Shown piece by piece: positions 1 to 64,000 of a stretch of 64,000 bases of DNA. Origin of the DNA: Gigantopelta aegis. Taxonomy: Eukaryota; Mollusca; Gastropoda; Neomphalida; Peltospiridae. A program made the translations under genes and the position numbers. A model generated the notes under the pieces. It had not been told where the DNA came from, did not search any database, and was given only the letters and a program-made list of their open reading frames with translations. The stretch is taken from NCBI RefSeq assembly GCF_016097555.1, contig NC_054701.1, positions 59,269,037 through 59,333,036 on the forward strand. The letters run 5' to 3'. The first letter of the stretch is position 1; every line of letters begins with the position of its first letter.

Positions 1-2399
1 GGACAATAGGACAATTAGTCTGTCTCGCCTACAATGAATTGTTTTCCAATTGTTTAGAAATATATCAAAATTTTAATCTTTGTTTTGTTTTAATAACATG
101 GGACACATAGATAAAACATAGAAATAAATGTGTCATATTATTAATGCAAATAACACGAGCTCACATTTTTTTGCATTAATATTATGATTGCATTAATTTC
201 ACGATCTACAGTATATACATGTATGTTGTAACATCACTGATTCTAGTTTCCAAGCTACATATATGTGTCTTTTCTGTAAATAGCACAAAATTAATTTTGA
301 ACTACTACAAACATCACAATGACCAAAACCACGTTGGATTTGCTAAAATTGATAACTTAAGCATGTTTGATGTAACATGTAACTTAATGGTTAAAGAATA
401 TCAATTGCTGAAAATATTTTACACTGCCTAATAATCTGGGGTTAGTGCTATAAAATTTAGTGATACATATTGTATCACATATCAGGATACCTATTGTATT
501 ACATATCAGGATCCATATTACATTGTGACCTATCTGTATTGTTACACCTCTAATAGTTATGATTTAGATGATGTTTTATTTTAAGATATTTGTTTTAAAA
601 CAACAAAAAATAAACTGCTAAATAATATGACACCATATATAATGCATAATAATGATACATTAGGATAAAGGGGTTATACCTATATAGTAAAAAAAAAAAT
701 CAACATTACACAAGTAAAAAATAAAAATTAATCAATAAAATATGGACGGATTTTGAAAATAAATAGGTCAACAAGTTAGCATATTAAATAGTTATCACCA
801 GAATGTACTTTATACTTCATATATACATATTTGAAAAAAACACCCACAAAAAATCAAACCAATCTAAAACCTGTGAAATTCAAACACAAAACCAAAATTG
901 ATACATCATAATATTCAATCTTTGAGTCAATCGTTACACACAATTCATGAACAATTGTTGGAATGACAACCTGAAAACTAAATTAGCATTATGACGACCT
1001 CTAAACTTTGAAGTTATATGGTACCATTACTGCCACAGGTGTGTTAAATGATAATTTTCGTAGAAAAATAAAAATCATCTTATAATAGGCAACTTTTTAA
1101 CATGTTTTTTCCATCTATTGTTTATATTTAAAGTAATAGGTCATCATAATAATAGTTTTCAGATTTTCATTAAAGAAATATTCATGAATCATAAGTAATA
1201 AGCAAAAAAAAAATGCTGGTGTATTATTTTGATTAGGACATTTAAAAAAAAAAAAAAAAATTAGGAAAACTTTACACAAATGAATTATAAATGAAGTTTC
1301 TATGAACTACTTTTTAGAGGGAAATATTAGCACTGGATACGCTCTTTAACACCGACTGATAAAGGAATTAACAAATTTGGGGTTGTGCTGAATTTAAAAA
1401 GTGTCCGATTCTGGTGTTGTGTTGGGAATTCTCAGGTGTTTTTCTTGTTTGGCTTTTTGTGGATAAAATGATTTGCAGCTAACACAGACAGCTTGAAGGC
1501 ACCTTGAGGAAATCTCTAACAACTGATTATATACACTGCTAGACATCAACAACGTAATGGTACAGACCGTCAGCTGTCTTCGTAACAGCTAAACAAACCT
1601 GTCATTTCTGTAAACAAAAACGGTAGAACAGGCATGAATATGTACACTAAATGATATTACAGGCTTGTTATATCTGCCATGGAAATATACATATATATAT
1701 GAAAAAGAAAAAAAAAGAAAAAATTACTAACAAGAATAAACATGTGTACATGCATAATGAACATTTAAATATTAAAATTATTATAATAACTAAAATTAAT
1801 TAGACATTAAAAAACAAGTCTTTTTTTATTTATTCCAACAAGCATTTTGGGGTTTTTTAAGTGAAAGACTGTCTATCACATATAAATTATTGTGATTGTC
1901 TACTACAATACATGGATTAATCCTAGTGTGACCATTTGTTTCACCTACAAACAACATTACAAAGAAAGCACATAATCATTATGTCTGGCAGAGAAACAAT
2001 AGTTTTACAGTATTAAAACTGGGTTTTTAATGCTGTTTCTAGAATGACACTATGCAAATAATGTCATTTTGAAAACTGAAACTGATAGTTTGTGCCAGCT
2101 GCCACAAAGTTAATATATTTTTTAATCAATAATTTTAAAATGTGAAAAAAAAAGAGAACAGCTTTATGCATAACAAAAGTGAAAAAAACTATTTCTGTGA
2201 TACATAAATAAAATTACGTCATTTATAAAAACAAATAGCAATAGATTTAGCTTCCCCTTGTCATCAAACAACACTACGCGTTAACACGTCATGTTATGAT
2301 ATCACATATCATTGTTACTCTCAGTACAGTAATATATTTGTCTTATTCAAAAAGCCATATTCATGTCATGTCTATATTTAAGAACACACATTAGACTAA
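1..2399. other. AT-rich flank downstream of the ankyrin gene
   Basis: No open frame here has coding character; the short ORFs are rich in rare-codon and low-complexity stretches. The sequence is strongly AT-rich with A-runs near 1237-1260. The only recognisable piece is a terminal relic of a hAT-like element at about 460-552. It lies beyond the 3' end of the minus-strand ankyrin gene, so it is probably intergenic. Confidence 0.6.
460..552. mobile_element. terminal relic of a hAT-like DNA element
   Basis: The stretch repeats 'gatacatattgtatcacat'-like phrases and ends in 'ttgttacacctctaa'. This resembles the right end of the larger hAT relic at 59125-60233, which ends in 'cgttacacccct' after a run of 'gatacgtatcgtatcg'. 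Only one end is visible and no target duplication can be paired. The call rests on similarity to the other copy in this window. Confidence 0.35.
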
Positions 2400-2780
2400 G
2401 GCCCAAAACACACCAGATCTGGTTCTGGGTCTGGGTTTGGTGAGTATGGTACCAGACCAAAATGAAATGTGTTGGAACCAAATGTGACAAAACAAACCGC
2501 ATCTGTGCTGGAGTGAACTACAGATCTGGCAACAGAACTATATTTTGTCTGCCTTTTTAAAAAAAAAATTCTTAATAAACAACAGGAAATATATATATTA
2601 AGCTATATGGAATTACCGTAATTATTATTGATGTTTATATTAATAAAAAAGATATCCAAAAATATTAACAAAGTCAATTATATTGATAACTCGTAACAGT
2701 TACAGACGTAGACATCAAAATACACCAGACATGGCGTCTTTGCCACATTCTCCAGACCCAGACCTGGTGTGTTTTGGGCC
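2400..2780. mobile_element. MITE with GGCCCAAAACACACC inverted repeats
   Basis: The left end 'ggcccaaaacacaccag' is mirrored at the right end as 'ctggtgtgttttgggcc', and the arms continue through 'tctgg(g)tctgg' motifs. The element is 381 bp and non-coding. Flanks are TAA on the left and TAC on the right, which is compatible with a 3-bp TWA-type target duplication carrying one change. Ends starting GGCC with 3-bp targets are typical of PIF/Harbinger-type MITEs; that superfamily call is inference. Confidence 0.7.
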
Positions 2781-3430
2781 TACTGAGTAAGGAGTATACT
2801 CAAGTGGTTCAAAAGACGGCCAGCCAGTCCAACATAACACTTCAGATTGTACAGATGTACAGTGAAATCCCATGTAACGAAGACCACCACAGTTCTAAAA
2901 CCACCCCACTATAAAGACCAATTATTTAAAGATCAGAATATTTCCTTATTATTTGACAGTAAAAAAAATACTCTGGTACTAATACTATCCAACTATTACA
3001 GATTACGAACAGTAAAGATAATGGTCGTTTTCAATACATTTTAACCCCACAAATGTGTCATGTCACACAAGCGACAAACTATAAATAAGGTGGTAAAATC
3101 GTGCCTGGTTATCTTCCCCATGTTGTTAAGGTTAATTACATGTGCAATTAAATAGTCTCATGTTTATTTAGATTTGAAAAACAAAGGTACATGTATCACT
3201 TTTGTAAAAAACAACAACCCTGGTCTATAAATAAACGTCACGGTTAACTATTGGAATGTCTGATGCACTTCCTTTTTATTGTACAACTTATTAAAAAGTA
3301 GTAGTTACAAAAAGTTAAATGTTTTCACGAAAGCAAATAGCATACCATTCTAGTCTCTTATTTTTCACAGAAACTGTCAATAGATGTAATGATCACATGA
3401 CCCAGAAGTCACATGATAGTATTACCTTTG
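2781..3430. other. gene-free stretch
   Basis: About 650 bp of AT-rich sequence. The phrase at 2860-2905, about 'gtgaaatcccatgtaacga' followed by 'gaccacc', looks like the end of a decayed DNA transposon; a similar phrase lies inverted near 5250-5270 and another at about 4705-4735. No gene is visible. Confidence 0.4.
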
Positions 3431-4449
3431 CAGGGCTTGAACTTTAGAATTTGTCTCCCGCGGCAATTTTTAAAAGAAATGCCATGGGTGAAACAGCCCA
3501 CCGATGGCAATTTTTAGCCTGCCTATGACAATTAGTTTTTTAAAGTGACATTTGCAGAAAATAAATATGACTAAAAAGTTATTTTGCTGTAATGTAGACT
3601 ATTTCAAATGTGAAAATGTTAAATATTGGCAGATTATGTACACCAGGACCCATATTCACAAAAAAGTGTAAATTTACGTCTACGACTAGCACTTACGTCT
3701 GCCGTAGATTTATGTTTACGTGCAAGAAGCACCTTATTCTCAGAGACGGTCGTAAATGTAAACGTAACTTAGTTGGACGTAAATCTACGATTTAACTCAC
3801 CGGAGAAATAAAAAAAACAAAAAAACAAGAAACAATAGCTATCGGGTAAATAAAAATGCGCAAAATGCAATTTCGTTTGTTGTCTGCTAACAATAACGTC
3901 GCGAACGGCGAACCATGACATTTTGGTATTGGTGAGGATCCGCGTTTTGGTACGAACTTGAGGATATTTCTTAAAAAGGAAAAGATAACTCAGGAGAAAT
4001 TGGCCGAGTCGAAAACATCCGTTTGATCACCAACAAAAATATGTTAAATCCGTGGGCGTTTGCCATCGCAAACTGCTTCAATTATTGGAACTGCTGCCAG
4101 TTTCCGTAAATAATAGTAAATAACAGCGATCATGCTTGATTCATTATATGTACACGACTTACGTGCAGCGTTAGTTGTAACCGGAGGCACTCTTATATTT
4201 ACGTCCAATTTTACACGTAACTTACGTTTTCGTTGTTTCGTGAATAGCTCTTCAGTCGTAGATTTACGTTTACGTGTAAAACTAGGTTTACAATGTTTTG
4301 TGAATATGGGTCCTGGTGTATATATTTTGCCATTGTTGTGGAGTTTTACCAACGGCACAAAAGTGCCATCAGTAATGCTCGTTATCTACAGCAATTTATA
4401 TCTCAGTGACAGCAATTGCTGTCGGTGCCGTCGTTAAGTTCGAGCCCTG
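3431..4449. mobile_element. DNA element X, copy 1, interrupted by a nested MITE
   Basis: The ends are 'cagggcttgaactt' and 'aagttcgagccctg', an inverted pair. The flanks share CCTTTG on both sides, a possible 6-bp target duplication. The same non-coding element recurs at 42641-42987 and 48855-49157, with matching phrases such as 'ttattttgctgta(t)gtaga' and 'gcaatttatatctcaacgac'. The other two copies lack the 678-bp insert at 3641-4318, which shows that insert to be a later nested insertion. Superfamily uncertain. Confidence 0.65.
3641..4318. mobile_element. MITE nested in element X
   Basis: The inverted ends read 'caccaggacccatattcac' and 'gtgaatatgggtcctggtg', flanked on both sides by TA. 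The arms extend inward through repeated 'tttacgt' phrases, about 150 bp on each side. There is no coding capacity; the ORFs seen on both strands are mirror images caused by the inverted repeat. The TA flanks suit a Tc1/mariner-like or similar target. Related element X copies without the insert bracket its position. Confidence 0.65.
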
Positions 4450-5690
4450 CCTTTGTGGCAGTGAACACCCTGAAATACCTGGAAGAGTGTCGGGTTTTTT
4501 AGACATTTGTTTCTCTGCATTATGTAACAATTAATAAAATACTTATTCTTGCAGTTCAATGCAAATACTAATTCACCATTATCATCTATTAATTTTATCA
4601 GTTGAGACATTGTTGACGACAACCAGGAAAGAAGGTGCGTGTGTGTAAAATACACAATCAATATTTACCAAACGATCGTCATTATGAATACTGGTAATTT
4701 GGTATTAGGACCACCTCAGTATTAAGACCAATTTTAATATGTTCCACTGTCTGTCACAATAGTACTGTAGTACGAAAACCAAACTACCAAGTTTGACAGT
4801 AATTATTACATTTTCAGCAGTCAGTTTAACAATAATTTGCATAGTTCACATGACATACGAAACTACCATGAAAAGTGGGAACAAATGTTTATAACGAGCA
4901 CAAACCATTGTGGTTCTCTCACTGATTACAATGACTGTAAAAGCCGCAAATAAAAATTAAAATATGACATTGCTTGAAACATTTAAATCATGCGATATTG
5001 TAGTAAGCCCGAAAGATTATTCAGGTTGATACAAAAAGAGTCATTTCGTTAAAGACATATTGTCACAGACCACTGATCTATTTAATGGTCTAACAAAGTA
5101 TTATCTGAACAAAAATAATTTGATTTGTCCCTAAATGTACTTTATTCAACCACCTTCATAACCACCATACTCCATTTATTAATGACATTTTGTAAAAATA
5201 ATTGAATTATGGCAATGGTCCACAATTCAAAAACTAAAATTGCCAAGAGGGTTGACATGGATTTCACCCCATCATGGTTCAGTTTAGGTGATTTGGTTTC
5301 CAACAATTAATGTAATTTTTAGTTATTATCCATTTTTAGAGAAATAAGGTCCTTAAATCCGTGACTGTATGCCTTTAAAGCACTTGTCAGTGCTATAATT
5401 TGACATTGTTCTCTTTCTTTCTTTGTAAAGTGCCATGTTGCTAATATTACTTAATTACTTACTTATAAGTATTTGACGTGTTTAAATGCAATTAAGGTTC
5501 AAGCACACTGTGCTGGGGACACAGTTTAGCAACATGGACAAATGTCCAGGACAGAAAGGGGGCTGGACAAAAGATGCTATGGCATTACTTGGTTAATTAG
5601 TGATCTATAATCGATAAAAGTAGTGGGTGTATATTTTAATGAAAATAGTTTATGGTTATCATTCTAAAGTTTTTAATAATTTGGATACGA
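4450..5690. other. gene-free stretch
   Basis: AT-rich sequence with a short fragment (5486-5560) of the 'CGGCCTCGGTGG' SINE family in minus orientation, recognised by 'aattaaggttcaagcac' followed by 'gtccaggacag'. Decayed transposon-end phrases occur near 4705-4735 and 5250-5270. Nothing else is recognisable. Confidence 0.45.
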
Positions 5691-5698
5691 TTTTGATG

Positions 5699-5937
5699 CA
5701 GGGCTCAAAACTCACCAAAAATATGGTGGCCCAAAAAATAATAATGGATGTTGGCAAGTTACGGTAAGTGAACCATGAGCAAGATTTTAATGTGGAATAA
5801 ATATATGCGATACAAATATTAATAGTGGTTCATATGTTATAGCTCTAAAGTAATGCCATTATTTTTTAATATTTAAGTCGCCCAAACAGGACATTGGTCG
5901 CATTTGGCGACCTATCCACAGGCCGTTTCAAGCCCTG
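5699..5937. mobile_element. hAT-type MITE with perfect 8-bp target duplication
   Basis: The ends are 'cagggctcaaaac' and 'gtttcaagccctg'. The 8-bp word TTTTGATG flanks the element exactly on both sides (5691-5698 and 5938-5945), the hallmark of hAT insertion. The 239-bp interior is non-coding. It lies just past the stop codon of the ankyrin gene and may be within its 3' untranslated region. Confidence 0.8.
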
Positions 5938-6137
5938 TTTTGATGGTCCCTTAAAATAGAAATAAAATAAAAATGGAAGCAAACATGTAGACCAATGCAA
6001 ATATTTCAATAAATTTTGGATTTTAAATTCTGTTGGGGATAAATCAACTGGTAACCCCATGGATGTAAAACTACAGAAGCTTAGTTCCTGTATTCTCTAT
6101 ATTACACGAAAATGTCCATGTAGGTCGTGAAAAACTC

Positions 6138-6326
6138 TTAGTTTTCTGATCGACTTGTCGGGGGGCGTGGTGTGCGCCTGACAGCCGAGCTGCGAGAAGA
6201 CAGCGAGCTCCGGGAACTCCGTCCATAGTTCTGAACACTGCCCCGACCAAACATCGAAGCACTGTTCCGTCCCCGTGGTAACGGTGGTTTAGCACTGGTA
6301 GGGAGCATCCTCGATTGTTTCGTGTC
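6138..6326 (-). CDS. exon O, last coding exon, two possible frames
   Basis: The acceptor is 'gtatttatag'. Read in phase 0, as when exon M joins directly, it encodes 62 residues rich in Arg, Ser and Pro (for example 'GRSSRSSLSSRSSAVRR' and 'RTPRPPTSRSEN') and ends at TAA 6138-6140. Read in phase 1, as when exon N is included, it gives only HETIEDAPYQC and stops at 6289-6291. The composition of the long frame matches the rest of the tail, so the long frame is very probably used in at least some transcripts. Confidence 0.7.
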   Translation of the reverse strand, partial: DTKQSRMLPTSAKPPLPRGRNSASMFGRGSVQNYGRSSRSSLSSRSSAVRRTPRPPTSRSEN

Positions 6327-9300
6327 CTATAAATACAACACAAATAAATTTACTAAAAATTAATATCAGAACAAAAATTTTAGAAATTAACAACAACTAC
6401 ACATTCTTATTTTATAAGCTAAACCACTACCAGTGTTCGAGAATAACAGTATCCCGATATCCCGGGGATACCAGAATTTAATTTTGGATACCAGACTTCA
6501 ATAACCCAGTATCCCACCGGGATACTGTATAATGTTGTTGGGTTTTTTAATCCTGCGTTTTTCTTTTTCGCTGAAACAATGAAAGTCGTCATTTACTGGT
6601 GAAGTTAAGTAACATTGTCGTCTGAGTTTGTTACAATGTTATTTATAAATTTCATTTAAGTGGGATACTAAATTCTTAGGTGGGATACTAGATTTTGAAA
6701 TGTTAGTATCCAACTGGGATACTGCCCAAAAGTTTTAATCTCGAACACTGACTACCACCTTGTAAGTATCAAACCCGACCATTTTTATTAAAGGCAGTAA
6801 GAATAATTGGAAACTGACCATTTTTATTAAAGGCAGTAAGAATAATTGGAAACTGACCATTTTTATCAATGGCAGTAAGAATAATTGGAAACTGACCATT
6901 TTTATCAATGGCAGTAAGAATAATTGGAAGTTATCAGGCAGTAAGAATAATTGGAAACTGACCATTTTTATCAATGGCAGTAAGAATAATTGGAAACAAA
7001 CCATTTTTATCAATGGCAGTAAGAATAATTGGAAACAAACCATTTTTATCAATGGCAGTAAGAATAATTGGAAACAAACCATTTTTATCAATGGCAGTAA
7101 GAATAATTGGAAACTGACCATTTTTATTAAAGGCAGTAAGAATAATTGGAAACTGACCATTTTTATTAAAGGCAGTAAGAATAATTGGAAACTGACCATT
7201 TTTATCAATGGCATTAAGAATAATTGGAAACAAGACCATTTTTATCAATGGCATTTAGTATCTTTGGAAATATCATTCATAAATTTTTGACTTGCAGTTT
7301 TGAAATAATATGTACAAGTATTATGACAGCACATAGGTTAATTGTTTGTATATTCCATGACACTTCAAATCCTGATACCAGATTCAAACACTGCTTTTAC
7401 AGGTCTCATGCATCACTTTAATGTACACAAAAAAAGTTTTGTTTTTTTAAAGTTGGTTTTGCTAACAACTCCACTGAACACATTGATTTATTAATCATTG
7501 ATTATTGGATGTCAAACATTTGGTAATTTTTATATATATATATATATGTAGTCTTAGAGAGGAAACTTGCTACATTTTTCCATTAGTAGCAAGGGATCTT
7601 TTATAGGCACCATCCCACAGACAGATACCAATGTCTTTGATACACAGAATATTCAAGCTACATGCATGCTTATTGTAAGACTTTTCTTCTTTTTTTCAAA
7701 TAATTTTCCTTACCGAAATTACAGCACCAGAATGCATATTCAAAAAGACTGCATGCATGATTAGTGTTTTGAACATACAAAACACGTCTAACGTGCACAC
7801 TGATACAAATACTGGATGCAATAATACCACTGACAGCATGCTTCAAATGAAATGTTTGTGTCACTGAGTATTTTGACAAAATAGAATGTGTTCCTGATAC
7901 AAAAACAAAACATACTGTTGTAGTGCAGACAATGTGCTTGTGACACATACAATGCTTAATATTAAACAACTCCAAAACAAGAAAAACTTCTAGAAATTAA
8001 ACATATCCCTGTTCTTAAAAGCAAGAAAGTTAGTATGTTTTGTTTAACGACACCACTAAAGCACCATGATTTGATAAATCATCGGCAACTGGATGTCAAA
8101 CATATGATAATTCTAACACGTAGTCTTTGGAGGAAACCCGCTACATTCCTGCATTAGCAGCAAGGAATCCAATATGTGAACTTTTCCAGGGCAGAACAGC
8201 ACATACCATGGCATTGTGATATAGCAGAGGTTCTGGTCGGGATGGGATGAAAGCAACAGAAGTCTGAGGAATATTCCATGGCATAATCACATCAGAGTAA
8301 CAATACTTCCAGTGTATTATAAGTTTTTTTGTTGTTGTTGTTGTTGGGGTGTTGTTGTTGTTGGGGTTTTTTTTTTTGGGGGGGGGGGTTGGGGGGGTTG
8401 ATTTATTTTTATTACAGATAATTACTGTTACTAGCTTATTTTTTATTTACTACTAGCATAACATTTACATGTATTAGCTACTGTCCTTAAAATAATAAAC
8501 ATATTTGGAAACCCTGTCCTTTATTGACATTTTACCAAATCTGTTAGTTGCTCTATATTAATACTGGCAGCTATAAACTGAAACATTATATATGAAATAG
8601 TATAATAATTGCTTTTCAAAGAATACCAAAAAAGCAAAGAAAAGCCGAATTTTGTTTTTTAAAATCAAATCTACAATGGGTACAATCCTTATGGAAAGCA
8701 GCTTGTACGGAATAAATTCATATTTTTTCTATTTACTAAAATAGTCAAATATAATAGTACAAATAAACCCATCACTTTATGGTACTAAATATGACATTAC
8801 CATTTTTGCAACATGACATACTTTAAATAGAACTTGCTTCATCTGTGTCATGCAACTAGTACTAAAACATTGTGCATTTTATGGTCACCTGGTTGCCCAG
8901 GCAAGTGAAAACAATATCGGGCGAGTCAAAACCGTATCGTGAGTTGTCAGTCTGACGACCACAATTTTGGGTTTTCATTACAGCAAATTATTTCAGAATG
9001 CCCAAAATGTAATGTTTGTAAAACAACCAAAAAGTTTCTTTTGATAATAATTCAAGATGCATATACCCATTTAACTGATCTCCTATGCCAAATACATTTA
9101 CTCTTTTAAAGTTTTTAAAAAAATAAAATCGGGCAACTCAAAAATTGCACAGGCAAGTCAAAGTGCTGACATGACTCACCCAAATGGCAAGTAAAAAAAA
9201 AATCCCAAGTGCACACCCTGCTAAAATGTTTAGTTGTGAAATTTTATTCCTTTACTAACTTCTTTTAATTAATTAAGGAATTAAAAAACAAAAAACACCT

Positions 9301-12300
9301 ACTTGTCCAGTGAATAAAACAGAAAGCAATGTGTACCTGGACTTTTTGTACATAGTCCATTTCTCAAAAATAAAAAACCCACAAACAAAAAACATGTCCA
9401 AACAAATTTAGGAGCACTAACACTTGCAAGTCAAACAATCAAGGATGGGTATTTTGAATCAAAGGACAACATGTTGCCAAAATTCTACATGCATGGCAAG
9501 TGATTAGGGCAAGTCCTTTTTTTCTTCAGTTGTCACGGAATTGTTAGCATTGTTATTTTAAATTCTTTACAAGAGTGCAATATTATATGATGTGTTATTA
9601 ATATCATTGGCCTTAATCACAGAAAGCTAAGAATCTAATAACAATACGACTCTCACCCAAACAAATCAATGTATAAACAAATATAATAAAGTAAACATGC
9701 CACATCCACCGTCAATGTACAATGCATAATGTAGAAATGAGCTATTGAATGAAAGATATAAGTAAGAGCAGAGCAATGCAACCACGGTGTGATATATATA
9801 TATATATATATATAATATATATAAGACATGTAAAGCAAAAGATGGACATTGTCAAGCTGTAATAGAGAGCGTATGTTCATGCATGACACCTTACCACTGG
9901 TTTTGGGTGCAGATGACTTGCGAGAGAACGGCTGAAGGAAACGATACACAAACAACATGACCAACATAAACAATAAACCAGACTGTCGGAAGAACAGACA
10001 GCAGGACACAAAATAGTTTTTAATAAACAGTAACCATTTTTCTATGGCAATTAATTGTTGAAAAGAACTGACTTATGATTTAAATTTGTTTCTAGAAAAA
10101 GACGTTTTAATGAAAGTTTTAATACACCAAGACTGAAAAACTAAATAAATTAAGGTCAAAACAATAAATATATACATGTATATTATATATATTTTTTAAA
10201 TTGGATAAATTTGTCAAACCACTAGTGAGGCAGATCTACTAAGAAAGCCTATACAGTTAATTTAAAGCAGTTATTTCCAAATCAACACATTATCTCAAAA
10301 TAAACATCAAGACTATTATATTATGTAGTTATGCAGAACTTCACAGCATCTATCTCAGTATAAATAATGTACATCAAGAAATACTGAGTGATTAAGCTTC
10401 AAAACTGTAGCTTATAGTATTAAAGTCTCTTTATTTTGAAACATGAAATAATAAATTTTTAAAAAGATCACATCTGACAAGGAATGCTACTGATGTCTGA
10501 AATCAGTAGGTTTGGTGTGTTTTTGTTTATTTAAAAAATCACAATTTATTTGGTTCAAATACTCTATGTAAAACTGATTTCTTTTATCAGTAAAACCATG
10601 CCTGGTGAATGCACAATATATATCATTTATGACAGCAATAACAATACTACATCATTCTTTCCAACCCTCTGCCATCTTTGTTTCACAGGACCAGTCTTTC
10701 ATATGGCAAATTTAAGATACAAAATGGTGTTTTTTCTTCAAAAAAGTATTGTATTTCTAATACTATTGTTTGGTTGAGAGGATGCATTAAACTGTAAAGT
10801 AATGCCATAAATAAATTAAGCTCATTATTAACATTACCAACTGAAAAAACATAACATGAATTTCACAACAATAATTACTCCCAAAATTGTCACATGACCA
10901 TACCATATGACAAGTGAACTAGTCTCAATCAGTTTATATTAGCTTTCCTTCACTCCAGACACTTCTGTCTATGTCATTTTGTAAGCTCTTATTTGATTGG
11001 ATCACACGATTTTGCCACCTGCACTAGTGTGAATAGCAGTCACGGACCAGAGAATTGCTTGTTTCTGTGAGGGGGAAAACAGGGATTAAACATGAATTAA
11101 TTGTTTATTATTTGCTGTCCAGTAAATAATTTCATTTCATTTCAACTTATTTTCGTGCTTATATCTAATTAAGGTTCAAGCACGCTGTCCTGGGCATACA
11201 CCTCAGCTATCTGGGCTATCTGTCCAGGACAGTGGGTTAGTTGTTAGTTGGTTAGTTGTTAGTGAAAGAGAAGAGGATGTAGTGGCCTTACACCTACCCA
11301 TTGAGCACTTAAGAACTCGCTCTGGGTTGGAGCCGGTACCGGGCTGCGAACCCTGTACCTACCAGCCTGTAGTCCAATGGCTTAACCACTGCGTCACCGA
11401 GGCCGGTTTAATTACTTGTGTGCAGTGATATGTTGTTACAGCTTGAATTGTTAATTTTCTTGTTATGATTTATCGGTGCTAAATTATTTTTGCACAACAT
11501 GGAAGACATTAGTGTCTGTAATTATTAAAAGGAGAAAAAAATACAATCAAAAAGAAAAGCACAAGTCTATTTGTTGACAGTATTATTGAAATCCATACAA
11601 CATACAAATGGACAAAAGATGACTTTGGCTTATACAAGAGGCCGATGATTTTGTACTTGATATTTAGGATCAAACTAAGAGGTCGGCTTATTCAAAGAGT
11701 CGACTAATACACGACAATATACGGTACATGTCATATCCAAACTGTCTATAGAAATAAAAACAGATACACCAACTTCTACCACTGACTAGTTGTCTTGACT
11801 GTTAAGATACAGTTTGAATCAATTCATAAATTAAATGACTCACAAAAAACAAACCTTTCAAATTTGCAGATAATATCTGGTTGTTACTATTTATTGAAAA
11901 TAAATAACACCAGCTTTTTGCCAAAAAACCAACTAAAATAATATTTAATGTTACATATGTAAAACAAATTATGCTGGTTGTAATTTTTTTTTATAAAATG
12001 AGACACCCACTCCAGCTGATTGTTAATTAGAATTAATACAGTACAGATAGAAAATGTCTCCGGTGAGAATTCTGAAGTCTAAACTTAAATGGATCAGTGT
12101 TAATACTTTATAATCAATTCTATGGAATTTAAATAGTAATTTACCATTACTAAATATAAAGTTTTAGTAAAAATGTCTACCAGATATAAAAAAAGAGAGA
12201 CTTTAATACCAAATGGAGTTAGCTGTAGGCTTATGGGAATACAAAAGCCAAAGTGGAAAAAAAAAAAAATATATATATATATATATATTTCATAGATATT

Positions 12301-15300
12301 TACCTGTGGAACCGACTGAGAGAGTTGTCTTCCTTGAATAGTAGACTGAAATCCCTGTGGTGGAGGAATCAAGGGGCCACTCTCCAACTCATCCTCCTCA
12401 GCAATGCATGGCTGCATATAATTGTCAGCATTCCCATCATCATATGTGTCCTCACCTTCCATTGGCTGTGACTTGTCACCTGTTTTCTGTGGGGAGCTGG
12501 CAGGAACGTCCTGAGTCCCGACTGAATATCCATTTACAACCGGATCTTCATCAGCCGACTCACCAGCATGTCTGTAAAAGCAAAAGTCAATTATCATGTA
12601 ACAACTAGACCCTCATCAGCCGACTCATTAGCATGTCTGTGAAAGCAAAGATCAATTACCATGTAACAACTAGACCCTCATCAGCCGACTCATTAGCATG
12701 TCTGTGAAAGCAAAGATCAATTACCATGTAACAACTAGACCCTCATCAGCCGACTCACCAGCATGTCTGTGAAAGCAAAGATCAATTACCATGTAACAAC
12801 TAGACCCTCATCAGCCAACTCATTAGCATGTCTGTGAAAGCAAAGATCAATTACCATGTAACAACTAGACCCTCATCAGCCGACTCACCAGCATGTCTGT
12901 GAAAGCAAAGATCAATTACCATGTAACAACTAGACCCTCATCAGCCGACTCATTAGCATGTCTGTGAAAGCAAAGATCAATTACCATGTAACAACTAGAT
13001 CCTCATCAGCCGACTCACCAGCATGTCTGTGAAAGCAAAGATCAATTACCATGTAACAACTAGACCCTCATCAGCCGACTCACCAGCATGTCTGTGAAAG
13101 CAAAGATCAATTACCATGTAACAACTAGACCCTCATCAGCCGACTCATTAGCATGTCTGTGAAAGCAAAGATCAATTACCATGTAACAACTAGATCCTCA
13201 TCAGCCGACTCACCAGCATGTCTGTGAAAGCAAAGATCAATTACCATGTAACAACTAGACCCTCATCAGCCGACTCATTAGCATGTCTGTGAAAGCAAAG
13301 ATCAATTACCATGTAACAACTAGACCCTCATCAGCCGACTCATTAGCATGTCTGTGAAAGCAAAGATCAATTACCATGTAACAACTAGATCCTCATCAGC
13401 CGACTCACCAGCATGTCTGTGAAAGCAAAGATCAATTACCATGTAACAACTAGACCCTCATCAGCCGACTCATTAGCATGTCTGTGAAAGCAAAGATCAA
13501 TTACCATGTAACAACTAGACCCTCATCAGCCGACTCATTAGCATGTCTGTGAAAGCAAAGATCAATTACCATGTAACAACTAGATCCTCACCAGCCGACT
13601 CACCAGCATGTCTGTGAAAGCAAAGATCAATTACCATGTAACAACTAGACCCTCATCAGCCGACTCATTAGCATGTCTGTGAAAGCAAAGATCAATTACC
13701 ATGTAACAACTAGACCCTCATCAGCCGACTCATTAGCATGTCTGTGAAAGCAAAGATCAATTACCATGTAACAACCATATTGCAGTATTGCACATCATAT
13801 GTAACTCTTTACTGTAACATACACATTTAACTGCTATGGGCAACAAATAACCTGCAGGCTGAGATAATACACTGTTTATATCATTTTTATTAGAAAATGG
13901 CAATGGGGACCAATATGATCTAACAGCAACGTAGGCATTCCCCAATAAATAGTGATTCCTTGTTCATTAATTCGTATAATAAATATTTCCTCTTTTTTCT
14001 TGTCACACACAGTAGACTCACTCCTCTTCAAAAGACCACAATTCATTTGCTTTTGTTCAGAGGATAGCACTTGAGGAGTGCAGTTTTAAAAAACCGAAAG
14101 TTTGCTACTGTACCGTGGTTCATGATACTGTGGTTCGTGTTTGGAGATCCGCGGCCCCGAAGGGAGGCCAGACTGAACCCTGCCCTGTTGCTGTCCCTGA
14201 GGGAAGGGATGAAGAGGTGCAGCATATCCTCGGGGCTGGGGGATGTCCAGTGGGTTCTGGGGTGGAGACTTCGTGTCTTGCTCTTTGTCAAGTCTTTTCT
14301 TCTTTTTCTTCTTTTCGGCTTTCTCAAACCTGTCTCCGTTTGGTGGTTTCGGAGCATTTGGAAGTGGAGTAAGCATTGGTGGAGGCTGTATTCTTCTGCC
14401 CTCAAGGATTCCTACAAATTTATCAATTAATTACATAATATAAGCAAAACTAACAAAAATTAATTGCAAATTTCAGCTAAATATTAAATGCTAATATCAA
14501 ATCCTAGTATAAATTTGACATCATAATCACCAATTTTTACAAACTTTTGTAGGATAATTGGCACCTTTAGGACCCAAATTACTGATAATTACTTTTACAG
14601 ATAGTGTTAACAAAGTTTCACTTCATTGGCACGAACTCATTCACTCAAATATCTGATATTTTCAATATTTCACCTAAAGGCTTGCGGCCAAATTTACAAA
14701 GCCTATTTATGTCTTACACGTGTAACTACAAACATTTACAATGCTAAGACACCTGCGTTAAAGAAAAACAGCCCTTGGTGTTTATACCATATTAAGCTCA
14801 TCTGAATAGTTTACGATAAATATAATACGTATCGGTATCAGTACAATTATAGCAGATACTGAAAAGAACAACAAAGTTAAAACAGCCATTGATAATTGTC
14901 ATTATGTATCAGTGTCTGTTAAATGGGTTTTTATAGTAAAAATAATGCTTATTTCCATGCCCGTGATTGATTAAGTAAATGAGAAATAACATCTAATCTA
15001 TAACTGCATTAACAAGTACAGCCGATTCGACTCATAAAAATATTTTTTGGACAAAAAACAAGGATAACTAAGATATTTTGACTGGTATTTGTCGTAACAC
15101 ACCAGGTGGCTTGGTGCCTCCAGAATTTGGTCGGTTTGCTTCATCTGGACTCGTGCCGCGTGGACCAGACTTTCCACTCGGCTGATCCGAACCACTCGAT
15201 AGGGGAGGACTGCCGACTTGTTCCCGCTCCCGACTCCGTGCTCTAGGGGGCGCCACTGGGTGGTCCCTGGCCCCTGGGTGTGCTGGAAGTGGCACGTGCT

Positions 15301-16516
15301 GTCTGATTGCATGCGGCCTCTGAGGAATGTTCGACGGAGCCGACGGAATGACCCCGCCACGACCTGATCGATACAGTCCATGACCTTGATACAGCTGTTG
15401 GCGTTGCATCAGACCAGAACGAAAAGGCTCATGGATTGGGCCCTGCTGCACCTGCTGTTGCTGTTGTTGTTGATGATGTTGTTGCTGCTGCCCCTGCTGA
15501 CGCTGAGTCGGGTTCGAAACATAGCGATGTGGAGGTGGATGTGCATCAATGTCATCATGTACGATGTCATTTTGTGATTCCGTCTCTTTGTGGTCTGCAT
15601 GGTTTCGTTTCAGTGTTGATGCCGGGTATGAAGGTTCCTGAAATAAATATCTGATGGTTCAGTTTCTAAATCACTATGTACGATACACCAGACTATCAAA
15701 ACATGCATTTAGTGTAATTATTTCAAACTATAGACATAAAATACATGTATGCTGCTGATATTTTGTTTTTGAACTTGTAAAACAGCTCATGTACTGAAGT
15801 TAATAACAGAATCTGTTTACTACAATATTGTTAACAAAGACATTTTATTGCAATATATACATGTGGTATCATTATACGGTTTGTTCTAACATGAGACTGT
15901 ATTACAATACAGGAAAATGGGTTTTTTTTTAAATTATATAGAGTGCGAGTGCGAATAATTTTTACATGCTCATATACCACGAGAGTTTCGAGCACGTCCA
16001 TCCCGGGGGCTGTCTCTGGATAGCCAGTGACTTGCTCTGGGACATATAGAGAGTAACTAGTTAATGACGTTGGATATCTGCTTTATCCTGGAAAGGTAAG
16101 AATGGGAAATTCTCATGTGACCTGAACAGGATAAAGCGATATCCAACGCCATTAACTAGTTATTATCTTTATCCTGCAGACCATAAAAATTAGGGAGAAA
16201 AGCTATTATTTCTGTTATTTCAGCTACATTGTAATTTGACCTAGAGGTCAAATCAGCGATTTTGTAATGTAGCTATGTGTTAAAAGTGATATCCTGCTAG
16301 TATAGGTTTATGACTTTTCCTTATCGGTCATCATAATCTGTCAATAGAAACAGTGGTTGCAGAATAGAATATAGTAGTTAACATGAACCCATTGTCGTGT
16401 AGAATAGTCAAATTAACCCATTTCTTTAAAATCCCAAGCCAATGTAGTGAAATTCTAAAGCTGCAATCTCAGGTATATTTTAATTATTTAAAAAAATTAA
16501 TTCATTAAAAACATAC

Positions 16517-16571
<55 letters not shown>

Positions 16572-19500
16572 ATAATTGTTTTTTTTGTTTTTTATTATTT
16601 AACATTTAAATTGACCATTCATGTTTTCTTATTTATGCTTACTTCAGTGTCCTTTGGCTAGTCGCAAATCTGAGTCACCCAGAATTGGGCTTCTATTCCA
16701 GTTTGGTGTTACAATGTATAAAAAGCATGGCAATATATTTGTATTTTGCATAAAGACAGCTGACAATAAGTGTCAATAGCAATCACACAAAACTTTATTA
16801 GAACTGTAGTGGTGTTTGTATTCTGCGTCAGTTAATGATATTATAATATGGTACGGAAAGACGGCTGCTTTAATAACTTTTGCTTAACCCTCCTTCAGTA
16901 TTAACAGGAGATTCTAAGAATCCAACATATGTGGCCAACAAGGGATAGAAAAAGTACACACAAAATGAAGTCCCAGGGTCGAAATTTCTAATATCAAGGG
17001 TGAACTGTTTCTATCTCACATTACTGTATAATTATGATGGATTTTGTTTTTCTCATCCATTTAGTAAATAAACTGTTATTTTACATGAACAGACAAAGAT
17101 GGCTGAAAAGGTAACTTCTTTATTTTACCATGTTAACATAAATAAACTATCATATTTACCCTGTTTCATGCATTACACACAATTTACTGTTAAATAAAAT
17201 TTAACACTATAAATTAAAAAATAATAATTATAAGGCAGGTATTAATCACAAAATATCAATCTAAAACTGTTGTCTGATGACCTCAGGACTTCTGCCTGAC
17301 TTTCAAGCGATGAAGTTGTGTTTAGAGAGCGTGGAGATTTCTCTCCCCCCCCCCCCCCCCCACCCTAGGGGCTGTGCTTCGATCGCTTGGGCCATTGTCC
17401 AAGTATCGGATCGAGCACAATGGCGACTCGGCGACCGTCACACTATTATACAGCAGTGACAGGAAGCAACCTACAACCAGCAGAAGACGGAGGAGGTGAC
17501 CCAAGACTTCGCAGGGGGGACCTAACTTGGCGGCTCAACCGCCAAGGGTGGTCCCACCTGTCCCGAAGAGGAGGGCGAGACCAGGAGCGGCGCAGGGTGA
17601 TCCAAACCCGGTGGCTCAACCACCGGGGGCGGTTCATTCTGCTCAACCGAGTTTACCTGCTCGACCGAAGCACTCGCCAGGAAAGACCCTGGGGGGACCA
17701 AAGCTGTCAGCTCCACTGACAGTGGCGGCCCCTTCTGTTGATCTACCGACTACTATGGACACGGGCCACGTGGTTATTGATCAGCCACCGGCAAGTCCAC
17801 CACTACCTCCGGTAGTTGTTGTTGAACCCACGGCGGTCCAGCGAGAATCCAAGAGGAGGAAGATGTCATCAGTCACCGCACCGAAGATGTCCGACGATTG
17901 GATTCTTGTCTGTGACAAACTTCTGGCAAAATATAAAGGAGCGGTAATCGGTGATTTACCGACCCCAAACATCTGAAGGGACCCTGGTCAGACAAGCACT
18001 GGCGCCAACTTCCAACAGGACAAGGGAAGTACCAGCTCCAGGAGTCCCCTCACGCAAACCAAACCTATGTGACAGCACAGCAGGACGGGTTGTACAGACA
18101 AGGACTCCTGATGCCTACGATGCCCAACGCGACCATTCATCGCATCTTAAAGATGGTACTGCGGGACATCTACACAGAAGCCCTTGAACGTAACACACAG
18201 TTTCTGATGGAAGGACTCCCCAACTTCTGCCCTGATCAGCCCATCAACTCACCATGAGTCCTGCTGCGCCAACCTTAACTAGGACAGGTAACCTCCTTTT
18301 TGGGCTTAGTTGGACTTTAAACATTTTTCGATCGAGCTTCCAAATTCTTATGTTTATTTTTTTATAAATAGTCCAACGCATTTTACTTTGGCGCCCGTTC
18401 AATTGCTCAAATCACCTTAAAACCTTTTCGGCCGAGCAGTCAAACTTATTTTTGGGTTTAAATTCTTAGTCCGGACATGATGTTAGGTGCAGGTATTCTC
18501 CGTAGACTTAGGTTTTTCTAGTTAGACCCGAAGGAATCGAAATTCAGCCAGTCAGAACACGGCCCATTTTCGGTGTCTACTAATCGGTCCGCGCAGTCGC
18601 TGGACGCTACTAAATACTTATTCCAAATTCCGCCCACTTCAAACTCAATCCCCCCCCCCCCCCCCTTGTCCTGGACTTAGTCACTGGCAAAGGCCAGAGA
18701 TTAAGCCCAGGACAGGCGTGCGTGAAACCTTCGTGGTATATATGCACGTTAATACTTTTATGAATGAATGATGACCTCACATCACCATCTCGATTTAATA
18801 TTACGTCATGTATTACCAACGACGTCATGTTAAGTGCAAGCACTTGATATCCCATGAAAGACAGAAATTTATTTCATAGCTTTCTTTTATGGGATAGCTC
18901 TGTCCTATATATCTGAGGATAAGAGAAACAGCTTTCATAGCTTTCATTCATGGGATAGCTCTGTCCTATATATCTGAGGATGAGAGAAACAGTGTTTATA
19001 GCTTGCATTCATGGGATAGCTCGGTCCTATATATGAGGATAAGACAAACACTTTCATAGCTTTCTTTCATGGGATAGCTCTGTCCTATATATTTGAGGAT
19101 GAGAGAAACAGCTTTCATAGCTTTCTTTCATGGGATAGCTCTGTCCTATATATCTGAGGATGAGACAAACAGCTTTCATAGCTTTCTTTTATGGGATAGC
19201 TCTGTCCTATATGTCCTATATATCCGAGGATGAGAGAAACAGCTTTCATAGCTTTCTTTTGTGGGATAGCTCTGTACTATATATTTGAGGATGAGAGAAA
19301 CACTTTCATAGCTTTCTTTCGTGGAATAGCTCTGTCCTATATATCCTAGGATGAGAAAAACAGCTTTAATAGTTTTCTTTCATGGGATAGCTCTGTCCTA
19401 TATATCCTAGGATGAGAGACACTTTCATAGGATAACTCTGTCCTATATATCCTAGGATGAGAGACACACTTTCATAGGATAACTCTGTCCTATATATCCT

Positions 19501-22156
19501 AGGATGAGAGAAACACTTTCATAGCTTTATTTCATAGGATAGCTCTATCTCGTACACTTAAGGATGAGAGAAATGTCCCCTTTACATACTGACCTGTGGG
19601 TATGAGACCGCTGCCATGTGTGGGGTTCTGTAGCGTGGAGGTGGACAGGGTCGCATGGGTAGTGGTTGAGTTTGTCCAGTCACGGTCGGCGATTTCGGTC
19701 GTGCCTCGTCGTCATCAATGTCAGAAACGTCCATCCCACCCACGCTGACGGCATCAACATCTTCATCAACTGCTTCCTCACCTGATAGAATGGGAAAATT
19801 CATTTCTGCAAACATACTGACCAATATACTAATGAGTTACTCTTTATTAGTTAAACTGATAGTTATTTTGGCAACCTCATGAAATGGAATTATTTTTTAT
19901 ATGAAGCCAATGGGGAAGGGAAGGGGGTAGATCTGATAATTTTGTGAAATAAGTTTAATTTTAAAAGTTTATTTACAATAAATCCATATGGCTACTTAAG
20001 ACGAATACTCAATATGCTTCAGCAAAATAACATTTAAAGAAGTATTAATTCCTGAGATAAATGTTTTTTTGTCCAAACATTATGAGAAAATATTCATGTA
20101 TGATGTGGACCGCTTTTTTAAAACACTTACACTGAGTAATGTCAAATAATTTGTATGAATAACCACGAAAAGCACATGCTTATTAATTAAAACTGAACAG
20201 TTTTTATATTTTATGTCTGGGTCCCAAGAAGCAACCTTACCATATTGTTCATCAGTGAGCATGGCACTCTCTTCTCGACCATTGTTATAAAACGCCATTC
20301 CTGAGGCCCTCTTCGTATCAATGCTCACCTGAAAGCAAGTAAGTTAGGTCTCAAAACAAATTAAATAATTAAAACAAGTAAGCTAAAACCAGCTACAAAC
20401 CTGAGTCAATATTAAAGCCCCGGTCACACAGTCAAGGATCGTCTGGCCGGATCGACGACGGATGAAAACCTCACGGATGACCCCGGATAGTGGTGTATCC
20501 GCCGTCCCCTACGGATGCACCACGGTTTAACTGCGGTTTTCAATGGATAAACCAAGGATTTTTAAGGATAGGGGTTTGTTGACAATGGGGAGCGCTACGG
20601 GTCGCTATGGATCACTAAGGTACGGTAGAGTTTAGTACGGACCACAGCGGATTGTCACGAATGATGCCGGATCGTATCCATGGCTAACCCGGCGTCCTGA
20701 TCCTTGACAGTGTGACCGGGGCTTAAGAAAAAAACTAAAAGAATCACAAGATTCTGCTCAGTACATAACCAAATACTTACAGAATAGTGACAAAATAGTA
20801 ACATTCCAAATATGACAGAACCTATTGACTACAGTATATGACAGAACGAATTGACCAATGAATATGAAAGAACCTTTTAATAAAACGACGTTTTGATTAA
20901 GTATGACAGAACGTTTTGATCAATTACTGTGACAGAACCATTTGTCGAAATAATATGACAGAACCTTTTGACTAAATAAAATAAAACAGCCACTATCAAA
21001 GAAATTGACAGTCTTCATGTTAATTGTACTTTTAATCAGTAAGACACCTGAATTCAGATTCAGACAGATTTTGATGTCAGTATTATACTTACAAAATGTT
21101 GATCATATTCAGTGGTTTATATCCCATAGACTTAAAATTTTCGGGAAAACTCAATGGTTTAAGAAAAAGACTGTTTATAACATGTTTTCCATATTGGTTT
21201 CCTCATCTACCTCAAAACCGCTTACTTAGCCAATTTAGGGTTATCATGTGTATTCGGTCATTTTTCCTAACTACTTTCCATATTAACCTCTATTCTCTCC
21301 TTCTTTCTCTCCTTCCCTGCACTGTTCACCGCCCTCTCTGCGTTCACCGTTAGTGACGGGTCACCCTGTTGTGAGGTAGACAGACTCTTGGCTCTTCTGG
21401 TAATAGGAAGACGACCTGTTCTCGGACGTTTCGGAGGGTGAGGGGGGGTGATTGGCGTGGTGTTTCCCGATTTCCCCTTCCAGCTCTGTAACAACAAAGA
21501 ACACGTTATTATTTAGAACATTTATGAGGTCTGAAAGTTGCGTCTGTTCCATCACAAAATGTTAGTATGACCATATTTTATGCCGCTGTTTTATGCCTGT
21601 GCCTACATAAGCTGCGTTAGCTGCAAGGTGTAACTAATCCTTTTCCTTTCTTTTTCTTCTAGAGGTTGTGAAGAGCTAGTTTTGAGAAACCAATCATATA
21701 CAATTATATTAATGAACACGGACCTGTCAACCCTCCCGGATTCTGCGGGAAATTGTTATTTTCTAAGCATAATTTTTTTTAAAGCTACCGTAGCTGTGTA
21801 CTGACATTGAGTGTTGCAATATATAAAACTATCCAATTTAGTCCTAATAACGCCTCAAACTTGTAAAATGTCTTCCCACTAAGCTTACATAATGCAAAAT
21901 TCTATGGCTGGAAATGCAGAGTTGACAGCCACCACATGCATCAATACATACGATGTCAAAATCACACGTCAAAGCAAGACAATGAAAATACCAAGAAGCC
22001 ATATAGACAATACTTGTATTAGCCAGATTTGTAGGTTTGTGCAGTAAAATGTTGGCAACAAGAGTACACTTCACGGGAATCTTAACATTTTTGGACAAAA
22101 GAGTTATTTTTAAAAATATGTATTAAATCATATTTAAATATTAAAAAAAAAAAAAT

Positions 22157-22209
<53 letters not shown>

Positions 22210-25200
22210 AATTAATTATTTCATTTATTATTTTAATGCCAAGATCTAAGGTTGACAAGTATACATGACATTATGTAGTGTTCATATAACTTATTGTAAT
22301 ACTTTTTAAAAACTTGTGTTAAATCGTGTACATTTAAAAATTCTCCTGCTTTTTCAACACACACCTCCTGCTTTCTCTTGACTAAAGGTTGACAGGTCTG
22401 TGAACACATTGTACGTAGTATTAGTCAACAATAATGTGGTTTCATGAAGCTAACAAGCATTCACAATTAACAATTTGGATTAAAAAAAACTAAATAATAA
22501 TAATAATAAATTTATCACCCTTATTACATAAAATGTATATAGCACACATGCTTCTGTGATAACGATTTCTTACACTTTCTCTGCTGTTGTAGAAGTCCGG
22601 GTGCATCTGCATGTCTCCATTCACGAGGCTGATGTTGTCGATTAAACCCATGCCCTTGGATACAGTGGCGCCCCGGTTGTTGGAGAGACGTTGTCGCTGA
22701 TGGGACATGAGAATCAGCTGGCAGTAGTGCAGCTGTTGATTTCTAGCATAGTTCCATGCCGTGGCGCCCAGGTGATCTTCCACATTTAGATCAACTGACA
22801 AGACAAAAAACCCTGATTAACCCTTGTAGATTCATAGCTGCACAGAGAATGAACTCTATAACCAACCTCTGCAGTGTAATGGACTATTCACTGGATTCAA
22901 GGTTAGTAGTCATACTGGGTCCGTGCCCCACCTCATGCAATGCGTGTGTGCGTTATACTTTAACATGCTCATATACCACAAATGTTTCGAGCATGTCCGC
23001 CCCAGGGTTCGGCCTCTGGGAGGCCAGGGACCCAATCCGGGCCAGATCCTCATGCAATGGAGGATTGTTCTTTCCAATACCAAAGCCTACCCAGAGTGAG
23101 TGTACTGCTAGAGTTTCACCCAGTTAATGGGTGCAATTATGGGAGTGTCTCCCAAGTGTATGACCCCAAACAGGAGTGTCTCCCAAGTGTATGACCCCAA
23201 ATGGGAGCATCTCCCAAGTGTATGACCCCAAATGGGAGTGTCTCCCAAGTGTATGACCCCAAATGGGAGTGTCTCCCAAATGTATGACTCCAAATGGGAG
23301 TGTCTCCCAAGTGTATGACCCCCCAAATAGGAGTGTTTCCCAAGTGTATGACCCCCAAATGGGAGTGTCTCCCAAGTGTATGACCCTAAAATGGGAGTGT
23401 GTCCCAAGTGTATGACCCCAAATGGGAGTGTCTCCCAAGTGTATGACCCCAAATGGGAGTGTTTCCCCAAGTGTATGACCCCAAATGGGAGTGTTTCCCC
23501 AAGTGTATGACCCCAAATGGGAGTGTCTCTCAAGTGTATGACCACAAATGGGAGTGTCTCCCAAGTGTATGACCCCAAATTGGAGAGGATTACTCAGCAG
23601 GTAGTAAGGGTTTCTTGTACACCAGGGGACCTAGACCAGTGGTAAAGCGCTCGCTTGATGCATGGTCGGTTTGGGATCGATTCCTGTCGGTGGGCCCATT
23701 GGGCTATTTCTCGTTCCAGCCAGTGCACCACGACTGGTATATCAAAGGCTGTAGTATGTCCTCTCCTGTCTGTGGGATGGTGCATATAAAAGATCCCTTG
23801 CTACTAATGGAAAAATGTAGCAGGTTTTCTGACTACATGTGTATATGTCAAATTTACCAAATGTTTGACATCCAATAGCCGATGATTAATAAATCAATGT
23901 GTTCTGGTGGATTCGTTAAACAAAACAAACTTTAACCTTGTACAACAGGCTTGGATGACACCGAGATAACCCTACTGACAGCAAGCGTGGAACACTGCCC
24001 AGTCATGTATTCCTACACCGGAAAGGTGATCTCATTATCATTGTCTATATACACATCTATAATGTCCTAACCAAAAATGTCTTTGTCTTCGTGTTACATA
24101 TTTGAGGCAAATAAAAAAAAGAAGATTCTTTTGCAAATTATTAGATAACAGCAAGAACTAATGCACTGTAACAAACTTACTGCCCTGTTCCAGCAAGAAG
24201 TTGACCACATCGCCATGTCCACCTATCGTTGCCAGGTGCAGCGCCGTCTGCCCATTGTTGTCACGGTCAAGAACGCAGGTTTTGTCTGCAATTTCCATGA
24301 TTACCCGACAAGCTGCCAATGAACCTACAAAAATTATATAAATAAAACATTTAATTACAATATAAAGTGGCCTTTCTCCATATTTATATAATATGTACAT
24401 GATATCTGTAGATGACTGATGTTTCTGTATTCCTTCACCCACCCCTCTAAACTGGACACCCACAGGACCAAGTAAAAAGTCTATAGTCCGTCCCATCATC
24501 CGACAAAAATTATTTATGTAAATAATTTCAGTTTTGTTTGACATAAAAGTAAAAGTAACTGAAATGTGGAAAGGAATATTTGTTTATAGCGACACCTCAG
24601 CACATTTTAAAAGGAAATAACAACAAAATACTATTTTTGTGTGCAATTTAGAAAACAACTGGCTCAGAAATAAATAACTTGTTCTTTGTGGGACAGACTA
24701 TAGTTGTAAGATGTCTTCGGTTTAGAGTGTTTTTGGCTTTGAGGATCCAGTTTCATTGAATATATTTTCAGGCAATACTTTGCTGGGTCATTTTTAGGAC
24801 AATTACCAGATGATAAGCAAACAAATAACTGGGCTAGCTCTGGCACTCGCCAAATTCACCAATTGCAAATTTTTGAAAGCAATTTTACTTTAGTTTGGCG
24901 AAATAATTTCATGTAATAATTGACATTTTTTAGAAAATAAATGACAATTTCTGCAAATTTTTAAAGTTTAATAGACAATTTAACAAATTGTTTTGCTCAG
25001 CTAGAGCTAGCCCAGATTAATATAAACAAACTCATTACCCATTTCTGCAGCAACATGTAGTACTGTTTTGCCATAAACGTCTTTGAGTGTAGCTGTACTA
25101 GCTGTCAACAATGTCTGAAATACACAAGAACATAGCACAAACATGACAAAAAAATTTAAATAATGATTATTTTAGACTGCCCGATCAAAAATGCGACCAA

Positions 25201-28200
25201 AAAATAAGATTATATTTTATCAATTACAATATTAATATTTGAAATGCGCACAAAAATTACTTAAAGTCCCCATAACAAATTTTGGATATAAAAATCAAAA
25301 TTACCCCTCTCATATACTCTGTCCAAGATCAGGCCGCTGGCTTTCCAGAGATGGGACCTGGCATAAACATGCTTAAAAGCCTAGTGGTATAGGAGCATGT
25401 TAAAACTATCATACATACATACAAACATGACCAGGAACTGCAATACAATACTTGTAGGTTACTCAATACGTTGTATTCCAGGACTCCAAGAATTGAAAAT
25501 TTGCATAATCCATCAACGGGTTGCAAAAAAACAAAACATTCAGGTAACCCATTTTGTGTTTAGGTAATCCATCATGACCATGTAAATGATGTCACAAATT
25601 CAATGTGTGAACCAAAAATGGGTTACGTAAACTATATTTACTCAAGTGACGCGAGAACGGAACTATCGCTCTTGCAATTAACTATATTTACTCAAGCGAT
25701 GCGAGAACGAAACTATCGCTCTTGCAATTAACTATATTTACTCAAGCGATGCGAGAACGAAACTATCGCTCTTGCAATTAACTATATTTACTCAAGCGAC
25801 GCGAGAACGAAACTATCGCTCTTGCAATTAACTATATTTACTCAAGCGACGCGAGAACGGAACCATCGCTCTTGAAATTAACTATATTTACTCAAGCGAC
25901 GCGAGAACGGAACCATCGCTCTTGCAATTAACTATATTTACTCAAGCGACGCGAGAACGGAACCATCGCTCTTGAAATTAACTATATTTACTCAAGCGAC
26001 GCGAGAACGGAACCATCGCTCTTGCAATTAACTATATTTACTCAAGTGACGCGAGAACGGAACCATCGCTCTTGCAATTAACTATATTTACTCAAGTGAC
26101 GCGAGAACGGAACCATCGCTCTTGCAATTAACTATATTTACTCAAGTGACGCGAGAACGAAACTATCGCTCTTGCAATTAACTATATTTACTCAAGTGAC
26201 GCGAGAACGAAACTATCGCTTTTGCAATTAACTATATTTACTCAAGTGACGCGAGAACGGAACCATCGCTTTTGCAATTAACTATATTTACTCAAGTGAC
26301 GCGAGAACGAAACTATCGCTTTTGCAATTAACTATATTTACTCAAGTGAGGCGAGAACGAAACTATCGCTCTTGCAATTAACTATATTTACTCCAGCGAC
26401 GCGAGAACGAAACTATCGCTCTTGCAATTAACTATATTTACTCAAGCGACGCGAGAACGAAACTATCGCTCTTGCAATTAACTATATTTACTCAAGCGAC
26501 GCGAGAACGAAACTATAGCTCTTGCAATTTTCAGAGGCCAGTATTCCTTTGAGAATAGAAGCCAGGGGATATACACTGGTGGCACCTAACTCTGCGCACC
26601 TAAGCATTTGTGTTATATTTTAAAGTTAAAATATTTCTTTAAAAATATTTGTTTTACCGCCACAGTACAATGGAACAATAAACGTGTTACAACTAAAGTT
26701 ATTTTAATTTTAATGTTTTTTAAACTCAAGTAATGAGCACATTTTTAGTGGGACCCCCCTGCATTTACTGGCCTGCATGACAGCACATAACTCTGCGCAG
26801 CAAACATTAAAACAACCACTTCTGTCGCTAATGTTTACATAAAACAGCAACAAACAATGGATCCGACTTTTTATAAGTTCTAAATAATAAACACTTCCTG
26901 TTATAGTCTGTTTCAGAAACATTTAGATTGTGCAAATGAGATAAATATAAATGGTGTTCCATGCTCCTTAGTTTGGATAACACAAAATGACAATATTAAA
27001 AAAAGCCAATGTAAAAAATATTTGATCATTATTCAACAAAAATTGTCTATTATTAACTGTGTAAATGAGCACAAATAGTGTTCGTTAGACATATAGGACA
27101 ATCAATGATAATTTTAAAACAGACTATAGCTAAAATAGGCTATGCTGTCAGTGCAATTTTCAAAGTCTGTGTGCAGCCATTTTGCATTGTGTCAATCGGA
27201 GGGAAATTCAAAGTATGCTTGGATGTTTACGTTAACAGATAAAATAAGACATTCATTTCATTTATGGATTCATAAATTACAATAAGGTATGTATTGAAGC
27301 TTCTATGTAAACTTGTGTCAGTTGATATACAAGGTTGATCATTACAACGTTGACAGACACGTGTTGACAGGTGATACAAAAACATGTTGATTGAGGCTGG
27401 CAAAAGTATACTTTTAGTGCATTAATTCAGTTTTTTTCAATAAAAGTGTTATCGACCAGTTTTATACATATATTCACAATCAAGATGTGTTGTTTTAACA
27501 ACAGTTTTGTGAATTAAATTAACATTTTTGTTTGTTTACAAACATACCCCGACACTTGTTTCAAGACGTAATGTAACGTCATTAACATGTGCAGACCTTT
27601 CTGCCACGCAGACTAAGGTGACATATGAGTGTATATTTATAATGTTAATAAACATCAAGTTGGATAACAAGCACCATGTACACAGGTTGGGCAAAAAGGT
27701 CATACTGAAAAGTTACCCCCATCCAAAAGACCCTTCATGTGTTGTTCCTGGCTGTTGTGCTTGAGTGTCAATATGCTAACAAAATACTAACAAATATGAC
27801 TTATCGTCATAAACGATATCTAAATCTTACATATTTTTCTGTTATATAATGAGGTTAAGGCTTAATGTTTATGGAAATTATGCTATCATTATTTTTATCC
27901 AATTTGTGAGTAATATTACTAACAGAGTAAGTACGAAAACAAAAGGTGAAATAAACATTGTTATATTAAATGTACACAATGTACCATTTTCAGTTATCTG
28001 TCAGGATGTACACGCATGTTGCAATAGCTATAATAATGATGATAAATCATTTTTAATATGGCCATTGTTGTACCATTTCTCCATAAATCTTAAGATTTTC
28101 CTTGATTATTCTTGTTTTAAATTGGAGATACACTTTGCATGTATGTACAATAAATATATTGAAGAAATATTTTGAACTTCGAAAGCAGACATTCTTCAAA

Positions 28201-31200
28201 TAGGGTGGCTATTGCTATTGCTGTGAGGTAACAGAAGAAAGGTTTTTTTAACCTTCTGACTACTGAAGGCGAGATATCTCGCCCGAAGTCACAACAGTCG
28301 ATATACAGTGCATTCCCCAATTCATATTTCCTGCCATTTTGCACATGGCACTCACCGGAAATATTAATATAACAACAGGAAACAGTTTAGTTTAGAGTAT
28401 GATTGCTTTAGTTTTTAGTTTTCCATGAAAAATACCTTGGAATTTTTAGTTCAAAACATGGTTTTCTGCAAGTAGGCCTATTTTCACTTAACAACAATGG
28501 CGACACATCACAGTCATTTTCAGAGATCGATAGCTGATTGTGACAGCTAATTTGATAATAAATTTGACCGTTTTACCAAAAACAAAATCACCAAATATTA
28601 GGATAAGAATCGTAAATAATTTTTTTAAACAAATTCTGGTCAGAAAACCACTATTATTGATAAATACTGGACAATCTGGCAACAAATGCCTGTAAGTAAA
28701 CGCGACTTTTAAAAACAAATTGCCTAATTTTAATCAACATTAACTGATCTAAAATATCCTAAAAATTAGAAAAACCCACGAAAATAATACTTACCAATTG
28801 AAATATGAACTTTATTTTATGTATTTATAAATAAATTTAAGTGAAAATATACGAGTCAAAATTATAAGCTTGTACCCCCTCAACGTGGTTTTTGTCAATA
28901 ATTAATCGAGTAATGAGAATGTTAAAGAATACCTGGAGACATTCGAGAGGCTCAGTCCTGCGGACGGACCAGTGCATCCACGTGCGCTGTGAGTTATCTC
29001 GCTCTATGCCGTCCGGTTCGGCCACGTAGCAGGTCTCACACCGACTGATCAGTTCGAAGTGCTTGATGTTGTCCATTCGGCACGCCCACATTGACGGGGT
29101 CAGGCCGTCCTGGTCGCGGACACCCACGTTGGCCAGCCGCTCCAGAAGTAACTGAAATGTGGAAAGGAATATATTGGTTCATAACGACACCTCGGCACAT
29201 TTTAAAACTACAGCTGTTTAAATGTCTAGACAATGGCTATTTCAACGCATGGTCGAGAAGAGAGAGAGACAGCATATAATTAGTTACATGCTTATAACAG
29301 GTCAACTACTAAGCAATGCTGATAATATATTGTATGTGTTGTATTATACACAATTTTTATGTAATCCTTCTCGAGACCATAGAATAAGTTCAACTGTCAT
29401 TGCAGGCCAAGAGGAACACTTTGTGAAGAAGCGTGTGTGTGTGTGTGTAGGTGGGGGGGGGGGGGGGGAGGGGAGGGTGCACTTGCTGTAGCTAGGTGGG
29501 GACACAAATACATTTTAATGCTTTGTAATAATGTAATTATATAATAGCAGTGTTTCTGCCAGAAAGAAATTTTAGGGTGTGGCGCTATGGAATTGAATGC
29601 AACCACAGTCAACAAGGGGTATGGAGGGCCTCCCCCAGAAAGAAAATGGGTTACGGTTAGGGTTAGGGTTAAGAAAATCATACATTAATGATAAGAGTAA
29701 TTAATTTTGTCAAAAGGTTAACGTTAAAAAATAAATCTGCAAAAAAATCTGGGTATGGCACCATACCCATTTTACCCTCTGGCAGAAACCCTGAATAGGA
29801 TCAAAAAAACTTTTGCCCCTCGCCCTCCCTCCATCCCTAGTTTCTACCGGCCTGCATTGACATGCAACTAACAATAAACATATAATTTAGTTGTGAAACC
29901 AAAATATTTTGAGTTCTTTCTTTAATGAGCTGTTGCCAAGATTAAAAGCAATGTTTGCCCATACAAAGCAACAGCAGCAAACTCACAGTAAGACATTCAT
30001 GGCTAGGTGTCGTAACGGCCCAGTGGATGGGTGCCCTGTCATTGGTGTCCTGGACACTGAAGTCGCCACCGTAGTCAAGAAGCAAACTCAGTGCAACATG
30101 GTTGCCATCATGACAGGCCCTGTGAAGAGCTGTTGAGCCATCTGAAATACAACAACAAAATTTTAAAAATAAATTTTAAAAATAATAGTAATGTCAAGTT
30201 AATTAAAACCGGCCTCGGTGGTGTCGTGGTTAAGCCATCAGACATAAGGCTTGTCGGTTCCACCCAAAGTGAGTTTTAACGACTCAGTGCGTAGGTGTAA
30301 GGCCACTACAAACTCTTTTCTGTCACTAACCACTAACAACTAACAACTAACCCACTGTCCTGGACAGACAGCCCAGGTAGTTGAAGTGTGTGCCTAGGAC
30401 AGTGTGTTTGAAACGTAATTAGATATAAGCACGAAAATAATTTGAAATGAAAGTTATTTAAGGCATCACTTATTTTGTCTCGATCAATATGCAAAGTCCA
30501 TTTGCCTTCTAATTCTTACACCATATATATACATAGCTGGCATTTTATAAATAGACAAGACCAATAAAACAAACCTTATGAATGAACCATGCTGGCCATG
30601 GGTGTGGGTTTGGATGTGGGGTTGGGGGTTGGCCAGTGTACATTTTTAAACTGTTTATGCACACCTAGGATGAGGGAGGAGGGTACACATAGCTGATCAA
30701 AGTACTCTGTGAAAATGCTCCAATCTACATGTACAATACAGCAATATAGTTCTACTCAGAAATAACACATTGGGTATTCGAAAAGCAGAAAGGGGCATGA
30801 TGTAGCCCAGTGGTAAAGCACTCGCTCGATGCGCGGTTAATCTGGGATCGATCCCCGTCGGTGGGCCTATTGGGCTATTTCTTGTTCCAGCCAGTGCCCC
30901 ACGACTGGTATATCAAAGGCCGTGGTATGTACTACCTTGTCTGTGGGATGATGCATATAAAAGATCCCTTGCTGCTAATCGAAAAGTGTAGCCCATGAAG
31001 TGGTGACAGCGGGTTTCCTCTCTCAATATCTGTGTGGTCCTTAACCATATAATCAAAAATAAAATGTGTTGAGTGCATCATTAAATAAAACATTTCTTTC
31101 TTACTTAGAAATAACACATTGGGTGGTATTCTAAAAGCAGAAGCCATAAAATATAACAGACAAAGGACATCAATGACTTTCAAGACTATGTGTCATAATT

Positions 31201-34200
31201 ACAATAACCAGTTATTAATGTGCTGGTGGTGTTCAATTTTTTTCTTTCTTTTTTTTCAATGCACCTCAATGTTATTCATCATTCATGTATTTTATTACAT
31301 TTACTGCAATGTCTTACATAACATACAAGATTTCACAAAAATAGTTATCACAGGTTCAAATGACATTTTGTCTGAAGTTTCATATTTTCCTCTCAGATTC
31401 TCTTTTAAAAATTGATCTCATTACTATAAATAAATAAGTAATCTTATGTATATTGGGTCCTCTTTATATTGCTGTATATAATGTATCTAATAATATTCAG
31501 GGGAAATTTTGTGTTCAAAATTTTGATTAGCGACATTTCTTATCAATTGAAAATTGATTAGCAACTACTGACTTAGGTCTGTTTAATGTTTTAATATTGT
31601 GTAGTGATCTTTGAAACTTGCATAGTTAATTGCAATGCGATACTGAACAAAATGTTTCCTGATATTTTATCAGAACTGTAAAGAATGGGAAATAAGATAA
31701 TTGACATTGACATAATTTCTAATATTTATATAGAGTAATACTAGTTAATGACGTCGGATATCTGCTTTATCCTGTGAAGGTAAGAATGGGAAATTTATCA
31801 TTTGGCCTGAACAGGATAAACCAGATATTCAACGTCATTAACTAGTTATTATTTTTATCTTGAAGACTATAAACATTAAAGAAAAAAGCTATTATGTCTG
31901 TTACATTGTACGATAATGACCTACAGGTCAAATGAGCGATTTTGTAATGTAACTATGCGTGTGACATCACATGAGTGATATCAAAAGTCATATCCTGTTA
32001 GTAGCAGGATATGACTTTCCTTTTTCCGTCATATTCTGTCAACAGAAAGTGAAACTGCAGGATAAAAATAGATATAAATACTGAATTACACGGACATGGC
32101 TTATTGCAGAGTAATATTATATCCACACAGAGGACTGATACTTTATCCTTTTTATTTATAGCAATAAATGTATAACTGTTCCATGGGTCTGAACATCTTT
32201 CAAAGTAATCATGCACTTTGATTTTATCTGTCTATAACTATATAGATCTATATGTCTACATACTACAAATCAGTATAGTTGTACTATATAAACTAAAATG
32301 CTATGTTTATCGTCATAAGCTGAATATTTTTAGTTCAGATTAAATGTCAAATGAGCACGAAAGACGTCATAGGAATGTTAATTTGATCGAGTGATGTCCA
32401 ATTAAGAGGCAGTGTTCAGAGGCAGTCTCGGCACAAATGCCCACGGATGTCATCAGCCCCGACCAATTTCAATGTACTTATTGATCGTAGCTCTCTCCAC
32501 CTGCAAATAACATGAAATCAATACCGCTGCCATTCCGTGACGTATGTGTACATGGGATTATTCATCATAACTACATTCAATACTAGACGTATAACTAAAA
32601 ACAAATGTGTTTGTTTTGTTGCGCTTAGTGTTTTTCAGTCTTGTTAAGCATGCAGTGACCTTTACTCGGTGAACTGCATGGCTGTGTATCTTGTCACTTA
32701 GTTCTGTTCAAGAAATTATCATTTGATGGAAAGAGAAAGCATGTTTTCTGAGGCTTGTTCACAAAAACGATCTTGGGGGGGGGGGTGGGGGTGGTGATGG
32801 AAGAGGGGCCAGTATCATAATTATTTTATACAAGCGGGTCTTCTACATGTTTTCTCTTATGCATACATGGTTGAAATAAAAGTACATTTAGTGGATTATG
32901 GGTATATACAACATTGGTGAGTACAGGAATGTTGTAAGTTACAAGTATTAAAAAGGTACAAATAAATCATAGCTGGGTTGGATTTGAGTGGCTTCTAAAA
33001 TATTGGTAATGATACATTTGTTTTCTCAACTACAATGGATGCAAAATAAATAAATACATTAAAAGGACCTTTATTCTATCACTAAGAAGATCTTTTCAAA
33101 CACTAGTGTGTTGGATTCACAAGGAATGACAAATTATTTGTAAAGTACATAGGGTCACTATTTGTTTTCTTTACGACAATAAAAAAACCTAAGTGTACAC
33201 ATTTCATTTGCTTGATTTCTAAATCTATTGTTTGTAAGTATAAAATGGGGTGGAGTTTGCAAACGATAATACATGTGATGATTATTTCAAAACTGATTTT
33301 TAATTCCTTTTGTTTTCCACCACTTCATCTGTCATTGGGATGTTTTTTCTTTCAATTCTGAATGCATTTGAAAACCTAGTACAAACATCACTTGCATAAT
33401 ACCTGCCATTTTTCCTTTGTCAAGTTAAAACATAAAGTAATATATATAGAGGACCAATTATTATCAAATTTATGTCCCGTTTTACATTCTATTTATCATT
33501 TCAGCTAAAAAAATTGTATCTTCAATAATCTCATACTTATGGGGGGAAAATTGCTGGGGAAACAAAATGAAGTTTGAACTACTACAAACATTAGGTCATG
33601 ATTCATGGTCAAGTTGTTTAACATGTACATTCAGAGCAGCTGTTACAGTACATGCCTGTCATAGGCACACGTTCTGACAACTGCCAGCTTTTCCATTGAG
33701 ACAGGATTAGGTCAATAGAAATTTTTAAAAATTAGGTCAATAGAAACACATTAATATAGACGTTGATATTCTACATGGGAAATACACTTAATATGTAATT
33801 TTAGTTGTTGAAAAGGCTTTGTTAACTGGAAAGACCTAAGTAACAGTCCCTTTAATGTATGAACTGTCAGATAATGCCACGTGAGTCTACTTCACAAATC
33901 AGTCAAGCATTTCTCAATCCCTGCCAGGTCTGCACTTTGATCAGACCTACAGTAGTTCATCAAGATAAACGTCTCTGGCACGATATTTATTATTGTGATG
34001 TTTATTGCTGTGCCGTAACGTTTATCCATTGGATCGAATTTTATATTTGCAATCACGATTTAATAAAATCAGGCATATGTGCTTTATTTAAGAGCCTCAA
34101 CAAGTACAACAACGTATTTTAATAAACTTTAGACAAAAATATGAATTACAATACCAGGGCTAGAAATGAAAAAAAAGTTACATGCACCATTAAAATTCTG

Positions 34201-37200
34201 GATGCACCAAAAATAAGGTAAATCGGAATTATTCGGCAATACCTATATTTATTTATTAACAGTACCAGAACGTTATACAACTGCGTTTATTACTGATTCT
34301 TGATCAAATTTGAAAATTTCACCCAACAGCAATCTATAACAGACCTATTACAAAAACGTACGAATATTTGTGTTTTGTATTAAGCAAGTTATCAACTTTT
34401 GTAACTCGATAAGATCTGTTGGTATAATATAAATTAGCCTACGGAATTCGACGAGAAGTTGCGATTGAAATAATCACTGGCTGACTTGGAGTCAACTACG
34501 CGAGTAACGCACCTGCACGTTCGCAATCATTTGATCAAGTGCCCATATCTGAGGTCTAAAATGTTCAAGGCAGTTACGGTACTTTGTATTGATCACAGAT
34601 CTGGCGGAGTTCAATTTGTCAGTGACGACAATAACTGTGTTATGCGCAAGGATACCCCAAAGTCGGTCTCGACCACCTTCCCTAATACCGTTCACGGATA
34701 TAACCGAGATATTGCTGGCAATTTTCCCAAATATATTTCACGGAAATGACCGAAAGGGCACCATTGTTGTAAGTAGGATTATGGGATACAAAATGGATGC
34801 GCCCATAAGATAAAAGTTATCGTTTTCATGTGGCGAACAGATTACGAAATGCATACGCAAAATTCAACAACTTGAGTCTGAATCTGGTAGACAACAGGAT
34901 ACTAGTATACGCAATACACAGTACTTGAAAAATATTAGCATGCACTGCGTGCACCCAGTTTTAAAAGTTACATGCACACGCAAAAATCAGCATGCACCGG
35001 TGCATGTACTAACACTGCATTTTGAGCCCTGAATACCTTTGGTAACCTTTCCAGGATTAGATGTTTGAAGATGACACATTTAAACATTTGAAAGCTATTT
35101 TTATCTTGGTACATCGAAAATGCGGAATGAAAATTTTGCGAAACGAAAATTATTCGTATCAAGCATTTTACGTCCACCCAATAAAAAGAAATATTGCGGA
35201 AATGAATGGAATTGATTATTTATTTTGTTATTTTTGTTTCTATATATGTGCTTTGTGTGGGTTGCATTATATGCATTGTTAATAATATTATCACATTAAA
35301 GTTTTGGGGTGTATTATTATTTTTTAGTATTATTAAAAAAAATAATGATTGTTAGTACAGGTCATTACTTATTTTAAGGCCTTCATTTATTTACTTTTTT
35401 AAAAATTATTATTTCCTTTAGTATTTTTTTTTCAAATATTATTATTACAGGCCATTGCTTACATGTGTTTCAAAGGTTTTTCTCCTTTTTTTTTCTTTTT
35501 TTTTAGCTATAATTACTGGTTATTAGTTATTTTAGGAGTTTTATTCAGTTAAAAACAAAATATATATATAAATTTCTTATAATTAACATGCACAGCCCCC
35601 AACCCAACAACCTAAAAAATCATTGATTATAATAGTTTCATTAATCTTTCATAATATTTATATTAATCTTTTATAGCAAGTGCTGGGGAAAGGTGAATAG
35701 ACACACAAAGAAATGGGGAAACACAATTTGAAAGTTAAACTGGCTGTTTTTAAAATATTTTATCCATGTAAATCTAAAATGTTATAATGATTGTCAGCTC
35801 CATGTAATTTATTCCTTGAAACATATTCATGTAACTACTTTCAAAACTTGTGCTATAAGTCATATGTAGTTACATTACAAATCTGCACAGCAATGTACTT
35901 AAATAAAGTACTGAAAAAGTATGTTCAACTACATAATTATCAAGCATTAAGTCTCAAATGTTAACCATAACATTTAGAAATTAACATAAGTGTATGTACA
36001 TGTTAACAGTAAACTTACCTGAAGAAATCCTGGTACCAATTGAGGATTGCCTCACAACCATATGAACATGTCTTGTAATTAATGCATAAGTGTGACTTGA
36101 TGACAAATGCTGCTTGTGATGACTGCCTTGTACCTGTCTGCACATTGGATAAACTGATGTGCATTTTGATTCCTACTTAACCGTTTGAACATTAACTATG
36201 TTGTTGAGGATTGCCTCCAACATTATGTGTTGTTGAATGTAATCAATTCATAAACGTGACTTGGTGACAACTGCTGCTTGAGACAACTGCCTCGTATCAA
36301 TGTGTGTTAAACACGGGTTAGCACACTAAATTACGAATAATGCACATTAACAAGAAACAAGAAACAAGCAAATCCGTGATATCTTGCCACCCCGTTTCAT
36401 CCTCTATGTCTGTCTCCCCCACCCCTCTGTGTTGTGTGTGTATATAAGTGTATGTGTGTGTGCGTGCATGTGTGAGTGTAACGGAAACATTTATAAATGA
36501 AAAAAATTTAGTTAATAATTAAATTAATTCATTAATTTATTTATTATCATTATTATTAAATCAATAATTTATTTATGTTATTTATTTATTATAATTACTA
36601 ACATTATTCAGTAATTTATTATTATAGTATTATTTATTAAGTATTAATTAATTAATTTTTTATTATATTATGTAATTGTTATTATTAATTAATTTATTAT
36701 CTATTAATTTATTTAAAAAAAAATATTATTCATTAATTAAGTTTATTTATTTATTTATTATTATTATTAAACGTGATATTCCATTAAACATCGTGGAAGA
36801 AACTCGTGAACCCGAGACGAATAATAATAAAAATAATCCGATTCCGCCAACAGTTTTCAATCACATTTTAAATATGCTCACAATGGCCGGCGGGAATATT
36901 CGAGATTTTGTTCGTAACTGAAAATTGGATTAATGCAGAATTACTATTTGGACAAACTGTCTATTTATGCGTAAAACGTGACTCGGTAAGTTTTCTTTAT
37001 ACAGTAAGTGTTTATATTTATTGTTACATCTCATATTTTGCCACGAAATAACTAATTTCATGGTTGTATCGATTCCGCCTGAAATCTGGGCGGAAACTGC
37101 ATGCTTGCTTTTGCTGTTAAAGTTGTAAAACATCGGGTCCAATAAATGTCAAAATGTTAAAAAACGGACCGTAGATGTTTACCTTGGTGAACTAACCTAC

Positions 37201-40200
37201 AGTGACAACAAACTACACATGAGGTCAGTTAGGCTGAACCAAAACAACAGCTTGTTTCCTATTACATGTTGAAAAAAACAGGGCAATTAAGTAATAAAAA
37301 AAACACATTTTTATTAGGACAAATTATTTTATATGATAAACAAATCATTACAACACCAAAGCGGTTATTTTTTATATAATTGGTTTTTTCTTGGTAATTT
37401 AAAAAACAACCAAAAAAACAACAACCGGTCAGCAAGTTAAAAATAGGCTTGGTTTGGTAACTTGAAACACACATATTTTATGTTAAGCGTACAGAGTATC
37501 TATTAGTATAGTATTACTTACCATGAGCTCTCATGTTGACATCAGCATTACTTTCCAGCAGCACATTCAGAGCCTCATCTTGGTCAAAGTGAACCGCATA
37601 GGTCAGTGCTGAACGCCCTATTCCATCAGCTAGGTTTATACACTCTGGGTCTGAAATAAGGATTATTTCATTTCAACTTATTTCCGTGCTTATATCCAAT
37701 TAAGGTTCAAGCACGCTGTTCTGGGAACACCACTCAGCTATCTGTCCAGGACAGTGCATGGGTCAGTTGTTAATTGTTAGTGGTTAGTGAAAGAGAAGAG
37801 GGGGTAGTGGTGTTGCACTTACCCACTTAGTTGTTAAAATTCACTTTGGGTGGGAGCCGGTACCGGGCTGCGAACCCAGTACCTACCAGTCTTATGTCCG
37901 AGGCCGGTGATATAAAGATTAAACTTAACACAACTGCCTATGCTGGACTTATAAACAAGATATTTGTGTAACAATTAAGTGATTTATTTTTAGGATTTAA
38001 AAATAAATAAATAAATAAAACCAATCCAGTGCTATTACTAATACTGCTAAAATGTTTTTATCATGTACATTCTATACATCCAGTGACTTAATAATCATAT
38101 TGATATACTAGTACTTACCTTTGTTTGACACCTAATAGCCAATTTCTATTTTTGTGCTGGGGTGTCATTAAACATTCATTCATTCAACAACACCTATCTT
38201 ATCATTCAAGTGTTCCCATGGTACCAGCACAACACTATATAGAGTACTCAATTGAGCTGTCAGAATTTAGAGATAACTATTCTTAAAAGGAAAGAAGGAA
38301 ATGTTTTATTTAACAAGGCACTCAACACATTATATTTACGGTTATATGGCGTCAGACATATGGTTAAGGACCACACATATATTGAGAGAGGAAACCCGCT
38401 GTCGCCACTTCATGCGCTACTCTTTTCGATTAGCAGCAAGGGATCTTTTATATGCACCATCCCACAGACAGGGTAGTACATACGAGAAATAGCCCAATGG
38501 GCCCACCGATGGGAACTGATCCCAGACTGACCACACATCAAGCGGGTGCTTTACCACTGGGGTACGTCCCGCCCCCTATACTTAAAAGATCCCAATCAAA
38601 CAAAATGTATCCACTGTTGTGTTTGGTGTATTGCATATATCGCATATAACACCGACTCCCAATGCATCGTCACAGTAATAACCCATCTATGATAAGTTAT
38701 TATAACTCGGCTGTGTCTTGGCGTATTTAAAGTTATGAAACCAAACAATGTTAAACTGTGTCAACCTAGAAATGTGAACAAGCCATTGGGCACACAAGTA
38801 AACACTACATCCACAATGTTTGATTTTGCTTGCCCCACCTCTAGGCCAGGAATTGTCAGAATGCCAAACCAACATGCCCTGTAAGTGTTATGAGGTTACC
38901 AAGGAGCATATTCAGCACATGGCAGTAGAGGTTTGTCACACACCCTTCAAACAGAATCATATTCATTTGGGGGGGGGGGGGATTGTTTCTTTTTTAAAAA
39001 AACACCACAAACATATAACAGAGACAATTTTTAAAAAAAAATTTTTAGAATATCACAAACATAGATGATAATGAGATGAAGGGTAAAACCACAGTACTTC
39101 CATTTCGGTATGGAACTAGTTGACAGGGCCAAGTTCCATGCTTGCTGTCAGTTGAGATATCTTGGTATCACCTGACTCTGGCGTACACTGAATCTACAGT
39201 GTCTGCAGCATAATCATTCCCCCATATGGGGTCGTACACTCCGGAGACACACCCATAATCGCATCCGCAAAGTGGGTGAAACTTGTTGTATGTGGTTTTA
39301 CACTACCCCACTGAGCCTGGTGGTGCATTTGCTCTGGGTGGGAATAAGTATAAGAATGAAAATTTCCACACTGCCTCAGATGGGTCATAAATGCATTACC
39401 TACCAGGCTTATACAGAAGCATATTTATAATTTTAAGTTCAATCAAATAAATAAAATCTGTACAATTCCTGTAACATTAGAGCATTTTCCTTTCTTGTTT
39501 TTTCTTTTGTTTTATTTCGAATGAACCAGTGTTTAAAATTAAACACTAATCAATGAAGCATGCAGTTGCATTTCAGTAACCTACATCTAAATTGGTCTAA
39601 TACTTTTGCAGACTGGAAAGAGCTGTCTGCACATGGTCAAGCCTGTAGTGTCATAAATAATATTAATCTGTGAAGTCAACCCGTAATTTGTATTCATGAA
39701 AGGCCAGTGGGCAGAGCTTAAGCCCACGTTTAATGGAACATGGTGTTTTTAAGGCGATGCTGCCTAAGTTTTTGGTGAATATGACATGAAATGTTTTCCA
39801 TGGATGACATTAAATGGTATAGGTAGATAGATTATCATTCTACGAATATGAATTTACAGTTGGAATCAGTCTCATTGATTTGTGTTACTGACCCTTACTC
39901 AATATATGACAATACAGAATACACGCATAACTTGTATCATCGAGTGGTACTAACTAAACTCCAACCAGAACCTTAATGCCCATGTCATAAGCTATAGGTT
40001 ACCTCGGTCCAGTTCCACGAAGCAATCTTAGTGCTAAGATCACCTAAAGTTCATCAGGACTTTATACACTTAAGATGATCTTAGGGCAAAGATCACTTCA
40101 TGGAATGGGGCCCAGGTCTGTATTTTGTGATAACCTGTAAATAGGTTACCCTGGAAGCACATTGTTTATCACCGGCCTCGGTGGCGTCGTGGTTAGGCCA

Positions 40201-43200
40201 TCGGTCTACAGGCTGGTAGGTACTGGGTTCGGATCCCAGTTGAAGCATGGGATTTTTAATCCAGATACCAACTCCAAACCCTGAGTGAGTGCTCCGCAAG
40301 GCTCAATGGGTAGGTGTAAAGCATTTGCACCGACCAGTGATCCATAACTGGTTCAACAAAGGCAATGGTTTGTGCTATCCTGCCAGTGGGAAGCGCAAAT
40401 AAAAGATCCCCTACTGCCTGTCGTAAAAGAGTAGCCTATGAGGCAACAGCAGGTTTCCTCTAAAAAACAGTGTCAGAATGACCATATGTTTGATGTCCAA
40501 TAGCCGATGATGAGATGATGAGAGAAAAAAATCAATGTGTTTTAGTGGCGTCATTAAATAAAACAAACTTTACTTTACTTTTCAATGCCTGAAAATCTAG
40601 CTAAATAGAAAGCAAAACGACTTTACCAACAGGGATTAAATTTAACAGCAGCCATGTGGTAAATTGCCACAATGCACTTATCATATGCTCCAATACCCTG
40701 CAAATTAAACAGAGTATCATGATCAAACTGGCTGGTCCTTATTTTGCATGTAAGTAATTGGTCAATAAACTCATGAAACTATTAAAACTTATTGATTTTG
40801 AATGGGTGCTGGTGTGTTAAATTATGTTTGCCATGTGCACTCTGGCAGTAATTAATGCCTCCACAAAATCTCCATCGGTCTAGACCAAATGGCCTCGCCA
40901 TTTTATTTGCCAAATTCGAGGCACCACCCATCTACATGTACCTAGTATTCCTGTTCTAGCACACATCGAAATATGCAATTTGTCAGGTAACCCATGTACA
41001 GGTTACCATAAATTACAGATCTGATAACATAAAGTTTAGTTTGTTTAACGACACCACTAGAGCACACTGATTTATTACTCATCAACTAATTGATATTAAA
41101 CATTTTATAATTTTGACATATAGTCTTAGAGACGAAACCCACTACATTTTTCCATTAGCAACAAAGGATCTTTTATATGCACCATCCCAAAGACAGGAGA
41201 GCACATACCACAGCCTTTGATAAACCAGTCGTGGTGCACTGGAATTAGAAATAGCCCAATGGGCCCACTGACAGGGATTGATCCCAGACTGACTGTGCAT
41301 CAGGCAAGTGCTTTACCATTAGGTAACATCCCACCCCACCTCCCTTGTAACATATAGGTTACCACATTTATATTTCTATTATTACTATAAAATACCTTCA
41401 CAGACAAGCTAATACTTTGTTATTTATTTGGGCGCGACATAGCTCAGTGGTAAAGCGCTCACTTGATGCGTGATCGGTTTGGGATCGACCCCCCGTCAGT
41501 GGGCCTATTGGGCTATTTCTCATTTCAGTCAGTGCACCACGACTGGTATACGAGGTAACCTCCTGGTAACTACAACAACCGTTCTCGACTTATTTTGATG
41601 CCTATTCTACTAATTAAATAAAACTGTGTCTAACCCATGGCACTATCTAATGGTAATCAATGGTAGTTTAAGCATAGCAGGTGCTTGCAAGTGTCTCCTA
41701 GTGCTTGAAACAACCAGCAAAACACTCTCCCAAGTAGTTCTGAGAATAGCAGATGTGGTCACATGGTCACAAGCATAATCTATCAGTGTAAATAGAGAGT
41801 TAAACAAAATGACCTCAACTGGAATACCTCGCCCAACACCACTGCACTAAAATCATGCAAAGATTTCCTACTGAAAACTACTGAGAGAAGGATGGAAAAT
41901 CAACACCAAAAACAACCAGTTGTTATTTAACACATAGCAGAGACCACAGTGTTTATGCTCCACAATTGTGACAATACTTGATGCATCTACATACGTATAG
42001 AGGATATTGCATGTTTTTGTGTCAAATATGATTTATATCTCATTCAGTGCTCCACAATTATACCAAGTGAGTCATTCTTGCATGACAAGGGTGATCCAAA
42101 ACTGCAGACTTCATAACATCAGAAATACAAGTAAATTATAAAAATATATGACATCACTTTCATCACTTTACCGGTACTTTAATTTTTCTTTTATTATATT
42201 ACTTCAATCATTTTACTTTCAAAACAAAAGCCTTAAGTCCACTGATTAATTAGTGTAAACCCTGTAAGTTAACAAACATGATTTCAAAATTTAATGAACT
42301 GTAAGTCGGTTTGCCATGATTTTTACCTACATGTGTAGGTGCTGCTCATCAAATATAAAGAAGAATTCCACATAATTAATGTCTCACCTACTATATTTAT
42401 TCAATGTCACAGATTTTTGCATCCACAGATGTTAATCTTCATGAATGTTTTAAAAACATTAAGGCTATAGTCCGTCTCATCATTCTATTAAAATGTTTTT
42501 TGTAAATAATTTCAGTTTGCTTTGAGTAAGACGAAAAGTAAAAGTGTTTTGGAAATAACAAAGAAATGCAATTTGTGTGTGCAATTTACAATCGGCTCGG
42601 AAATAAATAACTTGTAGTAAATTGCATAGTATGAAAAAAATGTGCTCGAACGTAAGAAGTTGTCTCCCACAGCAATTAAAAAAAAATTGCAGTTAGTGAA
42701 ATGGACCACCGACAGCAATTTAAAGCCTGCCCATGGCAATTGAAAAACGAGAAGACTTTTGTAGCAAAATAATAATACGGAAAGGTTATTTTGCTGTATG
42801 TAGACATATTTTAAATGTACTAAAGTTACATACTGGCAACTAATGTACATCAGATGAAAACATTTTGCCATTATTGGGGAGCTTTACCGACAGCACTTTT
42901 GTGCCATCGCTGACGCTCCCGGCCTATGGCAATTTATATCTCAACGACAGCAATTGCTGTCAGTGCCATCGTTAAGTTCAAGCCCTGGCGATGACATCAT
43001 AAATGCAGACCTGGAAATAATTTATTCAGTGGTGCCTGTCAAAATGTTCTATGTCCATCAATTTGATCCTGTCAAAAATTAAACTGTGCCTGTCAACCAA
43101 ATGTTAAAATAATATTTATATAAGCACATGGATTGGGGGTGGAGCATTTTGTTCATAATCAAATAAGTTGACGTTTCATCTGACTTTCTGACATGCTGCA

Positions 43201-46200
43201 ATTTCATTTGGAAATGAAATACAGTTGATATTTTTCTACGACGCCAAGTTGAAAAATTCATTTGGTTAAATATACATTTAAAAAATTACAACAGAAAAAA
43301 TAAATTCATGACTGCGATGAGGACAACAAAATGTCAACGAATTCCAATCATATTCGAAACTGAAATAACTTTATGATAACAAAGCACCTACTAAACATGT
43401 TAAATAATGTGTACTTTAGTTGAGCAAATTTCAAAATACCGAAATTTCAGTATTGAAAAATGTTTCTAGCCATTTAATAGCACTAAAAATATTACTGACG
43501 AATGCAAAAATTAACAAAAATGGGTTGGGTATAAATCAAATGAGAGCCATATGTATGGAATTTAATTTTATTTAGATCAAATTAGTGGGTGAGCCTAACT
43601 CGGGCATTCATTTAAAGCTGAGTCTACTGGAAATACCACTCAATATCAGTTATTGTGTCAATACTGAATACCGTACCAATACCATGGTAAATCACTCACA
43701 AACATACTGATACCAATACCGAACCTCAAATTTCAATACCACCCAGCTAGCTCTACAACTTATATTAAATAAACACAATGGCACTAGATTATTCTCCACT
43801 GTTCAATTTAGAAGGGTAAATTTTTGTGTTTTCCACATCGACTCATCAGGCTTGCTCGGGTCTATTAATAGACATGAAAAACACCATTCCCAGGCAAACA
43901 CAAAGATGTTCTAGCAACAGTTCCATCAACATGTGCATGCTGCATCATATGGTCAAAAAACTATATTAAATATGCATTTTAAAATGTACTGCATCGAACT
44001 GCTTCCAAACTAGTGCAAGGCACAAATTAAGTGAATATCTTTCTACGTTCATTTTGGACCACTTCAGTACAGAAGTGTCGGACAAAATGACCGCTAATAT
44101 TAAGTTTGTGACTATCAAAGCTTGACAAATGACAAATTTGTACCGGTCAACGACTGTGACCAACCACTTATTTCCAGGCTTGCAGAAATGAAAATAAAAA
44201 TGTTTCACCAAGTACGTGTAGGTGCATCAGTTATGCTACAGTCCACACTGTAGCCAAGATCAGTTTCATAGAGAACCAAGATCGAGGAACACTAATGGCA
44301 TGTATACTCTATATATACGTAAGGTCTTCCAAATTACTAGCAAAAATTATGCAAAATGTAAATAAATCTCATTGGTATCATTAATTAATTATTATGGATC
44401 AGTTTGGGATCATTCAACTATGGGTGTATTAACAAGCTTCCATTTGGTATCAAGTTTATGTCCTGAGTGAAATAATTTTCAATTGTCACAAGCTTTAGAA
44501 ATTGACAATGAAAATTATTTCACAAGGGACATAAACTTGATAATAAATAGTACTAGCAAGTTTATTACCCTATTTATTATCCATAATCGATCTTAATTGA
44601 TGCGCAGTCAGTCTGAGATTGATCCCCGTTGGTGGGCCCACTGGGTTATTTCTCATTCCAACCAGTGCACCATGACTGGCATGTCAAAGATCGAGGTATG
44701 TACTACCCTGTCTGTGGGATGGTGCATATAAAAGATCCCTTGCTGCTAATTGAAAAGAGTAGTCCATGAAGTGACAAAAGCGGGTTTCCTCTCTGAATAT
44801 CTGTGTGGTCCTAAACCATATTTCTGACGCCAAATAACCGTAAATAGTTTGTGGACAACGAAGTATCGTTCTTGACATTTTTGATACGAGGTAACCTCCT
44901 GGTAACTACAACAACCGTTCTCTGTGTCTAACCCATGGCACTATCTAATGGTAATCAATGGTAGTTTAAGCATAGCAGGTGCTTGCAAATGTCTCCTAGT
45001 GCTTGAAACAACCAGCAAAACACTCTCCCAAGTAGTTCTGAGAATAGCAGATGTGGTCACATGGTCACAAGCATAATCTATCAGTGTAAATAGAGAGTTA
45101 AACAAAATGACCTCAACTGGAATACCTCGCCCAACACCACTGCACTAAAATCATGCAAAGATTTCCTACTGAAAACTACTGAGAGAAGGATGGAAAATCA
45201 ACACCAAAACAAAAAAACAAAAAAACTAATTTTTTTATAATAATAAAATACAGTTGTTATTTAACACATAGCAGAGACCACAGTGTTTATGCTCCACAAT
45301 ACTTGATACATCTACATACGTATAGAGGATATTGCATGTTTTTGTGTCAAATATGATACAGTGGTCCACAATTATACCAAGTGAGTCATGCTTGCATGAC
45401 AAGGGTGATCCAAAACTGCAGACTTCATATCACCATGCAGAAATGCAAGTAAATTATAAAAATATATTACATCACTTTCATCACTTTCCCGGTAATTTAA
45501 TTTTTCTTTTATTACATTACTTCAATCATTTTACTTCCAAAAAACAAAAACCCTAAGTCCACTGATTAATTAGTGTAAACCCTGTAATTTAACAAACATG
45601 ATTTCAAAATTTAATGAACTGTAAGTTGACTTGCCATGATTTTTAACTAGGTGCTGCTCATCTAGTATTAAGAATTCCACATAATTAATGTTCCGCCTAC
45701 TATTGTTACAGATTGTTGCATTCAAAGATGTTTGTGACACCCAATAGCCGATGTGTATTATTGTGCTGGGGTGTCGTTAAATATTCATTCATTCCAAAGA
45801 TGTTAATCTTCATGCATGTTTTAAAAACAGTACGGCTATAGTCCGTCCCATCATTCTATTAAAATGTTTTTTGTAAATAATTTCAGTTTGCTTTGAATAA
45901 GACGAAAAGTAAAAGTGTTTTGGAAATAACAAAGAAATACAATTTGTGTGTGCAATTTACAATCGGCTCGGAAATAAATAACTTGTAGTAAATTGCATAG
46001 TACGGGGGGAAAAATGCGTTCTCTGTGGGACAAACTATAAGTTGAACAATTTTGCAGGAAATACATTTGCGATGACACCATAAATGCAGACCTGGAAATA
46101 ATTTGTTCAGTGGTGCCTGTCAAAATGTTCTATGTCAATCAATTTGAGCCTGTCAAAAATTAAACTGTGCCTGTCAACCAAATGTTAAAATAATATTACT

Positions 46201-49200
46201 ATCATCCTAAATATTAATAATGTACTATTATATTATACCTGTAGAACTACTTTTTATGATGTAGTGAAATCCAACTAAACATTACAACCCATGGGTCAAA
46301 TTGAGCCCAATTTAAAACGTATGGTTTTGATGGGTTTGGATTGAGGTAAAAGTCTGTGTGGTATTCTGTTCACTATTAAATATAAAAAAGTAATAAAATC
46401 AGCAAATAACAACTACAATTAATTGTGGGTAAAATAATGTAATTTATATAAGCACTTGGATTTGGGGTGGGACATTTTGTTCATAATCAAACAAGTTGAG
46501 TTTCTGACATGCTGCAATTTCTTTTGGAAATGAAATACAGTTGATATTTTTCTACAACACCAAGTTGAAAAATTCATTTGGTTAAATAGCTTTCCAGACG
46601 GTTCGTCCCCTGGACGTTTCGTCCACAGACGATTCGTCCACCGTACAATTCGTCCACGTACAATTCGTCCACCCACCTCGGACAATTCGTCCACTCGATT
46701 ACAACATTTAGACAAATAAATCTAAAACGATATTTCTTAGCCATTGAAATTGTCAGTTATTTTCGTTTTGTGGTAAACTACTATAGTATATGAAACAAAC
46801 TAAATTTTAGTGGCACTATCAACTGTCTGTCTGTGTCCATTATAGTACTTTGTTGATATGTTGTTATTCAAATTGCTCTTCAATAAAACCTATATTTCTG
46901 ACATACTATTTAGAAAACAAAGCTAGTAACTAAACTAAAATGTCGTCATTTATGTCAAAAAGCCATAACGTGATGTCATTCGAAGTAACCAACCAATAAA
47001 CAATGATATTATTTCCATTCCGCTACCAAGTTCCAGCCAAGTTCTAAATGAACTATAAAAATTATAGTGGACGAATTGTCCAAGAACAATTTTTAGTTGT
47101 GGACGAATCGTCTGAGTTCAACAGTGGACGAATTTTTAGTGGACGAATCGTCTGTGGACGAAACGTCCAGAGGACGAATCATCTGCATCCCGTTAAATAT
47201 ACGTTTAAAAAATTACAACAGAAAAAATAAATTCATGACTGCGATGAGGACAACAAAATGTCAACGAATTCCAATCACATTCAAAACTGAAATAACTTTA
47301 TAATAACAAAGCACCTAATAAACGTGTTGAATAATGTGTACTTTAGTTGAGCAAATTTCAAAATACAAAATTCAGTAAAAATATATCTGACGAACACAAA
47401 AATAAATAAAAATCTGTTGGCTATAAATCGAATGAGAGCCTTGTGTATGGAATTTAATTTTATTTAGATCAAATTATCAGGAGAGCTTTAACTCAGGCTT
47501 TCATTTAAAGCAGAGTTTACCAAAAATACTGCTCGATATCGGTATTGTGTCAATCCGAATACTGTACCAATACCATGGTAAATCATCCACAAAAATACTG
47601 ATACCAATACCGAACCTCAAATTTTAATACTGCCCAGCTAGCTCTACAACTTACATTAAATAAACACAATGGCACTAGATTATTCGTCCACTGTTCAATT
47701 TAGAAGATAAATTTTTGTGTTAAAAGATGCATTTTAAGAACCATTCGGAATACGACGACTCATCGGGCTTGCTCGGGTCTATTAATAGACATGGAAAACA
47801 CCATTTCCGGGCAAACGCAAAGTCATTCTAGCAACAGTTCCATCAACATGTGCATGCTGCATCATATGGTCAAAAAACTATATTAAATATGCATTTTAAA
47901 ACGTACTGCATCGAACTGTTTCCATTTAGTATCAAGTTTATGTCCTGAGTGAAATCATTTTCAATTGTCACAAGCTTTAGTGAGTGACAATGAAAATTAC
48001 TTCACAAGGGACATAAACGAAATAGTACTAGCAAGTTTATTATCCTATTTATTACCCATAATCGATCTTAATTTATATCACCTAACTTGTTTGGTTGACG
48101 TTCCTGAAGGTTGTAGTGCGCCAATCGATGACATCATTGTGTGGCGTCAAAAATGTTGTGTCCCACTTGGCGTTCTAGTGGGACGTATTACTTTGATGAT
48201 ATGTACCAAAATATTTTAACCAGATGGGCAATAAACTGGTATGTTTACTGTGATCCCTGTCATATCATCCAAATTTTATATTAATTTCAATACTTGGCAA
48301 TCAGCCATTCTTCATTTCCACAAATTGACCTTTAACCCACGGGAGTCATGTGACTCGTTCTTTAATTTAGAGGAAAAACTGACAAGTAGAGCAAAGTCAG
48401 TGGTTAAAATTATGTCCTGGGCTAACTGTCATCATGGACCGTTAGTGATCTCTTCTCTACTGAAAGGAATTATTTTTGCAAGGAATTAAATTCAAGTGCA
48501 AATTATAATTTTACGATGAATTTTTCCTGTGAACATATTTCCCTTTACGGTAGTCTTAGAGAAAACGTGCTAAATGTTTCCATTAGTAGCAAGGGATCCT
48601 TTATATGATCCATCCCACAGAGAAGATAACACATACCATGGGTTTATGATATACCAGTCATAGTACTCTGGCTAGAACCAGAAATAGCCCAATGGACCCA
48701 CCGACTGGAATCAATCCTAGGCCATCCGTGCATCAGGCGAGCACTTTACCACTGAGCTACAAGGGTTTCTGCCAGAGGGTATGAAGGTCAAACTTACCAT
48801 AAAATCCTGAAAATTAATAGATTTATTTTTCTAATTTTTAAAAAGATTATAGTGAGAGAACTGATGTTTAAACTTTGTCAAAGTACATAAAACGGTCCAA
48901 CAACGGCAATTTTGAGCCTACCTCTGGCAATTTGTTTAAAATAAACATGACTGAAAGGTTATTTTGCTGTATGTAGACATATTTCAAATGTGCAAATGTT
49001 AAATACTGGCAGATAATGTACACCAGGTTTATACATTTTGCCATTGTTGAGCCTTACCGACAGCATAATAATGCTGTCAATGATGCTCTTTACCTATAGC
49101 AATTTATATCACAACAATGGCATTTTCCGTCAGTACATTTTTTAACTTCGAGCCCTGTATATAGACTGATATTTTCAGATATATCCTTAAATGTAATATA

Positions 49201-49633
49201 TAATAATATGCATTTAAAACCGGTTCATTCCTAACAATAAATACATGAACAACACACATACCTTGAGCAATTATATTCTCAAGTTCTTCAATTGTGCCAT
49301 TTTTAGCAGCTTCAATCACATTTGGTAAGGTGACAAAGTTTATGCTGTCGGCTCCACTCATATTTGTGGCGAACCTTCCCAGCATGTCTAAGTTTATCCA
49401 TTTCCACTGGAACTTATCTGGAGTGTCGACAAACGGTGTTAAGGGACTTAATCCCCTCGCAAACTGTAACGTTGCCTGACAGTTCTTCTCCTGCGACCGG
49501 GACTGTAGTTTCCGATAGTACTTCTGCATGTGCAGCAAGGCGAGATTGAGGGTGTCACGCAGCTCAGCACACTCGCCATCTTCATTGAGCTTTAGTAAAA
49601 ACTCATGGATGAAGGCTGCTGCCTTTTGAAAGT
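6138..49633 (-). CDS. ankyrin-repeat protein with long disordered C-terminal tail (15 exons, 5' end missing)
   Basis: Spliced minus-strand gene. Exons A to O: 49262-49633, 37522-37650, 29987-30141, 28933-29151, 25039-25114, 24181-24324, 22574-22794, 21288-21485, 20241-20328, 19594-19781, 15103-15637, 14114-14411, 12304-12571, 9895-9931, 6138-6326. All have AG/GT borders, and phases match at every junction from A to N. Without exon N the visible protein is about 1,025 residues; with it, about 987. Order of parts: helical N-terminal segment (about 110 residues), eight to nine ankyrin repeats carrying TALH, PIHW, TVLH and similar signatures, then a Pro/Gln/Lys/Arg/Ser-rich tail that looks disordered. 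Ankyrin repeats are protein-binding scaffolds, so no enzymatic role is expected. The closest style I know is inversin/ANKRD55-like, but orthology is not claimed. The starting methionine was not found. Confidence 0.85.
6431..6750. mobile_element. MITE with CAGTGTTCGAGA ends
   Basis: The inverted ends are 'cagtgttcgaga' and 'tctcgaacactg', with repeated 'gggatac' phrases inside ('cagtatccc' and its reverse occur several times). It is flanked by ACTAC on both sides, a 5-bp target duplication. It is non-coding and lies in intron N-O of the ankyrin gene. Confidence 0.7.
6777..7256. repeat. 39-bp minisatellite, about 12 copies
   Basis: The unit contains 'gaccatttttat', then 'ggcagtaagaataattgg'. 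Copies recur every 39 bp, with one shortened copy near 6930. Two unit variants alternate in blocks ('attaaaggc' versus 'atcaatggc'). Because 39 is divisible by three, long repetitive ORFs run through it (repeating LPLIKMVSFQLF on the minus strand). These are by-products and not a gene. It sits in intron N-O. Confidence 0.9.
7430..7660 (-). mobile_element. tRNA-derived SINE, 3' part
   Basis: This is a minus-oriented copy of the 'TAGCCCAGTGG' SINE family, lacking the head. It is recognised by 'ggatgtcaaacatttggtaa', 'gagaggaaac' and 'agcaagggatctttta', followed by 'caccatcccacagaca'. An AT microsatellite (7532-7547) interrupts it. Same family as copies at 23.6, 30.8, 38.3, 41.0, 44.6, 48.5 and 53.1 kb. 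Confidence 0.75.
8036..8260 (-). mobile_element. tRNA-derived SINE, decayed 3' part
   Basis: Minus-oriented and more diverged than the neighbour at 7430. Recognised by 'gttttgtttaacgacaccac', 'ggatgtcaaacat' and 'aacagcacataccat'. The head is absent or unrecognisable. Confidence 0.65.
8261..9894. other. intron N-O, gene-free part
   Basis: Contains a GTT/G-rich low-complexity tract (8328-8400). A possible decayed element at about 8885-9225 shows repeated 'caggcaagt' and 'cgggc(g)a' phrases and ends in 'gtgcacaccctg'. An AT microsatellite lies at 9792-9824. No exon with convincing splice sites was found. Confidence 0.45.
9895..9931 (-). CDS. exon N, 37-nt cassette-like microexon
   Basis: The acceptor 'cgtttccttcag' and donor 'gtaagg' are both strong. 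It follows exon M in phase 0 and encodes PFSRKSSAPKTS plus the first base of a Gly codon, matching the Ser/Pro/Lys composition of the tail. Because 37 is not a multiple of three, including it changes the frame of exon O and shortens the C-terminus. An unseen exon between N and O could also reconcile the frames. Confidence 0.6.
9932..12303. other. intron M-N
   Basis: AT-rich sequence with an intact-looking SINE at 11131-11408. Nothing else with structure was seen; the short ORFs lack coding character. Confidence 0.5.
11131..11408 (-). mobile_element. tRNA-derived SINE, CGGCCTCGGTGG family
   Basis: Minus-oriented. In its own direction it begins 'ccggcctcggtgacgcagt' and has an A-box-like 'gcagtggttaagcc' and a B-box-like 'gggttcgcagccc'. 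It continues through 'tagttgttagtgaaagagaa' (window strand) to a tail read as 'gaaaataagttgaaatgaa'. Other copies lie at 30209, 37661, 40172, 52370 and 52650. Confidence 0.85.
12304..12571 (-). CDS. exon M, acidic/proline-rich tail segment
   Basis: Starts in phase 2 after exon L and ends in phase 0 before 'gtaaat'. It encodes about 89 residues including HAGESADEDPVVNGYS, EDTYDDGNADNYMQPC and EEDELESGPLIPPPQG: acidic, then Pro/Gln-rich. Its 3' splice site and first 36 bases are the source of the 65-bp array that lies immediately upstream in the intron. The exon start also contains an internal GTGAGT (acatgctg|gtgagt), a strong cryptic donor eight bases into the exon. Confidence 0.8.
12536..13770. 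repeat. 65-bp minisatellite built from exon M's 3' splice site (19 units)
   Basis: Units recur exactly every 65 bp: 12536-12600 is the genuine exon M border and 18 full units follow from 12601 to 13770. On the gene strand each unit has a pyrimidine tract and 'ctttgctttcacag', then an exon-like 'acatgctrrtgagtcggctg' (rr is GG or AA), then 'acatg' followed by 'gtaatt'. Eleven of the 18 units read ATTAGC and seven read ACCAGC on the plus strand (AA and GG respectively on the gene strand). From 12991 on, a marker base (tagat) recurs every 195 bp, giving a three-unit higher-order repeat. Confidence 0.95.
13771..14113. other. intron L-M beyond the minisatellite
   Basis: About 340 bp with no recognisable feature other than the 5' part of intron L-M next to exon L. 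Confidence 0.4.
14114..14411 (-). CDS. exon L, lysine-rich then proline/glutamine-rich segment
   Basis: The acceptor is 'aaatttgtag'. It begins in phase 1 and encodes GILEGRRIQPPPMLTPLP, a basic run of six lysines (EKAEKKKKKKRLDKEQ) and Pro/Gln-rich sequence. The chosen donor 'cacg|gtacag' (next to 14114) is weak, but it is the one that joins exon M in phase (CG+A, Arg). If unspliced, the frame would end at a TAA shortly after LSVF. The basic run could be a nuclear-localisation or phosphoinositide-binding patch, but this is only composition. Confidence 0.7.
14412..15102. other. intron K-L
   Basis: About 690 bp of AT-rich sequence. I see no repeat family, exon or RNA feature in it. Confidence 0.5.
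15103..15637 (-). CDS. exon K, largest exon, glutamine/histidine-rich disordered tail
   Basis: The acceptor is 'aaatatttatttcag' and the donor 'gtgtgt'; phase 0 to phase 1, 178 residues. It contains a polyglutamine/histidine tract of CAG and CAA codons (around 15440-15500), followed by Arg-, Pro- and Ser-rich sequence such as RARSREREQVGSPP and SGKSGPRGTSPDEANRP. The composition marks an intrinsically disordered segment. The CAG/CAA run is a potential length-variable site. Confidence 0.85.
15966..16050 (-). mobile_element. short copy of a retroelement tail module
   Basis: 'acatgctcatataccac', 'gtttcgagcacg' and 'tagccagtgact' match, in reverse orientation, the tail of the retroelement relic at 17275-18790 and the copies at 22955-23050 and 25318-25410. 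It is abutted directly by the hairpin element that follows. Confidence 0.6.
16050..16373. mobile_element. double-hairpin repeat, copy 1
   Basis: A near-perfect hairpin of about 110 bp runs from 'actagttaatgacgttgg' to 'ccaacgccattaactagt', with 'ctttatcctg' and 'caggataaag' in the stem. A second part carries 'tgacctagaggtcaaat'. The same structure recurs at 31737-32060. Non-coding; probably a fold-back DNA element. Confidence 0.65.
16517..16570. repeat. poly-A run of about 54 bases
   Basis: An uninterrupted A-run within intron J-K. It is either the tail of a retrocopy whose body I cannot identify or simple low complexity; length is likely unstable in assembly. Confidence 0.8.
16571..17274. 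other. intron J-K, featureless part
   Basis: AT-rich sequence with no exon, repeat unit or inverted repeat that I can recognise. Confidence 0.4.
17275..18790 (+). mobile_element. degenerate retroelement relic (proline-rich gag/ORF1-like part plus 3' tail)
   Basis: A GC-rich island in AT-rich intron J-K. It has a C-run at 17345-17361 and then a proline-rich coding relic of roughly 17.4-18.25 kb with phrases such as QPPRVVPPVPKRRARP and ending near NFCPDQPINSP. A non-coding part of about 400 bp follows, then a second C-run and a tail containing 'gcccaggacaggcgtgcgtg' and a short 'tgaatgaatg' end. The tail matches three short copies elsewhere in the window. No reverse transcriptase is present. 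The short tandem end suggests a non-LTR element, but the class is not certain. It is broken in at least one place and looks old. Confidence 0.5.
18880..19575. repeat. 61-bp minisatellite, about 11 copies
   Basis: The unit includes 'gggatagctctgtcctatat', 'ctgaggatgagagaaacag' and 'ctttcatagctttctttcat'. Copies vary in length, with shortened units at 19420-19520. The array begins about 20 bp past the donor of exon J. On the gene strand each unit reads 'gtttctctcatcctcag', a pyrimidine tract ending in AG, which resembles a 3' splice site. Confidence 0.9.
19594..19781 (-). CDS. exon J, acidic then proline-rich segment
   Basis: The acceptor is 'ttcccattctatcag'. It begins in phase 1 and ends in phase 0 at 'gtcagt'. 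It encodes GEEAVDEDVDAVSVGG, DVSDIDDDEARPKSPT and PMRPCPPPRYRTPH. An alternative acceptor 24 bases upstream ('tatgtttgcag') would add eight residues in frame. The acidic patch includes DIDDDEARPKSP, a possible casein-kinase-type site by composition only. Confidence 0.8.
19782..20240. other. intron I-J
   Basis: About 460 bp with no recognisable feature. Confidence 0.5.
20241..20328 (-). CDS. exon I
   Basis: 88 bp, phase 0 to phase 1, acceptor 'cttgctttcag', donor 'gtaagg'. It encodes VSIDTKRASGMAFYNNG then REESAMLTDEQYG. There is no domain signature, and it continues the non-repeat tail after the ankyrin domain. Confidence 0.8.
20416..20723. mobile_element. MITE with AGCCCCGGTCACAC ends and TAA target
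   Basis: The ends 'agccccggtcacac' and 'gtgaccggggct' are inverted and extend through 'gtcaaggatc' and its reverse. TAA flanks both sides exactly (20413-20415, 20724-20726). The 308-bp interior is unusually GC-rich, with many 'cggat' words, and is non-coding. A 3-bp TWA target fits PIF/Harbinger-type elements. Confidence 0.8.
20790..20985. repeat. degenerate tandem repeat of about 30 bp, 5-6 copies
   Basis: 'tatgacagaac' followed by 'ttttgac' recurs at irregular spacing near 30 bp. Copies are diverged, so this is an older array in intron H-I. Confidence 0.65.
21288..21485 (-). CDS. exon H, basic proline-rich segment
   Basis: 198 bp, phase 0 to 0, acceptor 'tttgttgttacag', donor 'gttaat' (weak). 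It encodes 66 residues including TPPHPPKRPRTGRLPITRR and a lysine/arginine-rich end, KERKKERIE. The PPKRPR-type basic cluster could be a nuclear-localisation signal; this is inference from composition. Confidence 0.75.
21486..22573. other. intron G-H
   Basis: AT-rich. It contains an A-run and (AT)n microsatellite at 22140-22202. No repeat family or RNA feature was recognised. Confidence 0.5.
22574..22794 (-). CDS. exon G, last ankyrin repeat and linker
   Basis: Phase 1 to 0, 221 bp. It completes one repeat with IDLNVEDHLG and continues ATAWNYARNQQLHYCQLIL, a degenerate final ankyrin repeat that caps the array. Linker sequence follows (SNNRGATVSKGMGLIDN). The donor is 'gtaaga'. Confidence 0.85.
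22955..23050 (-). mobile_element. short copy of the retroelement tail module
   Basis: 'taacatgctcatataccac', 'gtttcgagcatgtccgcccc' and 'cctctgggaggccaggga' match the modules at 15966 and 25318 and the tail at 18.7 kb. Confidence 0.6.
23125..23590. repeat. 31-bp minisatellite, about 15 copies
   Basis: The unit carries 'gggagtgtctccc' and 'aagtgtatgaccccaaat'. The 31-bp period (with some 32-bp units) is not divisible by three, so all three minus frames stay open and generate long false ORFs. The half-unit 'tgggagtgtctccca' is almost self-complementary. Located in intron F-G. Confidence 0.9.
23621..23933 (+). mobile_element. tRNA-derived SINE, full length, tail type A
   Basis: The head has an A box ('tagaccagtgg') and a B-box-like 'gggatcgattcc'. 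The body is 'gccagtgcaccacgactgg' and 'gggatggtgcatataaaaga'. The tail reads 'gacatccaatagccgatga' and ends in 'ttaaacaaaacaaacttt'. RNA polymerase III promoter elements come from the tRNA ancestor; it has no protein. Confidence 0.9.
24181..24324 (-). CDS. exon F, ankyrin repeat
   Basis: Phase 1 to 1, 144 bp, donor 'gtaagt'. It encodes GSLAACRVIMEIADK and a canonical repeat: NNGQTALHLATIGGHGD then VVNFLLEQG. The TALHLA signature and the GH turn are textbook ankyrin features. Confidence 0.9.
24481..24703. mobile_element. MITE with CTATAGTC ends, carrying a copy of exon D's acceptor region
   Basis: The ends 'ctatagtccgtcccatcat' and 'gggacagactatag' are inverted. Relatives lie at 26902-27131, 42469-42650 and 45838-46033. 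Compared with the 45.8-kb relative, this copy contains about 50 extra bases ('actgaaatgtggaaaggaat' followed by 'gcgacacctcagcacat') that match the 3' splice-site region of exon D at 29150-29208. Confidence 0.65.
25039..25114 (-). CDS. exon E, ankyrin repeat fragment
   Basis: 76 bp, phase 0 to 1, donor 'gtaatg'. It encodes TLLTASTATLKDVYGK then TVLHVAAEMG, the second half of one repeat and the first half of the next. Confidence 0.85.
25318..25410 (+). mobile_element. short copy of the retroelement tail module
   Basis: 'cagagatgggacctggcata', 'tagtggtataggagcatgtt' and flanking words match the modules at 15966 and 22955 in the opposite orientation. Confidence 0.5.
25631..26530. repeat. 50-bp minisatellite, 18 copies
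   Basis: The exact 50-bp period runs from 'actatatttactcaagtgac' through 'gcgagaacg' and 'atcgctcttgcaatta'. Variants (GAA ACT versus GGA ACC, AAGTGAC versus AAGCGAC or AAGCGAT, CTT versus TTT) occur in blocks, showing local turnover. The core begins 'caagcga' and ends 'tcgctcttg', so each unit has partly self-complementary ends. In intron D-E. Confidence 0.95.
26531..28932. other. intron D-E, remaining part
   Basis: AT-rich. A probable inverted-repeat element at 26902-27131 is bounded by 'tatagtctgttt' and 'aaacagactata'. ORFs of 75-108 codons occur (27528-27764, 27849-28175) but have no recognisable similarity and AT-driven codons. No exon was found. Confidence 0.45.
26902..27131. mobile_element. 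MITE, CTATAGTC family member
   Basis: The terminal words 'tatagtctgttt' (left) and 'aaacagactata' (right) are exact inversions 230 bp apart and agree with the ends of the element at 24481. The interior is non-coding. Confidence 0.5.
28933..29151 (-). CDS. exon D, two degenerate ankyrin repeats
   Basis: 219 bp, phase 0 to 0, acceptor 'ttccacatttcag', donor 'gtattc'. It encodes LLLERLANVGVRDQDG, TPSMWACRMDNIKHFELIS, a Cys-containing loop (RCETCYVAEPDGIERD) and QRTWMHWSVRRTEPLECLQ. The second repeat has an insertion between helices, which is unusual. GC content is clearly higher than in the flanking introns, as expected for a true exon. Confidence 0.9.
29548..29793. mobile_element. MITE family Y, copy 1 (CAGTGTTTCTGCCAGA ends)
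   Basis: The ends 'cagtgtttctgccagaaag' and 'ctctggcagaaaccctg' are inverted and extend through 'gggtatggcaccataccc'-like arms. AATAG flanks both sides (5-bp target duplication). The interior holds two and a half TTAGGG-like units. Copies 2 and 3 are at 49909-50147 and 51255-51505. Confidence 0.85.
29987..30141 (-). CDS. exon C, ankyrin repeat
   Basis: 155 bp, phase 1 to 0, donor 'gtgagt'. It encodes GSTALHRACHDGNHVALS, LLLDYGGDFSVQDTNDRA and PIHWAVTTPSHECLT. The first repeat is canonical (TALHRA, LLLDYG), and the next repeat starts with PIHWAV. Confidence 0.9.
30209..30450 (+). mobile_element. tRNA-derived SINE, CGGCCTCGGTGG family
   Basis: Starts 'ccggcctcggtggtgtcgtg', with A-box-like 'gtcgtggttaagcc'. 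The B-box region is partly deleted. It ends 'agcacgaaaataatttgaaa'. Plus-oriented, antisense to the gene, in intron B-C. Confidence 0.85.
30792..31102 (+). mobile_element. tRNA-derived SINE, full length, tail type B
   Basis: A box 'tagcccagtgg', B-box-like 'gggatcgatcccc', tail 'ttgagtgcatcattaaataa' ending in 'catttctttctt'. It is flanked by a long near-identical duplication: 'aaataacacattgggt' and 'aaaagcagaa' occur on both sides (30755-30790 and 31103-31142). Confidence 0.9.
31143..34154. other. intron B-C, gene-free part
   Basis: Contains the double-hairpin repeat at 31737-32060, a G-rich tract at 32776-32790 and otherwise featureless AT-rich sequence. A tiny acceptor-plus-ORF at 32453-32500 was considered and rejected. 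Confidence 0.45.
31737..32060. mobile_element. double-hairpin repeat, copy 2
   Basis: The hairpin 'ctagttaatgacgtcgg' to 'attcaacgtcattaactag' corresponds to the copy at 16050, as do the downstream words 'tgacctacaggtcaaat' and 'gcgattttgtaatgta'. A second small hairpin, 'tcatatcctgttag' to 'gcaggatatga', is present in this copy. Confidence 0.65.
34155..35031. mobile_element. 877-bp inverted-end DNA element
   Basis: The ends 'cagggctagaaatg' and 'cattttgagccctg' are inverted, with 'gttacatgca' and 'tgcatgt' words repeated inside both ends. AATAC flanks both sides (5 bp). The interior has short ORFs on both strands around 34486-34813 with no recognisable domain. Probably non-autonomous. Confidence 0.65.
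35032..37521. other. intron B-C, AT-rich part
   Basis: It contains a GT-rich microsatellite (36429-36478) followed by about 280 bp made almost only of A and T with repeating 'attaatt' and 'tttatt' (36490-36770). Directly after this, 36775-36920 changes abruptly to mixed composition with an open frame on the plus strand (EETREPETNNN, MLTMAGGNIRDFVRN) that I do not recognise. Confidence 0.5.
37522..37650 (-). CDS. exon B, first clear ankyrin repeats
   Basis: 129 bp, phase 1 to 1, acceptor 'ccttatttcag', donor 'gtaagt'. It encodes DPECINLADGIGRSALTYAV then HFDQDEALNVLLESNADVNM. A SINE tail reaches to about ten bases from the acceptor, so the branch point must lie in or beside SINE sequence. Confidence 0.9.
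37661..37909 (-). mobile_element. tRNA-derived SINE abutting the exon B acceptor
   Basis: Minus-oriented (sense to the gene). Head at about 37909 ('caccggcctcgg'), B-box-like 'gggttcgcagccc', tail 'aaataagttgaaatgaaat' ending about ten bases before the exon B acceptor. Same family as 11131, 30209 and 40172. Confidence 0.85.
38120..38190 (+). mobile_element. SINE tail fragment, tail type D
   Basis: 'tttgacacctaatagccaat', 'ttgtgctggggtgtcattaa' and 'cattcattcattca' match the fragment at 45727-45790. Only the last 70 bp of the element are present. Confidence 0.5.
38297..38577 (-). mobile_element. tRNA-derived SINE, tail type B
   Basis: Minus-oriented. Tail 'aaatgttttatttaac' with 'gcactcaacacat', body 'agcaagggatcttttatatg', head read in reverse as 'taccactggggtacgtcccg'. 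About 35 bp of the centre are missing relative to the 30792 copy. Confidence 0.85.
38578..40013. other. intron A-B, gene-free stretch
   Basis: No recognisable repeat or exon except G- and A-runs near 38970-39040. Short ORFs have no coding character. Confidence 0.4.
40014..40112. mobile_element. about 100-bp palindromic MITE
   Basis: The left end 'ggtccagttccacgaagcaa' is mirrored by 'cacttcatggaatggggccc', with 'atcttagtgctaagatc' near the left end and 'gatcttag' near the right. Very small, non-coding. Confidence 0.6.
40172..40580 (+). mobile_element. chimeric SINE: CGGCCTCGGTGG head with type A tail
   Basis: The head is 'ccggcctcggtggcgtcgtg' with B-box-like 'gggttcggatccc'. The downstream part is that of the other SINE family: 'ggaagcgcaaataaaagatc', 'gatgtccaatagccgatgat' and 'gtcattaaataaaacaaact'. 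The two halves are otherwise found separately in this window. Confidence 0.75.
41033..41338 (-). mobile_element. tRNA-derived SINE, tail type A
   Basis: Minus-oriented full-length copy: 'gtttgtttaacgacaccact' at the tail, 'atatgcaccatccca' in the body, and the head read as 'gctttaccattaggtaacat'. More diverged than the 23621 copy. Confidence 0.85.
41430..41550 (+). mobile_element. tRNA-derived SINE, head only
   Basis: 'gacatagctcagtggtaaag' (A box) and 'gggatcgaccccc' (B-box-like). It stops at 'accacgactggtata', exactly where segmental-duplication copy 1 begins. Confidence 0.8.
41550..44600. repeat. segmental duplication, copy 1
   Basis: From 'gaggtaacctcctgg' to 'cataatcgatcttaatt' this stretch is repeated in the same orientation at 44885-48075, with long near-identical runs. 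Copy 1 alone carries element X (42641-42987) and about 430 bp at 44010-44440. It lies wholly in intron A-B of the ankyrin gene and contains no exon. Confidence 0.9.
42641..42987. mobile_element. DNA element X, copy 2
   Basis: 'gctcgaacgt' at the left and 'gttaagttcaagccctg' at the right, with the interior words seen in copy 1 (3431-4449). It has no nested MITE. It replaces the end of a CTATAGTC-type MITE still present in the paralogous copy at 45838. Confidence 0.6.
44598..44848 (+). mobile_element. tRNA-derived SINE without head, tail type B
   Basis: It begins inside the element at 'ttgatgcgcagtcagtctg' and runs to the type B tail 'gacgccaaataaccgtaaat'. It occupies the junction between the two duplication copies. 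Confidence 0.8.
45838..46033. mobile_element. MITE, CTATAGTC family member
   Basis: 'ctatagtccgtcccatcatt' at the left and 'gtgggacaaactata' at the right are inverted. The interior matches the MITE at 24481 without that copy's 50-bp extra segment. Confidence 0.6.
46589..47191. mobile_element. 603-bp MITE with exact 8-bp target duplication (hAT type)
   Basis: The arms are built from repeated 'ggacgaatcgtcc'-like words: left 'ctggacgtttcgtccacaga' and its reverse at the right. GTTAAATA flanks both sides (46581-46588, 47192-47199). The paralogous copy 1 has the intact empty site with a single GTTAAATA at 43265-43272, proving insertion after the duplication. Non-coding interior. Confidence 0.9.
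48541..48765 (-). mobile_element. tRNA-derived SINE, truncated at the tail
   Basis: Minus-oriented: 'agtagcaagggatcctttat', 'ccatcccacaga', 'gaaatagcccaatgg' and the head read as 'actttaccactgagctac'. The tail beyond 'ggtagtcttagagaaaac' is missing. Confidence 0.8.
48855..49157. mobile_element. DNA element X, copy 3
   Basis: 'caacggcaattttgagccta', 'ttattttgctgtatgtagac' and the right end 'cgagccctg' match copies 1 and 2. The site corresponding to the nested MITE in copy 1 is uninterrupted ('taatgtacaccaggtttata'). Confidence 0.65.
49262..49633 (-). CDS. exon A, helical N-terminal segment (5'-most exon found)
   Basis: 372 bp, phase 1 to 1, acceptor 'gtttgattgcag', donor 'gtatgt'. It encodes DFQKAAAFIHEFLLKLNED, ECAELRDTLNLALLHMQKYY and, nearer the end, WINLDMLGRFATNMSG, then NVIEAAKNGTIEELENII, which looks like the start of the first ankyrin repeat. 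The first two parts have heptad-like hydrophobic spacing, suggesting helices. There is no in-frame starting methionine within the exon, so at least one upstream exon is missing. Confidence 0.85.
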
Positions 49634-49908
49634 CTGCAATCAAACAGAAATAACCTTTACTACTTTATTCTAATTTATAAATTTGTAATTTAATAGGTCT
49701 ATAACATTAACCATATCAGAAATAACTTTTACATCTTTATTATAATTTATACACTTGTAATTGAATAGGTCTATTACATTAAACATATCAGACTTTTCTT
49801 TGATACTGTCATCTGAGATTAATACAAAGTGGCTTAACATAGTATTTTGGTTAATAAAATTAAGTTTTTAATTGTCATTCTGTAATCTTTTTCAAAGAAA
49901 TATTCTAG

Positions 49909-50147
49909 CAGTGTTTCTGCAAGAAAGAGATTTTTTTGGGTACGGTGCTATGGATTTGAATGCAACCATAGTCAACAGGGGTTATGTAGGCCTATCTAGA
50001 AAGAAAATGGGTGTTAGGGTTAAGAAAATCATACAGTAATGATAAGAGTAATTAATTTTGTCAAAAGGTTAACTTAAAAAAACATAAAATCTGTAAAAAC
50101 ATTTGTATATGGCACCATACCCGTTTTACCAACTGTCAGAAACCCTG
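49909..50147. mobile_element. MITE family Y, copy 2
   Basis: 'cagtgtttctgcaagaaag' and 'gtcagaaaccctg' ends, interior as in copy 1. Flanks are TCTAG on the left and TCTAA on the right, a 5-bp duplication with one change. Confidence 0.75.
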
Positions 50148-50225
50148 TCTAAAATATCCAAAAATTGGCTAGAATAAAATTATTCCTAGAGTGAGCCCTG
50201 CAAAGTATGTTTTCTTATGACATTC

Positions 50226-50300
50226 AGAAGTGTATGCTGGGATTTGAACCCATCCATATTGGCTTGAGCATCCTATGTGCTAGCCACTATACACAGAGAT
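50226..50300 (-). mobile_element. tRNA-like relic, probably a SINE head
   Basis: On the minus strand, 'tatagtggctagcac' resembles an A box and 'gggttcaaatccc' matches a B box. The acceptor stem does not pair convincingly, so this is a tRNA-derived fragment and not a tRNA gene. Confidence 0.4.
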
Positions 50301-51254
50301 TGAATCAATTGAAAGTTATGGGAGTTAAGCAGTTTTGTGGATAGGCTTTTATGAATTTTGACGGAATGATCCGAATGCTTGTCAAATTTTTTTAATAATA
50401 TGCACTGAATCTGAATTGAAGATATTCAGTCTAGGCTGCATTTAAATTCATGATATTTACAAATATTTCATAAATATCTGTGATAGCCAGAGTTATATGG
50501 CCTTTGCTTCTAAAGACAAACATGGCATCGACTTGATTTTATCTGTGGCCATTAGTAGAAATTGGTTGAAGTTGGTGCCGGACATTCTATCTGGGCCGAC
50601 CCAATTCAAAACCTGCCAAACCAAACATTATTGACTCATTAGTTTAATATGCGAATATAAATGTAAAATATTTGCAAAAAATATTTTTAAATATCCCTGC
50701 TGGCAAAAAGCACTTCCATTATTTTCTGATAGTGATAGAATTAAAAAGAATTAAAAAGAAATATTTTTGGGTACTCTTAATTAAATTTGTTTTGGTTATG
50801 AGAAAAAATTTAGTATATAAATAAAAATATGTTTTTGACTTATGTGTACATTGTATGTAGGTTTCACAAAACTACCTAAGGAACAAGTTGTAGGAATTCA
50901 TCTGCTAAAACTATCAAAAATTAGCAGGTAATTTTTCAAGGGACGGATGTATGTATGATTATCTCATCCACTAGTTTGATCCACATGGTTCTGTTAAATA
51001 TTTTAATTCCATAGCAGCCCTTAGGAACCAAGCAGGCCAGGAGACGAACATCAGGTGTGCAGAAAGTACACTCATCAAATCATTGCTGGTGTGTTTTGAA
51101 TAGATTGTTGTTAAATACTTGCAGGATATCATTGGAATTTTGTAATAATTATTATAATATTGTTAAAGAATAATATATTGTTCTATAGCCAGGCGGATTA
51201 GTAAAACTTCTGGCTGGCTAGTCAATGTTAGTTTGTTTTGGTTCGGCAGGCTAG

Positions 51255-51505
51255 CAGTGTTTCTGCCAGAAAGAATTTTTTGGGTATGGCGCTATGAAAT
51301 TGAATGCAACCACAGTCAACAGGGGATATGGGTGTCTCCTCCAGAAAGAAAATGGGTTAAGTTTAGAGTTAGGGTATAGAAAATTGTACATTAATGATGA
51401 GTAATTAATTTTGTTAAAACGTTAACTTTAACAAAAAAAAAAAATAATCTGCAAAAATATCTGGGTATGGCACCATACCCGTTTTACACTCTGGCTGAAA
51501 CCCTG
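51255..51505. mobile_element. MITE family Y, copy 3
   Basis: 'cagtgtttctgccagaaag' and 'ctggctgaaaccctg' ends. Flanks GCTAG and GCTAA. The interior aligns with copy 1, including 'aattaattttgtt'. Confidence 0.8.
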
Positions 51506-52369
51506 GCTAATGAAATATTTTCCACATCTGCACCTCTGAACATACATGTACCTCTTGTGTCATCTTCCATTACAGATTATCCCCCCATCTGTCTAGATAT
51601 CAATTTTATCCTACAGACCTGCATAATCATGATAATGCTCTAAAATACATATATGTACATCACTCACAGAGGTCCTAATTTTCCACAAACTATCCCAAAC
51701 CTCCCCTCACCCAGTGCTGTTTTATTTCTAACAGGCAATATTTAAAAACAATTTTAGCAGGACATATATTTTTAGACCTGCTATTTTAAAAAAAAGAATT
51801 ATAAAATAGCAGGCCATATTTTACTTCCTATTTCGAGCCCTGAATAAACTATAGAGAGAAAGTTTTAAAATCATTCAAAACATGCTTTGACTTGTCAACA
51901 TGTCATTTTATTAACGTAATTAAATATTAAAGCTAATCCGTATAAGATTTATGAATTGTTTAAATTCATTTTTTGAAACGTGTTTAATATTACACACACC
52001 GAACCGCGTGTAATGTATTGTATATGTCACTTGACAAATTGACCTGGGTACACAAGAATGGGTAAAAACACGTTACTACATAAACAAATCACATTTACGG
52101 GACGACCACGAACCTTTCCGCTTTATGACCATCCTCGCTCACATCTCCACGGATTAGAGGATGAAATCCAGTGCATGCTAATATCCATTTATTTTACATT
52201 ATAACTAATGTAAGCATAATGTTCAAGCGAGTTAACAAATTCTTTAAGCGGGCATTTTGTTCAAGACTAACGCACTGTCAGAATTCGGGAGGCCATTTTT
52301 CCTTACCCATAATACCTTGTAATATCCCCCCAAAACCTTTCATTTGTGTACATAAATAAAAGTAGTTCC

Positions 52370-52612
52370 GGTTAGCACACGATTTTATGTTCAAATAACT
52401 GGCTAAGACATCGGGCTTGTAGGTTACTGTACTGAGTTCACATTCCGGTATCGAGTCTCACACAATCGGGCTTCAATTTCTCTCTCACTAACAACTAATG
52501 ATTAACCCATTGTTCTGGACAAACAGCCATGGTACCTGATCGAGGTGTGGGTGCCCAGGACAGCGTGCTTTAACCATAATTGAATATAAGTACGACAATA
52601 AATTGAAATGCA
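52370..52612 (+). mobile_element. decayed SINE, CGGCCTCGGTGG family
   Basis: 'catcgggcttgtaggttact' and 'cactaacaactaatgattaa', then 'gcccaggacagcgtgctt' and tail 'cgacaataaattgaaatg'. The head is diverged. Confidence 0.65.
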
Positions 52613-52649
52613 ATGAATAAATATGTTCAAATAGTGCTATGTGTAGGAA

Positions 52650-52848
52650 CAAGGGTGGTATAGTGGCTAAACCATTGGGCTTAACGCTGGGTAAGTAATG
52701 TGTTCGCACCCCTGTACCGGCCCTTGGGCTACTCGGAACGTTTTAATGGTCCAGTCGAATCGGTGGGTATCTACGGCCAAGATAAGATACCACGACACAA
52801 CGTGCTTGAACCTTCATTGGATATAGCCATGAAAATAAGTTGAAATCG
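52650..52848 (+). mobile_element. decayed SINE, CGGCCTCGGTGG family
   Basis: 'ggtggtatagtggctaaacc' (A-box-like) and 'gtgttcgcacccc' (B-box-like), ending 'gaaaataagttgaaat'. It lies in tandem with the copy at 52370. Confidence 0.65.
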
Positions 52849-53144
52849 AACTGCGACTAAGTCACAACTTTGAAGCTGTAGGGCCTAACAATTAAGGTTG
52901 GGTTGGGGTTTTTTTTTTATGTGTGTGTGTGGTGGGGGGGGGGGGGGGGGTTAAATACCTATGGGTCATTCTACAGAAAGCATCACTTTTCAAAACACAA
53001 ATTCAAGATAAAACAAAAGATATAAAAATTTATTGTTAACTTTTGGAAACTAGATAAAAAAGAAAAAGAAACATAAAATTATATCTGGCCACACAGCACT
53101 GTAATCGGCCTGCACGTGCAGACCTATCTTACTCCATGAACAAA

Positions 53145-53468
53145 AAAGAAATGTCTTATTTAACGACGCACTCAACACATTTTATTTACGGTTATATAGC
53201 GTCAGACATATGGATAAGGACCACACAGATATTGAGAGAGGAAACCCGCTGTCGCCACTTCATGGGCTACTCTTTCCTATTAGCAGCAAGGGATTTTTTT
53301 TATGCACCATCCCACAGACAGGGTAGTACATACCACGGCCTTTGATATACCAGTCGTGGTGCACTGGCTGGAACGAGAAATAGCCCAATGGGCCCACCGA
53401 CGGGGATCGATCCCACACCGACCGCGCATCGAGCGAACGCTGTACCACTGGGCTACGTCCCGCCTCCT
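53145..53468 (-). mobile_element. tRNA-derived SINE, full length, tail type B
   Basis: Minus-oriented. Tail 'taacgacgcactcaacacat', body 'gtcgtggtgcactggctgga', head 'ccactgggctacgtcccg'. Near-identical words flank it ('tactccatgaacaa' and 'tactccataacaa'), a target duplication of about 15 bp. Confidence 0.9.
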
Positions 53469-56154
53469 ACTCCATAACAAGCTCAATATGTCAATGGTGT
53501 TACCGGACAAGTGGGGTAGTTCAGGAGTGTAATCCATTTGGTTTGTAGTGATCAAAAGCATATGGATGTATTATTTGGGTGTCCCTAATAACATATTTGG
53601 AACAACTTTAGCATTAAAACTATCCAAGGGTGTAATTTTGCATTTCCACACACATATTCTATATGTGACTTAAATTATGCACTGTGGCAGTTTTAATTAT
53701 TTAAAAATATGGAATCCTTGAAAATAAATTTGATCAAAGTCATAAAGGTAGAAGCTATGCTTTCCTTAATAAACAATTTAAATGTAAAAAAATACAGTTT
53801 CTAGAGAAATGACAGTTAATATATTCTTGAGTAACACCAATGATAAAAAGTAACACCAATGACAATGTGTAACACTAATCACATTCAAGATTGTATCCTT
53901 GAAACAGGGTTCACGCGACCGGGAAAGGTGATTTAAATTATTATTTTTAAACTATAGAGCACATATTCATCAATTAGCAGTACAGAGGGTAAAAAAATAA
54001 AAAATAATAATAATAAGAAGAAATAAAAAAATAAGAAATAAATAAAATACAGATTGTAAAAGTTGAACATGTATTAAAATAACTTATTTTTGCGTATTTT
54101 ATTTTTTGGATTAAAAATTCAAGTCTCCCTGCTGTTAGAAACTTCGCCCTCACTAAAGCTTGAGAGAGAAGTGACTTCGCTCTATGATTTTGACCTCGCG
54201 TGACCCCCTGTTGAAACACTATTATAATTCTTGAGACTACCACTGCTTGTTAGCAAATTCAGACACGGCGAAAACAGTTAGACATGGGGGGGGGGGGGGG
54301 ATGACTGAGATTGAGGGCACAAAGCAAAGTTTCTAGGGGGTTCGGGGGTATGCTCCCCCGTAAAGGTTTGAAAACTTGATGTCCTGAAATGCAGTTTTCT
54401 GCATTTTACATCTACAAGTAAAATTCATCTCTGCCGATTTACTGCCTGTAATTAATATTTCCTTAAATGTGGTTTGTTTGTTTGTTTGTTGTTTGTTTTT
54501 TTTCAGCCTACAACTATTAATGGCCTATTAGAATAATTGTGTTTTTCTGTGAACAATATTAATAAAAGTTAGATACGGCCGGTCAGACAGTTTAAAAAAT
54601 ATACTAAATTCAGATATTGAATTTTAATTTTAGTTTTTAAATATTAAGTTAAAGATCCAATTATTCATAAATTATGTACTAGCACTGGCATAGGAAACGG
54701 GGGGAGGCAAGGGCAAGGGGGGTATGTGCCCCCCCCCCTCCACTTTTCAGATATTTTGCTTTATATTTGCTTTATAATAGTGTAAACGTGTGTAAATATA
54801 AAAGTGTTATTTTCGTGCTTATATTAAGGCTCAAAATCTATTTTACTGTATACTTTGTATTCCACATAACGAGTGAAAAGTGTTCATTCTACTTTTGCTA
54901 TCACATAAGCGCTGCAAACATCTACACCAACTGTTCCCAATTTTTCCGAAACCGAAGTGGCCTTGAAAATACGTAACGTATTTCTAATTTTTTCAGTATA
55001 TACACTAAACAGCAAATCAAACAAATTATGTCATCATTCAAGATATAAATCATATAAAATACGTTATTATTCAAAAGAGCTAGTTGGTCTTTTTTTTCTT
55101 TTTAACTGAAAAATTATTTTAATGCAGAATCTTCAATATTTTTTTTAATAAAATCTAAATAGCCTTTATTGGAAATGAAAACATGTACGTAATGTAATTT
55201 TCTGATATTTGACTACAACATTTTCGGTATTATTTCAACTTTCCTTTATCATAAAGTTAACTTTTAACACTTAAAGGTCCACAATCATGGCACATTATTA
55301 ATACACAGTATATAAAACAAATACATAAATATTACAGTATTAAAAATAAAAACCAAAAATACCATCCCAGTTATTAATAAAGTGACTTTTTTTAAATGCT
55401 TGGGGAAAAAACCCACTGCTCAATTGATTTGACCCACATCAGACCTGTGACGTAGCATCAGGTGTTGTATTAGTAGTCAACATGCCGACAGCAGAGAATG
55501 ATTGTTCGAAAAACAGCTGATTCTTAACGGACGCTAGTTTGGACATTTTGGTCTTAACACATTTGTACATCTACTCTAATGGTACCTCGATTGGTGAGGA
55601 AGTGGTATATAAGCACGTTAACCTAGTTACCTACCTAACTGTAAAAAGCAGGCCACAAGTTCAGTCCCGACTTTTGAAAGTGGGATATTAACATCTTACT
55701 GTAATAAAAATATGTGTTCAGATCAGAACGCATTTAAAACAAAAAGCAGAATAAATAACATTATTTTATTGATTAATATCACATAAAATAGGGATCTGAA
55801 TTTATTGTCTTAGACAGATCGGTATGATGCAATGCAGATATGAACACATACAAATAATAATACGATTTATCTTGCTACCTACACCCATTACTACAGGTGT
55901 TGTTCATTGTTTTCAAAGAGGCGCGATTATTTCTTAACACTTTCTGTGGTGTCCTAATTACCGGGGAGCCAATGGCAGACAGTAGGCATGATCGCATGCC
56001 GGTGTAGACAGAGCTAATTACTACATGAAAGGTTCTTTTGTTCTTGAATTTGCATCCGAAGTCCGGAATAGCATAGGAGGGTATTGGTGTTTTAGATGTC
56101 CATTAATTTGTGAAGTATTAAGCAATCAGGTCCCACTGTACAATAGCTATGTTA

Positions 56155-56774
56155 GTCCAGAGGATATGACCAAATTGTGCACTATTTGATAAAAGCATGA
56201 CACTTTACACACTCGTACTAGACATCATAGAGAACATTGTAAAGATTGGAGGGATTCTCGGTATGACCTGTGGTGCCCATGACAGCCATTTTTTTCAATA
56301 TGGCCGCTGTGGATATTTCTTAATATTATGAATCATGTACAAATTAGCCCAAAATACTATATTGGGCCATTTTAATGTTACATATTCCATCGAAATGTAT
56401 ACATTAGGATACAATATATAAAACTGATATTTGGTGCCCCTTGTTATATTTAGGGGTAATTTTAGGGTCAAAACCATAACGTTTTTACCTGACTAATAAT
56501 TAATGCATTGCCGTTAAAGTGAATCACATATGAAAGTATTATATATCTTCAAAAACAATGTAGATATGATTAGGGGACCCTAACCATTGAAAACAAATGA
56601 TTGTAGACATAATATACTCAGTATGTAAAGTAATAAATTGGCCACTATTGCCAACACAGGTCATATTGAGAATTCCTCCATTGTTAAAACTAATCTCTAT
56701 GATGTGTAGTATGTTTGTGTCAAGTTTCATGCTTTTATAAAAAAGTGCACAATTCATTCACATATCCTCTGGAC
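56155..56774. mobile_element. 620-bp element with long (about 150 bp) inverted repeats
   Basis: 'gtccagaggatatg' at the left and 'catatcctctggac' at the right. The arms stay paired through 'aaattgtgcact', 'ataaaagcatga', 'acatcatagag' and 'atatgacctgtg'. TA flanks both ends. The ORFs seen are arm artefacts. TA flanks fit a Tc1/mariner-like or fold-back element. Confidence 0.8.
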
Positions 56775-57245
56775 TACGTGGAATTCACTAGACTTCGTTT
56801 TGTGTAGATTGTTTTCGAAATTTGACTGTGACCGAGTCGGGTGCAAAATTTGCTTTTAAATCAGACTGAGCATGTCGTCTGAAGTCCGACATACGTGTTT
56901 TCACAGATCTTGAAATGTTCACCTTTAGAGGTGAGACAGAACCAATCAAATTTGGATTCATTTGATATGTGACATAAAAGTACACAAAATGTAGAAACAG
57001 GTAATGAAATTAATTTTATAACGATTATAGACAACGATCGAGTCATCATTTCACATTAAAAAATTCCCAATCTATTCTCTGTCTTACTGGGTATTGGTGT
57101 GGGAAATGTTTGGCGTGCTTTCGTTAGAAAACTGTTCAATTACGCCTGTCGAGGGCACAACTTCTGAATTCGCCAGATAGCTCTGCCCACGACAGAGAAG
57201 GGGTAGGTGAATTGAGGAAGGGGTATGTATGGATAATAATATGAC

Positions 57246-57280
<35 letters not shown>
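57246..57280. repeat. (TTA)n microsatellite
   Basis: A clean run of TTA/TAT triplets immediately upstream of a SINE head. Confidence 0.9.
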
Positions 57281-57375
57281 CGGGTGGGACGTAGCCCAGT
57301 GGAAAAGCGCTTGTCTGATGTGCGGTCGGTCAGCCCAATGGGTTAATTCTCGTTCCAGGAAGTGCACTTTTGGTG
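57281..57375 (+). mobile_element. tRNA-derived SINE, head only
   Basis: 'gggtgggacgtagcccagtg' head (A box). The B-box region is deleted and it stops after 'ctcgttccaggaagtgcac'. Confidence 0.75.
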
Positions 57376-57624
57376 GTCAAAAATTATAAAGTGTTTAGCA
57401 CTAAATTAAGTTCTCTATACTATGTATATATAGCCAGCTATAGGCCTATTCTCACGTATAAATGGAACAGGACTAGAGCATTTGAGCTATGAGGCATATA
57501 TCTGGATTAACCTGTTTGTTGTTAAATATTTTAAAGTTAATAACCATTCTTCTTATAATACAGCTTCCTCGCATAAAGACCAATTGAAACACATACGCAC
57601 ACTCAGATATATCGTTTATTTAGT

Positions 57625-57735
57625 TCGTGGACGAAATGTACGTTAAACTAATGGGGATCAAAATATAGTGGACGAATGCTTGGTGTACAAATCGTCCGTG
57701 GACGACATGTACAGTGGACGAATTACCCGCAACCA
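57625..57735. mobile_element. relic of the GGACGAATCGTCC-type MITE
   Basis: 'cgtggacgaaatgtacgtta', 'agtggacgaatg' and 'cgtccgtggacgacatgtac' repeat the arm words of the 46589-47191 element. Only one arm is recognisable. It lies less than 200 bp upstream of PP1 exon 1. Confidence 0.5.
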
Positions 57736-57779
57736 GGATAAAAGATTGGCCTCTTTACTGTGGATACCAATAATAGATT

Positions 57780-57905
57780 CCTACGCCCCTCGTAACGGCG
57801 GCCATCTTTCTTGGATAAGCGGTGGCTCGTGAATATCTGCCATCATCGGCGTCAGGAAAGGGTTAAATCAATCAAAACGGATAACAAAAAAGACATTAAG
57901 ATTCC
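57780..57905 (+). promoter_or_regulatory. probable PP1 core promoter and 5' untranslated region
   Basis: 'ggcggccatctttc' at 57797-57810 is, in reverse, a near match to the YY1 motif AAGATGGCGGC, which often lies at or just after the start site of TATA-less housekeeping genes. The short GC-rich patch stands out from the AT-rich surroundings. The start site is inferred. Confidence 0.4.
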
Positions 57906-57963
57906 ATGATGGCAGATACAGATAAATTAAATATAGATTCAATCATAGCTCGACTTTTGGAAG
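57906..57963 (+). CDS. first coding exon of protein phosphatase PP1 catalytic subunit
   Basis: The exon starts ATG ATG; the second ATG (57909) gives MADTDKLNIDSIIARLLE followed by the first base of the next codon and a consensus donor 'gtaagt'. Vertebrate PP1 gamma, as I know it, begins MADLDKLNIDSIIQRLLE, so the match is nearly complete, and the intron after this Glu is phase 1 as I recall for PP1 genes. PP1 is a metal-dependent Ser/Thr phosphatase whose substrate choice is set by regulatory subunits. The catalytic motifs lie in later exons, which are not in the remaining 6 kb, so intron 1 is long. Alpha, beta and gamma types cannot be separated from this exon alone. Confidence 0.88.
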
Positions 57964-59124
57964 GTAAGTTTCGATGGGTTCGTTGATAAAAAATTTAGTA
58001 TTTCTGAAATGCACTAAATTATTATTAATATATGTACACACAGTGACATAACAAAGTAACATAAAGCAGTCTGTTTTATTTAGCAGCGAATGTTTTTTTA
58101 AGCTATGGTTTGCGCATCGGTGAATCGTAAATGATGCAGACGTGATGGACATTAATGCTTGAACAGATGAATTGTTTCAAGAATTGAATCAGGCGTTCTG
58201 AAAAGCAGAGTTATAGGTGGGTTACAGAACACGTATGTTTAACCTGCAAACACCAAAGATATATATGAATGCCAGACCACAAAATTGTCTACCCATTTCA
58301 TGGTAAGGAAAGAGTGACCCGTACCCCTCTGTATCAAACAAATGCTCTAATTAGGACTAACCCTGTCCCTAAAAGTACCCAAACCATTGAAAGGATAGCG
58401 TGGAACTCGTGCCGGTTTGCTTTCATCCCTGGGCAAGAGCTCCACCCGTTCCCCCCATCATTTATAATAGTTTATTAATGTTTCCTTTTTTTTATTTTTG
58501 TCGTTTTGTAGCATGATGATATTAGTTAGGGTTAGGGTTAGGGATATATATACCCCATCAAAAAATCCCTCTTTAGATCGATAACTAATGGGGGGAACGG
58601 GCGGTACACTTTCCGGCAATATGAATATCAACTGAATGTTGCATTAAACACTAAAAACGACGCAGTGCTACGGTCTGGATTCAAACCACAGACAATCCGG
58701 TCTAGCCGAGTGATCCAACCACTCGGCCACATAGTGGATCAACAAGTTTCACTGCATTTTAATACTTATGAATCTTATAGGATGTATTTTGACAGAATAA
58801 ATCAAACGTCGACGGAATAAAAAACCTTTCAGGGTGCAAAGCAGCGCTTTATATTTACTCGCCAACTGGCTAGTGAATGAAAAAAGCCACTAGCCAACTT
58901 GAGATTGTTGCTTACAAGGCAACATATCAAGTACATGTATGGATATATATGTAATAAAAGTATTAAAGAACATTAAACACGAACCTGTGGCATTTTATTT
59001 TACCTGAGGGTTATGTTCAAGATGCAGTCACCAGCAGTCAGTTTGTGAACAGATCAACTCGCCCCCAACATGGTTGGTCAATTCGCCCCACAGTTTAGTC
59101 AACTCATGACATATCAATTAATAT
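57964..59124. other. PP1 intron 1, proximal part
   Basis: Contains three TTAGGG-like units at 58528-58547 and a tRNA-like relic at 58650-58745. No further exon of PP1 was recognised. Confidence 0.5.
58650..58745 (-). mobile_element. tRNA-like relic (leucine/serine style), probably SINE-derived
   Basis: On the minus strand, 'tggccgagtggttggatcac' is A-box-like and 'gtggtttgaatccag' B-box-like. The acceptor stem is not closed, which argues against a functional tRNA gene. Confidence 0.4.
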
Positions 59125-60233
59125 TAAGGATGTAACGATTTATCGATAAGTTGACATGTCGCGATATTTATCTCTACAATACGATTCACGATACATGCAC
59201 TATTTTGTCGATACTTATGGTTTTTAAAAATCGATATTTGTCATTTAAAGTATCGATTTATTTGAAATAAATGTACGTTTTGTTGAATTTAAGTTTAATA
59301 TGACCATACACAAACCGCATATCTTGACCTAGCTTCCGTTTCAGTTACCGGAAACCAGGCCACGCACAGCTGTTCAATTAATTTTTGATTGGCTGATATC
59401 CAAATTTGTGGCCAATCACTTGCTCGAACCAAGCACTTCATCAATATTGTTTCACGTGTGTCATCTTTGCAAAGCATGCCGTTCTTGGCAGATGAATTTG
59501 AAAATCCGCCTGCCAAATGCAAGTCTGCTGCCGTGGTGATTTTTTTTGAAGTTTCCCATTTATTATGAGAACGGTATTAGAAAAGTGTGTAAAAATAAAA
59601 CTGTCGTACATAAAAGTCCGTAATTAATTACAATGGCAACACAACAAATATATCATTGCATGATTGCTTGACTCCCCTAATCCTACGAAACATAAAACAG
59701 ACTAAAGTACGTCAGATGTTTGCAAAAAGCTGCAACGTTGAATAAAGTATTTGTTCCAAAACTGCCACTAACTTGTGATCGCAGTAAAACGATAACAAAA
59801 AGCATATGCAAGTTTATAGCACATGATTTGCGACTATATTCTGATGTTGAAAATGCTGTGTTTGTTGAGTTTATTCATGCATGTGCTCGAGCCTGAATAT
59901 CAAATCCAAAGCGGAACAGACATTAGTACCAAAGTAATTCCTGAACTTTATAAAGAGGTTCGAGATCAGGTTCAACTGCAACTAAATCTTTCCCATGTTT
60001 TTTAAAACAAATAATTCAGCACAGTTGTGAACCATTTGTGGTTCTTTTCTTTGCAATCCTCAAATATGTGTGGATTTATTTTCATTCTTCAAGACTTAAG
60101 CATTTTTTATTGTAAATTTAATATCGCGTAGCATTTTTTTATTGCAAATTTAATATTGCGATACCTATTGTATCGTGAGGTGAATACCGTGATACGTATC
60201 GTATCGCAACCCTACTGCATCGTTACACCCCTA
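59125..60233 (+). mobile_element. hAT (ZBED-like) DNA transposon relic with exact 8-bp target duplication
   Basis: The ends are 'taaggatgtaacgat' and 'atcgttacacccct', and the 8-bp ATTAATAT lies on both sides (59117-59124, 60234-60241). Inside, around 59750-60000 on the plus strand, are hAT transposase phrases: KTITKSICKFIAHDLRLYSD, then in another frame LEPEYQIQSGTDISTKV and IPELYKEVRDQVQLQLN. These match the region before the catalytic domain in hAT/ZBED transposases. One frameshift separates the two parts near 59885, and the RNase-H-like catalytic domain is absent, so it is an internally deleted, non-autonomous copy. Confidence 0.85.
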
Positions 60234-60377
60234 ATTAATATACCAATATTTTAAACAATGTGCATTAAATATTGTTGAATATGCACACCAGTCAGTCCAA
60301 AAGCCTTGCCTGATCATTCCTTTTGTAAATCGCAAATGTAGTTGAAATAGGCTTGACAGTTCATTGTAATATATTAT

Positions 60378-61056
60378 CAGGGTTTAAGCTGCTGTTCGCC
60401 AAATGTGAATTAATATTGAATTTGGCAAAAATATTTCATTATCAAATCACCAAAAACATATTTTGAAAATCCTGTTTCATTATCTTCCGCTATTTGTTTC
60501 TGAGAGTATTTGTTAATTCATTAAAACGCGTACAGGTCGTAAATAAGTTTACAAATCAGAAATAACAACTTCATAGTAAGCGCGAATGCAGCATTAGTTT
60601 TGCTATTTGTTATTTGTACATCTACTTTGCGCATGCTTGTTTTGAGCCACTTCCGTTGGATTCCGTAACCAACTTTATTTTTGTCAATCGGAATAGCTTG
60701 CTCCTTTTAGCTTGCTCCATGTGGCCGATGTTATGTGATTTTTTGCGTGCAGGAAAAAGCCGACATGTCTCGATTGACTGTTCATGAAATACCGCTTACC
60801 AGGTATATCTCAAAGGATTGTTAAAACGATTAAACTATTTAACTCTCATCTTTTTTTTGCTGAATATTTAACAATGTACTGTCATTACAAACTCATAGCA
60901 ATAGCAATAAACTGGGTGAAGTAAGCCTCTGCAGACGATTGCGATTTAGTTGCATGTAAGATTTTTGATTGTCGCACATATATAATTAGCAATTTTATCA
61001 TTATGTTCAAATGGCGCCAGTTAATATACATGTATTAATCTCTTATCATTGATGTC

Positions 61057-61087
<31 letters not shown>

Positions 61088-61562
61088 GCCCTACAAACAA
61101 CTGTGCGAGACACCAGGGGTGTAGTCCTAACTATATGAACAACTCCTAGAGAACAAAGTTGGTTTGTTCCAAAAATTACACTTTCGATAACTTTAAACAA
61201 AATTGTCACACTGCCAAAAGTGAAAAAGATTCACAATTCTTTTTAATGTAGGCTATCAGTCTACCCTTTTTGTATCACATGATCGCTATGGTAGTTTAAA
61301 TGATTGTGTCATAGTTCGGTCGCATTGAAGGCACACATGTTTTTGAAAGCTGAAACGATGCAACCACTCATGATGCAATGACATAAGATTTTTGTTACAT
61401 GAATCTCAACTTGGTCATATTCATTCAGAAATTATGGGTTAGAAATAAATTACTTTAAAAAGAACCTTAATTTTGTTGGCTAATTGAAACCTGAATTTGG
61501 CTACAGATTTTTGTGTCAAATTAGCTAAATTGCTAATAATGTTAAGTCCAGCTTAAACCCTG
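60378..61562. mobile_element. 1.2-kb inverted-end element with an exon-like start
   Basis: The ends 'cagggtttaagctg' and 'cagcttaaaccctg' are inverted. The flanks do not give a clean target duplication. Inside, at 60764-60801, an ATG frame (MSRLTVHEIPLT) runs to an AG followed by 'gtatat', preceded by a GC-richer stretch; this looks like a first exon left from an autonomous parent. No transposase was recognised. Confidence 0.55.
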
Positions 61563-62189
61563 GATTATTATTTATACGATATTAGGATCTCTCCAATATA
61601 AAAAGCAAGGTTGTAATAGCAGTTTCATGGTAATATTAATAAATAAAATGACACCAAATTTGTAGACGTCCATTTTTAATTTTGTCACAGTTACTTACTT
61701 ATGGTAAAGTTTGGGGTGAGTTGACCAGAATCATCGTCTGAAACGCATTTACTTACATGCGTAACAGATTTACTCTGGAAATATGCAGTTATAGTCGCAA
61801 GTTTAATTTTCCAGTCAACATAACAGCTAAAAAAGTCTTATCTCCAAAAGTCCAAAGTGTTAATTCTTATTACCAGTACTTCTGTTCTACTTTTCTTTGT
61901 AAACTGGTTTTTAATTGGGTTACGCGATTCTGACTAGTGTACTGACCGAAACTAGGATTTTTTATTTTTATTTTTTATTTTTTATTGACACTGCAATCGT
62001 TGCCAACAATACAGTAAATGAATTATTTTTTTTCTAACACTTTTTATTTATTCCTGCGATGTAACATTTAGCTTAACGTTAGGTGCAAACAAACTAAATT
62101 TACAAAGAATTCTAGCATTTTTTGTTGAGTTTCAACAAATAATTTTCTAATTTAAAATTCATGCTTGAACATTCTGTAGTTTAATACCT
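61563..62189. other. PP1 intron 1, gene-free stretch
   Basis: AT-rich sequence with T-runs (61955-62035) and no recognisable element. Confidence 0.45.
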
Positions 62190-62826
62190 TTTGATGAGTC
62201 AAATTTATCACTTCCATTTTTGTAAGTACTGGTCACATAGTATTCGTTTAACTGCATGTTTTAACCACAGAACAACCACCTGTGTGCATGAATATATGTT
62301 ACATAAACCACATTCATCTAATATACGTTTTATAAAGGATAACCAAGTACATGGTATAGCATTAACGTTATGGTTATATGATGCCAACATGTATAATATA
62401 CCAGACAATTTAGATTTTCTACTATTAACATTTGCCCAGTATGTAATCATTCTAACTTTAACACTAATAGACAGTGGGTATCTACCTAATTCACCATAAA
62501 TCATAAAGCTTGGTGTCGACTTATTAACACATAATATATATTTGCAGAACTTGAGTTGTAATCATTCAATATCTAAATTACTGAAGCCCCTTATTTCACA
62601 TTCATATAATAATATAGGTTTTACAATCCTGTCGAACAGGTTTAATTGACAATCGATTGATAAATTGAAAACTCTGCTTTTTGTAATACAGCAAACATAG
62701 ACTTTGAGGCTCGATTGATTAGATCTTTCTTAGCATTTGTGAATGACCCAGATTTACTCAACACAAGCCCAAGGTATTTAACTTCAGTTACGATTTCTGA
62801 GTTTTTATTATTATATATGTAAATTG
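62190..62826 (-). mobile_element. LINE reverse-transcriptase remnant (C-terminal part)
   Basis: On the minus strand, VTEVKYLGLVLSKSGSFTNA and INRASKSMFAVLQKAEF are followed, after a frameshift at 62642-62650, by LFDRIVKPILLYECEIRG, a stop in place of a sense codon, then MIYGELGRYPLSISVKVRM and IKRILDECGLCNIY. KYLGxxLSxxGSF, LFDxxVxPILLYxCExxG and YGELGRYPL are familiar from CR1/jockey-type LINE ORF2 C-termini in invertebrates. The N-terminal polymerase part is absent. It abuts the inverted repeat on its right. Confidence 0.8.
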
Positions 62827-62828
62827 TC

Positions 62829-63443
62829 AGTATGTGGGTTAATGTATGGTTTAAACATAAGTTATTTAGACACTTTGACAGTGGTGGTTTATTTTGTATT
62901 GAAAAATAATATATACTTATTGCTGGCTTACTGGGATGGATATTATTACAGAACATTGCAATACATCTGCAAAAATCGGGTACATTTTGTTTCTTCAGTT
63001 CTAAGACTAATTCCTGACCTGACACATTAAAGGAATGCTAAAGCAAGGCTTTTGGACTTGTGTGCATATTCAAACGATACATAATTCACATTATTGCTTA
63101 ATATCAACAAGTATACTCGTATAGTTAATTAATAAAACGGTTAAATGTGACGGCTATTATATATAATGGGCGCAGCCATTTTGTACCATCCCAGTGACTA
63201 CGCCCTCTGGCGAGCTGGTGGTTACGTAATACCTAACGTGTCACGTCAGGAATTAGTCTTGGAACTGAAGAAACAAAACATACCTGATTTTTGCGAATGC
63301 ATCACAACATTCTGTAATAATATCTATCTCAGTAACACGGCAACGTGTATATGTGGTTTATTTTTCAATACAAAATAAACCACCATTGTCAAAGTGTTGA
63401 AATAACTATTATATTTTGTATATGAATTAACCCGCATACTGAA
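62829..63443. repeat. inverted repeat with arms of about 200 bp
   Basis: The left arm (62829-63026) and right arm (63235-63443) are reverse complements with scattered changes. Both translate outward from the centre to SRQELVLELKKQN / SGQELVLELKKQN followed by PDFC and CITTFCNNIY / CIAMFCNNIH. About 200 bp separate them. Either a fold-back DNA element or an inverted duplication of one repeat; no target duplication was identified. Confidence 0.75.
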
Positions 63444-64000
63444 ATAATAGTCTGAGTGTTTTGCTTAATTGATATTTTCTTTCCGTGGCCTGTACCTGTG
63501 GTTCTTGATTGGCAGGTGTATATTTAGATGGTCTCTAGACACACTAAAAAGACGTGCCTCTTTTATTAAGATACAGGGTATTGTGTGGTAACTTCAAATC
63601 GTAATGGACTTTACCAGCTTTATTACTGTAAGTAATTCTGTAAAACCCTTGATTAAGTAGACTTTCCCATCTAAAATCACAAAACTTACCAATTACATAG
63701 TCCCAGAGAAAAGAAAATTATCACTTGGGTATTGTGAGTGGTCGTTTTTGCTCGAACGTATCCTACCAATAGGTCTAATAATATGCATTTTTTCTTCAGA
63801 TTATTTAAAAGAAAAAATACTGTAACTCCATTTCGTTATATTGATGCAAATTGAAATACATTTAGTTAAATAGGTTATTATACTATTAAGTCATTTATGT
63901 TGTTTTACAAGTCAGGTTGAAGAAAGCGAAGCGCCTTGTCGTAAATTAGAACATTTGTTTACACTGTGCATACTAGACAAGTTGGACCTGAGCTGACGTC
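63444..64000. other. PP1 intron 1, right edge of window
   Basis: Possibly a continuation of the repeat whose arms form the inverted pair ('ggcaggtgtatatttagatg' and 'gtctctagacacac' look repeat-like). No exon was recognised. Confidence 0.35.

Follow-up and report, generated by a model that had tools for sequence, protein, structure and literature searches.

What happens to a gene when the border of one of its own exons, 3′ splice site included, is multiplied in tandem just upstream of that exon? The question is raised by a predicted gene in a 64,000-nucleotide stretch of Gigantopelta aegis DNA (the window; positions are counted from its first base), where 18 copies of an acceptor segment lie ahead of the exon that we call M. 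The locus would amount to a natural test of acceptor choice, that is, of RNA order against exon context, because its 19 near-identical sites differ mainly in their position and in the sequence downstream of them. If exon M is spliced correctly despite 18 upstream acceptors, exon context would outweigh RNA order in vivo, the acceptor sequence being all but invariable; otherwise, copy number would be a heritable determinant of how much the gene yields. Both donor-bearing arrays and a single duplication of an acceptor border are already in print. The anatomy of the present array is clear, and its effect on splicing, for which we argue from sequence, is putative.

The host gene lies on the minus strand, from at least 49633 down to ~6130, and 14 exons were predicted on that strand, placed by splice motifs and open frames (Table 1). 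Their phases are in register across 13 junctions, and the frame ends at a stop codon in the last exon (Z, which we modelled with its end directly beyond that codon), for a total of 1025 codons. At exons A, E, G and H the donor was picked from two or three candidates as the one that preserves phase, so the phase chain is partly chosen at these exons; for exons L and M one donor each was considered. Exon M is open in a single phase, and its first base, A, completes the CG left by exon L (CGA, Arg). Within this presumptive gene model, these two properties would place the acceptor at 12571, in agreement with the earlier note on this DNA, whose assignment fits the chain of phases across the 14 predicted exons. 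A Pfam scan covering exon A and the stretch from exon D to exon G found ankyrin repeats across D to G (Ank_2, E 2.1e-36) and no family in exon A.

Table 1. Features of the array and of the neighbouring predicted exons (window positions; a slash marks a splice junction)
Feature	Position	Strand	Description
Exon L (predicted)	14114..14411	-	donor CCACG/GTACAG; phase-consistent
GGTTGT at outer edge of array	13771..13776	-	repeats the GGTTGT of exon M (12536-12541); presumed 6-bp microhomology
Tandem array	12601..13770	-	18 x 65-bp units: pyrimidine tract, CAG and near-copies of the exon's first 36 bases
Border copy of unit	12536..12600	-	29 intronic + 36 exonic bases across the intron/exon M junction
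Exon M (predicted)	12304..12571	-	268 nt; acceptor TTTTACAG/ACATGC; donor CCACAG/GTAAAT; placed by phase and frame
Donor-like CTG/GTGAGT inside exon M	12558..12566	-	8 nt past the acceptor; strong by the generic matrix
Last predicted coding exon (Z)	6130..6326	-	acceptor 6326; frame open from acceptor to stop

The units were obtained by 65-base steps along the minus strand starting from 12601, and no gaps were needed up to 13770. They match their consensus at 61 to 65 of 65 positions (no mismatch in 10 units, one in 1, two in 3, three in 3 and four in 1); the next 65 bases upstream (13771-13835) mismatch it at 38 of 65. TRF reported a period of 65 with 18.9 copies at 12548-13775. The border copy agrees with the array consensus at 55 of 65 positions, and elsewhere in the window the best match to the consensus on either strand is 34/65, compared with a best of 37/65 in 50 mononucleotide shuffles. 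In its ungapped register and in this border identity the array bears out what the earlier note had described: homology to the exon M border, 18 copies, a unit divided into 36 exonic and 29 intronic bases, and a whole exon M acceptor segment in every unit, all 18 of them met by the transcript before the real one. Its structure is that of a minisatellite (head-to-tail units of roughly 10-100 bp in many copies), and a real splice border, as drawn by the predicted gene model, is repeated within its own gene's array. An exact 25-base piece of the unit gave 0 matches in viral contigs. Among the 18 units only five positions vary (37, 38, 44, 50 and 56), all in the exon-derived part; neither the intron-derived part nor the CAG shows any variation. 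An invariant acceptor half could hint at constraint, but recent expansion explains it equally well, and with so few variable positions in all the invariance is not evidence of constraint.

How good are these acceptors compared with the real one? The earlier note had held that most of the decoys have a better pyrimidine tract than exon M. In fact the unit acceptors are identical in all 18 (one distinct 23-mer), and the tract is no richer: counted by eye from the acceptor sequences, 12 of 16 bases are pyrimidines in both, with 10 T in exon M and 9 in the units. Scoring each unit, which it had also proposed, gave an answer that depends on the matrix, neither type being a validated splice model: the generic matrix, an approximation, slightly favours the units (9.18 against 8.97 for exon M), whereas the own-gene matrix, a rough one built on the gene's other 13 acceptors, favours exon M (8.61 against 4.81). 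The unit acceptors are comparable to exon M's, not better. AGs that equal or exceed the unit acceptor in score are also present elsewhere in the introns of the gene (108 of 1904 with the own-gene matrix, 25 of 1904 with the generic matrix), so misuse cannot be predicted simply from there being decoys.

The sequence upstream of the acceptors was compared as well. The AG-free stretch is 31 bases long in exon M and in units 1 to 17, and 61 in unit 18; a branch-like motif lies at 16 nt in every case (TTGAC in exon M, TTGAT in all 18 units), and TTAC is found at 28 nt in exon M and units 1, 2 and 18. Since, among the gene's 14 real acceptors, those of D, E, G and J lack the five-base branch motif in their AG-free stretch, the branch-point scan does not discriminate. 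Exon M and the units being alike in AG-free stretch and branch-like motif, neither intrinsic strength nor RNA order clearly favours exon M. Folding of the RNA so as to hide the units was considered and rejected: of three segments folded, the two from the array fold no better than their shuffles (z 0.88 and 0.57), and the segment at the exon M border gave z -0.76.

Two donor-like motifs bear on whether a unit might be closed as an exon of its own. The first, ATG/GTAAT, is present in every unit and is the potential closer of a 42-nt exon. By the generic matrix it is weak (4.84, against 8.03 for exon M's own donor); by the own-gene matrix, for which all 13 sites including exon M's donor were used in this case, it scores 6.92, near the 7.37 of exon M's donor scored leave-one-out, so that donor strength leaves room for 42-nt exons. 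This motif is lost in the border copy at exon M (ATGATAAT), and unit 1 is thus unable to close such an exon. From GTAATT to the following CAG, the donor-like and acceptor motifs both being present in the array, there are only 23 nt, less than the length of an ordinary intron; pairing of a unit donor with a more distant acceptor is possible. The second motif, CTG/GTGAG, lies 8 nt past the acceptor in the seven GG-type units (3, 5, 7, 8, 10, 13 and 16), AA destroying it in the other 11. It scores 8.44 (own-gene) and 10.32 (generic) and by the generic matrix outscores exon M's own donor; of 2451 GTs in introns beyond the array, just 4 do as well by that matrix. The counterpart inside exon M (Table 1) is a possible re-splicing site, which, joined to the last exon, would give an early stop.

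Whichever way the units are joined in our models, the transcript's 18 near-copies of the real acceptor would probably break the protein if used. Splicing from exon L to a unit acceptor, with read-through into exon M, is predicted to meet a stop after 14 codons (unit 1) or 15 (the others) in 18/18 cases. A 42-nt unit exon joined to exon M keeps the frame and creates a stop at the join itself (TG/A; 17/17), an 8-nt unit exon shifts the frame and leads to a stop in 7/7, and the 11193 ways of combining from one to four unit exons (42 or 8 nt), among them adjacent units only 23 nt apart whose splicing is improbable, all fail to reach the normal stop. Over read-throughs and combinations together the early stops fall 8 to 15 codons beyond exon L, and with such a stop in every modelled use the protein would end ahead of the part that its last two coding exons encode. 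Multi-unit inclusion, which the earlier note had raised, is contradicted in silico as a way of diversifying the protein by these early stops (18/18 and 11193/11193); competition between acceptors or intron retention, which it had raised as well, may occur. The units as a coding cassette or as mutually exclusive exons were likewise rejected, with 0/18 read-throughs and 0/11193 combinations of one to four in frame to the normal stop.

A related array is known from a human gene. Intron 18 of ABCA7 contains a VNTR of 25-bp units, which starts with the donor of exon 18 and for which alleles of many lengths were measured; retention of one unit was observed and leads to a frameshift and premature stop (PMC5954066). 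As in our case, a tandem array contains a real splice site of its own gene, but the repeated real site is a donor in a 25-bp unit there and an acceptor in a 65-bp unit here; donor-like ATG/GTAAT (all units) and CTG/GTGAG (7/18) are also present in our array, beside the repeated real acceptor. The comparison bears on a reading in which the array is a poison-exon regulator: units would be used noticeably, each use would bring a premature stop, and copy number would set the fraction of full-length protein lost. The early stops of every modelled use, which fall upstream of the junction of exon M with the last exon, fit this reading, as do the 18 identical plausible acceptors that precede the real one and, in ABCA7, a correlation of VNTR length with exon 19 skipping and lower expression (PMC5954066). 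Yet one-unit retention there was unchanged with VNTR length (PMC5954066), and none of the tests that we ran points to selection for the array; we consider such a regulator unlikely. That the 18 serial identical acceptors form a poison array tunable by copy number, with unequal exchange altering gene output, seems to us distinctly unlikely.

Other known systems resemble the locus in part. An interferon-induced transcript with a donor-bearing minisatellite is reportedly that of gene 6-16/IFI6. To go by the title of the paper on the human interferon-induced transcript, minisatellite units there supply several splice donor sites, so units carry splice sites in both cases, donors there and acceptors here. 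A model of intron gain, as outlined in a review, starts from tandem genomic duplication of an exonic segment with AGGT (PMC3443670); it shares with our array the multiplication of splice signals by tandem duplication, which here concerns a complete acceptor border instead. In a potato gene a single duplication spans an intron/exon border, and splicing of the new intron is borne out by RNA-Seq reads (PMC4974935). There, as here, the duplicate spans the 3′ intron/exon boundary with a putative branch site, pyrimidine tract, CAG and exon start, and the two potato copies differ at ten positions, as do the exon M copy and our consensus; unlike the potato gene, with its one duplication, our locus has 18 units, and modelled unit inclusion leads to a stop. 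DDX3Y was rejected as a precedent, since its minisatellite concerns the transcription start and not repeated acceptors. We recognised no acceptor-bearing array in the literature on the subject, which was covered mainly as titles and abstract openings with few subscription papers. What sets the locus apart from these precedents is an acceptor border multiplied 18-fold, with each modelled use predicted to be destructive; its absence from print is not established.

We think it fairly probable that the array arose by tandem duplication at a microhomology followed by minisatellite expansion, that it has no selected role, and that it is tolerated because exon context favours exon M. The real exon M would prevail because it alone is both of ordinary length (268 nt) and followed by a good donor, the units defining only 42-nt or 8-nt exons or lengthening exon M by 65 nt each. 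As exon M is distinct by its length and its CCACAG/GTAAAT donor, we take exon definition to be the reason for the array's tolerance, which on general splicing knowledge is the likeliest explanation. Occasional use of a unit would bring a stop 8 to 15 codons past exon L and so lead either to mRNA decay, which we would expect on the basis of nonsense-mediated decay, or to a shortened protein that lacks what the last two coding exons encode.

For the founding step, the GGTTGT at the outer edge of the array (Table 1) is presumed to mark microhomology at the duplication breakpoint, but could be chance. Outside the array region, register-matched runs of at least 6 at lag 65 occur at 341 of 62051 positions (0.55%); the score of a local alignment between the two array edges was reached by 289 of 2000 random pairs and is not significant. 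The register test was devised after the alignment test and judged a better fit to the question. GGTTGT in the intron would have been joined to GGTTGT near base 36 of exon M, doubling the intervening 65 bases, 3′ splice site included; the upstream copy would have drifted first and then grown to 18 near-identical units by unequal exchange or slippage, partly in three-unit blocks, so that the array would be a by-product of minisatellite growth. In gene order the units are of types AACAACAACABCABABAA, with 11 of 15 matches at period 3 (401 of 20000 shuffles equal this fraction at some period from 2 to 6), which suggests copying in blocks of three units. Type C has GG at 37/38 and A at 56 in common with exon M, from which it differs at 7 positions, and this likeness suggests that it may be the oldest type.

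The order of events might also have been reversed, an intronic minisatellite coming first and its last unit being captured as the start of exon M, whose acceptor would then be array-derived. The geometry is symmetrical, homology ending 36 bases into the exon under both orders, and the exon M copy is the most diverged of all (10/65), as edge units of arrays often are. But the unit at the other edge (18) equals the consensus, the sequence that flanks the array upstream agrees for 6 bases with exon M and for 5 with the units, and the type C units share GG and A56 with exon M, as expected of an older state; although no one of these points is decisive, we regard an array that preceded its exon border as very unlikely. 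Near-identical tandem arrays are also easily mis-sized, and the locus could hold just a few border duplications, its present length being an effect of assembly. The distinct unit types in a non-trivial order, the clean 65-bp register and the further long arrays within the window argue against this, and we think it highly improbable.

Returning to duplication followed by expansion, five larger arrays lie within the host gene (period 31-65, 9 or more copies), and a rough estimate puts at 0.14 the probability that one or more of five random seeds would straddle a splice junction, so the position of the array needs no special cause. Another 18-copy array, with a 50-bp unit and 97% matches, occupies 25630-26529 in intron D-E, 516 bases from the nearest exon edge. 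A compound array of 61-bp and 47-bp units (18872-19524) lies in the intron after exon J, 70 bases off J's donor side, and intronic minisatellites with 31-bp and 39-bp units are found in the host gene at 23139-23585 and 6777-7253. Intron A-B contains two collinear similar blocks, 41624-44007 and 44922-47924, which lie 3.3 to 3.9 kb apart and are 99.3% identical over 292 bp and 86-88% identical over two neighbouring pieces. Dispersed repeats of ~250 to 315 bp, 80-88% identical and possibly transposable elements, also occur in the window (29539-29793, 49900-50152 and 51251-51510; 30802-31102 and 53142-53456; 23640-23934 and 41030-41318).
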